Shown piece after piece: positions 1 through 64,000 of a DNA stretch of 64,000 nucleotides. Origin of the DNA: Aspidapion aeneum (Eukaryota > Arthropoda > Insecta > Coleoptera > Brentidae); the NCBI GenBank assembly GCA_963576565.1, contig CAUYVT010000053.1:62001-126000 (forward strand), in the 5' to 3' direction. Positions within the stretch are counted from its first letter, which is position 1; every line of letters begins with the position of its first letter. The position numbers and the translations under genes were made by a program. Below the pieces are notes generated by a model. It did no database searches. It was given only the letters and a program-made list of their open reading frames with translations, and was not told the DNA's origin.

Positions 1-167
1 ACCTATGCAAAAAGTTTGGAATTGGACTATGTATAGTCCCATGTTTCCAAATATATCACGAACAGGTGGAATATTAGTTATGGTAGTAGCAGCAGGTCTT
101 TCCTAAACCTAAGAATAAAAATATATTTTTTTATTAGTAGATTATAATAAGAATATGTACCTATATT

Positions 168-1845
<1,678 letters not shown>

Positions 1846-1869
1846 GTGCCCATAGATTGGCAGAGTATT

Positions 1870-4560
1870 TTTTATGGTTTCTTGAGTTTACTTTATCTCT
1901 AATACATACACTTTTTTAATTAGTCGTCTAGCTATAATAAAAATATGTACCTATTTTTATAAAGATTTTTTTAGTTTACTTTATATCTAAGCTCAATAAA
2001 AACTTCAATTAAATAAAGATCTTCATGTTTTCTATTTTAAAGTTACATTCTAATAGATAGCAATTTTTTCTATAGTGTCGTCTATTTACGCCACTGCAAA
2101 AACTCCCCTCCGTGTGCCAATAGTTTGAAAAGGAGCGCCGATGGAAAGGGTAAAGTTGGCGTTTTTTTGATGACCTTTGATTATTCTTTTGAGAAGAACC
2201 TTAGTTAAGGGAAATGGAACGAATTTTTAAAACCAAACGAATTCAGGTTGTATTTTAACTGTCGACGGACGGGAAAAATGCATTAAAACCTTTTTTTTGG
2301 GCTAGAGTTTAAAAAGAATGCTGACTGCGGCTTTTGTATAATAGGTAAAATACGGAAAATACTATTATAGCGGGCGCTTTTAGAAATCCGAGTTTACTAC
2401 TATGACGTAAAGTCTTTGTACTTTAATATTGTTGTTCTTGCCATTGTTAGTGCCGCATAAAAGAAATAATACCTTAAGCTCAATAAAATTTTAAATAGAA
2501 GAAGCCCTTTGTCAAGGTTTTTTGTAATAATATTCAATAAAGAAAATACTATAGGTTTTTTTCATTGATTTTCCAGTGCACAGTAAGTATTTTAAATTTA
2601 ACATATAACGATATGAAATGAACGCGAGAGTTGCAAAAGATTTCGGTGAATGCTTATGATTAAATTAATAAAGAAATAACTTAATAAGTGTAACACAGAA
2701 GTACACGTACCTATGTTATTGCAAAATGTTTTTCGATTGCAAAATGTTTTTAATGTGAGCCGTATTTAGTTGATGACACTGTAAAGTACTAAAACAAAAT
2801 TTGAATAAAAAAAACATGCTAAAATAAAACTAAAACTTTTTTCCTTTCTACTTTGTCTTACCTCAGTGTAGATTATCTACACTGTGGTTTTTCTATATCA
2901 ATATGGCGAAAATGTTTCTCGTCTTACAACCACCTATATTATTTCTGTTGACCGCCGAATTATCATTCATACATATAATTATACCTACCAAATGTAAAAT
3001 CTAAAACTTTATTAAATTATATCAAATTTACGGCGGATTCAATTAGGCCCTATATCGGATCCGGATCCAATTGAACCATAAATATATCTGATAGATTTAA
3101 GAACCAAGTCGGACTGTCCTGTAACATCACTGCCTCCGTTAGTTACAAGGACGCAATAACATAGGGACTTTTACCGCCATTTAACTAACGGGAGCAGATC
3201 ATGATTGTGTCTAGATTGGCAATTAATTTAAACTGGCAAGATAAGACTGGCTCTCGTTTCTGGTAAGTAAGAAGTAGAAACGTGCACTAAAACAAGATTA
3301 CGAATAAAAACGGTTGCTTATACTGACCTTTTTTATCCTTAGTTTACTTGATACCATACCATATCATGCTAAAATGGGAAATGATATGACATATTTTTAA
3401 AACAAACTTTGATTTTGTCGGATTCAATCTTTTAGCACAATGTGCGCTTTTGGGGTTCTTTATGTAGGGACTTTCCCTTTTCTTTACTTTTAAAGAGTAT
3501 CATCATTTTAACCAATTTTGTTCATATTGTCTGGTTTTAAGTTTGTTTAATTTAATGGCAAAATATGATAATAAAAACGTTTTATGCGGCTTTTATATTA
3601 GTTTGGATACGAAAAATTAAGAATAAAATATTTCTTTAAGAGAAACAAAATGGTTAGTGTTCAAATTATTGGTGTCGACCTCATTAGCTAGTAAGATAAG
3701 TTGAACAAATTTTGATGTGAAGCGACCAATAGCTTGCTAATCCCTTCCACCAACTTTAAGCTGCACATGCAAATCGTCGGCAAACAAATAGCAAAACAAT
3801 ATTAGTAATTCTTTAATCTGATTCACTTTTCGCTTAGTTAACAAAGCAGAACATTTTTTGGGAGCTGCTAAAGTTTTGTGCCAACAAAATTACTACTGAT
3901 TAATTAATTCCTTGCCTTTTGTTGTGTTTTTGTTTTTTTTTATTGTATTTTGGTAGATAGTTGTAATGATTTTGGGCAGAAATACATAATTCTCATTTAT
4001 TCCGTCAAATCAAAGTTATAACCTTCTCCTTTACTTTCCAAGGGTGTCAAAACCACTAATCTCTATAAATATAACTGGATAGGCCTTTACATATTTGCGA
4101 AGTGAGGCAAAAATATTGATATCTTTTGTCGAGAGAGCACGCTGTGCAGGAGGTGTTTTTGAAAGTTCGCGGACGTTTTATTTTTAATTTATAACTGGAT
4201 TTTTACTGCGATTAGATACTTCTAAAGTTTTTAAAATAATTAAAGCTACTTACTTCAAAAAGGCTTTTCACTCCTATAAAATTAGTTTTTACAAGCAACG
4301 CATCGTGTTTTCATTTTTTATTTTTGTTCAACAAAAATAATTTCAAAAATATACTGACTACATTGACAAACACTTTAATGACAAATCACAAATGACAATC
4401 TCCTTGAAGTATTAAGTTCACCGAATACCACCGGAAGAACTAGAGAGAGAAAGGTTGCAATGCTTAGCATTCATTGTGTTCATGTTCTCACTCTAAAAAC
4501 TCTTTAAATTTTTGCCTCAGTGTTCCATACACGTATAGCCGAGGCCGTTCCAGTTACTTC
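1870..4560. other. AT-rich stretch without recognised genes
   Basis: No open frame above background and no recognised repeat. Visible small structures are a 10-bp-arm perfect hairpin (CAGTGTAGAT / ATCTACACTG) at 2864-2884 and scattered homopolymer runs. The segment is probably intergenic or intronic. Confidence 0.5.
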
Positions 4561-4700
4561 GTATCGCATTGGTCAAAACTGCATTGACCGTGCAGTGTTC
4601 TTAGGGGTCCCTAGAGGACAAAACAGTTAACTGTCAACTTAATAGGTGTAGATCTTGGACCCACGTGGGTACACAGCTTTCGAGCGACAGGTACTGAAAT
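4530..4700 (+). repeat. decayed copy of the hammerhead-bearing repeat
   Basis: This aligns with 13715-13860. The ribozyme remnant spans 4594-4642. Stem II (GTCC/GGAC) and a perfectly paired stem III (ACAG-TTAA-CTGT followed by C) survive, but the core reads CTTAGGG instead of CTGANGA and GAAA has become AAAA, so cleavage is not expected. The change from ACGG/CTGT in the intact copies to ACAG/CTGT here keeps stem III paired, which supports the structural reading. Confidence 0.7.
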
Positions 4701-5240
4701 TTTAGCGTTCTATTTAAGTGAAGTTATTATGCATTTTATTAAGTAAAACTATTGTAGGTTACCCAAAAAATTGTTTTCTATTTGATTACCTATAATATAA
4801 GAGGTACTACTTTTCTACGGCTGATTTCAACACCTTTTTGATTTACGCCAAATAATATACATATGTACGTATTCTGTTCATTCATTCTAGCCAGTTATTT
4901 TTTCAGTGCAATTATGACAGCTCAATAGGCAGAAGAATAACAAAAATATAAAGGAAAATATGGTTTTATAACGTAAATAAGAACATTGGATCAAAAAGGT
5001 GACAAACAATCCGGAGAAATATGGTAAGAATAAATGCACAGAAAACTAGCTTGCATCTAGTTTTCGATCCAGTAGAAAAATTATGGACAATGTTAGAACA
5101 AACTAATATCAATCATACATACATAAAAGCAATAAAAGAAGTATAAAAAGGGTAAAAATCGGAAATTAAAATTGGAAATCGACTTTCAAAAGAATTCCTG
5201 GTAACGAGAGGCTTAAGACAGGGATGTATCTCTCCAATTC

Positions 5241-5244
<4 letters not shown>

Positions 5245-5306
<62 letters not shown>
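5245..5306. repeat. (TA)n dinucleotide tract
   Basis: About 30 uninterrupted TA units embedded in the LINE relic, just after the GLRQGC RT motif. Confidence 0.95.
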
Positions 5307-5308
<2 letters not shown>

Positions 5309-5880
5309 CAATAGCTCTAAAAAACTGGAAACGTACAGTACACGGCATGGGCATACAACTTAACGTCCGATTAACCAAATACACACTACAGTTTTTTGAC
5401 GACTAGTACTTATATATTGGAGACAAATAAAGTGAGTTAGAACTGGATAATGGACAAACGATATCTCCATGCAATGAGTATGTATAATTGGGTCTCACAT
5501 TTGATAAGACAGGGACAGACTGTAAAGAACTGGAAAAATAATGGTAAAAGCAAAAAAAGAATGTGAAATTTACTACATATGAGACAATGGTGAAAAGCAC
5601 GCTGTTGTATGGAATAGAGACTTGTCACGTAACAGAAAAATACAAAACAAAAATAAAAAGTATCGAAATGTATGTAATAAGAACAGCAATGAGAATATCT
5701 AGAACAGATCATAATATAAGCAATGAGATCATAAAAGAAAGAACGGGAATCGGGGGAAGCATAACAGCTGGTATGGTACGGCCATGTACAACGGATGAAC
5801 GACGAAAGATTACTAAAGAAGCTCCTAGAATGGCAACCAATAGGGCGCAGAAAAAGAGGGCGCCCTAAACTGGAATAGCA

Positions 5881-5938
5881 TAGGGTCACTGCATCCTGGA
5901 AGCCTGGCGTCTCCGGCTTCCAGGATGCAGTGACCCTA
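5881..5938. mobile_element. 58-bp perfect-hairpin MITE with 8-bp target duplication
   Basis: The arms 5881-5904 and 5915-5938 are perfect 24-nt reverse complements around a 10-nt loop. They are flanked by GAATAGCA at 5873-5880 and 5939-5946. The second copy of the host LINE (minus strand near 9797-9805) has this site once (CGATGGCA) and no insert, which gives an empty-site comparison. Eight-bp duplications and TAGGGTCA-type ends fit hAT-like elements. It is far below normal size and could only be mobilised in trans. Confidence 0.85.
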
Positions 5939-6241
5939 GAATAGCAACAGTCAATCCAAAGATCAATGAGTCAAAAAAACGAGACAGAAGATGATAATCA
6001 GGATCGAAGGAGGTGGAGAATAGGCGTCGGACAACGTAGAAAAACGTTCTAAACAGACATAGTGATAGTAGTAGTAGTAACTACTTTTAACTACGACAAT
6101 AGAGCCCCAGGGAGGGGTTCCAATAAAACATGAAAATAACTTAAAAACATTGGAGGTCAAATCTTTAGGTTTTCGTATTCTATTTGTCAGTGGTTTTACT
6201 CATAAAAACATTTTATTTTTACTATCAAAAATATTACACCA

Positions 6242-6424
6242 GTGCCGAAACAAAGTTTGTCGCTCGAAAGAAGCGAAGCTGATTTGTGGCCCGGAGACCC
6301 GGTCGTAAAGAAATCGAATTTCAAGGTGGATAAATTTTATTTGAATTCGAAGTATATGCAGGCTTATGATGGCTGTGACCTTATTAAATTCTCTATTTCG
6401 GAAAATAAATTATTGCATAAATAA
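6242..6424 (+). CDS. possible 3'-terminal exon, unknown protein
   Basis: A 60-codon frame with balanced composition (motifs RSEADLWPGDPVVKKS and KVDKFYLNSKYMQAYDG) ends at a TAA directly followed by AATAAA. A CAG precedes it at 6239-6241 after an AT-rich tract, so it might be a last exon rather than a gene start. It lies between a LINE tail and MITEs, and no family is recognised. It could equally be a chance frame. Confidence 0.25.
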   Translation: MPKQSLSLERSEADLWPGDPVVKKSNFKVDKFYLNSKYMQAYDGCDLIKFSISENKLLHK

Positions 6425-6480
6425 ATATTTGCACAAAAGAGTATCATAAGAAAAACATTCCATAAAAAAAAAGACCAAAT

Positions 6481-6635
6481 ACGCGAAAATGGTATTCCTT
6501 AAAAAGAATTGAGATCAAAGTATAGCCAAGTTTTTCAAAACACATTTCAAAATGAAAGGTTTCTCAATCATTTAGAAATATTTATTTAAACTTTGCTTTG
6601 ATCTCAATTCTTTTTACGGAATACCATTTTCGCGT
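6481..6635. mobile_element. 155-bp foldback MITE
   Basis: Left arm 6481-6520 and right arm 6596-6635 are reverse complements at about 39 of 40 positions (starting ACGCGAAAATGGTATTCC). The interior of about 75 bp has no coding potential. The target duplication is unclear. Confidence 0.75.
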
Positions 6636-6651
6636 GCCTTTATTTGTTAAG

Positions 6652-6957
6652 GCCGCTTGACATGGTGCATGACGCGCTGCAAATATTTGCAAGCAAAAAA
6701 TTTCGGTCAAATTGTTGCCTGCAAAAAATCTTCTTTTCGTTTGACATTGTGCATGGCCATGCATTGATTCCCCAGAATCTAGGTTAAAAATTCCCCAGTT
6801 TGCATGCAAGTACAGTTTGCATGCAAAAAAAATGGCACCGGACCGATAAAAATGGATTGCCTGCAACAATCAGCTGGATTTGTACTGCGCATGCACCTGG
6901 GCAAAATTTCATGCGTTTGCCTGCAAATTTTATTGTCATGCACCATGTCAAGCGGCC
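6652..6957. mobile_element. PIF/Harbinger-type MITE, about 306 bp
   Basis: Terminal inverted repeats begin AGGCCGCTTGACATGGTG at the left and end with its reverse complement at the right. Both ends are flanked by TTA, the target duplication used by PIF/Harbinger transposases. The interior is rich in GCATGCAA-like palindromes and has no transposase frame. The 95-residue frame inside is a shadow. Confidence 0.75.
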
Positions 6958-7088
6958 TTTATGATTTCACACATTTTTGAAAGGATTTGGATAATATTGA
7001 GTTTTAAAGTAATAAAATCTGTAGATCATGTTCAAAACTGACTTTCACAATGTCTGTGCCGGAACGCTTTCAAGCTTTTCCCTTTTTA

Positions 7089-7475
7089 CCTTCCTAGCCC
7101 GCGCAGCAATATCTAGAGAAAGTATTATTTTCGACGATTTTTTTTTGAGATAACGCCGAAAATGTGTTATTTGGGTGTATTTTGACCAATCTTAGCAATA
7201 TCGTGGTGATGTCTGTCTGTGTGTGTCGGTGTTCGACACTGTAATGAGCTGATTAGATGCTGGTCAAAATCCATTAATGCTAATGACAATGCTAACTTTT
7301 TACCAGAGCATCGCATCAATATGCGGTTTCCGGAGTATACTAGATCACATTTTGCTTAATAAGCTTTAGTTTCCGAGATATTTACAAAAAACTGTTTTCA
7401 AGGCTGATATTATATCATAGCTACACTCGAAGTGTGCTAATAGGCTAGCTAGATCCGTCTTGGATCTATTTAGTA
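7089..7475 (+). repeat. family B dispersed repeat, copy 1
   Basis: Begins CCTTCCTAGCCCGCGCAGC and ends GCTAATAGGCTAGCTAG. The interior carries GAGATAACGCCGAAAATG, ATGTCTGTCTGTGTG and GAGCTGATTAGATG blocks shared with the copies at 19620-20120 (-), 28917-29418, 40101-40523 and 63044-63324 (-). It lacks the middle block (AACACGATAGCTCCTAAACC) found in other copies. The ends are short inverted repeats of CCTTCCTAGC, partly lost here. There is no coding capacity. Confidence 0.85.
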
Positions 7476-7818
7476 ATTTTCCTATTGAAATGGGTAAATT
7501 TCTATTATTAATAATTTGTGCATTAGTAGTAATGGTTTTGATAGTTTTGTATGCCATTGCAATTTTTGCGATTTTTTTTTTCATTTTTAATTTGTTACAG
7601 GAAATGTTAGTGTTTTGGATTATTTTTGTATCATTTTTGTACAAATTAAATCTTATAAAGAAAAGTGGAAGAAAGAAGGTTATTATTTTTTTTTCTTTTT
7701 GCTTTTTGAGTAGAAGGAAAGGAGCTCTTACTCGTTGTGATAGGGGTAAATTTCTTGCACTCGTTAGATTTTGATACCAATGTTTATTTCTTTGTTATAC
7801 CTATATATCTATGTATTG

Positions 7819-7847
7819 CCAGGGACTAATGAATCCTACTGTCCCTG
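7819..7847. repeat. small hairpin
   Basis: CCAGGGAC and GTCCCTGG form perfect 8-bp arms around 14 nt, just upstream of a TIR element. No function can be assigned. Confidence 0.5.
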
Positions 7848-7857
7848 GTATTGTATA

Positions 7858-8372
7858 CAGGGTGTTTCAAAATTCAATAACATAAATTTAGTGCTGAATT
7901 CCTTATGTGATTTTAAGACAAAAAGTTCATATAAACATAGGTCCGCAAGCGCTTAGTTTCGAGATACAGGGTGTTAAAATCTTATTTTTTTTTAGGTTTT
8001 TGTTTATAGCTAATGCAGTTTTTGAGATATATAGCTCAAGTTTGGCGCGTTTTTTTAGTTATGGGCACTACACTATAAGACATGACAAATAATGGTAAAA
8101 ATCTACAGGGTGATACTTCTTCAGGGGTTTTGTCGACTTTTCCCCCGGCTTTTTTATCTCCTATGATTTTTTCGCATCTCTAACCGTTTTAAAGAAACTC
8201 GCCATTGCACCAAAGGCTACTAACATCAAAGTACATATATCAAAATAAACAAAAAAAAAACATTTCTCGAAAACTTAGCATGTGCGGACCTATTTTTATA
8301 TGAATTTTTTGTCGTGAAATCACTCAAGAAATTTAAGATTAAAATTATGTTATTGAATTCTGAAACACCCTG
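7858..8372. mobile_element. TIR element of about 515 bp flanked by TA
   Basis: The left end CAGGGTGTTTCAAAATTC and the right end GAATTCTGAAACACCCTG form terminal inverted repeats of about 34 bp. Both are flanked by TA, as for Tc1/mariner insertions. A subterminal block with AGGTCCGCA is also inverted within it (about 7940 versus 8285). Additional CAGGGTG motifs occur at 7974 and 8107. It has no transposase frame, so it is non-autonomous. Confidence 0.75.
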
Positions 8373-8495
8373 TACAATGGCGTTAACTTCTGATTTGCTA
8401 ATAAATATATGCTTTTACGAGATAATGAGTAGGAAGGGGGAAATATTATTTTTAAGAACTTGTCTATAATATCTATCTAGCTCCTTAGTTTTTTT

Positions 8496-8786
8496 GGAAG
8501 TTGGCAATATTAAGTTTACATAACTTTACATATATAGGAGAGGGAGGTAAATTTAAAACTTGGGTTTTTGTTATTTTTTTAATAGTTTTGGTAAAATTTC
8601 TATCAGTCTACCAAATCTCAGCTCTCTAACTTTTCTGAAAGTGGGCAATGTTATTTTACATAACTTTACATGTACAGGGGAGGAGAGGAAATTAAATATT
8701 TGGGACTTTTTGATTTTTTCCAAAGGTTTTGTCATAATTTCTATTAGTCTGCCAAATTTCAGCCTTCTAGAGTTTCTGGAAGTATA
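8496..8786. repeat. two-copy tandem repeat, period about 145 bp
   Basis: Blocks such as CTACCAAATCTCAGC / CTGCCAAATTTCAGC and ACATAACTTTACAT recur once at about 145-bp spacing, with a partial third start. The small frames on both strands span the repeat and are artefacts. Confidence 0.7.
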
Positions 8787-8789
8787 GTG

Positions 8790-9400
8790 CAAATTTTATG
8801 ATGTATCCATGAGTGAGTAAGTGATTGGCAAATTCGATGTTTTTTAAAATTCTGTAACTACATTTCTGATTTATTGAAGTGGGTGAAACTGGTGAAAGAG
8901 TTATTGGCTCTATCGCAATCTACGACTGTGCAAAGATTAAGATTTGTAAGGTAGTACAGCAGTTTACGCGAACTTGGCGGTGCGCTGCCGTGCCCCCAGA
9001 TAATACCAATACCTCGGCAAATAAGTATCAAGTAAAAAAATCTCAACAAGAATGGAGACAAAGAACTAACCAGAACGCGACGATTCTGTTTGTTAACAAA
9101 ACAAACAACTCGAAACTAATTATAGTAGGTAGCACATAAATAGCGAACTTTCATACTAGATTAAATTGTTTAGCTACTTTTGACGATGAACAAACTTTAT
9201 AGGTAAAATAGTTTGAAACTAAACTAAACTCCAGATCCTATTATTTGTGACATAAACAAGCCAAAATCGCTTACAAAAATATTTTCCTATATTCTTTAGC
9301 TAGGTTTAACTATAGTTAATAGAACGGAAAGAGAAGCCACAACTATGTCTGTTGTATAAATTATAACATATGAATAAGGTAGGTACAGTTAATATCATTA
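8790..9400. other. unassigned stretch
   Basis: Contains opposed frames of 86 and 67 residues (8879-9139 + and 8858-9061 -) that match no family I know. No other feature is visible. Confidence 0.35.
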
Positions 9401-9497
9401 TTTTTGAGATAACTTTTTACAACTCTTTTTCGTTGGCCAATGCTATTTGTAATGGTAAACAGCTGATGACTGACTGTCAAAAAGTTATCTCAAAAAT
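9400..9497. repeat. small foldback
   Basis: TTTTTGAGATAACTTTTT at about 9401-9418 and its reverse complement at about 9479-9496 surround about 60 bp. It is probably a decayed MITE. Confidence 0.55.
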
Positions 9498-9510
9498 TAT
9501 GAGATAAAGC

Positions 9511-9590
9511 TTAGCAGAAGCACCCACCGAAGGTGTTCTAAGACTCAAGCGTTTGATATGACGGCATGAAGCGCTAGGCAGTTCTTCCTC
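9511..9590. repeat. 80-bp dispersed repeat, copy 1
   Basis: Starts TTAGCAGAAGCACCCACC and matches the reverse complement of 19431-19514 over about 80 bp, including GCGTTTGAT and a GAAGCGCT block. Origin unknown. Confidence 0.65.
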
Positions 9591-9671
9591 TTTGTTAGTT
9601 ATTTTTTTTAGTTACTTTTAAATGAAAAAATGTTATTCTTGTTAAAAATAAGATTTCTTTTTAGATCTATT

Positions 9672-10115
9672 ATGTCGGTTTAGAATGTTGTTCCATTATG
9701 TCCGACGCATATTCTCCACCTCCTTCAATCCTGACAATCATCTTTTGTCAGGTTTTTTGAATCATTGATCTTTGGATTGACTGTTGCCATCGCAGTTTAG
9801 GACGCCCTCTTTATATGCGCCCCATTGGTTGCCATTCTATGTTCTGCTTTGGTAATCTTTCGTCGTTCATCCGTTGTACATGGCCTTACCATATCAGTTG
9901 TCTTTTAGTAAAGTCATTCATTATGACTCCCCCGATTCCCATTTTTTCTTTTATGGTCTTATTTCTTATATGATCTATTCGAGATATTTTCATTGATCTT
10001 CTTATTGCATCTATTTTGACATTTTTCTTTTGCATTTTTCAGTTACGCGACAAGTCTCTATTTCATAGAACAGCGGGCTTTTCACCATCGTTTCACATAT
10101 GTTAAATTTTATAAA
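9672..10115 (-). pseudogene. 3' fragment of the RTE-like LINE, second copy
   Basis: The reverse complement aligns with 5563-6065, including the LYGIETC-equivalent region and the RGRP-like basic end. It is interrupted by stops. It lacks the 58-bp hairpin present in the first copy, and so supplies the empty site. The 5' end is truncated, as is usual for LINEs. Confidence 0.75.
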
Positions 10116-10519
10116 CTTTTTTAAATAAACTATTCTACCAAACAAACATCTTTCTACCTAATCTTACTAAATCGATTATTAAGAATAACAACATTTTCTT
10201 GTTAAAATAACTTAAGCATACATTATATTAATCAGTTTGTAAAAATAACTACCACTTCTTGTTGGAATAACTACAGCAAAATGCTTGATCCATCAGTTAG
10301 TAAGACTAAGTATCAGTTCTTGTTGCAATAACTCTGCCTTTATTTTAGTGTCTCAAAATCGTGATGACTGATGAGTAAATGACTTTTCCATCAATAAGGT
10401 GAGGGAGGGAATCTTTTTGAGTCATGAAATTTTTTTACGGCAATTTTTTTGTACGCGTCCTCCTTTACAATAAACAAATACATTAAAAGAAAAATCAATT
10501 TCTTTGAACAAATATGGTC

Positions 10520-10596
10520 ACCCTATAAATAACTCACATTAAGAACGTGTTAAGAAGGTGTCTCTTCTTAACACGTTGTTAATGTGAGTATTAGGG
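10520..10596. mobile_element. 77-bp hairpin MITE
   Basis: ACTCACATTAAGAACGTG... and its near-perfect reverse complement (arms about 33 bp) flank an 8-nt loop. The outer ends read CCCTA / TAGGG. Non-coding. Confidence 0.65.
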
Positions 10597-10599
10597 TTT

Positions 10600-11240
10600 T
10601 CGTCTTTTTCTTACCTAAAAATGCTTAATTTACCTAATATTTAGTTAGTAAATATAAGAGCTATATAGGATTGAGTTATTTGTAAAAGTAGATAATAATT
10701 CGTTTCGCAAAATATTTTATTTTGGCGGGTTTCACAAACAAGATGGTGCAAACCTTAAATAAGAAGAAACTCATTCAACTTATCTCAGCATGCCTGCGTA
10801 ATCATAATGTAAACTAAAAAGAATCGATTTTTTTAACGGATCTTAAGCAAAGCGCATAGTTTTTAATGAAATGCAATGATAAACACAAATGGCTAACTAC
10901 CGCGTGAACAAGTCCATATCTAGGGGGCTCAATTTCTATAAGAGGACACAAAACAGATAGAGTATAGCATTGATTAATAAGAAACCGCGATACGCACGAT
11001 TCTGGTAGAAAGCGTTCCACCGTTGCCAAAGGTAACAATCTGAAACAATTGTTGAGGGCGAAAATTATTACTTGACGAAAATTATTAACTAGAATAACAC
11101 TTTAAAATTGAAAATCATTATTTTAATTATTTACTTTTTGATTCAAATAATTCATTAAGTTAATAGACTTATAAGTGTCTATTTACTTTTAGAAACGCCG
11201 AACTTTAAGGTATTATTCTGATTGTGTATCATCCCGTTTG
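10600..11240. other. unassigned stretch
   Basis: No convincing gene. A 74-residue minus-strand frame (10814-11038) has no recognisable domain. Confidence 0.4.
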
Positions 11241-11249
11241 GGTTAATGT

Positions 11250-11920
11250 TCGTTTTTCAAAAACAAGCTTTTTTCGAAGACAATTTGATGAAAAACCTAA
11301 ACTTCGAAAAAACACTTTTTTCGTAAAAAATTATTTTGAATGAAGTTTTTTTTGAATGACATTTTTTTTCAATTACACTTTTTTCGAAAACATTTTTTTC
11401 GAATTAAATTTTTTCGAAAAATTATTTCTTGCTTTCCTGTCCTCCTTTTGAGAGATCCAAATCGGTAATATCCTAACCCTCTTAAATTGATGGCAGACAT
11501 ATCATAACCTATCCCATGGGCGCACCCAGGCGGGTGGGCGGGGCCCGGGTCTTGTCCACGCCTAAGACTTTTTTAGATATTTTCTACATCTTTCATGAAT
11601 AAAAAAATAAAATAGCATATTTTTTTTTGAAAAAACCGTCTTTTAAAAAAATGTATTTGAAATACGTTATCGAAAAAAACGAATTCAAAAAAAATTTCAT
11701 CCGAAAATGTTTTTTTGTGTCGCAAAAAAAATGTTTTCGAACAATTGTTTTCGAAGAAATGTTTTCGAAGAAATATTTTCGAAGAAAACGTCATTTGGAA
11801 AAAATGTCATTCAAAATTGTGGTTTCTGAAAATAATGTCATTCGAAATTTAGGTTTTCAATTAAAATTTCTCGTCGAAAAAAGTGTTATCGATAACCGTG
11901 ATTTCGGAAAACGAACAGTG
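11250..11920. repeat. degenerate TTCGAA-motif array in two blocks
   Basis: Blocks 11250-11430 and 11610-11910 consist of loosely periodic TTTTTCGAA / ATGTCATTCGAAA motifs about 20-25 bp apart. A related array (ATGTCATTCGATAAAAA) lies at 13405-13560. The 108-residue plus-strand frame here is lysine/phenylalanine-rich translation of the array and is not a gene. Confidence 0.6.
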
Positions 11921-13400
11921 ACCCCCCACCGTTTAATTTATGCATTTAAATAACACTGACTAAGTTGACCTTTGGTGAACCGGGGGCTTATACTGATATT
12001 TTCGCCAATATGGCAACGTTCGTTTTACGCTTTTCTCCTCTCCCATGCAAGCCTTATGGCCCAAAGAAAAACCCTACCCCTAGATAGAAGGCCACGCTGT
12101 ATAATTCTTTTATATAGAATTTAAAAATAGTCACTGAACTGCGAAAATAGTAAATTAATTTATTGGTTTTGATTGGGTTATGTTTTCTTGTGTTGTTTGA
12201 TAGAAAATTTGAATTTCGCGGGATGAAACTCGGGGGTCGGCTTGTCAACGCCAGTCTTAGCCTCATCATGAGTCGGTGTGCATATATATTTGATGTATTA
12301 TATTTGATATATTATATTCAGTAATCTTTGCGTGTTTGTTATGGAAAAACTTTTGCAGCAGAATCCAATCTAGCTGTTGGACACTTGGATTACAAGTAAA
12401 GTAAGTAAAATGTATTTATAATTTTATTAGACTTAACTTGAGGACACTCATTGTAAACCAAGCTTTATAGGAAACGAAGCCCACAGAATAGCTTAGACAA
12501 GATTAGTAAGCGAAGCCTGATATTGATTTTCTATTTTTTGTTAATGTTTTTTTTCTTGTTTTTCTCGGCTTGGCATTGGCGGATCGTTCTTCTTAAAAGT
12601 TTTTAAAGAGTTTTAAATCAAGACCTTTTTGAAGATGGCAAAAGCCGAAACAGGTTAAAGGTATAAAATTAAATAAAATGTGTGTGAAAAAAAATTGGTT
12701 TTCAATCTATCCCGTTTTCAAAAAAATCGAGGGGTAATCAGCAGCTCACAGTAGTTGTACAAAATTTTTACAGGTTCAACTCACCCCTTTTAAAAAATCT
12801 ATCCCCAAAATAGTTCTTAATAAAACTACACTTTTGAATAAAAGTAGGGGGGAATTTTACAAAAACTCATTATTTTCTTTTAGGGACCATAAACCCAATA
12901 AATCCAAAAAATAAGTCAATAGCAAATAAAGATTATACTGCATACTGAACCAACCATATGGACTTCTACTGCTCCTTTTACAGCAAGGTAAAACCGAAAT
13001 TGTATTCTGCATTCGATGAATCCTAAGGAATAAAGGTCTTTTCTAAGATTTCTGTAAAACTTCTGACGTAATAAATCATAAAACTTTAAGTTTTTCCTCA
13101 GAAATGACAATTGTCATGCGCTTTTTGTTTTTTATTTAGCCCTCCCACAAGGGGGAGGCTTCGGTAAATGCAAGTGGTTTTCTAGAGTTGAAATACGATT
13201 TATATTAATACTTTTAGATGGTATAAAGATTATACTGATTGTTGACTCGGTTAGTTTAATATCCCAATCTGACCCGGTTAGGTTGTTGTATCAAATTTTT
13301 TTTTATCAAACCAGATTAATTAAAGAAACCTGGTCATCAATCAACTATCCTCGGCCCATGGTCCATTTGTGCTGGACAGGAAAAGTAGTAATTGTTTGTG
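11920..13400. other. unassigned stretch
   Basis: No supported gene. The segment near 12630-12690 contains a GAAGATGGCAAAAGCCGAAAC motif, a type often seen at the 3' ends of insect retroelements (my recollection, not checked). A 64-residue minus frame (12916-13110) is unrecognised. Confidence 0.35.
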
Positions 13401-13404
13401 ATAA

Positions 13405-13560
13405 AAATGTAATTATATAAAAATGCGATTCGATGAAAAATAGTAGAAAACATGTAATTCGATAAAACGGTTTTTGATTAAAAAAATTTCGATCAAAATG
13501 TCATTTGATATAAATGTCATTCGATAAGAAAAATCGATAAAAATGTTATTCAATGAAAAA
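13405..13560. repeat. degenerate ATTCGAT-motif array
   Basis: Repeated AATGTCATTCGATAAAAA-like motifs at about 20-bp spacing, related to the array at 11250-11920. Confidence 0.55.
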
Positions 13561-13751
13561 GTTTTACATAAAAACTACGATCCGGTGTGAATGCTTTTTT
13601 TAGAATTTTAGAATCTTAGGTACTTTTTAGAAATTTATTTTTCAGAAAGTACAAAAATTTGGATAAAAGCATTTCCAGTTCGCTCACTAATTACATTTAA
13701 TTAGAGACAAAACCGTCTGATTAACTTCGCAAGATTTGTCACTTGACCAGC

Positions 13752-13799
13752 AGTGTTCTGAGGAGTCCCATAAGGACGAAACGGTTAACTGTCAACACT
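13752..13799 (+). ncRNA. hammerhead ribozyme 1 (type I-like, short stem III)
   Basis: Stem I is AGTGTT (13752-13757) with AACACT (13794-13799). The core CTGAGGA is at 13758-13764. Stem II is GTCC (13765-13768) with GGAC (13774-13777) around the loop CATAA. GAAA follows at 13778-13781. Stem III is ACGG with CTGT (one G.U pair) closed by TTAA. The cleavage triplet GTC ends at 13793. All core nucleotides of the consensus (CUGANGA, GAAA, NUH) are present. Predicted cleavage is after C13793, releasing a 5'-OH on A13794. Confidence 0.85.
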
Positions 13800-14263
13800 T
13801 ATTAGGTGTCCATTAGATCTTGGACCCCCGTGAGGTTAAGCTTTCAAGCTACCCACGGAAAAATATAAGGGAAACAAAAAACTCCTTTTTGCCCGATTAG
13901 CCATGAAACTTGTTTGATTTTTAAATTCACGGGTACGAAATTTCACGTTTGTTAGCATTATTTGGCTTAAAAATTCCGTTGATTGACGCTCACTGTCTTG
14001 ACGACGGGTAAAAATGCAAAATGCGTTGATCCGGCCTGAAAAGACAAAGAGCTGTCGTAGGTCACGGACTATAGTTGTTTTCTTTTATTTGCATTCGATC
14101 TTTTCATTGATCGACATTGTAGAGCAGTGTTTTTCCCTGCTTTGTTTTTTGTTTCTCTCGTATCTCGGTGGATGGCGCCTCTTGCTATAGTTCGCTCACT
14201 AATTACATTTAATTAGAGACAAAACCGTCTGATTAACTTCGCAAGATTTGTCACTTGACCAGC

Positions 14264-14311
14264 AGTGTTCTGAGGAGTCCCATAAGGACGAAACGGTTAA
14301 CTGTCAACACT
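14264..14311 (+). ncRNA. hammerhead ribozyme 2
   Basis: Identical to ribozyme 1 and offset by exactly 512 bp: core CTGAGGA at 14270-14276, stem II GTCC/GGAC at 14277-14289, GAAA at 14290-14293, GTC ending at 14305. Stem I AGTGTT (14264-14269) pairs with AACACT (14306-14311). Confidence 0.85.
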
Positions 14312-14435
14312 TATTAGGTGTCCATTAGATCTTGGACCCCCGTGAGGTTAAGCTTTCAAGCTACCCACGGAAAAATATAAGGGAAACAAAAAACTCCTTT
14401 TTGCCCGATTAGCCATGAAACTTGTTTGATTTTTA

Positions 14436-16270
14436 TATTTTTGATGAAACCTCAAAAACGGATTTTTTGTTTTTCTTAATTTTTATAAATTTTTTTCAAA
14501 GACTATTTGTTTACATGTGTGCTAAATTTTACCTTGTGATGATAATGGGATCATGGTTAAAAAAAATTATTTACATCTTGATGCATATATTTTTTGATAT
14601 TTTTATTACTATAAAAATTAATATCTAAAGTGCACATATTGTTATGAGGTATCTTATTTATGTAGCATGTATATTATGAAAACGTGGACACCATGGGCAT
14701 CTGGTTTCGCTACGTTGACATTTAAAACAAGAAACAATCAATTAAAAAACGTACTTAGATAATAACGGGCTCACAAGAATAATTGAGAACCTGTACAAAA
14801 ATGCCCCCTTTTCGCCCTTTCTCGCTGCAATGTTTGATATTGATGAAAATAGTTACATTATTTATTTCTTAAACAGTGGTTGCGTGTGGAGTAAAACTTT
14901 AGGGGTGCACACCAAAAAATTATTGCAGCCACACCCAACAGATAACGCCAAGTTGTCTCAGTGCACTAATTTAAGCTGCACCTTTCACAGCCAACGGTAG
15001 CCGGTGGGTGGCATCACGAGGGTGCAGGCGTTATCGATCGCCGCAATTGATTCACAAGAGCATGAACCGAAGTAAGGCTCAGATTCTGTGTACTGTAATA
15101 TTTTATATTTCGTAATTAGAATGCAACATAACATCAACGGTGCACAGAATTTCGATCCAGTTAAGCGCGGCGCCGGCGGTAGCTACGCATCCTCGTTTCA
15201 ACTCAAATACAAACACATACATAGGTATTAATTCTTAGTTAAAATTCAAGTCTTTGGGGAAATCCTTTTGGGGTTTATTGATACTTTATAATGAAATTAT
15301 TAATTAAAGAATGGTCAGATTTTAATATTTTTTTAAGTAAAATAATGGAGGAACCGCCACTGCTCTTAAAATAGTGGCAAAATTGGCCGTAAGGTAATTA
15401 AATATCAGAGGTGGCGTATTATTTTGACTGATGACTTTTTGTAAAAAACAAAAGTTGCGTAAACATGGCGTTTCGTAGCGTGTTTTCTCAGTCTGTTTGG
15501 CTTTGCGACATTTCTGGAAATTAATTTGATTTTACGTAGTTACCGAAATCGAAATGGTAGATTGCAAATCAAAAAAAAATTGGTTGGTATTTTCCACTTA
15601 ATTTTGCAACCCCTATGATGATCAAAATCATCCCACGAAAGTGACAAATTCCAGAAATGTGACAGAGTGGATGTGTAATCTTAACTTAGGCGTCGAAGTA
15701 AGTAAAAATGATTAAAAACTATTGAAATAGTATAATTCCAGTCACGGCTAATTTATAGGTAAAATATTAAAGTAGAGGAATTGTCAAATAGATTAGATTT
15801 AAGGTAAGATAAAAGAATTTTGAACAACATCAATTTACAAAAATAAATTTTTAAATAGGAACCCACTGTCATCCCATGATAAAACTTGGTCTACATGTAA
15901 ATAAATAGTCTAGAAAACAAATATAAAAAAATTGAACAAAATAAAAAATCCGTTTTTAAACTGCATCAAAAACAAATTTTGTGGTGAGACCTCTGCATTT
16001 TTTTTACAAGAAGGATGCCACTAGGCATACCATAATTAAGCTTGTAGCCCTATAAGATTACACAGCAACTTTTACCTCGATATGCCCATGAATAACAAGG
16101 GTTTAAATAAATCAAGTCAGTGCAAAAAAGACGATATTAAGCATTAAAAAAAATTAATAACTTAAAAACTAGACTGAATGAAATTTTGCATTTTTACTTC
16201 TTTCTACTTAGTAAAGAATTTGACCAAGAATTATGAAAATCAAAAGTGCCAAGGTCCAAACCATTGGTTG
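14436..16270. other. unassigned stretch
   Basis: No supported gene. A local GC-rich island at about 14940-15190, with CpG-containing motifs (GCGCGGCGCCGGCGG), stands out from the AT-rich surroundings but has no open frame. The rest is AT-rich. Confidence 0.35.
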
Positions 16271-16279
16271 ATTTGATAT

Positions 16280-18510
16280 AGACATACTTGGTAGTTAGGA
16301 CATTAACATATCAAAAGTCCCCACCTCTAGCCCCCCGCTTCAGTGGCGGAGGGGGGTAAAAAGGTGCAATTTTTCGGCTTTTTGCCTATAACTCGATTAC
16401 AGCACTGTTTCCAAAAAAAAATGTTATATAAAAAATTAAGGAGCAATAAATTCCCTACAAAATGGGTATGCTAACCTGAACTTTAACTGTAACATTTGGA
16501 TTCACAATTAAATGTTATTATTATTATAAAGTTAAGTTTAATAAAAACAATTTTTAGATTGATTTATATCAATTAGCCTTTTATAAAGCATTCTTAACAT
16601 ATTGTATTGACTGTGCCTACAAATTTTAAATTCAAATTGCATATGGAATAAGAAGAAAACTGAAACATCTGTAGATACAAAAACGTATGCAATTCTGTAC
16701 GTACGTAGTAATATTTGGATAAAGGTGGTGGGAAAATGTTTATAACCAATATTATTATAATTATTTTGATGGTCTTGCTTTTTTGAATTTCTGGCTCGAC
16801 TTTTTCTTCTTTATTGTAATTGATTAAAACAAATAAGCCTTTTAAAAATTTTCTCTGACAATTCTGACATTAGTGGAACAAGGACATCTTTTTGCAGCCA
16901 CATTTAATGCTGCTGTAGTAGTTTTTTTTATGCTATTGAATATTTGATGGCTAGAACTTTAGAGTTTGCTTTAGATTCCCAACCCGGTAGTTCTGGAGCT
17001 AGCTAATTTGATAACCAAAGATGTAGCTACTTAATAATATGTTTTAAGTTTATGTTGCTTTGTTGTTAACACACTTGGAAGATGTGATAATCAATCAATT
17101 TTTTTCAAGTCAATAGTTTCATATTTGCCTCTGGTTTAATACATAAAGGAAATCTGTAGGCGTTTAGGTAACTTTCATTTGTTGAAGAGTTATACCATTT
17201 TAGCAGGTATAACTCTTAAGCAAGTTCTACTTCAGCATGCAAAAAGCAGATATTGTAAAACACTTTAGCTAGTTTTTGGATCTTAAGGCATTTTTGGTAA
17301 ACCTTTATAAATCCTAGCTGACCCCTCCAAAATACCTCTGATATTCAATCGCAATCAGTAAAAGCATGCAGGAACAATATTTGTTTGGTCCTAGCTGCTG
17401 CATTTCGTAGATGGAATATGCTATTTCTACTTATCCCTGACAGGATGTATAACCAAAATATTGTGGTCGGGTAAAGTGTTTACGACCTGGATTACCAAAA
17501 AATCTATATTCTACAATAACGGCTGCATGGAGTTTGAAATTGCAGTGCTCTCAATAACCTGTGATCATTGCAGCGTTGTGATTAACTTTACTAAGTTTTT
17601 CTTTAGTACTTTTATAAGACAATCTCTGTTTTTAGGATTGGAAAAAAAATATTCCTGACTTACACTAATTAGAATATTAAAAGTTAAATAAACTGATTTT
17701 TTCATACAATATAGCCTTTTTTTTTGCAGACAATTGATTTAATTCAATGCTCTAGGAAAACAACAACAGCCTAAATAATTGGTCTTGATGAATTTGTCTT
17801 ATCCATTACAAAGTTTGGTTGGTTAGGTCGGTTTATTAGGTTGGTTGGTAAGGTTGATTTAATAATTGAGGATCCTCATTGTCACAAAATTGTATGCAGT
17901 AAAAAGACCACATCATAGATAATAGATTTTTTCCAACAAAAGATTTACAAAAAGTGCTTTAATTTTGGATTTGCCATGCTGCTTTTAATTATATCTTTTG
18001 TATAATAAAATATGATTATTTAATTAATCTTATCAAATGTATCGCTCTTGATTAATACAAAAAAATAATAAAAAAAATATTTGTATTTCCGAAAATTGAG
18101 AAATCTCTAATCTTTTGATATGGTATAGATAACTTAGTAAATCCTACATATTTTTAAAGTAAATTGATTTGTTTACAGCTTTTGCATTGACAAATTTCAC
18201 CTAAAATTAAAAACAAAAGGGTAAGATGAACAAGTGTGATCAAAAATAAGGGGCAAAAATGTGTTTTTTAAAAATTAACGGTTTTGGTAGCCACTATCTC
18301 AAAGGTAAGGCAGGTATAACCGTTTTGTAGGCAATTTAATGCTCTTTAATTTTTAATTTAAATTTTTTTTTGTACAACGCGCAGCGACAAAACAAAGTTA
18401 TAGGCAAAATTTTGAAAACGGTAATATTTCACCCCCTCCGCCACTAAAGCGGGAGGGCTAGGGGTGGGGACTTTTGATATGTTAACGTCCTAACTACCCT
18501 AAACATATTC
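16280..18510. mobile_element. 2.2-kb element with long inverted arms
   Basis: The arms at about 16285-16500 and 18300-18508 are imperfect reverse complements over about 200 bp. Each contains GTTAGGAC.TTAACATATC at the outer side, then CCCCACC.CTAGCCC, then a GTGGCGGAGGGGG block. The interior of 1.8 kb holds only short frames (for example 65 residues at 17461-17658) that I cannot assign. It is best read as a non-autonomous DNA transposon or foldback element whose superfamily is not evident. Confidence 0.65.
17812..17866. repeat. GGTT-rich simple repeat
   Basis: Irregular (GGTT/GGTC)n inside the inverted-arm element. Confidence 0.6.
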
Positions 18511-19430
18511 CCGGAGAGAAAAATTCTCCCCCCCTCCATGCACTCTACAACCCCTTAATTGTCTGAACTAATAATAATAAAAACAGATTTAGTTGTCCGT
18601 ATCTCCGAAATTAATGTTTTATTAAAAAGTGACATTTTCACTGCTTCCCGGTGGGAAAGTGACACAGTTACGCAGAATTTTTCAAGGAATTTGAATATGG
18701 TATAATTTGTGTTTGTTAATCAAGATGTTTCATCTAAAAATGATATGTTTTTAGTCGGGAGATATGATTACTGCCCCTTAGCGAGGAGCTACAGAAACAA
18801 CAATAATTTAGGTGTTTGGTTATTTTCATGTGCCAAATTCATGCTTGAAAAGTCCTCCACAACATGCTCTAAAACGCCACTAGATTTCGCAAACCTACTA
18901 ACTTTTGGCGTATTATGTTGTCACGTTTTTTCTGTATATGTTGTTCAATCAAAAAAATAAGCGAAAGCCTGTTCTACAAGCCCTCTGGAAAAAGACTTGG
19001 TAAAAGTAATAACTGCGTCTTTTTTTATCACGTTTTTTTAAATAACTTTTTTAACTTAAAAGTAACGCGAAAGGAAGTCCCAAAAATTCACTAGTTTAAG
19101 ACTAAAACACCTGAAGAAAATTTCAAAGATGGCACTCAAGCCAAAACAAAATCTCTACACATACATTGCTGTTTTGATTCGATAATGGCGTTATTACAAC
19201 GCCTTTTTTAGCAACGTTATTTTTTATAACTTTAACAATATGGTTTACGAAATATACCTTTTCTATTTGATTGGGGAAATAGGAATTATATTGGGAATAA
19301 CAAGAACATTTTAGTTGTTTCAACATTATTTCAACCTTGGTTCATTTAACAAAAAAGCTTGTTGGTGCCTATATAACCGAAAATTTTTTGTTAAATTAAC
19401 TGTCTTTATTTAAAACAACTAGAAATTTTT
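18510..19430. other. unassigned stretch
   Basis: Frames of 83 (18709-18960 +) and 67 residues (19123-19326 -) are unrecognised. No repeat structure is evident. Confidence 0.35.
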
Positions 19431-19514
19431 CTCAGTGAAGAGCTGCCGAGCGCTTCGGTTCGTCAAATCAAACGCTCGAGCCTGTGAACACCCTCGGTCG
19501 GTGCTTCTGCTAAC
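19431..19514. repeat. 80-bp dispersed repeat, copy 2 (inverted)
   Basis: Reverse complement of 9511-9590 with roughly 80 percent identity by eye. Confidence 0.65.
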
Positions 19515-19619
19515 TACCTTGTTTATATGATTATACTACGAAAAGGGTGCTAAAACTAAGCTTTGTGTCTCAGTCTCAGTATAATGTTTTTGGTTTTACC
19601 TACCTTAGTAAAATAAATG

Positions 19620-20120
19620 GAACCATGACGGATCTGATACCTTCCTAACTAGCCTATTAGCACACTTTCAGTGAAGCTATGATAATTAGCCTTGAAAAGA
19701 GTTTTTGTAAATATCTCGAAAACTAAAGCCCCTACGAAGTTTTTGTTTATAGCACAAATTATTGAGCAAAATGTAGTCAACTATATTCCGAAAACAGCAT
19801 ATTGACGCGATGCTCCGTTAAAAAGTTAGCATTTTTAAAAACTTTTAATTGTCAAAAAAATGTCATTAGCATCAATGGATTATGACCAAAATCTAATCAG
19901 CTCGTTCGAATGTCGAACACTATTTTACCTAAAAATTTTATGAAAATCGGTTTAGGAGCTTTCGTGTTACGGACAGAAAAAAAATACACACAGACATCAC
20001 GACGATATTTCCAGGATAGGATAGGGATATGAATCCAAATAACAAATTTTCGGCGTTATCTTAAAAAAAAATCGTCGAAAACAATACTTTCTCTAGCCAT
20101 TGCTGCGCGGGCTAGAAAGG
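19620..20120 (-). repeat. family B dispersed repeat, copy 2
   Basis: A near full-length copy on the minus strand. The + sequence starts with the CTGATACCTTCCTAACTAGCC end and finishes with CATTGCTGCGCGGGCTAG. It contains the GTAACACGA / AACCGATTTTCATAAAATT core. Confidence 0.85.
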
Positions 20121-20129
20121 TAAAAACAA

Positions 20130-21760
20130 CATTCGAAAAAATCTAAAAATTATTTGTATGATGTGATTTTATTATTTAGACGTGGCAACATTGATAATAA
20201 CTACTAACGGTGCTAGTTATGCGGTTATTTCAAAGATATATAGCGTCGACGGAGGCCTAAGCAATTTGAGAAAACAACTCTGAGTTATGGCTGGCACAGT
20301 CCTAAATTTAAAATTAAAACCGCCTTTAAATTACGAAAGCATGTAGTTAAAGGGGCGTTTCGCAGTCATTTTTAATGCATTTGTGCCTTCATATTTCCCC
20401 CAAACCGCAAGATAAAACAAAATCAGAAATATGGACAATTTTACCTATACAACCTATCTTGTTTTTATTATTGCTTGTTCATATGAAATGATACGCAACA
20501 ATAGCTTAACCCCGCTCGTAAGAAACACGATTCAGTCAAGAGTTTTTTACCCAAATTTTTTTATACATCCAGTAAAAAACGCAATATATAAAACATTGCC
20601 TAAAAGGACTGGACGGATCACCAAGCAAACAGATGAATAACTCAGTTGTTGGAGGGTGCTACGCGCATCTTTTATAGGTCGGCGATTCTTGCGTAAACCC
20701 GAGTCCCTGGGGGCTGTTCATGATTAACGCCGTGTGGACACCGGTTGCGCGCGGCGTTACTTCTTGCCCGTTTACGATTGACGCCGCGCGCGTCCGGTTG
20801 AATGAATTTTCCGTTTATGATATGATGCTGGCTCTGATGCGCACACCGGGAAGGCGAAAAGACGTTCACGATTAACACAACCATTTATCTTCCTTGATTA
20901 ATTGGGTAAACTTGTCGCGCATGCGCATAGCAAATATAAAACATATAAGAGCAAACTCTAGCCCAACTTTACTCCTTTTTTTGTCAAAATTATTTTTTGT
21001 GTGTGTTACGTAAAGCCAGATTTCACATATGCCTGCCCACGCTGATTTAAAAAACGCATAGTGTAACGGGACATGGATTTGCACCAGTTTTAAATGCAAT
21101 CTATTTTTGGAATCAGGGTGGCACGCGTAGGTGAAAACCGAGTATAAGATTCCCTTTTCAACCCATTTACATAATGTGGCATATAATGAGGACGAAACCC
21201 CATTATTAGAGGCCAAGTTTTTAACTAAACTTTAAATTAATTAATAATATTAATATTATATGTCCATACTATATCAAAACAAATACAAAGGATCATCTTT
21301 ATTGTTGCAAAATTCTAGTATTATTTTTGGTTCCTTCAAAGAATAACATAAATATTGGGTTAATCTCTTAAATCTCTGTTATTGGCGGAAAATTCCTTTC
21401 GATTCAAGTCAGCCAATAAAAAAAAATACAAATTGAGAAATGACAGACAGAAGACGTCCGGTCACGCCCAGCGTGTCTGGGCAAAATTCACACGGTAAAT
21501 TTTAAACCGAATCATGAACGCACTCCTGAATGATATTGGCGAAATAAGAGTCGCGATAATGTACTCAAATACTCTACAGCCCGTGTTTAGAAAGAGAAAC
21601 GATCGCATTTCTTTGTCTGACAATAAGCGTATATTTTTTTAAAAATAATAATAGCCAACTGTGACAAAGATATTTCTTGCTATCAATTAAATTTTTATTT
21701 TTTGTCAAGCACTTCAGTCATATTAAACAAAGATTTTATACTTATTGTTTTTTTACATCT
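20130..21760. other. unassigned stretch with a CpG-rich island
   Basis: The segment 20660-20940 is much richer in CG than its surroundings. It contains three degenerate copies of a TTCAYGATTAACGCCG-like motif (about 20717, 20769, 20863). No clear gene is present; frames of 70 and 114 residues on the minus strand are unrecognised. Confidence 0.4.
20915..20926. promoter_or_regulatory. NRF-1-like palindrome
   Basis: CGCGCATGCGCA fits the YGCGCAYGCGCR consensus of the NRF-1/Ewg family. It sits at the edge of a local CpG-rich island, so it could mark a promoter, but no adjoining gene is visible. Confidence 0.3.
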
Positions 21761-21764
21761 GCAG

Positions 21765-21926
21765 TTCCGCGAATTCATACAGTGCTTTTTATCAAATTGT
21801 GGGAACAATTCTAAAAATGGATCTAGGTTGTTTTATTTTCCTAAAAGTAAAATTCTGCAAGAGAAACGGAAAAGGAATTTGCTACGTCCATCTGCAAAAG
21901 TTGGAAATAACACAAATATCTGCGAG
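21765..21926 (+). CDS. THAP-like zinc-finger exon
   Basis: A 54-codon open exon is bounded by a pyrimidine-rich acceptor ending CTGCAG (to 21764) and a strong donor GAG|GTAAGT (from 21927). The translation shows C-x4-C (CFLSNC) near the start, then GSRLFYFPKSK, and ends NNTNICE. This resembles the first part of the THAP fold: C2 pair, R-LF-FPK segment, then S/N-x-ICE before the C-x2-H pair, whose His would fall in the next exon. The conserved tryptophan is missing. It could be an exon of a host THAP gene or a relic of a THAP-bearing transposase. I did not find the next exon. Confidence 0.5.
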
Positions 21927-21934
21927 GTAAGTTG

Positions 21935-22640
21935 GCAATTTAACTAGGTTCCAATTTTTAAGAATTATTTTATAGAACTTAGAAAGAACTTAATTTAAAG
22001 CCTACCTAATTTTTTTAAGGTTTAGATTTTGTCTATTCTAAACATTTTTTCTATTTATAATGTATTTAGTTAATTAATGACTAAAAATTTTAATTTAGTT
22101 ATACATAGCTGAACAAACGTCTTATTATTAGTCGATGTTTAAACTTTTAACTGCATTCGTACTGGATAAGATTAAAATGGGTTAAAAAAATCACTTATTT
22201 AAACTGATTATTGAAGTTAAAATTCAAACTAATTGATCATTTATTCTAACCAAAATATGGTCTTACGCCTACTAATTTTCCAGTATCACTAAATCAAAGT
22301 GCTTTAGCTGATCTAACGAGTGAGAACCATAGTTCTGCGGAGTTTCTCTAATCCCTTTGTTTATCTTCTTTCAATGGCCTTTACTAAAAGTATAAATGTT
22401 TGCTATGTTCCAATAATCACGTAAGAAAATAAAATGTTATTCTGGCACAAAAATGTAATATTCTGTAATTCAACAAGCTGTGGGGCCTTATATTGCGTTC
22501 CCGGCACTGCAGTGAAATATCGCGTCAGAAATTGCTGTTAAAATTGAAATTTTTTCTGCCCTACGATGTTTTAGTGGAATTTTCTACTAGGAAGACGCTG
22601 TACTACAATTGGTAATAATTTTATATAATCATAAACTAAG
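21935..22640. other. unassigned stretch
   Basis: No frame or repeat could be supported. It may be intron following the THAP-like exon. Confidence 0.35.
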
Positions 22641-22649
22641 GTCAAACTC

Positions 22650-24310
22650 AAACTCAAAACATTTATTGCCGACAAAATCAAAACAATGTTTGACAAAGCA
22701 ACGTCAAAAATGTGTACAAAATAGTTGGAACAATATGTTATTTCATTTTTAAATTAGTAACTAAAACACTTAAATAAATACATATAAACATTTTTGGTAA
22801 AGATAGTTTTTTGTAGCGTTTTTAAATTTTATTTCATCCTCAATTGATTTGATCTCTGTTGGTAAACTGTTGTAGGCTTTTATAGCTTTATAAAATGGTC
22901 CCTTTTCAAAAAATGTTGATTTATGCATAGGAATAGCGAGCTCAGCTCTGGGTCTGGTATCAACAGTCATATTGCTGCCCTATCTGTCACTATTTGTTGG
23001 AAAAAGGGCTTTGTGTTTTTTAACAAAAATAACAAGTTGTAGGAAATATATAGATGGCACTGTCAGTATTCTTAGTCTGATGAAGTGCTGAGCACATGAA
23101 GTGCCTGGTTTAAGTTTTAGTAAACACCTTATGATTCTTTTTTGCGTTCGGAAAACATCCATTGCAAAAGAGGAGGACCCCCAAAAAATAATACCATATA
23201 TATATATACTCGCATAATAGTATGTTTTAAGACTGTCAAATGAAACCAGATCTCTAAGGCGTCTTATAACAGCACAAGAGCTATTAAGTTTGTTTTTTAA
23301 TTTATTTATTTGTTGTTCCCAACGGAGACATGAATCTATTGTGATTCCTAAAAAATCTGTAAATTCTAAAACTGGTATAGACTTTCCATTGAACTGAACA
23401 TATAAAGATTCAACAGTTTTGATTTGTTTGCGAAAAGTTAGTAAGCCAGTTTTCCCCATGTTAAGCCTAAGAGAATTTTCTGTACACCAGTTTGACATTT
23501 CGTTGGAAGCTTGAGAGCATTTTTTAGAAAGTTCTTGACTATTACGTCCAGATGCAGTCACTGTTTTATCATCAGCAAACTGGGCTACTTTGCCAACTGT
23601 TATTTTTTCTTGAACCTCATCAACATACAACAGGAAGATAAGTGGCCCCAGGATCGATCCCTGAGCCACCCCTGCTGCATGTCACACCAGTTCGAAAAAT
23701 ACTGTCTGTGTTCTTGTGTTAGTGAAACAATTTGCTTTCTTTCTGTGATAAAAGAAAGTAACAGTTTTAAAGGCATCCCTCTAATGCCAACACGTGGCAG
23801 TTTTTCCAAAAGTAAGTTGTGATTTATTATTCTGTATTGTTGTTATGACATTGTAAATTGCTTCCTCTGTGGACTTTTTTGGTCTAAAACCATATTGGCC
23901 TTCATATAGTAAATTGTTTCTTTCTATGAAATTAATTAATCGATTGTATATAGACCTTTCAAAGACTTTTGACACTGATGGCAGCAGAGATACTGGCCTG
24001 TAATTACCAAGAACCTGTCTATCTCCTTTTTTAAAAATTGGTAAAACTTTAGCTCTTTTTAGTTGCACAGGAAATTCACCCTTGACAAAACAACAATTAA
24101 TGTGTGTGAGGGGCTCACATATGTATTCATCAACCTGTTTTAAAATATATGTTGGAACTTCATCCAAACCTGATGAAAATTTATTTGGAAGTTTTTTAAT
24201 AATTGACAAAATTTCAGTACTGTCTACAGGTGTCAGAAAGAATGAGTTAGGGATTTTACTTTCATATTTAATTTCTCTATTGTTAGGTATTAGATCTAGG
24301 GAAAACTGGG
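22650..24310 (-). pseudogene. 5'-truncated CR1/jockey-superfamily LINE
   Basis: Read on the minus strand, it begins inside the RT domain (about 24310) with SSGLDEVPTYILKQ, then YRPVSLLPSVSKVFE and QYGFRPKKSTEEAI (23781-24209). After an internal break come AQGSILGPLIF and QFADDKT (FADD catalytic motif; 22980-23669), and finally the C-terminal block FYKAIKAYNSLPTEIKS (22770-22970). Motif A with the first catalytic Asp is absent: the sequence jumps from TIQNNKSQ directly to a segment downstream of it, which looks like a deletion at about 23820. The 3' end carries AATAAA followed by TTTGAG units (22640-22670, reversed). The copy is dead. Confidence 0.85.
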
Positions 24311-24349
24311 TTCGGTTCGGTTCGGTTCAAGGTATAGACTAATGTACAT

Positions 24350-25360
24350 GGTTTCCCAAAGAATGGCCGACTTTCGACTTCGAGAAAAATTTTTTACAAC
24401 AAAATCGGGCCTTACGAATCCACCTCAAATATTTAGGTTTCTCTTTCTGTTATGCGCACAGCACACCTTTGTTATGTAGGCTGTGCTGAGGCAGTCATCA
24501 CCTTCGTACCAGAAAAACTAAGACAAATCCATGTAGTTTGCGAGGGGACCATTTTAGCAAGATTGGATTTTTTGTATAAGAGGTGAATGTCACCCCTTGA
24601 ATGAATAAGAAACAGAGTCAAGTTATACCTACCTTAGTTTAGAAATTATTTAGATTCCCTTTACAGACCTTTTCCTTGAAATGTTTTTAGAATATTTGAT
24701 TTCAAATTTCCGACCATGGTAACTTTGAAAGCAAATATCTCGCAACCTAATAAATCGATTTAATTGAAACGAGAAGTTGAATACTTTTAAAACAACAACT
24801 CATGTTGACATACTTTTCATATTTAAATTCTCAGGGTCATATCCATTATTCATCCAACAAAATATTTGAAAGGGAAAGTGCAAAATGTGCACTTATAGTC
24901 CCAGGCCTCACATTTTAAAATTATAAAAAGATAAAAAAAAAACGTTTTTTTGTTAATTTATTTTAATACTAAATCTAAATTTTATCTAAATAAATAACAA
25001 TATATCAAAAACTTAATTGAAATAAACAAAAAACATATTTTAGAAAAAACACTGACAATACAAGACACTCTGATTTTTGTAACACTAGAAAAAACTATTT
25101 AAAAAGGTAGAAACTCAGAGTCTTTTTGTAAAAAACAAGACTTTAAATTACTATGTAAATTATTTTTAAAAAATCAAAAATATGCAAGAAAATAATTTTT
25201 TGTTTAGGCTTTCTAGTTTTATCGGTTGTATAAATGTGTTAAGAAAAAAATGTACAAAGAAATAGTAAATAAATGAAATAACATGTAAATGTACATTATA
25301 AACACATGACTATTTTTTTAAATATCTTAAAATTAAAGCTAGTATATTTTTTATTTTCTT
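24350..25360. other. AT-rich unassigned stretch
   Basis: No gene or clear repeat. A short GGTTCGGTTCGG run precedes it at 24309-24331. Confidence 0.4.
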
Positions 25361-25365
25361 TATAT

Positions 25366-26290
25366 ACGTGGGTCACTCTGAAAGTTTTCGGATACAGAAA
25401 ATCTACAAGGTTTTCTCAAAACATTTTATTATCCCTCGACCTCAATACATTTGCGCATTCTGTAAAATCACTTTTTAAATTCTTGTGACCAACGTTCTTG
25501 TGAGAGGTTGCTAATTTCCTTTTCAAATGCAGCTACTGCCTGGCGACCTCGTAGCTTTTCTTTGATCTTAGGGAGAATAAGGTGGGTGAGACAACAGTTT
25601 GACCCCCTGTTCAGCAAAAAACCTACTGTTCTAGAGGCGCTGTGGGTAGGTGCATGCTCATGGTACCATTCAATACCCCAGACCAAACGTTGGACGTTTT
25701 TTGCATAGTTCTGGGAAGACTACTGGACCACATTAGATACACCATTCAGAACTAACCGTCTTTTGATTTTCCAAAGCTACCGTCATATGTCTCCACTTTT
25801 TCAAAAAAAATGATGCGACCATTTTCCTTCCAGCACTCCAGGATCGACGAGTTTTTCTTGAAGACACCTTCAAAGCACCAAAGTGATGATTGACTTTTTA
25901 GTTTCGGGATCATAATGATATAACCATATTTCCTCACCCATTACAATTTTGAAAATGTTTTTACTTTACCCATTTTCGAATACTTAATCCAATCAACTCT
26001 TGTTGCTGTTTGCTCATTGGTCGTCAAATGTGGCACCCATCTGGAATATCGCTTACTTAGGCGAAGGCGTTCATGTAAAATTGTTTTACCTGCTGCCGAT
26101 CAATACCAAGAGAAGCTATAATCTTAATATAGATCACTCTTCGATCTTGTTTTACAATCTTTTGAATAGCTTCTACTGTTTCCGGAGTCTCAGCAGTGGG
26201 CGGTCGACTTGGGTGAGGCTGAGATGAATTCGCGTCCATGGTAAATTACCGACTGAATGAATAAAGCGCTGCCACCGCGTGTGAACACAC
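25366..26290 (-). pseudogene. mariner-like transposase relic
   Basis: On the minus strand, pieces in different frames read, in order: N-terminal PSRPPTAETPETVEAI and VKQDRR (26057-26239); RWVPHLT with downstream YHYDPETKK (about 25900-26050); HEHAPTHS (25650), equivalent to the family's HxxNAPxH segment with the second catalytic Asp lost or altered; then KIKEKLRGRQAVAAF and a C-terminal ERW..EF block (25468-25600). Several stops and frameshifts are present, and the segment before KIKEKLRG is shortened. A GTGGGTCACTCTGAAAGTT end at about 25368 resembles a mariner terminal repeat. No matching repeat was found beyond 26290. Confidence 0.8.
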
Positions 26291-26299
26291 CTTTATCTT

Positions 26300-28900
26300 G
26301 AAAGAACATAGCAGAGAAATTAAATTGGTATGGATTAGAAATATCTACAGAGTTCTAGCGTAAACCTCGTACATACTAATAAAAAAATAAGTTTTAGTAA
26401 TCGAAAAGTTTTGTAATAATAAAAATAAAGGCACAGTCGTTCGCAAACAGAGTAACAGCACGCCGAGTACCGGCTATCAAAATCTCACTTTTCGAAGTCC
26501 TGGCCAGTAACAGCAGCAACAATAATGGCAACAACGACGATGCCCATGGATAAGCGTTCCCTTTATAAAGATTAAATGAAAATCCAAATCGGCCCGCCAA
26601 CTTCACCGTCACTCACTAAGTTCAAGTGGCCTTCATATTATCCTACTGTTGAGTAACGTGATATCCGATTTTTAAAAAAGTGGCTGCTTAAATGGCTAAA
26701 GTCTACACAAGAATGAACTGCTTCTGTTGTTGTTGAAGAGTCGCAGGGGTAGAATAAAGGTTATAGGGCTAGGAAGGATTGAAACAAAGAGGTAAAGGAA
26801 AGACCTACAAAAGTAGCTGTTGGCGTAGTCGTTTATGTCTGTGTCTGATCCGAGGATCGTAGTCAGAAGCTTGTCGTATCAGTCGATTCGTATGGTTTGG
26901 TTTACTTCTACCTTTTGATATTCGAATAAGCATTTTCTTCAATAAATGTCGAAAGTGCCATGAAATGACATTTTTGACAAGAGATGCGCTGTTTATTCGG
27001 TTAATTCGAACTTGAAATTTCTTTAAATTCTTACAAATATCTTTCATATTGATGCTAATATCAACACTTTAGTACAAGTTTGCAATGTATTGTAAGATTA
27101 CTATAAAAATAGGGGGACCATTTGGTCGCACCTTTTTATTTATTTAGTCGCACCTTGTTTATTTATTTTATATTTTATGATATATTTATGAGTTTTGACG
27201 ATTTACAATCTCTCTTTCATGTAATATCTCTTACTTTATAGTCCATATACCTAACTCTAGAATAAAAATTTTACTCACATATGCTTATAAATATTTACTC
27301 TAACAATATTCTCGCTTACTGCTTCTCATGATCGTATGCTTTTATATGCTTGTTTTATTTTGTTTGGACAAATAATGAAACTCCGTTTTTTACATTAGAA
27401 TATTGGTTTTAATATTTGCTCAAGTTTTTGTATTCTCTTCGTCTTCCAACTATTAGGCTAGATTTATAATCAATTTTGTACCTGTTTATTAGAAGCTTCA
27501 CATATAGGTTTCTTTACGATCATCTACATTGTCAATTTGACGTTTACCTACGATAACCTGAAAATTAGCAAGTGTAAATGCATACACACAGAAACGTCAA
27601 TTTTGAACAAAATTAAGCTTCAAAATTAAACTTACTTATTGGAATAAAGCTATGCAATGATAGTTTTAGGCCGTACTATGACAGTTTTGCATTGAAATAT
27701 GGCAGCTAATCTTTCAACATAAAAATTTTGTTTAATATACGAATCAAAATAAATACTGTCGACTTTATATATAAATTAACGACTTAGTTTTAAATTCGCT
27801 TTTGGTATGTCAATTTTCAAAGATTAACTGTGAGCCTGCAATGTAAATATTTCAAAATACTGCCTGAAACTATTATTGCCTGAGTTTACTCCAATAAGTC
27901 ACTAAATTGATTGTAAATGTAGCCTTAATGTATTTGTTTTGAAATTAAGGCAATCTAAATTTAAAAATTGTATGTTTGATAATAATTGTAATGTTTATTC
28001 AATCAAAATTAAACTTAAGCTCAAGTTGATTACAATGAATCATAAATTACAAATGAACGGTAAAGTCAAAAAGTTTTGATGAAGTACATTTACAAATGTA
28101 ACCAATTAGATATTAAAAAGTTATTTGTGAAATTTAAAGAATAATAACATTTCTCCATGAGATAAGCTGTAACTCCTTCTTAAAAAATTGTTAGTGATTT
28201 TATATTATTTGGAAGCAAATTGAATGCTTTAGTTGATTTCCCGGATCCCTTCCTTGGATGACATACAGGTAGGCACGCGTCTTACACAGGGTTGATTTTA
28301 AGTAGTCTTGCAGGCTAAAGAATCTATATATTAACTGTGATCAAACCGAGTAATAAAAGTGGCATTCAAGTTATACAATAGCCATCGGACATGTAAATCC
28401 GTTATATATACCGTTCTGTCAAAGAATTATCAAATTGGTTATTTGCAGGAAATTTGGAAGGTATTCATGCAGTTATGTGTCAAATTAGGACACAGAGACT
28501 GCCTGTGCTTTAAGAATCCTGTTTAACTTACTTAGAGTAAGAAGGTTATTAAAAGTTGTAGCCAGGTTAGGAAAATAAAAGTGGTACATTTTAGCTAAAT
28601 TGCCTAAATATTAATTTCCCAACCATTCCAAGAACCGGTTTTCCCGACTGTTAAAGGCTAGTCGTAGTGGTCGGTGGGGACGATGAGCTCCCTTATTTCT
28701 TAGAGTGGAGAGCAAAATTCAGTCAAAAAGGGGGAAATGTTAAGTGCAAAATGCAAAAGGCCGAAGTTTGGCAATCTCAAAGTTGTGTGTCAAAAATAAT
28801 GCGTGAAAAACTGTTTTGCCAAAAGAAATTAATTAACTTTTTTTGTAAAATTTAAAATAATTTTTTAAAAATAATTAAATTACTTATAGGCATAAAAGTT
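26300..28900. other. AT-rich stretch without recognised genes
   Basis: Minus-strand frames of 72 (26394-26612) and 80 (26805-27047) residues are unassigned. A two-copy 22-bp repeat of TCGCACCTTTTTATTTATTT lies at about 27124-27168. A fragment at about 28684-28712 (CTTATTTCTTAGAGTGG) also occurs in the Gypsy-2 LTRs, but is too short to call. Confidence 0.4.
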
Positions 28901-28916
28901 TCCTGGTTTTTACCAA

Positions 28917-29418
28917 TGGCTAGAGAAGATATTGTTTTCGACGAAACATTTTTTTTCAGATAACGCCCAAAATATGTTATTTGGGTGTATATTGGTCTAT
29001 CCTAGTAATAATGTCGTGATGTCTGTCTGTATGTGTGTGTATTTTTTTTCTGTCCGTAACACGATAGCTCCTAAACCGCTGAACCGATTTTCATAAAATT
29101 TTCAGGTAAAATAGTGCTTGACACTCTAACGAGCTGACTGGATTTTGGGCAAAATGCATTAATGCTTAAACGACAGTTTTTTGACAGTTATAAATTTTTA
29201 TAAATGCTAACTTTTTAACATAGCATCGCATCAATATTTTCAGGGTATAGTAGACTACATTTTGCTTTATAATTTTTCTAATAACCAAAAACCTAGAAAG
29301 AGCTTTAGTTTCTGAGATATTTACAAAAAACTGTTTTCGATGCTGATATATTATCATGGCTTTACGTAAACTGTGCTAATAGGCTAGCTAGGAAGGTATC
29401 AGATCCATCATGGATCCA
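28917..29418 (+). repeat. family B dispersed repeat, copy 3
   Basis: Contains GAGATAACGCC-like, ATGTCTGTCTG, CGTAACACGATAGCTCC and GAGCTGACTGG blocks, and ends GGCTAGCTAGGAAGG followed by TATCAGATCC. The extreme 5' end is altered. Confidence 0.85.
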
Positions 29419-29560
29419 TTTATTTTAAACCTCAAAGTTTGTATTCGTATGTTTTGTAATGTTTGTTTGGTTTAAACCAATTGCGAAATAAAAGTAAATA
29501 TTTCCCTTAAAAACTTTTTTTGTGATTTTAATGCTAATACAATTTTAAATACACCCTATT

Positions 29561-29716
29561 TTTATACGCGCTATTTTGATACGCGATATTTTAATACGCC
29601 GTATTTTGATATACGCTCGTTCGAACACACGCTCTTTTGATACGTGCTATTTTAAACATGCGCTATTTTGAACACGCGCTGATTTGATACGCGCTATTTT
29701 AATACGCGCTATTTCG
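29561..29716. repeat. minisatellite, about 18-bp TACGCGCTATTTTGA units
   Basis: About nine degenerate copies of ATACGCGCTATTTTGAT, some with ACACGCGC or CGCCGTATT variants. There are no spacers and the strand symmetry is not CRISPR-like. Confidence 0.8.
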
Positions 29717-29955
29717 TTACAGAGGCGAAGAAACAACAACACGTTTAAAGACGTGATTCAATCAATTGTTTTCTTTAAATCTTAAGGATGGTTTTTTTTT
29801 AGTATGTTAATGTATAGAGTGTCTGTCTTTATTAATTTTTTACTTATTTTATGCTGTAAATATTCATCTGAAAATTGTTAAGAAAAACCTTTAACTTATT
29901 ATTCACTATACCCTGTTTTTTTTTTAAATAATTTAATTAGTTTTAGAAATAATAT

Positions 29956-30370
29956 TGTTACAAATTTGAGTTATTTAAATTTTATAATTGGAATTTATTT
30001 AGGTTTAGTGTAGTATTAGGTTGATTTATCTTAAAGTTGTATTCTTAGTCTAGGTTTTAGTTGCGTTATCTGTGACTTGCGGTCGCATTAATACGAGAAC
30101 TTTCCGGACGTCGAAGGCTGCCGGAAAGTTCGAGAGAGATGGACGACTCTATATATAGGGCCGGGGTCGCGCACCAGGCAGTCAGTCACATATAACGTAC
30201 TGTAGTGGTCGTGAGATATTAACACGAAGTTAATAGACCGATTATAGTAGTGAATTATCAGCAAGTTATTAGTAAGTTTAAGTGCGTGTTTTTGTAGATA
30301 ATTGTCGAAATAAATTGACATATCATTTTTGACGTTTGCGAGTTTTAATTGTTGTGGAGAACCCGTAACA
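29956..30370 (+). repeat. Gypsy-1 5' LTR
   Basis: 415 bp, starting TGTTAC and ending GTAACA (short inverted ends). It carries a TATATATA box, an initiator-like TCAGTC 32 bp downstream, and AATAAA near 30310 as the likely polyadenylation signal. Confidence 0.9.
30150..30187 (+). promoter_or_regulatory. Gypsy-1 core promoter
   Basis: TATATATA at 30150-30157 and the arthropod initiator TCAGTC at 30182-30187 have the normal 30-bp spacing. The same arrangement is kept in the 3' LTR. Confidence 0.65.
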
Positions 30371-30372
30371 AT

Positions 30373-30390
30373 TGGTGTCAGAAGTGAGAT
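30373..30390 (+). promoter_or_regulatory. Gypsy-1 primer binding site
   Basis: TGGTGTCAGAAGTGAGAT begins two bases after the LTR. TGGTGTCAGAAG complements the 3' end I would expect of an insect tRNA-Leu (acceptor strand beginning GTCAGGA). The tRNA identity is from memory. Confidence 0.7.
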
Positions 30391-30544
30391 TAAAAGAAAT
30401 AAATAGTGCAAAGACTATCCTTACATAGTACCACCGGCTAGGACAATTGAAAAGAAGAACAGTAAGTGATTTGGCCAGAATATTCAGAATTGAATAGTGC
30501 AAAGACTACCCTTACATAGTACCACCGGCTAGGACAATTGGACA

Positions 30545-31235
30545 GAAGAACAGTAAGTGATTTTTCCAGAATATTCAAAGAAGTTCGATATTGTTTTATT
30601 CAAAAACCAAAAGAGATATTTGAGAACCGACTTCGACATTAACATACAGTCCAAAAATGGATAATTAGAGAGATTTTCTAGAATATTCTATCACTTTCTA
30701 CGACGTCCTATTCGAAAACCAGAAGAAATATCCAAACAGCGACTTCGACATTAGCTTAGTAATTGTAAAAGTAAGAACTAAAAAGAATTTCTAGAAGATT
30801 CCATAACATTCTACGACGTTCTATTCAAAAACTAGAAGAGATATACAAATACCGACTTCGACATTAGTTTAGTTATTTCAAAAGTAAGAATTAGCAAGAT
30901 TTTCTAGAATATTCTATAACATTCTACGACGTTCTATTCGAAAACCAGAGGAGATAAATAAAAACCGACTTCGATAGTAGCTTAGTTATTTTAAAAGTAA
31001 GAATTAGAAATTATTTGTAGAATATTCCATAATATTCTACGACGGTCTATTCGAGAACCAAAAGAGATAATCAAAAAGCGACTTCTACATTTGTCTAGTA
31101 GCAGAAAGAGTAACATTTACCAGTATATTCCAGAACATTCCATTCGGTTCTATTTAAGAATTGGAAGAGATATTAAAAAACCAACTTCGACATTCGCTTT
31201 ATAGTCCAAAAATAAACGTTTTAAGTGATTTATCA
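30545..31235 (+). repeat. Gypsy-1 leader tandem array, about six units of 105-115 bp
   Basis: Each unit contains CTAGAATATTC, then CTACGACGTTCTATTCGAAAA, then CCGACTTCGACATT. A separate 46-bp block (TAGTGCAAAGACTA...) is duplicated at about 30403 and 30494. The array lies between the primer site and gag and is non-coding. Its position is like that of the insulator array in Drosophila gypsy, but I see no Su(Hw)-type TGCATA sites. Confidence 0.8.
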
Positions 31236-31270
31236 CGAAGTTGATGCTTACTAGATAAGGATCGGCAAAG

Positions 31271-32462
31271 ATGGAAGATCTAACTAAAATGATGCAGGCT
31301 CTAGCAGCTCAAATGGCTCAAAACAAGAACGATATAAGACAGACCATTGAACAAAACCAGAACGACATGAAGCAGACCATGGAACAAAACCAGAACGACA
31401 TGCAGGAAAACTCAATCAAATAAAGAGCAACTCCGAACAGCTGAGAGAAGAGTTTAAGACTGCAACCGAAGATCTTAACGAAGAAATAACTTAAAGAATG
31501 CATAGTGTGGAACAAAAGGTACAAAATAAATTGCAGAATGTAGAAGAAAAGGTACAAAATGTTGAAGAAAAGGTACAGAATGTTAGGGAAGAAGTTTTTC
31601 AGACCATGGAAGAAATATTCCAGGACGTGTCAAAACAGCTTATACAGCTCCAAAAAGAACACATCAAAATAAAAGCTCAGGGATGTGTTGTGAATTCCAA
31701 CCAAAACATTAAGCCTCCAAATTTCGAAGAAACGTCTTCCTGGTCCACCTACAAACAACAATTTGAAGCTGCCGCCGCTGAAAATGGTTGGGACGAGGAC
31801 GAAAAGCTAGAGCTTTGTTAGTAGCTCTACGAGAACCTGCTCTTGGACTTTTACGGTCTATTACAGCGGAACAAAAACCGAGTTACAATGCTTTAGTGGC
31901 AGCTTTAGAAAGAAGATATGGAGATGAACATTTACGAAATTTGTATTGGTCAGAATTAAATATTCGTCAACAAAGAGCAGGAGAGTCATTACAAGAGTAT
32001 GAAACGGATATCAGGAGGCTGATGTACTTGGCTTACCCAGAAATGCCAGAAAATTACAGAGATCCCTTCACGGTAGATCGCTTTATTAACGGCTTGCGAG
32101 ACACGGACTTAGCAAAGTTACTTCGTCGAGAACGCTTCCATAACAGTAGTGAAGTGTTGCTTCGAGCCCTTGAAATTGAATCATCAAATAATATGTCCAG
32201 GCCAAAAGTGAGAGCTGTGTCAATTCAGGAGAGAGAAGAAATGAGCACTGGGGATGAGGTCAACTTAAAAACGCTAAACCAACTGTTTCAATCACTGATA
32301 GAGAAGATTGATTCTTTAAAAGAAAGCAGACGATCCCCTCCAAATGTAAAGTGTTTCAGATGCGGACGTACAGGGCATATTCAACGCGATTGTCGTGTCC
32401 AAATGAGGTCTCGCTCACCATCTAGTGGGACAAAGTACCGAAGAAGAGATCAGGAAAACTAA
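31271..32462 (+). pseudogene. Gypsy-1 gag, broken
   Basis: It starts at ATG 31271 after the leader. The first 50 codons contain a repeated EQNQNDMKQTM block and end at TAA 31421; the frame continues shifted from about 31405, hits TAA 31492, and resumes at 31498. Heptad repeats (NVEEKVQNVEEKV) predict a coiled coil. After a second shift near 31803, the capsid-type region follows (LVALREPALGLL ... FTVDRFINGLRD). A CCHC zinc knuckle, CFRCGRTGHIQRDC, and a basic tail end the protein at 32462. Role: the structural particle protein that binds the element RNA. Breaks: two stops and at least two indels. Confidence 0.9.
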
Positions 32463-32485
32463 AACTAGTCAACGCAGAGGGGCGG

Positions 32486-32920
32486 GTGTTGGCTAATGGG
32501 AATTTAGCCCCCAAAATTTACTCTATCAAGAGCTTAAAACATACTGCTGACAGTCTTAACATCGACGGACTTATTAATGGAAGAAAAGTTAATATAACAG
32601 TAGACACTGGTGCTGCCATATCATTGCTTAAGTTTAAAATTGCAACGAGATATAAAATTCGACCAACAGAAAAGAAAATAACACTTAAGACTGTGACTAG
32701 AGAATCTGCCCACGTGTTGGGGCAGACAGACATAGACCTGCAGCTGGGAAGAATGAAGATTCGCCACACGGTATTGGTTGCCGAAATAGAAGACGAATTT
32801 ATTTTGGAAATGGACTTGATAAGTAAACATGGATTTGCTTTTGATAATAAACTTAATACCCTAAGATTTGGGAATGAAGAGTTCATTTTGTCAAATAGTC
32901 ACTTCAATAAAAACCAATAA
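32486..32920 (+). pseudogene. Gypsy-1 protease region
   Basis: Frame of about 144 codons containing ITVDTGAAISLL, the aspartic protease active-site motif, followed by the expected LGQTDIDLQLG and VLVAEIEDEFILEMDL segments that complete a retropepsin. It would mature the Gag-Pol polyprotein. It ends at TAA 32918. The following segment is in another frame, so the polyprotein is interrupted here. Confidence 0.85.
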
Positions 32921-32922
32921 AG

Positions 32923-33240
32923 GTGGTGGCAGTATGCACATTAAGACTGGTCGGTAACAGTGAGACCATAATTTTTGGGAGGCTAGAAAGTAAAACATCA
33001 AGCTGCGTCGGACTCATAAGCCAACAGAATGCACCCAACACCTACCTCGTTGCAAAGTCACTAGTTAAAACCGATAAAGACATCCCGATTAGAGTCGCCA
33101 ATATTTTCCCAAATAGTGTCAAAATTAATAAGGGTGAGGTGTTAGCATTATTTGAACCAGTACAGAAAGTAACAAGATGTGAGGAGCCAACTTCTGAGGA
33201 TAAAAGCAAGTTACCAATGGAGGTACTTCAGCAATTTTAG
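32923..33240 (+). pseudogene. Gypsy-1 protease-RT linker
   Basis: About 105 codons with GLISQQNAPNTYLVAKSLV and IPIRVANIFPNSVKINKG, the usual region between protease and RT of gypsy elements. It begins in a new frame relative to the protease and ends with TAG at 33238. Confidence 0.75.
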
Positions 33241-34069
33241 TGAACTTGGCAACATCTCACTCCAGAAGAATTTAGTAAAGCGAGAAAGTTTATAGAAGAG
33301 CAAAGTAGTATCTTCGAAACTAAGAGTAGTTCGGGACGCACAAACCTTATTCAACATTCCACCAACACTGGCGATGCCAACTGATAAGACAGCCCCCAAG
33401 AAGACTACCAATGGCCAAACAAGAAGAAGTTCACAATCTCAATAATAAAATGCTCAGTGACGGGGTTATTGAAGAGTCATCAAGTCCTTGGTCATCTCCT
33501 GTGGTGTTGGTCACTAAAAAGGATGAAAGTACTAGATTTTGCGTCGACTACAGAAAACTTAACGATGTGACCAAGAAAGATAGTTACCCACTGCCAAGAA
33601 TAGACGACACATTAACAATATTGGCAGGATCATGTTGGTTTTCTAGTCCTGACCTAAAAAGTGAATTTTGGCAAGTAGGAATCTTTGAAAAGGATAAGGA
33701 GAAGACTGCATTCTCTACTGGAAGTGGACTTTATTAGTTTAATGTGATACCATTTGGCCTATGCAATGCTCCGGCTACATTTGAAAGACTAATGGAAGTC
33801 GTTCTACGAGGCCTTACTTGGAAAACCTGCCTAGTCTATTTGGATGATGTCATAGTAATGGGGAAATCATTTCAAGATCATCTAGACAATTTACGAGAAG
33901 TATTTTCAAGAATCGGGAACGCAAATCTTAAATTAAACTAAAAGAAATGTTTTCTATTACAAGAAAAAGTTGAGTTCCTGGGTCACGTCGTTTCCCGAGA
34001 AGGCATCCATACCGACGAAAAGAAGTTGCAATCAATAAAAGAATGGCCTCAACCTCGTGACAAACATGA
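33241..34069 (+). pseudogene. Gypsy-1 reverse transcriptase, interrupted
   Basis: The RT fingers and palm are recognisable: DGVIEESSSPWSSPVVLV, FCVDYRKLNDVT, SYPLPRIDDTL, then IPFGLCNAPATFERLM and the catalytic LVYLDDVIV (YLDD). The motif A region reads SSPDLKSEFW. A TAG at 33735 and a TAA at 33939 interrupt an otherwise single frame. After FLGHVVSREGIHTD the frame runs to PRDKHE and stops; the conserved FLGLC.YYRRF connection is missing, so about 100 bp appears deleted at about 34068. Confidence 0.88.
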
Positions 34070-34440
34070 ATGAATGAAGCATTTAAAAGACTAAAAGCAG
34101 CATTATGTTCTAGTCCGATTCTCGCATATCCTATTCCGAAAGGTAAATTTATATTAGATACTGATGCGCGCAACGATGGTATAGGAGCAGTACTCTCCCA
34201 AGTACAAGATGGAGAAGAACGGGTCATCGAATTTTTCAGCAAAAAGCTATCCAAACCAGAGAGAAATTATTGTATTACCAGAAAGGAGCTCCTAGCCATC
34301 ATTAAATCCGTAGATCACTTTCACAAATATCTCTATGGACAAGAGTTTCTGATTAGAACGGATCATGCTGCGTTACAGTGGCTCATGAAAATAGAAAAGC
34401 TACAACAATACCATTATTAAATTAAGCACCGAGCGGGAAG
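34070..34440 (+). pseudogene. Gypsy-1 RNase H
   Basis: It resumes after the deletion with AFKRLKAALCSSPILAYP. The RNase H acidic residues are visible in LDTDARNDGIGAVL, TRKELLAI and LIRTDHAALQWL. The frame stops at TAA 34418 and continues in the same frame as HRAGRVHNNADALSR, the standard RNase H end. Role: removes the RNA strand during cDNA synthesis. Confidence 0.85.
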
Positions 34441-35872
34441 GGTGCATAATAATGCAGATGCATTGTCCAGAAGACCTTGCCCTGAAGATTGTAAACATTG
34501 CAGGAGAATTGACCAGAAAGAAGGAATTACTTACGTGCGTCAAATAAAGTTAGAACCAGATGAAGAATGGATGTCGGCTTCGATTAGAACCACACAACTT
34601 GACGACAAAGATGTAGGACCTATCTTGCGATTGAAAGAAGAGAACAAGCCACGACCATCATGGCAAAATATCGCAAACCAAGGGATGATATTCAAATCAC
34701 TGTGGGCGCAATGGGATTCACTGATATTGGAAGAAAACATACTTAAACGTGCCTGGGAAAGTGCCGATAGCCTTACTGTGATTAATCAAGTAGTAGTTCC
34801 TAGGAGCATGGTAGACCATATAATGGCCGAATGCCATGGTGGAAAATCAGGCGCGCACCTAGGCATAAATAAAACTATGGATAAAATTCGAAACTGATTT
34901 TATTGGGTCAATTACTTTCAAGATGTGAAAAACTGGTGCCGCCGATGTTCGACTTGCGCAGCCAGCCAAGGTCCCAAAACAAGGTCCAGAAGTCAAATGA
35001 AACAATATAACGTAGGTCTGCCATTTGAACGCTATGCTATTGACGTGGCCGGACCATTTCCAGAAACTAAAAAGGGCAACAAATACATCCTTGTTGTCAT
35101 GGATTACTTTAGTAAATGGCCAGAAGTTTTTGCTTTGCCTAACCAAGAGGCCACTACAGTTGCAGAAGTTCTGGTAAATGATGTTTTCAGCAGATTTGGC
35201 ATTCCTTTGGAACTACATTCAGATCAAGGGAGGAACTTTGAATTTCCAGAATCTCTGTGACCTTTTAGGAATACATAAAACACTGCTTTACATCCGTAGT
35301 CAGATGGTATGGTTGAAAGATTTAACAAAACAATAGAAGAACATCTTTGCAAAGTTGTTGATGAGCACCAAACAGATTGGGACCAATATATTCCATTGTT
35401 TTTGATGGCCTACAGAACCGCCGTACACAATACGACAGGAGCTACTCCATCTAGTATACTGTTTGGTAGAGAACTGCGTTTACCATGTGATATTATCTTT
35501 GGTTCACCTGAAGAAGAACGCTTAGAGGTTAATGATTATGTCGAACGTTTAAGGCAAAAGCTGCACGATATCCATGAGGTGGTTAGAGAGCGAATAGAAA
35601 TAGTTAGTGACCGGATGAAAGCGAGATATGACCTGAAAGCAAACTCTTCAGGGTTCAAAGAGAATGATCAAGTCTGGCTATACAATCCTCAACGCAAGAA
35701 AGGAAGATCACCTAAGTTGACACCACCATGGGAAGGACCTTATAAAGTTGTTAAGAGAATTAATGATGTAGTCTACCGAATCCAGAGAAGCCCGAAGTCC
35801 AAGATGAAAGTTGTTCATCTAGACAGACTAAAACCTTACCTGGGAAATGTTGATCGAGACGATCAAACCTGA
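34441..35872 (+). pseudogene. Gypsy-1 integrase
   Basis: The HHCC zinc-binding region shows HGGKSGAHLGINKT and WCRRCSTCAAS, split by a TGA at 34895. The catalytic core follows with AIDVAGPFP (first Asp), ELHSDQGRNFE (second Asp) and MVERFNKTIEEHL (Glu). Between the last two there are stops at 35258, 35276 and 35297 and a small loss. The C-terminal domain holds PPWEGPYKVVKR, the GPY/F module, and ends at TGA 35870. All of these pieces stay in one frame, so the decay is mainly by point mutation. Confidence 0.88.
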
Positions 35873-35884
35873 GGAGTAGGATAG

Positions 35885-36299
35885 TGTTACAAATTTAAGT
35901 TATTTAAATTTTATAATTGGAATTTATTTAGGTTTAGTGTAGTATTAGGTTGATTTATCTTAAGGTTGTATTCTTAGTCTAGGTTTTAGTTGCGTTATCT
36001 GTGACTTGCGGTCGCATTAATACGAGAACTTTCCTGACGTCGACGGCTGCCGGAAAGTTCGAGAGAGATGGACGACCCTATATATAGGACCGGGGTCGCG
36101 CACCAGGCAGTCAGTCACAGATAACGTACTGTAGTGGTCGTGAGATATTAACACGAAACTAATAGACCGATTATAGTAGTGAATTATCAGCAAGTTATTA
36201 GTAAGTTTAAGTGCGTGTTTTTGTACATAATTGTCGAAATAAATTGACATATCATTTTTGACGTTTGCGAGTTTTAATTGTTGTGGAGAACCCGTAATA
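35885..36299 (+). repeat. Gypsy-1 3' LTR
   Basis: 415 bp, same length as the 5' LTR with about 11 substitutions. The terminal GTAACA has become GTAATA. It is preceded by the polypurine tract GAGGAGTAGGA. Confidence 0.9.
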
Positions 36300-36303
36300 A
36301 TAT

Positions 36304-36680
36304 ATATTTTTTGGAGCATGTTATTTTAATAATTTTAAAGATTTTTTGCTCGGATACGTCGATTTTAATTTAAAAAGGGGCACATTCTTGTTTCTTTTCA
36401 ATTTCCAATATTTTGTATTTTTTAACTACAACGAGGGGTATTTTTTACCTTGTTTCAAAGGGCCTTTAATCCATTCAGCGATTTGTTTTTTTTTTAAGTT
36501 AATAAGCTTTCAAAATAAAAAAATAAATTTTAATCAAGCTGTGACAATTTTAATGGTAACACTCTTGAAATAGGTATTTACGATTATATTTACATCACTA
36601 GACCGAAAACGTAAATTTTAAATATAAATTTTTTAAACCGAGATAAGTTAGTATTGACCTAAAAGCTAAGGTAAGCCAAT
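36304..36680. other. unassigned AT-rich stretch
   Basis: The 75-residue frame (36346-36573) is phenylalanine-rich with no domain. Nothing else is seen. Confidence 0.4.
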
Positions 36681-36683
36681 AGT

Positions 36684-36898
36684 CAATAGACAAGTTTGTT
36701 TTTTCTTTTTTAGTCGTTATTTTCCCACAGTCTGTTGTTGCTTAACAAAAGGCCACCGGTTTTGAGAAATCTCTCATCTTCAGAGACTTTGTCGAAGGTC
36801 TAGCCTAAACTTGAGGGATTTCTCGAAACCAGTCGCCATTTGTTAAACAACTTGTGGGAAAATGAAGACTAAAAAAGAAAAATCAAACTTGTCTATTG
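36684..36898. mobile_element. 215-bp foldback MITE
   Basis: CAATAGACAAGTTTG at the left and its exact reverse complement at the right end open imperfect inverted arms of about 95 bp. These contain CCCACA, AACAAA and GAGAAATC blocks. Non-coding. Confidence 0.7.
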
Positions 36899-37015
36899 TA
36901 ATGCATCTCACATTATGGATACTTTTTAACATTTAAGCCAAGAGTTCACGTTATAATTGGAATTTTCCATTTTAGGCTTATTTTTAATATAAAAGAATTT
37001 ATATATTTTACGTAT

Positions 37016-37245
37016 TAGCTTACACTATCATATAATTATACCTAGTCTATTATGTGAGCTGTTATGGTGATCCCTTCAAAAATATGAAGAAAAAAAAAAG
37101 TTGCTCTAATTTCAAATTTTTTTATATATCTTTGCTTTTCAGATGATTTTGAAACTTTTTTGTCGCGCAGTCTGTCTGTATGTCTGTCTGTCTCTCTGTA
37201 TGTCTGCCTGTATGTTAATGTTAATTGGCAGAGTATCTTGTTTTA
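37016..37245 (+). repeat. family A repeat, partial copy
   Basis: A palindrome AGCTTACACTATC...TATGTGAGCT is followed by the GGTGATCC...GTTGCTC core and a short, interrupted GTCT tract, as in module A at 168-480. It ends at TTGGCAGAGTAT. Confidence 0.8.
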
Positions 37246-37464
37246 TAATTTAGGCACAATTTTTTTGTAAGTAGTAAAAAGCATACACTAAATTTCTGCT
37301 TAAATCATGGGTAAATAAGGCATACAACCACTAAAACAGCGCAAACAATGATTATTTCAATTTTTTTTTACCGACGTAGTATACCACCAATGATTAAACA
37401 AATAGATATGCAATCCACCAAACCTAATAACAGCAGCGGACAGATGGCTCTGCCGTATATTCAT

Positions 37465-37810
37465 TTGATACCGGAAAGTTTTCCAGATTCTTTTGGTAAA
37501 ATTACACTATCCGTACAAAAAATTGTACGGAAAGTGTTTGTTTTCCGGTTGGTTAAAAAAAATATATTCCGGTCTCTTCGTTCTTACCGGCCTCTGTTAA
37601 AACCGGACAGTTTTCTAAAAGACTTGTTGTACGGCAACCTCTTGTTTTTTGTTAGTTTAGAAAAAAAATGATTTTTCGGTCTCTTGGTTCCTACCGGCCC
37701 CCGTTGAGGCCCGAAAGTTTTCTAAAAGAAACTGCCTGTAAAGTGACATTTTCCGTATAAAAAGTTGTACCTGCAACAAGTGCTTGTTTTCCGGTCGGTT
37801 TAAAAATCTA
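37465..37810. repeat. degenerate nested direct repeats
   Basis: TCCGGTCTCTTCGTTC...CCGGACAGTTTTCTAAAAG at about 37568 recurs at 37676. The block TTTTCCGTA..AAAAGTTGTA...GTTTTCCGGTCGGTT at about 37750 echoes 37500-37560. The 107-residue frame across it is an artefact. Confidence 0.55.
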
Positions 37811-38079
37811 ATATAAAATTAAGTCGTTGTAATGGTAATCGGAAGCTCATTCAAACACATTTGCAATAAACAAATCCATAGTGGATTCTCATCAACAGGA
37901 ATTTTTTAGGTTGGTGAAATAGGTTTGCCGATAACTGCAGTGTTGCCAGGTCAAATTTTACACCATCCCCAGAATTAATTTCAAAAATCCTTAGAAAATC
38001 CCTATACCTACATTAATTCGTATACCGCAAGCGCCAAGCATTGCACCCTGCATTTGCAAGACAAAATCATCGTTTAGAA

Positions 38080-38560
38080 AAATTTAATTTTCAAACAAGT
38101 TTTCGTGGAAATGTGGGTAAAAATAAGGGTTTTTGTTTCTCTTGTATTTTTCCGTGGTCACGTGATGGATTCTCTCTTTCAATCGATATTTTCATCGATC
38201 GATGATATAGCAGTTTTACTCGCATGCTGTTATTTTAGTTTCTCTCGTAGTTCGGTGGCTGGCACTTCTTGCAGAGTACATGATTCTGCGTTCTGAAGAG
38301 TCTCGAACGAACGTGTTAACTGTCACTACTTATTAGGTGTTCATTAGATCTTGGACCCCTGTGAGATTAAGCCTGCGAGATACTCATGTAAAAATACGAG
38401 AGAAACAAAAAAGCTTTATTTTTTTTACGGTTATGCGCACTCGCAAGAAGATCCTTACCACGCTCGAGAAGCGGCAAACCCGCTTAGCTACGAAAACTTT
38501 TTTCATTTTTAATTTACGGGTACTAAATTTTACGTATTTTTTTTTTGCCATTAAAAATGC
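38080..38560 (+). repeat. hammerhead-repeat copy 3, ribozyme degenerate
   Basis: This aligns with the unique interior and the right part of the 512-bp unit at 13677-14435 (GCATTCGATC.TTTCATTGATCGA-like block, TTTCTCTCGTA, CGGTGGCTGGC, TTATTAGGTGT.CATTAGATC). At 38293 the core CTGAAGA is present and GTC survives, but stem II and GAAA are broken. This gives an independent, older insertion of the same family. Confidence 0.7.
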
Positions 38561-40090
38561 AAATAATATTCATTAGTTTAAAAATACAATACAAAAATAC
38601 AATAAAATATTTTGTGGCAAATTATTATAGGTAGTTTGTTTTCTGTGTATACATTGTATTGTTACTTTGCTAATTAAGACTTGATTAATATTAAAGCTAA
38701 AATATTCTTGATTTTTATTAGTGTTTTGGTATGTCGAATGCCAGACAAAGTTTCTATTGAAAGCTTGTTTCTTATTTTTGATTTGTTTAAGTTAATGGTT
38801 GAAAAATTGTTTCAACGGTGGCATTTAAATGTGGCAAACTCACCATATCAAATATACACGGTAAAAAATGTTGTCTACAATGAAAACACGTCTTTTTCTT
38901 AAATAAATTGATTTACCTTAAAACAGTTTGTTTTGAGTTAAAATATTTATTTTTAGTTCAACGCAGTTATCTTGAAATTAGACTTTATGTTTTCTTCCTT
39001 AATTGTTTTGTTTCATATAAGTAATATTTTGCTTCCAGAGAAAACGGTGTCTTAGATTAAAAACAATTTCTGTTTCACATTAAAATATAGAGGCAAGACA
39101 TTTTTGTGCTAAATCAAGAAAATATTCTCTTTGTGAATAGAAAAGCACAAACTATTTTACTTCAAAGCAATTTGCTTTGATCCAAGACAATTTTTTCTAC
39201 CATGTAAAATTACAAAGTGTGGGCAACATATAAAATTTATCATCATATTTCATTTTTGACATTTTTGTCCAAAATTCTTAAACATTAAGATTGTTTAATT
39301 CATTTCATTTCTCAGAATTCATTAAAGTAATATAAAACATATTTGGTACCAATTAAATCATTTTTGTTAAATTTTCCCTAGATTTTGCAACAAAATCCCT
39401 TTATCCCTGCCGTACATCCAAAATCGCTAGATTCGGAATAAATTTATATGCACATTTATCGGAGCCAAATATTAACTAAAGGTGCTTTGATTCATGACTA
39501 CAGTCGTCATGCCTCCTCAAAGCGATCTCACTGTGATTAACCACTCCACAAATCAACTTCCGTTTGGCTTAAGGCAGGCGCGCGTTTAATCAAAGGAGCC
39601 TCTAATCTAATAATAATGGTATTTATTAATCACAGATTTTGTAAAAAATAGGTTTGGAATTATCTCATAAAAAACTTTGGATTTATCTTGATTTACTTAG
39701 CTTTAGAAAAGTTACAATAATCAGTAGTTAAATACAAAAGTAGTACTACTTAATAACTTTTTCCGTAAATTTAGTTAAGCTCGAACTAGTTTTTTCTCCT
39801 ATAGACCAGGCAAAAATTTAGCATTTCCAAACAGTCGTACCTCGTTACCAAATGTGTACATATACACAGTGCCCTTCCACGGTTCCAACAACCTACTTAA
39901 ATTTTTTGTTAACTTTTCTGTGGCACAGAGGCGATTTACTGATATACGATATTCGTAAAAACATGACTTTCTTGTTTATTATATTTCTTCACAACCAGAA
40001 CCACCCTGTATTGCCTACATTTATTAAAAGCTGTTAAGCTTTATAATAAAATAATGTATTACATTATTACAATTTTTTTTTGAAATTTTT
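38560..40090. other. unassigned stretch
   Basis: AT-rich, with two unassigned plus frames (38681-38902 and 39852-40037). No repeat could be identified. Confidence 0.4.
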
Positions 40091-40100
40091 GCGACTTTTA

Positions 40101-40523
40101 CCTTCCTAGCCCGCACAGCAATGGCTAGAAAAGGTATTGTTTTCAACAAAATTTTTTTTTTGAGATAACGCCGAAAATGTGTTATTTGGATGTATTTTGA
40201 ACTATCCTGGCAATATTGTCGTGACGTCTGTCTGTGTGTGTGTGTATTTTTTCTGTCCGTAACACGATAGCTCCTAAACCGCTTAACCGATTTTCACAAA
40301 ATTCTTAGGAAAAATAGTGTTCGACACTCTAACGAGCTGATTAGATTTTGGTTAAAATCCATTAATGCTAATGACAGATTTTTGACAATTAAAAACTTTA
40401 CAAAATGTTAACTTTTTAACGGAGCATCGCATCAATATGAGGTTTTTGGATATAGTAGTGAGATATTTACAAAAAACTGTTTTCAGGGCTGATTATCAAA
40501 GCTTCACTTGAAGTGTGCTAATA
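40101..40523 (+). repeat. family B repeat, copy 4, left part (split)
   Basis: Starts CCTTCCTAGCCCGCACAGC and runs to GTGTGCTAATA. The missing end (ATAGGCTAGCTAGGAAGG) is found 21.8 kb away at 62354, so a single copy was split by the family C insertion. Confidence 0.85.
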
Positions 40524-41364
40524 TAATAGAGTTTAAAAGCGCGTAAAAGGCTTCTAGAACCGATTTTCGTGTGCACTTCATTGCTAAAATTATAAGAGAG
40601 TTTCGTACTATCGAGAGTTGCGAATGGTCATTGCCACTTGGGCTTAAGTTTCCATTTCAAAGATCTCTTCAAATAGCACAATTACCCCTATAGTTTGACG
40701 TCACAGGGTTCATATCAAATTTTCCTTAGCGGTATCCTACAGAAAACTTGAAATGAAGAACCTCGGGCGCCACTCTAAGAAATAAAGGAGCTTAGAGTCT
40801 CCTGTGCCTCTCGGGAAGCTTTTAGACAGTGGAGAAATCCAGGCAAAAATAAATAAATAAAATAATTAAAATAAAAATAAAAATACTATAATTGAAGTCA
40901 AAAATATAATTTTTATTATTTTTCAACGGAACATTATTTTTCACTTCATATCTTTTAATAAAGCCTAATTAACAAAAATGATTTACCAAAACTAAATTCA
41001 TCAGCTTACAAATCAAATTAAAAAAAAACAATGATATTCTAAAAAGAATGTAACGAGAAAATTTTAACTTTAATTTAGCACAGGCAATGATGCGTAAATA
41101 TATATTAGGTTAAAACGGAAAGCGGTGAGATTAGTTTATGAAAAAGCGAGAACTGACATGTAGCATAAATCAATGCACAAAGCGCAGAAAAAAAAACCCT
41201 AAGCCAGAAAGCATAGCACCAGTATTTAGCGGAAGTGGAAAACTGTTGCTCTAGTTTAAATATATACGAAAAGGTTAAACCAATTTAAGACAGTCGGAAA
41301 CTAAAATATAAACAGCATTATTTTAGTTACTTTGGATTAGCAAAATAGTAAAATACAGACTTTG

Positions 41365-42780
41365 GTAAAACGTCGTTTTTAACAGCTAAGTTGCCAAAGT
41401 CAAAGCTGGTAAAAGCAATTTAAATTATTATTGTTATAAAGCTAAGTTGCCGAAGCCAAAGCGGGAAACAATAAATTTTAATTTACAGTTAATAAATTAA
41501 AATAAATCAAACAATTTAACTAACAAATTCCGAACAGGTAAAATGAATCGTGAATACAAGAAATCCCATCCCTTTTTTACGTTTGTCTGTTTGATTCATT
41601 TTGTTTTATGAATTCTTTTAAAACAGTGATTTATTCAAAAGCACTATTTTTAGAAGCCAAGTTGCCGGAGCCAAAGCTGGTAAAAACAGTGTGCATTATT
41701 GTTGTTATAAAGCTAAGTTACAGAAGCCAAAGCGGGAAACAACAAATTTTAATTAACAGTTAATAAATTAAAATAAATCAAACAATTTAACTAACAAACT
41801 CAGAACAGGTAAAATAAATCGTGAATACAAGAAGTCCCCTTTTTTTACGTTTGTCTGTTGGATTCATTTGGTTTTATGAATTTTTTAAAACAGTGATTTA
41901 TTCAAAAGGACTATTTTTAGAAGCCAAGTTGCCGGAGCCAAAGCTGGTAAAAACAGTGTGCATTATTGTTGTTATAAAGCTAAGTTACAGAAGCCAAAGC
42001 GGGAAACAACAAATTTTAATTAACAGTTAATAAATTAAAATAAATCAAACAATTTAACTAACAAATTCAGAACAGGTAAAATGAATCGTAAATACAAGAA
42101 ATCCCTTTTTTACGTTTGTCTGTTTGATTCATTTTGTTTTATGAATTCTGTTAAAACCGTGATTTATTCAAAAGGACTATTTTTAGAAGCCAAGTTGCCG
42201 GAGCCAAAGCTGGTAAAAACAGTGTGCATTATTGTTGTTATAAAGGTAAGTTGCAGAAGTCAAAGCGGGAAACAACCAATTTTAATTAACAGTTAATAAA
42301 TTAAAATAAATCAAACAATTTAACTAACAAATTCAGAACAGGTAAAATGAATCGTAAATACAAGAAATCCCTTTTTTTTACGTTTGTCTGTGTGATTCAT
42401 TTTGTTTTATGAATTTTTTTAAAACAGTGAATTATTCAAAAGGACTATTTTTAGAAGCCAAGTTGCCGGAGCCAAAGCTGGTAAAAACAGTGTGCATTAT
42501 TGTTGTTATAAAGCTAAGTTACAGAAGCCAAAGCGGGAAACAACAAATTTTAATTAACAGTTAATAAATTAAAATAAATCAAACAATTTAACTAACAAAT
42601 TCAGAACAGGTAAAATGAATCGTAAATACAAGAAATCCCTTTTTTTTACGTTTGTCTGTTGGATTCATTTTGTTTTATGAATTTTTTAAAACAGTGATTT
42701 ATTTAAAAGCACTATTTTTAGAAGCCAAGTTGCCGGAGCCAAAGCTAATAAAAACAGTGTGCATTATTGTTGTTATAAAA
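41365..42780 (-). repeat. 266-bp tandem array in the 3' LTR (five full units)
   Basis: Units are spaced about 266-271 bp apart, each opening with ACAGGTAAAATGAATCG and containing TTTACGTTTGTCTGT, TTAGAAGCCAAGTTGCCGG and GTGTGCATTATTGTTG. Partial units lie at both edges. The ~70-residue frames that start at each MNRKYKK are repeat translations, not genes. Confidence 0.92.
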
Positions 42781-42871
42781 TTAATTTATCATTTTGAAAA
42801 GCAGTAAATTAAATAAAGCAACTAGAGCAATAGTTCTTAAAATAAAATAAAAAAATATAATACGGACTGGT

Positions 42872-42880
42872 GCTTACCTG
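42872..42880 (-). promoter_or_regulatory. possible splice donor in LTR
   Basis: On the minus strand this reads CAG|GTAAGC, immediately upstream of the tandem array. It is conserved in the other LTR at 53759-53767. A donor here could splice the array out of the element RNA. Inferred only. Confidence 0.3.
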
Positions 42881-43164
42881 GTGATTTCGGATTCACACAC
42901 CGGAAAATAAAACTTTGGAAAACTTCTGAAAACTATCGGCGACGAACAGGTGAAAAAGGGGCCTCCGAAAATCCTGTACCTCCTTTTATATTAAATTAAA
43001 AATTGGCGCAAAAAATGCAAGATAAGAAAATAATTTACCTTATATGGTATAAAATTTATTCTCGAGCCATTTATAGTAATAAAATAAACAAAGGTTTTAT
43101 CAAGAATAAAAAAACTATTCATATATGGTATCGCATTTGTGCATGAACTTCCTTAAATAATTCA

Positions 43165-43332
43165 CCATATATGGTATTAAAATTATTATATATCCATTTA
43201 TAGTAATAAAATATTCAAAGGTTTTACCACTACTTAGCTGATTACCAAATTAGGAAATCAAGTAATACTTATATGGATCGCCATAACTGGTGTTAGCGCT
43301 GAATTAAATATACACGGGTTGACCATATATGG
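43165..43332. promoter_or_regulatory. two CArG-type boxes in LTR
   Basis: CCATATATGG, a perfect CC(A/T)6GG box, occurs at 43165-43174 and 43323-43332, and equivalently at 54060-54069 and 54218-54227. It lies in the U3-like half of the LTR, where SRF/MADS-type binding is conceivable. Confidence 0.35.
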
Positions 43333-43584
43333 AAGTTAATACCTAGACGTATTCATCATATATGTATTTATAAAGATAAATGACCTAAAGCGACAATCGA
43401 ACCATTTATAGACTGTTGATAGATTTGCCTAATATGGGCATTTAAGACAATTACTAAATAGGGGAGACTCGGGTCAATCAGCTAAGTAGGTATTTGTCCC
43501 ATTTCTTAAAATTTACTTACAAAATAAAGAAAAAATTTGCCTGAACTAACGTAATATAATAAAAAAAATAGTAACTTCGTTACA

Positions 43585-43600
43585 TTTCCCCCTTACTTCG
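43585..43600 (-). other. Gypsy-2 polypurine tract
   Basis: On the minus strand AAGTAAGGGGGAAA abuts the TG of the 3' LTR, as required for plus-strand priming. Confidence 0.7.
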
Positions 43601-43656
43601 GAAAAATGCAGTAAGGTTCACCTTATTTTCATTTTTATATAAAAAAAAAATTCCAT

Positions 43657-44347
43657 CTAAAAGTAATCAGGAAAAAAAAAATAATTTTCTAGTTCTATAA
43701 CCACTTTGTCAAACCTGCAGTACCTCCTGGTTAGCGGCTTGTCTGGTAAAAAAACGGAACGGTTATGCTCGGTGTTGCTTATAACAAGCTTCTGGACATC
43801 CGCAAGACGTGCAGGGGGAATATTCGTGTACACAACACTGAATATTTTTATCGGACGTTGCTTTAATATTTGGTAGATCGCATTGGATCCCAATGGATGC
43901 TACAGAATCGACAGTCGGTACTATAGATGTCGCTTGATGATATCGGAAATACGTCGGTGGAAGGGATCTACTAGACGTAGACGGAGACGAAACGGAAGTA
44001 GGTGGAGTTAATTTTGGAGAATAATAAGAAGTTGCAGAAGAATTCGAAGCGACCCTTCTACATTGTCAATCCTTGGACAAAACATTAAGTTTGCCGCAAC
44101 CTGAACAAAATGTAATCGGTTTGCCGGTACAACGGTCTCTTTGATGTCCTACGTTTCCGCATCTCCAGCACAAATCAGGACAAATTTTTATAAATTTCAC
44201 GGGGCGGATCACCATAGATGGCACAATGATTCGATTAACGGAAGCGGGAGCGGTTGTGTTCGGTTTGTAGATTACCGTCTCCTCGGACGGTGCATCGGAA
44301 AACTCGTCTGAGTCTGAACATGTCAAGTCTAGAACTTCGGTATCCAT
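43657..44347 (-). pseudogene. Gypsy-2 accessory ORF Z with Gag-like zinc knuckles
   Basis: From ATG 44347 (MDTEVLDLTCSDSDEFSD, acidic) it runs through a basic segment to CWRCGNVGHQRDRC and CSGCGKLNVLSKD, where a TGA at 44066 replaces the expected last Cys. In the same frame after the stop the sequence continues QCRR and a Ser/Thr/Pro-rich linker. A shifted frame (43657-43893) then encodes IKIFSVVYTNIPPARLADVQ and DKPLTRRYCRFDKVV, which looks like a real folded end. The knuckle pair resembles the end of Gag in the same element, including a second knuckle without His. Likely an RNA/DNA-binding accessory protein; function unknown. Confidence 0.6.
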
Positions 44348-44543
44348 GATGCTGTAAACAATATAAGTACTATTTAGCAGGTGTTGAAAATAGTCAACCA
44401 GTGCTATACTTGATGGGCATAAGAGAATTAGATGGATATTAAGCATGATATCTTTCGATCTGCGGTATCAGTCGATAATTTTTTTTTTAAATATTTAAAG
44501 AAATTTCGAAAAGTTGATTTGGTTAGCTGTTTTAGTTGTTTTA

Positions 44544-45050
44544 TTAATTTTTCTGGATATTTATGAAGATTTTTCGGCCATCTGCAGCGGTAAACAATCT
44601 TCTAAATCTCCCCTTTCTACATATTGGACGGTAGTTCTTGAGTTTCGTTTTGAACTCGTTCGTCCAGTCTTGCTTGGGAACCGAGAGTGCAATCTCTGCG
44701 ATTTGTTGCTCTTCATTCGGGACTAATGTCTCAGAGTTTAAAGCGGGAACTTCTAAATACGGTTCAAAAAACTCTGCTACCGATGACGGACCAGCTGACT
44801 CCTGTGACTGATTGTCGTCAACGGTCGATAAAGAAGCGGATGCCTCTGCAGCAGATTCAACTTGCGGTTTGGGTGTAGCCTGTGCGCCTTGCATCGGCGG
44901 AGGAGTTTGTAACCCTTCTCGGTTTTCTCTTTCAATTGCGGCGGTGATTTTCGTTAAAAGGTCATCTATCCCATCAATAAAAACCGGGGAGACGGGACGA
45001 TCTTCAGGGTCTTCTCTAATATCTGGGGTAGGGGTAGGTCTTTTTATCAC
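44544..45050 (-). CDS. Gypsy-2 accessory ORF M, 168 aa, unknown
   Basis: An intact frame lying between integrase and ORF Z. The N-terminus is proline/aspartate-rich (PTPDIREDPEDRPVSPVF), followed by an amphipathic stretch (LLTKITAAIERENREG), then an Ala/Ser/Gln-rich middle. The basic C-terminus includes DWTNEFKTKLKNYRP and RFRRLFTAADGRKIF. No signal peptide or membrane segment is seen, so it does not look like an envelope. I do not recognise a family. Confidence 0.6.
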   Translation of the reverse strand: MIKRPTPTPDIREDPEDRPVSPVFIDGIDDLLTKITAAIERENREGLQTPPPMQGAQATPKPQVESAAEASASLSTVDDNQSQESAGPSSVAEFFEPYLEVPALNSETLVPNEEQQIAEIALSVPKQDWTNEFKTKLKNYRPICRKGRFRRLFTAADGRKIFINIQKN

Positions 45051-45201
45051 ATCTACAGGTATATTGGAAATGATGTTAATTAATAATGTTAAACTTTATT
45101 GCTGTTGGATGCTACTGCTGTACCTACTTCTGATGATACCGCGTTGTTATTGGGATCTATACGTGCTTCTGAATCAACAGTAATTTTTATAGGGATAATT
45201 T

Positions 45202-45513
45202 TTATCGCCAAGTTGGTCCCCTTTTCCAATATAACATAATTTTATAATATAATATAATTTTCATGGTAACTGGATCGGGATAAAAGAGTTCACCCTTTTT
45301 AGGTTTGGAGGGTTTATCTCTGCCACTTGAAGAATTACCAGCTCCTGGATCTTTCTTGAGCTTACTATTGATCGCTTCTGCGGCTTGCTTAGCTAGAGCG
45401 GTCTTCTTCTTCTCCAATTCTTGCTTATTTTTGGCAGCTGTCTTCATGGAAATTGAGAATTGGCTGACCATGTCGGCGGGTATTTTGGAGACGGAGATTG
45501 ACTTTCTGGGCAT
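45202..45513 (-). CDS. Gypsy-2 accessory ORF K, 103 aa, lysine-rich
   Basis: Starts 46 bp after the pol stop. The first 60 residues are highly charged (KNKQELEKKKTALAKQ) and predict a coiled coil. A Gly/Ser/Lys/Pro stretch (SSSGRDKPSKPKKGELFYP) follows. The last 20 residues are Ile/Tyr-rich and may be read-through of a lost frame. Possible nucleic-acid or Gag partner; function unknown. Confidence 0.5.
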   Translation of the reverse strand: MPRKSISVSKIPADMVSQFSISMKTAAKNKQELEKKKTALAKQAAEAINSKLKKDPGAGNSSSGRDKPSKPKKGELFYPDPVTMKIILYYKIMLYWKRGPTWR

Positions 45514-45558
45514 AGCTAAATATAATAAACAGAAAGCCTATCAATAATTATATTTAGG

Positions 45559-46719
45559 TTAGTTAAGGTGCGCTGGCTTAAGGTCTTTTATATGAATTCT
45601 TTTTATCCGTTTACCGCAGTTGTCTTTTAGATCATAAACTACCGGAGAATGAACCTTGCAGATAGTATATGGGCTGGAAAACTTCGGTGCTAACTTTGCT
45701 GCAAATCCTTTAACGGCGGAAGAAAGAACATGATTCTTTTTGTAAACTTTATCTCCCATATGACATAACCAATCACGCCTACGGAGATTATAATAGTGAC
45801 TTTGTGTAGAAAAAGCTCTAGCTAAATTTATTCTAACTAATTCATAAGTTTCTCTCAGTCGGTTCATTCGGTCTACATGTTCTTGATCAAGTGATTTACT
45901 GGTTTCACCTTCAGGCGATCTCTCGGACTCTTCTCGGTAAAGTGCGTTTGGAGTATCTGGTTCCCTTCCGAAATTCAGAAAAGCCGGAGAAAAACCGGTA
46001 GAATCTTGTCTTGAAGTATTAATCGCAAATGTCAAGTCTGGAAGATTTTGATCCCATTCGCGATGATCCTGTTCGCACATTTGGGCAATCATAGTTTTAT
46101 ATGTCCTGTTGGTTCTCTCCACCGGATTATCCTGCGGTGTATAAGTCGGGGTGAAGCGTTGGGAAATTCCGTATTCCTTTAGCAACTCTCTGAAAGGCTT
46201 GCCTGTATACTGCGTGCCGTTGTCAGAAAGTACAACGGTTGGACAACCAAAACGAGCGATTATCAGTTCATGGAGTGCATCGGCAACGGCTTTTGAAGTA
46301 GCTTTGCGAATTGGGCGGGCTTCTACCCATTTGGTGAAGCGGTCTAAGAACATGACTATGTAGTTGTTTCCTTTTTTAGAACGTGGCAGAGGACCTATCA
46401 GGTCTGTCGAGACGGTTTTCCATGGCTCTCGGTTTGCCGAAGGTCGCATTTTCCCAGCTGGTTGTTGTTGTGATACTTTATAGCGTTGACAGGACTGACA
46501 ACATCTCACATAATGTGCTATATCTTTTAGCATTCCTGGCCAGTAATATCGGCGAGCTATTCTAACTGCAGTCTTAGCTATTCCCATGTGACCGGCTGTC
46601 GGTAAGTCATGGTTTTCCTCTAAAACACGAGATCGGGCGGCTTTCGGAACACAGAGTTTCCACGGATCGGACATCTCAGGTTCAGTGAGATCTGACATAT
46701 CCCAAAAATGTCGGTGCAA
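45559..46719 (-). CDS. Gypsy-2 integrase (386-codon pol segment)
   Basis: The zinc domain shows HDLPTAGHMGIAKT and CCQSCQRYK. The core has VSTDLIGPLP (Asp), VVLSDNGTQYTG (Asp) and PQDNPVERTNRTYKT (Glu), so all DDE residues are present. The C-terminal SH3-like/GPY-type region includes KFSSPYTICKV and ends IKDLKPAHLN. It catalyses strand transfer of element cDNA into the genome. It is the continuation of pol but lies in a different frame from the RT/RNase H segment because of a change in a T7 run at about 46820. Confidence 0.9.
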   Translation of the reverse strand: MHRHFWDMSDLTEPEMSDPWKLCVPKAARSRVLEENHDLPTAGHMGIAKTAVRIARRYYWPGMLKDIAHYVRCCQSCQRYKVSQQQPAGKMRPSANREPWKTVSTDLIGPLPRSKKGNNYIVMFLDRFTKWVEARPIRKATSKAVADALHELIIARFGCPTVVLSDNGTQYTGKPFRELLKEYGISQRFTPTYTPQDNPVERTNRTYKTMIAQMCEQDHREWDQNLPDLTFAINTSRQDSTGFSPAFLNFGREPDTPNALYREESERSPEGETSKSLDQEHVDRMNRLRETYELVRINLARAFSTQSHYYNLRRRDWLCHMGDKVYKKNHVLSSAVKGFAAKLAPKFSSPYTICKVHSPVVYDLKDNCGKRIKRIHIKDLKPAHLN

Positions 46720-46766
46720 ACGACCATTTATTAAACAATAATCTGGGAATTGTTTTGGGTTAGCTT

Positions 46767-47765
46767 CTATCTCTCGGACTTTCTTGGAATACCATGGGCA
46801 TGCAGTTTCGAACTCAATAAAAAAATTGGGTCAGCTTCTGGTTCTTCTCCATCAGGCAACGGATCTCTGGAGAGAGTATCTGCTATACGGTTTAAAACAC
46901 CATTCCGATATCGTATTTTAAAACTAAATTGCTGCAGAAACATTCTCCATCTTGCTAAGCGTCCAGAGGGGCTGTCAATGTGGTCTAACCATTTTAAGCT
47001 CTGATGATCGGTTTCAACGGTAAATTCATACAATTCCACATATGGTCTCATTTTCTGAATTCCCCAAACTATAGCAGCGCATTCCTTTTCAGTTGCGGAC
47101 ATTTTCTTTTCTGTAGGAGTCAAAGATCGGCTGGCGTAGGCTACAACGTGGTCTCCATCAGCGTAATGTTGAATCAAGGCGGCACCAAGACCCATATCGG
47201 AGGCGTCAGTTTGCATAACAAACGGACGGGCGAAATCAGGGCAACTTAATACCGGTGCCTCAGTCAGACATTTCTTGAGATGGTCAAAAGCATGCTGTTG
47301 GTCCTCTGTCCACTCAAAACGCTGTCCTTTTCTTAAAAGACGATTAAGTGGCTCTGCAATTTGTGAAAACCTGGATACAAATCGTCTGTACCAACTACAT
47401 ACTCCTAGAAATCTTCTAAGTTCTTTGAGAGTTGTCGGCGGTGGAATTTGTGAAATAGCTTCAACCTTATCAGGATCAGTGGTAATTCCTTCTGGTGTAA
47501 CCATGTGTCCCAAATATTTTAAAGATCGGCGAGCAAACATGCATTTCTCGGGATTTAACTTAAGATTTGCCCTACGTAGACGGCGGAAAACTTCTCTAAG
47601 ATTTTGTAAATGTTCTTCGAAACTCTCTCCCAGGATAATTATGTCATCTAGGTAGGCAAAAGCTATATCCTCCATTTCTGGGCCAATGACATCATCCATT
47701 AATCTTTGGAACGTAGCGGGAGCAGCGTGAAGTCCAAATGGCATCACTAAATTGATACAGCCCAC
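46767..47765 (-). pseudogene. Gypsy-2 RT palm/thumb and RNase H segment
   Basis: Begins at the RT motif VMPFGLHAAPATFQRLM with catalytic FAYLDDIIIL, followed by the thumb (RFLGVCSWYRRFVSRFS) and RNase H (MQTDASDMGLGAAL, ATEKECAAIVWG, VETDHQSLKWLD). It ends after ADTLSRDPLPDG in a frame terminated by the T-run shift. It is open for 332 codons; one single-base frameshift at about 47752 separates it from the preceding RT half. Confidence 0.9.
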
Positions 47766-48717
47766 GGCCTGGAACCGTAAAAGCGGTTATCTCTTTACTA
47801 GGTTTAGACAGCGGTATCTGCCAATAACCATGCCTGAGATCAAGTGAAGATATATATTTAGCACGTCTAAGTTTATCTAGAATGGAATTTATAAATGGTA
47901 GTGGATATGCATCTTTTTTGGATATAGAGTTAATTTTTTGGAAATCTATGCAAAAACGAAATTTTCCGTCTTTCTTTTTCACTATAACCACTGGAGAACT
48001 CCATGGGCTCTTTGATGGTTCGATAACTCCATCTCTTAGCATTTTATCCACTTCTTCGTCTATTATAGCTTGCATTTTTGGATTTTGTGGGCGATAGCGT
48101 TGCTTTATTGGCTCGGGGCTTAAAAGTTTAATTTCATGTTCTACTAAATCTGTGGTTCCTTGAACAGAGTCGAATAAGGGTAATTCTCGATCTAAAAATT
48201 CTTGTAGTCGGATTTCTTCGCTATCGGTTAATGTTAGTGGCGGACAGATGTTTTCGGTTTCTATGCTATTAACATAGTCTGCTTGGTTCTCTTGAAGACA
48301 GTTTCCTCTCAAAAATATTGAGTTATCCTCCAAGTCCAATTGTATTCTTTCGGAACGAAGAAAATCCAACCCGAGTACTAAGTCTTCTGATAGTCCAGGT
48401 AGATGAGCCACAGTAATTTTTGTTTGGTGATCTGCGATGCTCATTTCCAAGTTAAACTCTTCTCCTATTTCTGCGAAAGAGCCATTTGCTAGGCGAGCAG
48501 CGAACAAAGATTTTTGACATTTCGAAACTGTGGTTTGTCGACAGCTCTCGGCAAGGCGGTCTCCACAATATGAACGTCCGGCTCCGGTATCCAGGAGAGC
48601 TCGGTAAGTCTGATTCCTCCATAAAACGTTTAAATAAGGTCGGCAGTCGGAAATCTCATACATTTCGTAGTAGTCAGAGGCAGTGATAGCAAGATGCTGT
48701 GGTAGCCTCAGTTCCAT
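47753..48717 (-). pseudogene. Gypsy-2 protease and RT N-terminal half
   Basis: From ATG 48717, which overlaps the gag stop by 10 nt in the -1 frame relative to gag. The protease motif is ALLDTGAGRSYC, with LVLGLDFL as its second half. The RT part has DGVIEPSKSPWSSPVVIV, FRFCIDFQKIN, DAYPLPFINSILDKL and SSLDLRHGYWQIPL (motif A Asp). The frame leaves register at about 47752 after GRGLYQF. The -1 overlap with gag suggests frameshifting or reinitiation as the expression route. Confidence 0.9.
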
Positions 48718-50492
48718 CCAGCATCGTTCGAGTTTTCCGATCTACAACTGCAGTCCCTTGACAAAATACCTTGTCTGCCACATCTTGAACAGAACAGTCT
48801 CGGCGTAGAAGTACATTGGTTTCTGGTATGGCCAGTTTGTCCACATCGCCAGCAAACATTTTGACGGTTGTATGCTGGACCGTCACTTGATTCCCCTCTA
48901 TTAGTGGGTATTTGACGGCTGCCACTTGGTTGTTGGCGAGTGTCAGGGCGGTTCGCAGATTGGCTATTAGAATGTCTGTAATTGTTGCTCGCTGGTCTAG
49001 AACTTGCTATTGGTCTCACAATTGTTTGGTTTAGTTCGGTGCGGAGCAACTCAAACTCTCTGACTGCTCGAGTAAATGATATTATGTCTTGAAAATCTCC
49101 TCTTTTGATATTCTGTTGGTACTCTGGCAACAAGTTTCGATACAACCAGACCAATTCTTGATTTATCTTATAGCCTCCATGTCGACGAAGAAGGGTATGA
49201 AGATCCGTGACATATTTTGAAACTGACTCAGCTGGTCTTTGAGCTCTTTTAGCTATCTCAGCTTCCAAATCAGCAAGATAGTTTACTGGGAAATAGTGGG
49301 CTCGAAAATCTTCCAGGAATTGATTCCAGGAATGCCATGAGTATCTATTGTTTCTACACCAGTGTTCGGCTTCCCCTCGGAGCAGCTGTGGCATCTGGTT
49401 TACCACACCATCTAAACTGAGTCCAAATGAGCTACATGCTTCTTCTACTTTCTCGATAAATGACACAGGATCACTGTTTCCATCAAAGGTAATTTTCCAG
49501 TTTGACAAATTGGTATAACTGGCTGGATGGAACGACTGAATTGGAAAGGGGCTTGAAACCAATTGATGCTGATTTACTGCTGTTTGTGTTAAGAGCGGAT
49601 CGGAGTGTAAGTTATCTATCGGAGCGGTGGTAGTGAGATTTGGCGGAGGAATAGCGGTAATTGAACGGTAAGGTAGCTGCACTGAGCTGTTTTTAGTTGG
49701 CTGGTAAGGTAACGGCGGTTGATTTATATATATAGCCTGGTTTGATGAAAGATTAGTTGGGATTGTCAAGGAGTCGCCACAACTAGTTGGCAAACTTGAA
49801 GCTGTAGTCGGCATATACGGTATGTGCAATAAACAGCTGTTTGCTGGATAATAATATGATGGCGGTTGACTCATATAAACAGGCTGGCTTGAAGAAAGAA
49901 GATGCGGCGCGGCGGAGTCAGTAGTAGTTTAAAAGGTAGACGTTGCCATGCGCGGCTGGGTAAGCACCTGAGTATTGTATACTGGAGCTGAATTTGGCAT
50001 GGAAGTTATGGTCGGAGGATGACTTTGATTAGGAAGATTAGTGGAGAGAACAGTTTTGTTTGATTGAACGAAATTAAATGCTGTCGGGGGGTCGGATACT
50101 GATGGGTATATTGCAGGTGAAGCTAGAAGTTGAAGAGCAGGGGCAGCGGTACTAAAAGTGGCGGTTACTGGTCTGGACTGGTTTTGTAACGTTACAGTGC
50201 TGGTTACAGGTACGGACTGGTTATATACAAATGCAGGTATTGTCGGGCTATGTACAAATACGGTACTGGTAACAGGTACTGGCTGGTGCTGGAAAAGTTT
50301 ACTGGTATCCTGCTTCTCTTCCACTTTTGATTCAGACTGGTCTTTATTAGGATGCATCTCTGATCCTTTCAGGCTAATGGTTTGTGGATTTGGCGAGGTT
50401 CTGCCTTCTTTCAGGTGATTTACCAGTCGTTGACGTTTTTTGGACATGTTTCCATCATTCGGCAACCCAAGTTTTTCTAGCCATTTGTCCAT
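48708..50492 (-). pseudogene. Gypsy-2 gag with one internal stop
   Basis: 594 codons from ATG 50492 to 48708 in one frame, with a single TAA at 49929-49931. The N-terminus (KWLEKLGLP...KKRQRLVNHLKEG) resembles a SAP-type helix pair. A long Pro/Thr/Ser/Gln-rich linker follows. The capsid region is WKITFDGNSDPVSFIEKV ... FRAHYFPVNYLADLE ... VTDLHTLLRRH. Two knuckles end the protein: CWRCGQTGHTRNQC (complete CCHC) and CSRCGRQGILSRDC, in which the His position is Ile. Role: particle protein. The internal stop could be read through or be the only lesion. Confidence 0.88.
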
Positions 50493-50760
50493 TTCTGGTT
50501 TTTTTTAAGGAATATACCCATCCTAACGGACACGGAAAAACGGTCGGTAGGTTAATCGCAGAATCTTCCTGTACATCACCTATTATCGGAAAAGTTCCGG
50601 TCTCGGGAATAGTCGGCATAGACGAAGCTGTCATTTTACGTAATGCAGCAGCTGTTGTACTTTTAGGCACAGGGATTAAATCCTCCATATCCCGCGGATC
50701 ATCTCCCATGGGTGAAGTGTCATCAATGTTTATGCTAAGTGCTTTCTTCTCGGAATCCAT
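50455..50760 (-). CDS. Gypsy-2 ORF A, 101 aa, upstream of gag
   Basis: First ATG after the 5' LTR. An acidic N-terminus (MDSEKKALSINIDDTSPMGD) is followed by a Pro/Thr-rich segment and VFPCPLGWVYSLKKTRNG. It overlaps the gag start by 38 nt in another frame. A run of eight A residues near 50508 at the overlap could be an indel that once joined it to gag. Unknown family. Confidence 0.5.
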   Translation of the reverse strand: MDSEKKALSINIDDTSPMGDDPRDMEDLIPVPKSTTAAALRKMTASSMPTIPETGTFPIIGDVQEDSAINLPTVFPCPLGWVYSLKKTRNGQMARKTWVAE

Positions 50761-51719
50761 ATTGCAATTGCTGTTTCAACTGCTGGTATCGGTATTAATT
50801 ACTGCGGTTTCAGTTATTAAACAGGCGGCGGTTTTATAGAAGAAAATATTAGCAAAAGCGGTCGCCGTACAGTTGAAGTTGTATATTTCCAGAGTGTGAT
50901 TTGAAACTGGTAGTTTCTGGTGTGAGTCCGGTGTGTGAATGTTCGGTAAAACTGCGGTATCAGTTTTATAATCTGGTCAGAGTATTGCCACTTGGGCTTA
51001 AGTTTCCATTTCAAAGATCTCTTCAAATAGCACAATTACCCCTATAGTTTGACGTCACAGGGTTCATATCAAATTTTCCTTAGCGGTATCCTACAGAAAA
51101 CTTGAAATGAAGAACCTAGGGCGCCACTCTAAGAAATAAAGGAGCTTAGAGTCTCCTGTGCCTCTCGGGTAGCATTTAGACAGTGGAGAAATCTAGGCAA
51201 AAAGAAATAAATAAAATAATTAAACTAAAAATAAAAATACTATAATTGAAGTCACAAATATAATTTTTATTATTTTTCAACGGAACATTATTTTTCACTT
51301 CATAACTTTTAATAAAGCCTAATTAACAAAAATGATTTACCAAAACTAAATTCATCAGCTTACAAATCAAATTAAAAAAAAAACAATGATATTCTAAAAA
51401 GAATGTAACGAGGAAATTTTAACTTTAATTTAGCACAGGCAATGATGCGTAAATATATATTAGGTTAAAACGGAAAGCGGTGAGATTAGTTTATGAAAAA
51501 GCGAGAACTGACATGTAGCAAAAATCAATGCACAAAGCGCAGAAAAAAAAAACCCTAAGCCAGAAAGCATAGCACCAGTATTTAGCGGAAGTGGAAAACT
51601 GTTGCTCTAGTTTAAATATATACGAAAAGGTTAAACCAATTTAAGACAGTCGGAAACTAAAATATAAACAGCATTATTTTAGTTACTTTGGATTAGCAAA
51701 ATAGTAAAATGCAGACTTT

Positions 51720-53670
51720 GGTAAAACGTCGTTTTTAACAGCTAAGTTGCCAAAGTCAAAGCTGGTAAAAGCAATTTAAATTATTATTGTTATAAAGCTA
51801 AGTTGCCGAAGCCAAAGCGGGAAACAATAAATTTTAATTTACAGTTAATAAATTAAAATAAATCAAACAATTTAACTAACAAATTCCGAACAGGTAAAAT
51901 GAATCGTGAATACAAGAAATCCCATCCCTTTTTTACGTTTGTCTGTTTGATTCATTTTGTTTTATGAATTCTTTTAAAACAGTGATTTATTCAAAAGCAC
52001 TATTTTTAGAAGCCAAGTTGCCGGAGCCAAAGCTGGTAAAAACAGTGTGCATTATTGTTGTTATAAAGCTAAGTTACAGAAGCCAAAGCGGGAAACAACA
52101 AATTTTAATTAACAGTTAATAAATTAAAATAAATCAAACAATTTAACTAACAAATTCAGAACAGGTAAAATTAATCGTAAATACAAGAAATCCCTTTTTT
52201 ACGTTTGTCTGTTTGATTCATTTTGTATTATGAATTCTTTTAAAACCGTGATTTATTCAAAAGGACTATTTTTAGAAGCCAAGTTGCCGGAGCCAAAGCT
52301 GGTAAAAACAGTGTGCATTATTGTTGTTATAAAGCTAAGTTACAGAAGCCAAAGCGGGAAACAACAAATTTTAATTAACAGTGAATAAATTAAAATAAAT
52401 CAGACAATTTAACTAACAAATTCAGAACAGGTAAAATGAATCGTAAATACAAGAAATCCCTTTTTTACGTTTGTCTGTTTGATTCATTTTGTTTTATGAA
52501 TTCTTTTAAAACCGTGATTTATTCAAAAGCACTATTTTTAGAAGCCAAGTTGCTGGAGCCAAAGCTGGTAAAAACAGTGTGCATTATTGTTGTTATAAAG
52601 CTAAGTTACAGAAGCCAAAGCAGGAAACAACAAATTTTAATTAACAGTTAATAAATTAAAATACATCAAACAATTTAACGAACAAATTCAGAACAGGTAA
52701 AATGAATCGTAAATACAAGAAATCCCTTTTTTACGTTTGTCTGTTTGATTCATTTTGTTTTATGAATTCTTTTAAAACCGTGATTTATTCAAAAGCACTA
52801 TTTTTAGAAGCCAAGTTGCTGGAGCCAAAGCTGGTAAAAACAGTGTGCATTATTGTTGTTATAAAGCTAAGTTACAGAAGCCAAAGCGGGAAACAACAAA
52901 TTTTAATTAACAGTTAATAAATTAAAATAAATCAGACAATTTAACTAACAAATTCAGAACAGGTAAAATGAATCGTAAATACAAGAAATCCCTTTTTTAC
53001 GTTTGTCTGTTTGATTCATTTTGTTTTATGAATTCTTTTAAAACCGTGATTTATTCAAAAGGACTATTTTTAGAAGCCAAGTTGCCGGAGCCAAAGCTGG
53101 TAAAAACAGTGTGCATTATTGTTGTTATAAAGCTAAGTTGCGGAAGCCAAAGCGGGAAACAACCAATTTTAATTAACAGTTAATAAATTAAAATAAATCA
53201 AACAATTTAACTAACAAATTCAGAACAGGTAAAATGAATCGTAAATACAAGAAATCCCTTTTTTTTACGTTTGTCTGTGTGATTCATTTTGTTTTATGAT
53301 TTTTTTTAAAACAGTGAATTATTCAAAAGGACTATTTTTAGAAGCCAAGTTGCCGGAGCCAAAGCTGGTAAAAACAGTGTGCATTATTGTTGTTATAAAG
53401 CTAAGTTACAGAAGCCAAAGCGGGAAACAACAAATTTTAATTAACAGTTAATAAATTAAAATAAATCAAACAATTTAACTAACAAATTCAGAACAGGTAA
53501 AATGAATCGTAAATACAAGAAATCCCTTTTTTTTACGTTTGTCTGTTGGATTCATTTTGTTTTATGAATTTTTTAAAACAGTGATTTATTTAAAAGCACT
53601 ATTTTTAGAAGCCAAGTTGCCGGAGCCAAAGCTAATAAAAACAGTGTGCATTATTGTTGTTATAAAATTA
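51720..53670 (-). repeat. 266-bp tandem array in the 5' LTR (seven full units)
   Basis: ACAGGTAAAATGAATCG-type starts occur at about 51891, 52162, 52428, 52694, 52960, 53226 and 53497. Units are more alike within the array than at its edges, which suggests unequal exchange. Confidence 0.92.
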
Positions 53671-53758
53671 ATTTATCTTTTTGAAAAGCAGTAAATTAAA
53701 TAAAGCAACTAGAGCAATAGTTCTTAAAATAAAAAAATAAAAAATAATACGGACTGGT

Positions 53759-53767
53759 GCTTACCTG
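53759..53767 (-). promoter_or_regulatory. possible splice donor in 5' LTR
   Basis: CAG|GTAAGC on the minus strand, directly upstream of the seven-unit array. A candidate acceptor (ACCGCAG) lies at about 50810, before ORF A. If used, about 2.9 kb of leader including the array would be removed. Confidence 0.3.
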
Positions 53768-56140
53768 GTGATTTCGGATTCACACACCGGAAAATAAAAC
53801 TTTGGAAAACTTCTGAAAACTATCGGCGACGACTGCTAACAGGTGAAAAAGGGGCCTCCGAAAATTCTGTACCTCCTTTTATATTAAATTAAAAATTGGC
53901 GCAAAAAATGCAAGATAAGAAAATAATTTACCTTATATGGTATAAAATTTATTCTCGAGCCATTTATAGTAATAAAATAAACAAAGGTTTTATCAAGAAT
54001 AAAAAAAAACTATTCATATATGGTATCGCATTTGTGCATAAACTTCCTTAAATAATTCACCATATATGGTATTAAAATTATTATATATCCATTTATAGTA
54101 ATAAAATATTCAAAGGTTTTACCACTACTTAGCTGATTACCAAATTAGGAAATCAAGTAATACTTATATGGATCGCCATAACTGGTGTTAGCGCTGAATT
54201 AAATATACACGGGTTGACCATATATGGAAGTTAATACCTAGACGTATTCATCATATATGTATTTATAAAGATAAATGACCTAAAGCGACAATCGAACCAT
54301 TTATAGACTGTTGATAGATTTGCCTAATATGGGCATTTAAGACAATTACTAAATAGGGGAGACTCGGGTCAATCAGCTAAGTAGGTATTTGTCCCATTTC
54401 TTAAAATTTACTTACAAAATAAAGAAAAAATTTGCCTGAACTAACGTAATATAATAAAAAAAAAACTTCGTTACAAAATGTAAGACACAATTTAAATCAT
54501 TTCTTACACCCTAAGGATGCAAAATCGACTGGTCGTCCAAAAATCGTCGTGTGCAGGGGGTGGTGGGGGTAGTTTTTCCAAAAATTTGAAAAAAATTTTT
54601 TTTGCATTTTTTGAATCTATAAAGTGTGCTCATGACTCCACCAAAAGCATATAGTAATATTACTATCAGAAACATTCCTTTTTCAATGTTGAAAATATCG
54701 TTCCCAATGCTTTTATATAGAGTTCCCTATTAAACAAGTGCTCGCCCTGAAAACGCGTATTTATAATAATGTATAACTTGTTATAACTCGAGAACCCTTT
54801 GCTTAATCAAAAAAACACCTTCTGTAAACTTTGTGTATCAAAGATCAGGGATCACAACGATTTTTGAAAAATGTCAATCGGACGCATAGTTTTTTTTAAA
54901 AGTAGCAAAGAGTGAAGCCATGACGCGACGAACGCGGCAGACACTGACATGCGACGAAGGGTCAGATATTTTACAAATGCACGGCGGCCCAGGCGAAACG
55001 CGACCCTATGTCTTGAGACAAGTCGAGACACACATAAGTTCGTTTTTCGTTTAACTCTCGCGGTTACAGATGTTTAAGTTACTTACTTGGTTTTTTGCTT
55101 GTGAATTGCGTTATGTATAAATGTTGTGCTTGTGTGATTTGGCCATGAAGGGCCAAATATCAAAGGCTAGGCGTGAAGAAAAGGGAAATTTAGTTCTATA
55201 TTAGAATGTGACTCTTGCAGAGATATCAGCGTTTGTATGTAAAATTTTGAAGGGTCATATCTCAAACTATTTTTTTGCTCGACTTCCGGTGACTTGACAG
55301 CCCTTGACTGAACCTATTTCTACGGTAAAAATATTAATTTGTGGCTTTAGATGTCAGCCACTTAGTGCATTGACGCGCAATAGGTCCCTGCGTTTTTAAA
55401 AAACAGCATTCTTTTAAATTTCAATTATTTGCCTATATCTCGAGACGTCAAAATGAAAAATTTATAATAACTTTATCGATATGGCCTACGAAGATCTATA
55501 AACATCAGAGAAAAAAATTTCGATTAGTTTGGTAATTTTTGGGTTTTTGCCAAAGAACTATCAAAATTTGCCAAAAAGTGGTGCTACTTTAAAGTGTCAT
55601 ATTTTAAGACGCCGACAATTAATTTTCATTATCTCGACGGCGACAGATGCGTCCGTTGTGTCTTCCAGGTGTAAACTAATTACGCTATATCAAATTTTCT
55701 GTTTTGACATATTATGCCTATAGGGAGGCTCAAATCAAAAGTCTCGATTCTAATATAGAATTTAACGGGAGGCGCGTAGTTTCCCTTTCAAATATGGATT
55801 CCCGGAAGCCCGTATAGGGTCAAATCGAAAAAATGCAGGAATCCATTTCGATTTAGTTTGTCGATGCCTATTAGTGTGCCAAATTTCAGAGCTCTACGAT
55901 AAGGTTAAATCTCGAATAAAAGCAGTCGCTGGCACCGTTTATGTAAAAAATACAAAAATTTAATTTTTTAATAACAGAAATTATTTTTACTGTCAAATTA
56001 ACAAAAAAACTTCAAATAAACTTTTTTGTAGGTCGCACCCCTCCTCTCCAGGGCTCCTTAAATATAAAAAATCTTAAATTGGTTATATTTTGACAATTTA
56101 TATCTCAGAAACGATTTTGCTGCATCACTTCCGGTGACTT

Positions 56141-56302
56141 CAGTATTCGTTCGATCGCAGTTCATTACGGTTATATTGCATCGTACCTGCATGATAGTAC
56201 TAACGAGGTCAAAGTCGAAGTTTGTTTTGTTTACAATAAACCTCGCGCGCGAAAAACCTGTGTTAAAAATCTATATACAATGTGTATTATAAATAATATA
56301 TC
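56141..56302 (+). promoter_or_regulatory. LINE internal promoter / 5' UTR
   Basis: The element begins at a CAGT initiator (TCAGTATTCG across the junction), as is usual for jockey-type LINEs, which carry a TATA-less internal promoter with downstream elements. ORF1 follows at 56303. Confidence 0.45.
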
Positions 56303-57675
56303 ATGTTTAAAAGCAAAAAAAGTGTACCATCACCTGTGGAACTTGTTTTAAAAATTAGCGAAAAGCCCAAACAAAATCAAGAAAAAATGGATAATGCCGA
56401 ATTATTTCAGGATAGCCATGCTAGAACACAAAATGAAGAAGTTTTATATAGCGAATGGAAAACATCCCAAAACGAAAAAAATTCACTTAGTGTACAAGTG
56501 GATTATCTCCAAAGTCAACTGGAAAGTATGCAAAGAAAATTTGCAGATTTAGAGACAAAAGTCACTAAAAAAGAAGAGTCTGACATGGACTACATTACTG
56601 ATGAGGACGATCTGGCAAGAGAAACTGAGTGGATCAGACAAAAAGGAAAAGGTTGGAAAAAACGTCGAATGGATACTTCACTCTCACCACCATAACAAAG
56701 CTCGGGCACTGGAGAGCCCTCCAATAAAACACAAAATGAAGAATCCCCAACTAAGGTTAAAAAAGCTCCATTACCTCCACCGATTATGGTAAATGGCGTA
56801 AATAATTTTAATGATATTTATGAAAAGTTAAATATCATACAAGGAGTTAAAATAAAAGTTTTAAATAACGAAAATATTAAAATAAATGTACAAGACGCAG
56901 ACAGCTATCGGCTGATTACTAAAATGCTTAATGAAATAAAGCATCAATGGCACTCATACGAAAACAAACAAATAAGGCCAATTAGAGTAATAGCGAATAG
57001 GCTACACTTCTCATGTGACCCACAAAAAATTGTAGCTGATCTACAAAAAAAAAGGTTTTAAGGCACTGGAGGCCAGCAACAAACTTAAGTGGAGAACAAG
57101 ACAACCTCTTAACATGTTTATGCTCACATTTAGCCACGATGAAGATATCAACAAAATTTTTGAAATTTCCAGTATCCTTGGGATTAAAGTGGAAATAAAA
57201 GCACTAAAAACCTCAAAGTTAGTCCCTCAATGCAAAAGATGCCAATCTTATGGACACATGCAAAAATATTGCGCTAAAGAACAACGTTGCGTGAAATGCA
57301 CGGGGAAACATCTTACTGTAGAATGCCCCAAACCAAAAGAATCTGAGCCAAAATGCATCCACTGTGGAGGCAAGCATCCTGCTAACTACAGAGGATGCCT
57401 TGTTGCTAAGGAAATACAAAAATTGAAAAATAAACCTAAGAAACCGAAGACAAAACCAACAGACAAGAAACACAGTCACACAAAACTCTGTGACAAGGAC
57501 ATACAGCCAAGTAGCAGCAACAGCTACTATTTCTGATATTAATATCAGTAGTCAAAATACTATGGAACAAATACTACAATTAATTTTGGAGAAATTGAAC
57601 AAACTTGATGAGCGATTAACTAAACTAGAAAGTAGCAATAACGGAGCTACCAATATGCCTCAAAATGGTCAGTAA
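56303..57675 (+). pseudogene. LINE ORF1 (Gag-like nucleic-acid-binding protein)
   Basis: The N-terminal part (130 codons to TAA 56693) contains a coiled coil (QVDYLQSQLESMQRKFADLE). The middle part after a shift (IMVNGVNNFNDIYEKL) is the typical segment before the RNA-binding fold. Another shift occurs in an A9 run near 57050. Three zinc knuckles follow: CKRCQSYGHMQKYC, CVKCTGKHLTVEC and CIHCGGKHPANYRGC. After a third shift near 57495 the C-terminus has TYSQVA and a short coiled coil (LEKLNKLDERLTKLE). Role: ribonucleoprotein formation. Confidence 0.9.
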
Positions 57676-58406
57676 TCTTAGAATCCTAGCTTGGAATGCG
57701 AATGGTCTCTTGCAACATCAGCAAGAAAAATTGACGTCTGTCTTGTGTCAGAAACGCATTTCACTAACCAGTCTCACATTAAATTTAAAGGTTATAAAGT
57801 GTATCATACAACTCACCCTAGCAATACTGCACATGGGGGAAGTGCTGTAATAATTAAAGAAAATATATCACACTATGAGGAGATGGGATATAAAACCATA
57901 GAGATTCAAGCTACATTAGTAAGTGTAAAAACCAAAACATATACATTAGTCATAAGTGCTGTCTATATACCACCAAGGCACTAACTAAAGAAAAATCAAT
58001 ATCTTAGTTTTCTCAGAAAATTAGGAAACCGTTTTATAATTGGAGGTGACTTTAATGCACAAAATACCTATTGGGGATCTAGACTGACGAATTCTAAAGG
58101 AAAAGAACTTTTGCAAGCTATTAGTGAATATCAATGTGAGCCGATATCAACGGGTAAGCCCACATACTATCCAACAGATCCAGGAAAAATTCCAGATCTA
58201 ATTGATTTTTTATAGTAAAAAATATATCTTTAAGTTTTGTAGATATAGAAGAAAGTTTTGATTTACACTCAGATCATTCACCTATTATTCTAACCCTTAG
58301 TAAAAACATAATAAAGAAAGAAGCAAATATCTCACTAGTTAATAAACTGACTGACTGGATTAGTTTTAAACAAAGTCTGTCAGAAAAAATAAACCTATCA
58401 GTACCA
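57665..58406 (+). pseudogene. LINE ORF2 endonuclease domain
   Basis: AP-endonuclease motifs appear in order: LRILAWNANGL (Asn), CLVSETHF (Glu), SAVYIPP, GGDFNAQNTYWGS (Asp/Asn), PDLIDF and HSDHSPI (Asp/His). Frameshifts near 57715 and 58210 and a TAA at 57982 interrupt it. Role: nicks the target DNA to prime reverse transcription. Confidence 0.88.
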
Positions 58407-60282
58407 TTGCAAACGCCAGAACAAATCGATAAAGAAGTTGAATATTTTGTTACAAATATTCAACAAGCAGCTTGGGAAAACAGTCCAAAACCAAAAAGAA
58501 TTTTTAAGGGAAAAAACTATCCAAAGGAAATTAGAGACCTTATATTGGAAAAAAGGAAACTAAGAAGAAAGTGGCAGCAAAGCCGTGATCCTCGGGACAA
58601 AACAAATCTCAACAACATGACGCAGCGCATTAGGCGAGAAATTCTAGTAATAAAAAATGAATCTATTAACCATTTTCTTAATGAACTTACAAATGATAAA
58701 AATAGCGACTATTCCCTTTGGAACGCAAGATTTTAAAAGACCAATTATCCAAATTCCACCCATACGAAAATCTAACAACCAGTGGGCAAGGAGTAACGAA
58801 GAAAAAGCAGATATTTTTGCAAGTCATTTAGAAAAAACATTTCAGCCCCACGAAGCACCAGATGAACACTTTCATTTAAATGAACCCCATCAAATCGAGG
58901 ACCATATTAAGCTTACATCCCCAAAAGAAATATTAATAGAAATCAAAAATATTAATTCGAAAAAAGGCCCAGGGTATGATCTTATTAACGGGGTAGTCAT
59001 AAAACAACTCCCCAGAAAAGCTATCGTAAAACTATGCAACCTAATTAATGCGTCTTTTAGGCTTAGGTATGTACCTAAATTGTGGAAAGTTGCAGAAGTT
59101 ATCATGATTCCAAAACCGGGAAAACCACTCCATGACGTGTCATCTTACAGGCCAATATCTTTGCTGCCAATTATATCCAAGCTCTATGAAAAATTATTGC
59201 TTAAAAGAATAAAACCCATCATAGAAAGACAAGAAATTATTCCGTCTCATCAATTTGGTTTTCGAGACAAGCATTCCACGATAGATCAAGTACACATAAT
59301 TACTAATATAATAGAAAAAGCACTAGAAGAGGAAAAAGTTTGTTCTGCAGTTTTTCTAGAAGTAGCACAAGCATTTGACAAAGTGTGGCATGAAGGCCTT
59401 AATTTTAAACTAAAACGGTTTCTGCCAAAACAATATTCGGATATTTTGGGATCATACATATCTGATAGACATTTTAGAGTAAAACAGGAAGACTCATACT
59501 CAAATTTAAGAAAAATTCAAGCAGGCGTGCCCCAGGGTAGCGTACTAGGCCCTTATCTATACTTATTATTCACTTGTGATATCCCAAAGCCAGAAAATTG
59601 TCACTTAGCAACATTTGCCGATGATACTGGTTTATTCACGGTAGAAAAATCTATTGAAAAATGCATAGAAAAATTTCAGGATGCATTCACCCAAGTTCAC
59701 AGTTGGACCACAAAGTGGCGAATGACATTAAATGAAACCAAATCAATTCATGTTGATTTTACAAACAAAAATATAAATCACATACAAATAAAAATGAACA
59801 ACATTCCAGTACCATATTCGAATCAGGCAAAATATCTTGATGCCAAATTGCGCTGGAAAGCACATGTTAAGAAAAAAAAAGAAGAACTTGAGATAAGGTA
59901 TAGAAAAATGAACTGGCTAATTGGAAGGAAGTCCAATTTAACAATTCATAATAAGTTACTGCTTTATAGACAAATACTGAAACCAGTATGGACATATGGT
60001 ATTCAACTATGGGGTTGTGCTAAAGAGAGTAACATTCTAGTTGTACAGAGATTTCAAAATAAAGTATTAAGAAACATTGTGAATGCACCTTGGTACGTTC
60101 GAAATAGTGACCTTCATCGAGATCTAAAAATCGAAACTGTACCAGAGACTATAAAAAAGTACGCAAAAAGCCATGAAGATAGACTCCATCGGCATGTGAA
60201 TGTGGAAGCAATTCAGCTTCTAGACAATACTATGCTAGTTCGAAGACTAAAAAGAGTGAAGCCGTTTGAGCTAGTAAACTAA
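58407..60282 (+). pseudogene. LINE ORF2 reverse transcriptase domain
   Basis: A frameshift near 58727 separates the N-terminal 109-codon segment from a 541-codon open stretch. RT motifs: KKGPGYDLINGVVIKQ, YRPISLLPIISKLYEK, QFGFRDKHSTIDQV, motif A VFLEVAQAFDKVW, AGVPQGSVLGP, motif C TFADDTGLF (FADD), then LGSYISDRHF and a C-terminal LWGCAKES block. In motif A the first catalytic Asp position is Glu (FLE in place of the usual FLD), which should disable catalysis. It ends at TAA 60280. Confidence 0.9.
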
Positions 60283-60704
60283 GTGAATTACACATAAAAC
60301 AAAATAATGCTATAAACACAACACAATTGTGAGTTACAGACTAAACAAAGCGGGGAGAACTGTTGAGTGAACCCTAAGTTTAAATCTGACTTTTCTAGTA
60401 AATTAAGTTAAAACAAAATTGCTAATTAGTCTTACTGACTAGATTGTAATAAAAAAAACACAGTGTGTTTGACAAATAAAAAAAAAAAAAACTTCCGGTG
60501 ACTTGACAGCCCTTGATTGAACCTATTTATACGATAACAAAATAAATTTATGTGGCTTTAGATGTCACCCACTTAGTGTATTGAAGCGCAATAGGTCCCT
60601 GTGTTTTTCAAAAACAGAATTTTTTTAAATTTCAATTATTTGCCTATATCTCTAAACAGAGACGTCAAAATGAAAAATTTATAATAATTTTAACGATAGG
60701 GCCA

Positions 60705-60945
60705 TAACCAGTGGCGGATCCAAGGGGGGGGGGGCACTAGGGGCACTTGCCCCCCCCCCCGAGAATTTTTTGAATATACAAAAAATGAGTAAAAAGTAAT
60801 GTTTTTGCTAATAAAAATTCAAAATTTTTCCCTGCGGCGCATGAAAGTGTCTATTGTTATTATCATCGGAATTACAACCACTGACTAATTCAATAAAATG
60901 CTGCTTAAAAAATCTAGCACCTCTGGATCCGCCCTTGGGGCCTAC
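60705..60945. mobile_element. MITE of about 235 bp with GTGGCGGATCCA ends
   Basis: Begins CAGTGGCGGATCCAAGGGG and ends CTGGATCCGCCCTTGG in inverse orientation. The interior has G12 and C12 runs. The other family C unit reads GGCCTACGAAGATC at this position without the insert (about 55486). The left GGCCATAAC and right GGCCTACC are probably a diverged 8-bp duplication, hAT-like. Confidence 0.7.
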
Positions 60946-61224
60946 CAAGATCTATAAACATCAGAGAAAAATTTTTAGATTAGCTTGGTACTTTTTGAGT
61001 TTTTGTCAAAAAACTATCAAAATTTGCCAAAAAGTGGTGCTTCTTTGAAGAGTCATATTTTAAGACGCCGACAATTTTAATTATCTCGACGGCGACAGAT
61101 GCGCTATTGTGTAGGCTTGCAAAAAAAATACATAGTTTATTACCGTTAAAATTGTGTCTTCCAGGTATAAACTAATTACACAAATCAAATTTTCAGTTTT
61201 CACATATTATGCCTATAGCAGGGA

Positions 61225-61745
61225 GTGGGGGGCTCAAATCAAATGTCTCGATTCCAATATAGAATTTAACGGGAGGCGCGTAGTTTCCCTTTCAAATATG
61301 GATTCCCAGAGGCCCGTACGGTTGATTCACACACTAATATAGTAGATATGGACTCCCATAGGCCTGTAGGGCCGAGAGTCAAATACTAATATAGAAATAA
61401 ATTGGAGTCCCGTAGGGCCGAGAGTAACATAATAATATAGAAATAAATTGGAGGCCCCCGAGAGTCACATTCCAATATCAAATTTAACGGGAGGCGCGTA
61501 GTTTCAATTTCAAATATGGATTCCCGGAGGCCCGTAGGGCCGAGAGTCACATACTAATATAGACATAAATTGGAGGCCCGTAGGGCCGAGAGGCACATTA
61601 TAATATAGAATTAAACTGGACGCGGGTAGTTTCCCTTTTAAATATGGATTCCCGGAGGCCCGTAGGGCCGAGAGTCACATACTAATATAGTGAATATGGA
61701 CGACTGGAGGACCGTATGGCCAAGAGTTACATTTTTATATAGAAC
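61225..61745. repeat. minisatellite with GGCCCGTAGGGCC units
   Basis: Six to seven units of about 50-75 bp share GGAGGCCCGTAGGGCCGAG and AGTCACATACTAATATAG. The first family C unit has only one decayed equivalent (55743-55830), so the array expanded in the right half. Confidence 0.8.
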
Positions 61746-62351
61746 TAAATTTCCCTTTTTTTCACGTCTAGCCTTTCATATTTGGCCCTTCACGGCCCGC
61801 CGTGCATTTGTAAAATATCTGACCCTTCGTCGCATGTCAGTGTCTGCCGCGTTCGTCGCGTCATGGCATCACTCTTTGCTACTTTAAAAAAAACTATGCG
61901 TCCGATTGACATTTTTCAAAAATCATTGTAATCCCTGATCTTTGATACACAAAGTTTACATAAGGTGTTATTAAGCAAAGGGTTCTCGAGTTATAACAAG
62001 TTATAAATTATTATAAATACGCGTTTTCGGGGCGAGCAATTGTTTAATAGGGAACTCCATATAAAAGCATTGGGAACGATATTTTCACATTGAAAAATAA
62101 ATGTTTCTGATAGTAATATTACTACATGCTTCTGGTGGAGTCATGAGCACACTTTATAGATTCAAAAAATGCAAAAAAATTTTTTTAACATTTTTGGAAA
62201 AACTACCCCCACCACCCCCTGCACACGACGATTTTTGGACGACCAGTCGATTTTGCATTCTTAGGGTGTAAGAAATGATATTAATTGTGTCTTACATTTT
62301 AGCAATGAAGTGCACACGGGGTGACACGATAGAAGCGGCTTTTAACTCTAC

Positions 62352-62396
62352 TAATAGGCTAGCTAGGAAGGTATCAAATCTGTCATAGATCCATCC
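62352..62396 (+). repeat. family B repeat, copy 4, right part
   Basis: AATAGGCTAGCTAGGAAGGTATC continues the copy broken at 40523. It is flanked by the diagnostic ATCTGTCATAGATCC end seen in other copies. Confidence 0.8.
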
Positions 62397-62399
62397 AAA

Positions 62400-63030
62400 A
62401 TCGACTCTTTTTTTTTAAATAATTTGTACAATGTAGCCAAACGCCGAACTTATTACAAATATGAACTAAGTTCATCTTCCATTTTTTGGTTATAGGCTGA
62501 ATCAAGCCTAAAAAATCAGAAATGCAGTTGAGGATTATTTGCCGGGTAAACTTTTTGTTTAGTCGTGTTTAACTTTACACCTTCATGAACTTCTTTTAAA
62601 TGTTTTTCTTAGATTAAAGTTTTTCAAATTGTACAGGGAGATCCAAAATTTTTAGTTATTATACTTGCTAACGTAGGTATCTGTTATTCTACACTAAGAT
62701 AAAAGGCAAGGTAGGTAGATACCTAGATAACTAAACTTTACACCCGTTAATAATTTTGGCTCTCAAATTTTTTTAGCCAAACCAGACAGCTTCATATTTT
62801 AGACATGTAGGTTGATAAGTTGTAATGACACAAAAAGCTGCTAGCTTATATTAAAATTAAAAAGTCACAAATGTTGTCGTCCCGTCAATTTATGTTGGTA
62901 AATTTGCCGCCGGCCGATTTGCCGCGGAGCAATTCCCCGCGAGAATTTTAGTTTTGTTTGTATTCTAATGTTTCGTATGTAGTAAACATATAAATATAAA
63001 TATAAACAAAAAAAAAATTTTTCTAAAAAA
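62400..63030. other. unassigned stretch
   Basis: AT-rich, with a local GCCGCCGGCCGATTTGCCGCGG block at about 62907-62928. No gene. Confidence 0.4.
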
Positions 63031-63043
63031 AATGTTTGTCAAT

Positions 63044-63324
63044 AATTGTTCAAAAAACTGTTATTAGCATTAATGGATTTTTACCAAAATCTAATCAGCT
63101 CGTTACAGTGTCAAACACTATTATACCTAAACATTTTAAAGAAATCAGTTCAGCGGTTTAAGAGCTATCGTGTTACGGACAGATATATACACACACACAC
63201 AGACAAACATCACGACGATATTGTTAAGTTTCACCCATTATAAATAACACATTTTCGGCATTATCTGAAAAAAAAAATTTTGCCGAAAGTAATACTTTCT
63301 CTAGCCATTGCTGCGTGGCAAGGT
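63044..63324 (-). repeat. family B repeat, copy 5, partial
   Basis: Minus-strand copy containing GTGTTACGGACAGATAT...ACACACAC and ending CTAGCCATTGCTGCGTGGC. The distal part is missing. Confidence 0.8.
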
Positions 63325-63329
63325 AAAAT

Positions 63330-64000
63330 TATTGGCTTTCATGGCTCTGCACAGGTTATTAATAGGTTTGTTTCTCTGTGGGGTAAATAATTCTGCTGCT
63401 AATTCTAATAGCATATAAAAACACGGGGCTTTTATTGTCCCGTATGAACCCCTTGCGAGACACGGGACTTTTAATCCAAATACGGGACATCGATGTTCTT
63501 TTTTTTTATTTAAGTATCTTAAAGAGCATCATGAACTTTTTTCTATCTTTAATAATAAAAAAGCTAGCAATGGTGGACACTTAACTTGGAGCACCCTGTA
63601 TATTATTTTCGTTAAATCAGGCTTTTGTAGAGCTCACTCAATCTCTGCAATACAGTGAGTTATTATTTTATAGAAGTGTATATAGTAAAATACCAATACT
63701 GCAAAAGTTAGCCCCAACCTTAATTACTTTTTCGAGCCCCGTCCTTTCCTTCAAATTGTTAATAAAATTAGTTTATATATTTTAGCTAGGCGGTTTCTTA
63801 TTTACATTTCTCCACTTAAATAATGTAAATATCATGAGGAAGCCGCTTAATTTAAAAAACAAACATTATTTAGTAATTAGATACATAAAAATATTCTATT
63901 TATTTTTTAAATTAATTTTTTTTTCTTTCTTTAAATTCACTTGTTGTTTATAGTTATATTATAGGTCCTTGCATTATTTGCAATTTGGTATTTGATAATT
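63330..64000. other. unassigned stretch to window end
   Basis: AT-rich; only short frames and no recognised repeat. An ACGGGAC motif recurs three times at 63420-63490. Confidence 0.4.

What the first reader, a model, noticed from the sequence alone, without database searches (positions are those of the whole stretch)
13677..14435. Two intact-looking hammerhead ribozymes exactly 512 bp apart inside 247-bp direct repeats: a probable insect retrozyme
Seen: each copy has AGTGTT, CTGAGGA, GTCC-CATAA-GGAC, GAAA, ACGG-TTAA-CTGT, C, AACACT, i.e. all three stems, every consensus core base and a GTC cleavage site. The repeats look identical. Known: hammerheads with very short stem III occur in Penelope-like elements and in metazoan retrozymes, where dimeric arrangement yields circular RNA. 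Inferred: a transcript across this locus would release a 512-nt RNA able to circularise. No protein is encoded.
Basis: partly seen in the sequence, partly recalled or inferred. Interest (0 to 1): 0.93.

Follow-up and report, generated by a model that had tools for sequence, protein, structure and literature searches.

The report
Ribozyme element inserted Penelope-style
Two self-cutting RNA motifs in this stretch belong to a small jumping element whose genomic copies look as if an RNA circle was copied round and round from both sides of a cut in the DNA, in the way Penelope elements insert, which bears on the open question of how such elements move.

Summary
In detail: two complete type I hammerhead ribozymes (HHRs), 512 bp apart, in identical repeats. 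The element is a metazoan-type retrozyme, probably in an earwig (PMC11829193). A search of the 1.29-Gb host genome gave 161 matches, a lower bound; the 150 listed fall in 40 loci. The window copy is a deletion remnant of an insertion seen whole at an allelic or duplicated locus.

In those 17, one outer end lies near circle position 240 and the other near 274. This is the published Penelope signature (PMC3846280, PMC11167929); the two Penelope-like copies here with both ends read show a short and a long end too.

Laps of a locus are star-like copies of one template (110 singleton, 7 shared variants). Best reading: rolling-circle reverse transcription of one ribozyme-made RNA circle, primed at both target ends by Penelope machinery. 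RNA cleavage, circles and the partner enzyme are inferred; no Penelope copy sharing the element's sequence was found.

The parts
13677..14432 (+). Retrozyme remnant, about 1.48 laps of a 512-nt unit (circle position 1 = 13677)
   Evidence: Repeat map; genome copies; comparison with locus L010, which has the same flanks and a whole bidirectional insertion
13677..13920 (+). Direct repeat, first copy (match runs on to 13927 because flank and target word resemble the element)
14189..14432 (+). Direct repeat, second copy
13752..13799 (+). Type I hammerhead ribozyme, copy 1; predicted cut 13793/13794
   Evidence: 24.7 bits; chance; energy of the fold, outer helix I
14264..14311 (+). Type I hammerhead ribozyme, copy 2; predicted cut 14305/14306
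13800..13864 (+). Conserved block just 3' of the ribozyme (98% in the 447-nt subfamily while other parts are 50-84%)
   Evidence: also the best conserved part in the 38-kb copy
13912..13916 (+). GTTTG at circle 236-240: the short outer end of insertions falls here (median 240)
   Evidence: also second lap 14424-14428
13947..13951 (+). GTTTG at circle 271-275: the long outer end of insertions falls here (median 274)
14433..14445 (+). Target-duplication word TTATATTTTTGAT on the right; its left partner is present at L010 and lost in the window
38092..38164 (-). 38-kb relative, inverted left arm ending in ...ACTTGTTTG (short end)
38169..38540 (+). 38-kb relative, right arm with broken ribozyme, ending near the long-end position
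4524..4709 (+). 4-kb relative, fragment with broken ribozyme core

Best explanation
It is a non-autonomous retrozyme. Inferred: transcripts across an array are cut by the hammerheads into 512-nt pieces that are ligated into circles. Shown by genomic anatomy, mechanism inferred: one such circle serves as template at a new site; a Penelope-like protein cuts AT-rich DNA, leaving an 11-15 bp duplication, and starts reverse transcription inside the RNA from both target ends, at circle ~240 on one side and ~274 on the other. Synthesis runs round the circle for up to about 12 laps on each side, stops anywhere, and the two 5' ends are joined, giving a head-to-head array. The window holds part of the plus arm of one such array after a deletion removed the minus arm.
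For: (1) Ribozyme kept: 128 of 153 copies with intact core and all pairs; HHR 98% and the adjacent block 98% conserved in a 447-nt subfamily whose other parts are 50-84%. (2) Head-to-head arrays: of 40 loci in the 150 listed rows, 17 show both strands, all 17 in the order minus then plus; among ten loci taken by score only (L019-L028), 7 are bidirectional, three of them with a second arm of only 46-69 nt. (3) Target duplications of 11 bp or more at 17 of 23 loci against 2 of 506 mismatched flank pairs (narrower windows: 13 of 20 against 0 of 380). (4) All 17 loci with such a duplication have one short end (238-249, median 240, in the 15 refined ones) and one long end (271-276, median 274); if ends were independent and even this has odds 0.5^17 = 7.6e-6. 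(5) Laps of one locus differ by 0.67% within an arm and 0.63% between arms, against 1.73% between loci; at 11 loci with at least 4 laps, 110 variants are singletons and 7 shared, and 0 of 5000 simulated coalescent genealogies reach 110: all laps, in both arms, descend star-like from one template. (6) Arms pass the cut site many times without a scar, and 0 of 38 inner ends lie within 15 nt of it (2.3 expected), so linear cut monomers were not the template. (7) Penelope-like elements are present: L050 has one 627-aa frame with RVT_1 and GIY-YIG. Copies L049 (12-bp duplication, one end 37 nt longer) and L058 (one end about 40 nt longer) are head-to-head with one short and one long end. (8) The same anatomy is published for Penelope: inverted pLTR, 8-10 bp duplication, 31-bp tail at one of the inverted pLTRs (PMC3846280, passages); two adjacent internal start sites and priming on both strands (PMC11167929, half the text).
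Against: No RNA data: cleavage, circles and expression are untested. ViennaRNA prefers other folds with flanks and the Rfam score is under the gathering cut-off. No Penelope-like copy fetched shares sequence with the element's start-site region; L035 only has an array beside a Penelope fragment. L025 is bidirectional but has two short-type ends and no clear duplication; L028 is bidirectional with a damaged left end, no duplication and 2.4% lap divergence; L021, L024, L027 and L060 are one-directional without a duplication. L061 could not be scored (fetched stretch cut the array). Ten of the first loci (L009-L018) and L052, L053 were picked because both strands showed in the listing. Of 117 minor alleles 33 also occur in other loci, so some inheritance from a multimeric source or recurrent mutation is not excluded.
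Confidence: 0.74

Rival explanations
1. Retrozyme moved by Penelope-type machinery, but from a long linear multimeric transcript of an existing homogeneous array rather than from a circle.
For: Arrays are transcribable units; 33 of 117 within-locus minor alleles are seen in other loci.
Against: An active ribozyme would cut such a transcript at every lap; L018 has about 12.8 laps in one arm; within-locus variation is almost wholly singleton; both arms share one template.
Confidence: 0.14
2. Moved by a LINE by twin priming (5' inversion) and not by a Penelope-like element.
For: LINE reverse transcriptase ORFs lie in the window; twin priming also gives an inverted 5' part (recalled).
Against: In LINE twin priming one end is internal, not a fixed start site (recalled); here both outer ends are fixed start sites about 34 nt apart with no poly-A, as in Penelope (PMC3846280, PMC11167929) and in L049 and L058.
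Confidence: 0.06
3. Head-to-head arrays made by snap-back self-priming, the explanation favoured for Penelope palindromes in PMC3846280.
For: It explains palindromes and identical sequence in the two arms.
Against: It should give two equal outer ends; here all 17 scored loci have two different ones, and arm lengths differ freely.
Confidence: 0.04
4. Satellite DNA grown by unequal exchange, like pDo500 of cave crickets, with the ribozyme a passenger.
For: Tandem units near 500 bp with a type I HHR in an insect (PMC2837043).
Against: Dispersed short arrays with target duplications, fixed outer ends and star-like laps.
Confidence: 0.02

Closest known systems
Metazoan non-LTR retrozymes (Cervera and de la Pena 2020, PMC7229834)
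   Same: Type I HHR, tandem units from about dimers up, low GC (circle 40.2%), no ORF, duplications longer than 4 bp.
   Different: Unit 512 nt (a relative 447) against about 170-400 nt expressed and 150-450 bp repeats reported; head-to-head arrays with fixed start sites, not mentioned in the parts of that paper read here (abstract, passages, sections 14 and 17).
Penelope-like elements: A. vaga Penelope (PMC3846280) and Anolis PAc (PMC11167929)
   Same: Head-to-head copies, short target duplications, optional tail of about 31-40 bp at one end, AT-rich targets, HHR upstream of the start sites.
   Different: No reverse transcriptase or endonuclease frame; fuller HHR with 4-bp stem III; the copied RNA is a circle read for many laps.
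pDo500 satellite of Dolichopoda cave crickets (PMC2837043)
   Same: About 500-bp unit in an insect, type I HHR of 49 bp, G-U pair in stem III.
   Different: pDo500 is a satellite making about 5% of one genome (as stated there); here short dispersed insertions.
Plant LTR retrozymes (PMC4918200; listing and the account in PMC7229834 only)
   Same: Ribozyme-made circle proposed as retrotransposition intermediate.
   Different: Those have type III HHRs, LTRs, primer-binding site and 4-bp duplications; none seen here.

Membership tests
Metazoan non-LTR retrozyme | Type I hammerhead with intact core | tested here: met
   128 of 153 copies intact
Metazoan non-LTR retrozyme | Short tandem repeats, dispersed in many copies, GC below about 45-50% | tested here: met
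Metazoan non-LTR retrozyme | No coding capacity, duplications longer than 4 bp | tested here: met
   Longest ATG ORF 58 aa; 11-15 bp at 17 of 23 loci. Absence of a primer-binding site was not searched for
Metazoan non-LTR retrozyme | Reported unit size about 150-450 bp (a description, not a definition) | tested here: not met
   512 nt; a relative has 447 nt
Metazoan non-LTR retrozyme | Contacts between loops of helix I and II | tested here: inconclusive
   An outer helix I beyond an internal loop can form; contacts not modelled
Metazoan non-LTR retrozyme | Expressed as linear and circular RNA | not testable with these tools
   No RNA data at hand
Penelope-like element | ORF with RT and GIY-YIG endonuclease | tested here: not met
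   No such frame in the element; so it is not a Penelope-like element
Penelope-like element | Head-to-head copies, target duplication, tail at one end | tested here: met
   same in L049 and L058 (duplication readable in L049 only)
pDo500-type satellite DNA | Satellite arrays spread by exchange | tested here: not met
   Dispersed insertions with duplications and star-like laps

The most novel reading that the evidence does not exclude
Each array records one event in which a single ribozyme-made RNA circle was reverse-transcribed, rolling-circle fashion, by Penelope machinery acting in trans on both ends of one target cut, starting at two different fixed sites. This would be direct genomic evidence both that the circle is the retrotransposition template of animal retrozymes and that Penelope-like elements move them, and it would explain the one-tail, head-to-head anatomy of Penelope itself by two separate target-primed starts instead of self-priming.
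Probability: 0.58. Interest if true: 0.9.

Novelty: new variant of a known kind. Interest (0 to 1): 0.78.

Why it matters
Which enzyme moves animal retrozymes is open: PMC7761336 (passages) says their repeats show no conserved motif from which the autonomous partner could be deduced, and PMC7229834 (discussion) names Penelope-like elements as a strong candidate from shared HHRs, tandem copies and co-occurrence. The insertion anatomy here gives a sequence-level reason to choose Penelope, names the two start sites, and turns the circle model into something that can be tested with one purified protein and one RNA. It also bears on how Penelope elements come to be head-to-head with one tail.

Tried and rejected
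Whole-window Rfam at gathering scores: 0 matches. Element pattern in viral contigs and genome contigs: 0 matches each. A target duplication around the window copy itself: none, explained by the deletion against L010. Rfam gathering scan of 11 Penelope loci: 0; my hammerhead script found none in L029-L051 but the retrozymes in L035. The Penelope hammerheads I mention were then read by eye in the printed 3' regions and carry an extra A in two families, so they are weak calls. Similarity of the element to fetched Penelope copies: L035 (an array beside a Penelope fragment) only. PLE motif script on the window: no GIY-YIG motif. Hairpin at the start sites: no stronger than shuffles. Host name: protein search gave no organism names; telomere repeat used instead. 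The genome-wide count of intact ribozymes by pattern did not complete.

That head-to-head retrozyme arrays are not in print rests on searches of the held open library only: (0 papers with hammerhead ribozyme, head-to-head and retrotranspos); subscription papers and two asked-for papers were not held.

Full report
Observation. The two hammerheads are present as described. The direct repeats are 251 nt and identical, 512 apart. Rfam Hammerhead_1 matches both with 24.7 bits (E 0.0022 in a 1.1-kb scan), under the gathering score of 34. By hand scaling (my arithmetic) that E-value becomes about 0.13 for the whole window against all families. A looser structural pattern gave only these two sites in the window and 1 hit in 100 random windows. 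The stems are AGUGUU/AACACU, GUCC/GGAC and ACGG/CUGU with a UUAA loop; an outer helix I (CACUUGA/UUAGGUG) can form beyond an internal loop. With flanks, the minimum-energy fold is another one by 3-5 kcal/mol.

Relatives in the window. Local searches found two diverged relatives: 80% identity around 38290-38412 and 78% around 4584-4688. Both have broken ribozymes. The 38-kb one has an inverted left arm followed by a plus arm.

The genome. After several unanswered tries, the window's own genome could be searched: 1,286,157,303 bases in 149 contigs; 161 matches, with 861 candidates of which 40 were scored, so a lower bound. The 150 listed rows fall in 40 loci; 17 show both strands, and in all 17 the minus rows come before the plus rows. 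I fetched 24 of these loci outside the window copy: L009-L018, L052 and L053 because both strands showed in the listing; L019-L028 by score; L060 and L061 because one strand showed. Mapping on the 512-nt circle: L009-L018 bidirectional by choice; L019-L028 7 of 10, three of the seven with a second arm of only 46-69 nt; L061 bidirectional, L060 not. L018 has the longest arm, about 12.8 laps.

The window copy. Its flanks match L010 (C1, 59.2 Mb) at 98.1% on the left and 99.4% on the right. L010 holds a bidirectional insertion with a 13-bp duplication. The window lacks L010 2037-3512, that is 426 bp of flank and the whole minus arm, and has 65 nt more of the plus arm. It is thus a deletion form of the same insertion; whether allele or duplicate I cannot tell.

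Ends. Shared words of 11 bp or more at the two sides occur at 17 of 23 loci against 2 of 506 mismatched pairs (a narrower test gave 13 of 20 against 0 of 380). The 16 words tabulated are 85.6% A+T against 65.7% for the window. With the duplication used to fix the boundary, 15 loci have a short end at circle 238-249 (median 240) and a long end at 271-276 (median 274), one of each at every locus. L052 and L053 agree (275 and 240; 241 and 278). L052 is inserted into an older copy of the element, so its target can be read: circle 390-400 is duplicated. Both end positions lie at a GTTTG (circle 236-240 and 271-275). Not fitting or not scorable: L025 (two short-type ends, no duplication), L028 (left end damaged, no duplication), L021, L024, L027, L060 (one direction, no duplication), L061 (cut by the stretch). 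Inner ends are scattered; 0 of 38 lie within 15 nt of the ribozyme cut (2.3 expected; not significant alone). The 38-kb window copy shows the same mixed ends by eye.

Template. From 97 laps of 20 loci and the window, divergence is 0.67% within an arm (179 pairs), 0.63% between arms of a locus (110 pairs) and 1.73% between loci (4367 pairs). L028 is the exception at 2.4%. At the 11 loci with four or more laps there are 36 locus-fixed differences, 110 singletons and 7 variants in two or more laps; 33 of the 117 minor alleles also occur in other loci. A coalescent expects 55 singletons, and 0 of 5000 simulated sets reach 110. Growth by duplication or unequal exchange should leave nested shared variants; end-to-end jumping between different linear monomers should give between-locus divergence inside arrays and scars at the cut site. 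One circular template fits best.

Constraint. Of 153 hammerheads in 23 loci and the window, 128 have an intact core and all pairs, 121 of them identical; 8 have a broken core, 5 are partial, 12 lost one or more pairs. In L017 an older relative with a 447-nt unit keeps 98% of the hammerhead and 98% of the next 65 nt, against 84%, 50% and 73% in three other parts. The single hammerhead change turns a G-U pair of stem III into A-U. The kept module runs from the ribozyme to the start sites.

Penelope-like elements here. GIY-YIG gives 91 matches in the genome (150 of 633 candidates scored). L050 has RVT_1 and GIY-YIG in one 627-aa frame; L049 and L048 show GIY-YIG, L046 and L041 RVT_1. L049 is head-to-head (2-kb arms at 97.5%), with a 12-bp duplication, a short right end and a left end 37 nt longer. 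L058 is head-to-head with one end about 40 nt longer, in a TA repeat that hides any duplication. In a third group, copies end at one of two places about 40 nt apart (read by eye). Short hammerhead-like motifs stand 60 nt (L049) before the short end; in the retrozyme that distance is 123 nt. No fetched Penelope copy shares sequence with the element except where an array lies beside one (L035).

Literature. PMC3846280 (passages): the typical Penelope insert has an inverted pLTR, a 9-bp duplication and a 31-bp tail at one of the inverted pLTRs, most often head-to-head; self-priming was favoured. PMC11167929 (parts 1 and 2 of 4): the Anolis protein cuts and extends both strands and starts at two adjacent internal sites that correspond to the tail; its HHR was not needed for insertion in vitro. 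PMC7229834 (abstract, passages, sections 14 and 17) and PMC7761336 (passages) propose Penelope as partner on co-occurrence and the circle as template. PMC2837043 (parts 1 and 2 of 5, and passages) describes pDo500. PMC11722881 (passages) repeats the partner question as open.

Host. Three large contigs begin with (CCGAA)n; the far end of C1 does not. PMC11829193 (passages) reports TTCGG/CCGAA in earwigs. So an earwig is likely, not proven.

Verdict. Shown: ribozyme sequence and its conservation, copy structure, duplications, two end classes, star-like laps. Inferred: cleavage, circle, Penelope protein as the agent. It works like a Penelope-mobilised rolling-circle retrozyme; by sequence it is a retrozyme, not a Penelope-like element.

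Noticed in passing
window 41376-42788 and 51732-53675: Two tandem arrays of a 266-268 bp unit (5.2 and 7.2 copies) that are about 95-97% alike, inside a longer duplicated stretch.
   Followed up: no
window 44544-50492 and 31788-35872: ORFs that look like gypsy-type LTR retrotransposons (gag, protease, RT, integrase pieces), by reading the translations; not searched against families.
   Followed up: no
window 58657-60282: 541-aa LINE-like reverse transcriptase ORF with close relatives (up to 70% identity) in environmental collections without names.
   Followed up: partly
L035 (G000:C10, near 59.52 Mb): A retrozyme array of about three laps ends (long end) directly beside a Penelope GIY-YIG fragment.
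   Followed up: partly
L017 326-941: An older retrozyme relative with a 447-nt unit lies 1.3 kb from a young array.
   Followed up: yes
L052 980-3229: A young retrozyme array inserted into an older copy of the same element, so that the target can be read.
   Followed up: yes
L054, L056, L057: Telomeric (CCGAA)n arrays at the starts of contigs C1, C2 and C3, pointing to an earwig.
   Followed up: yes
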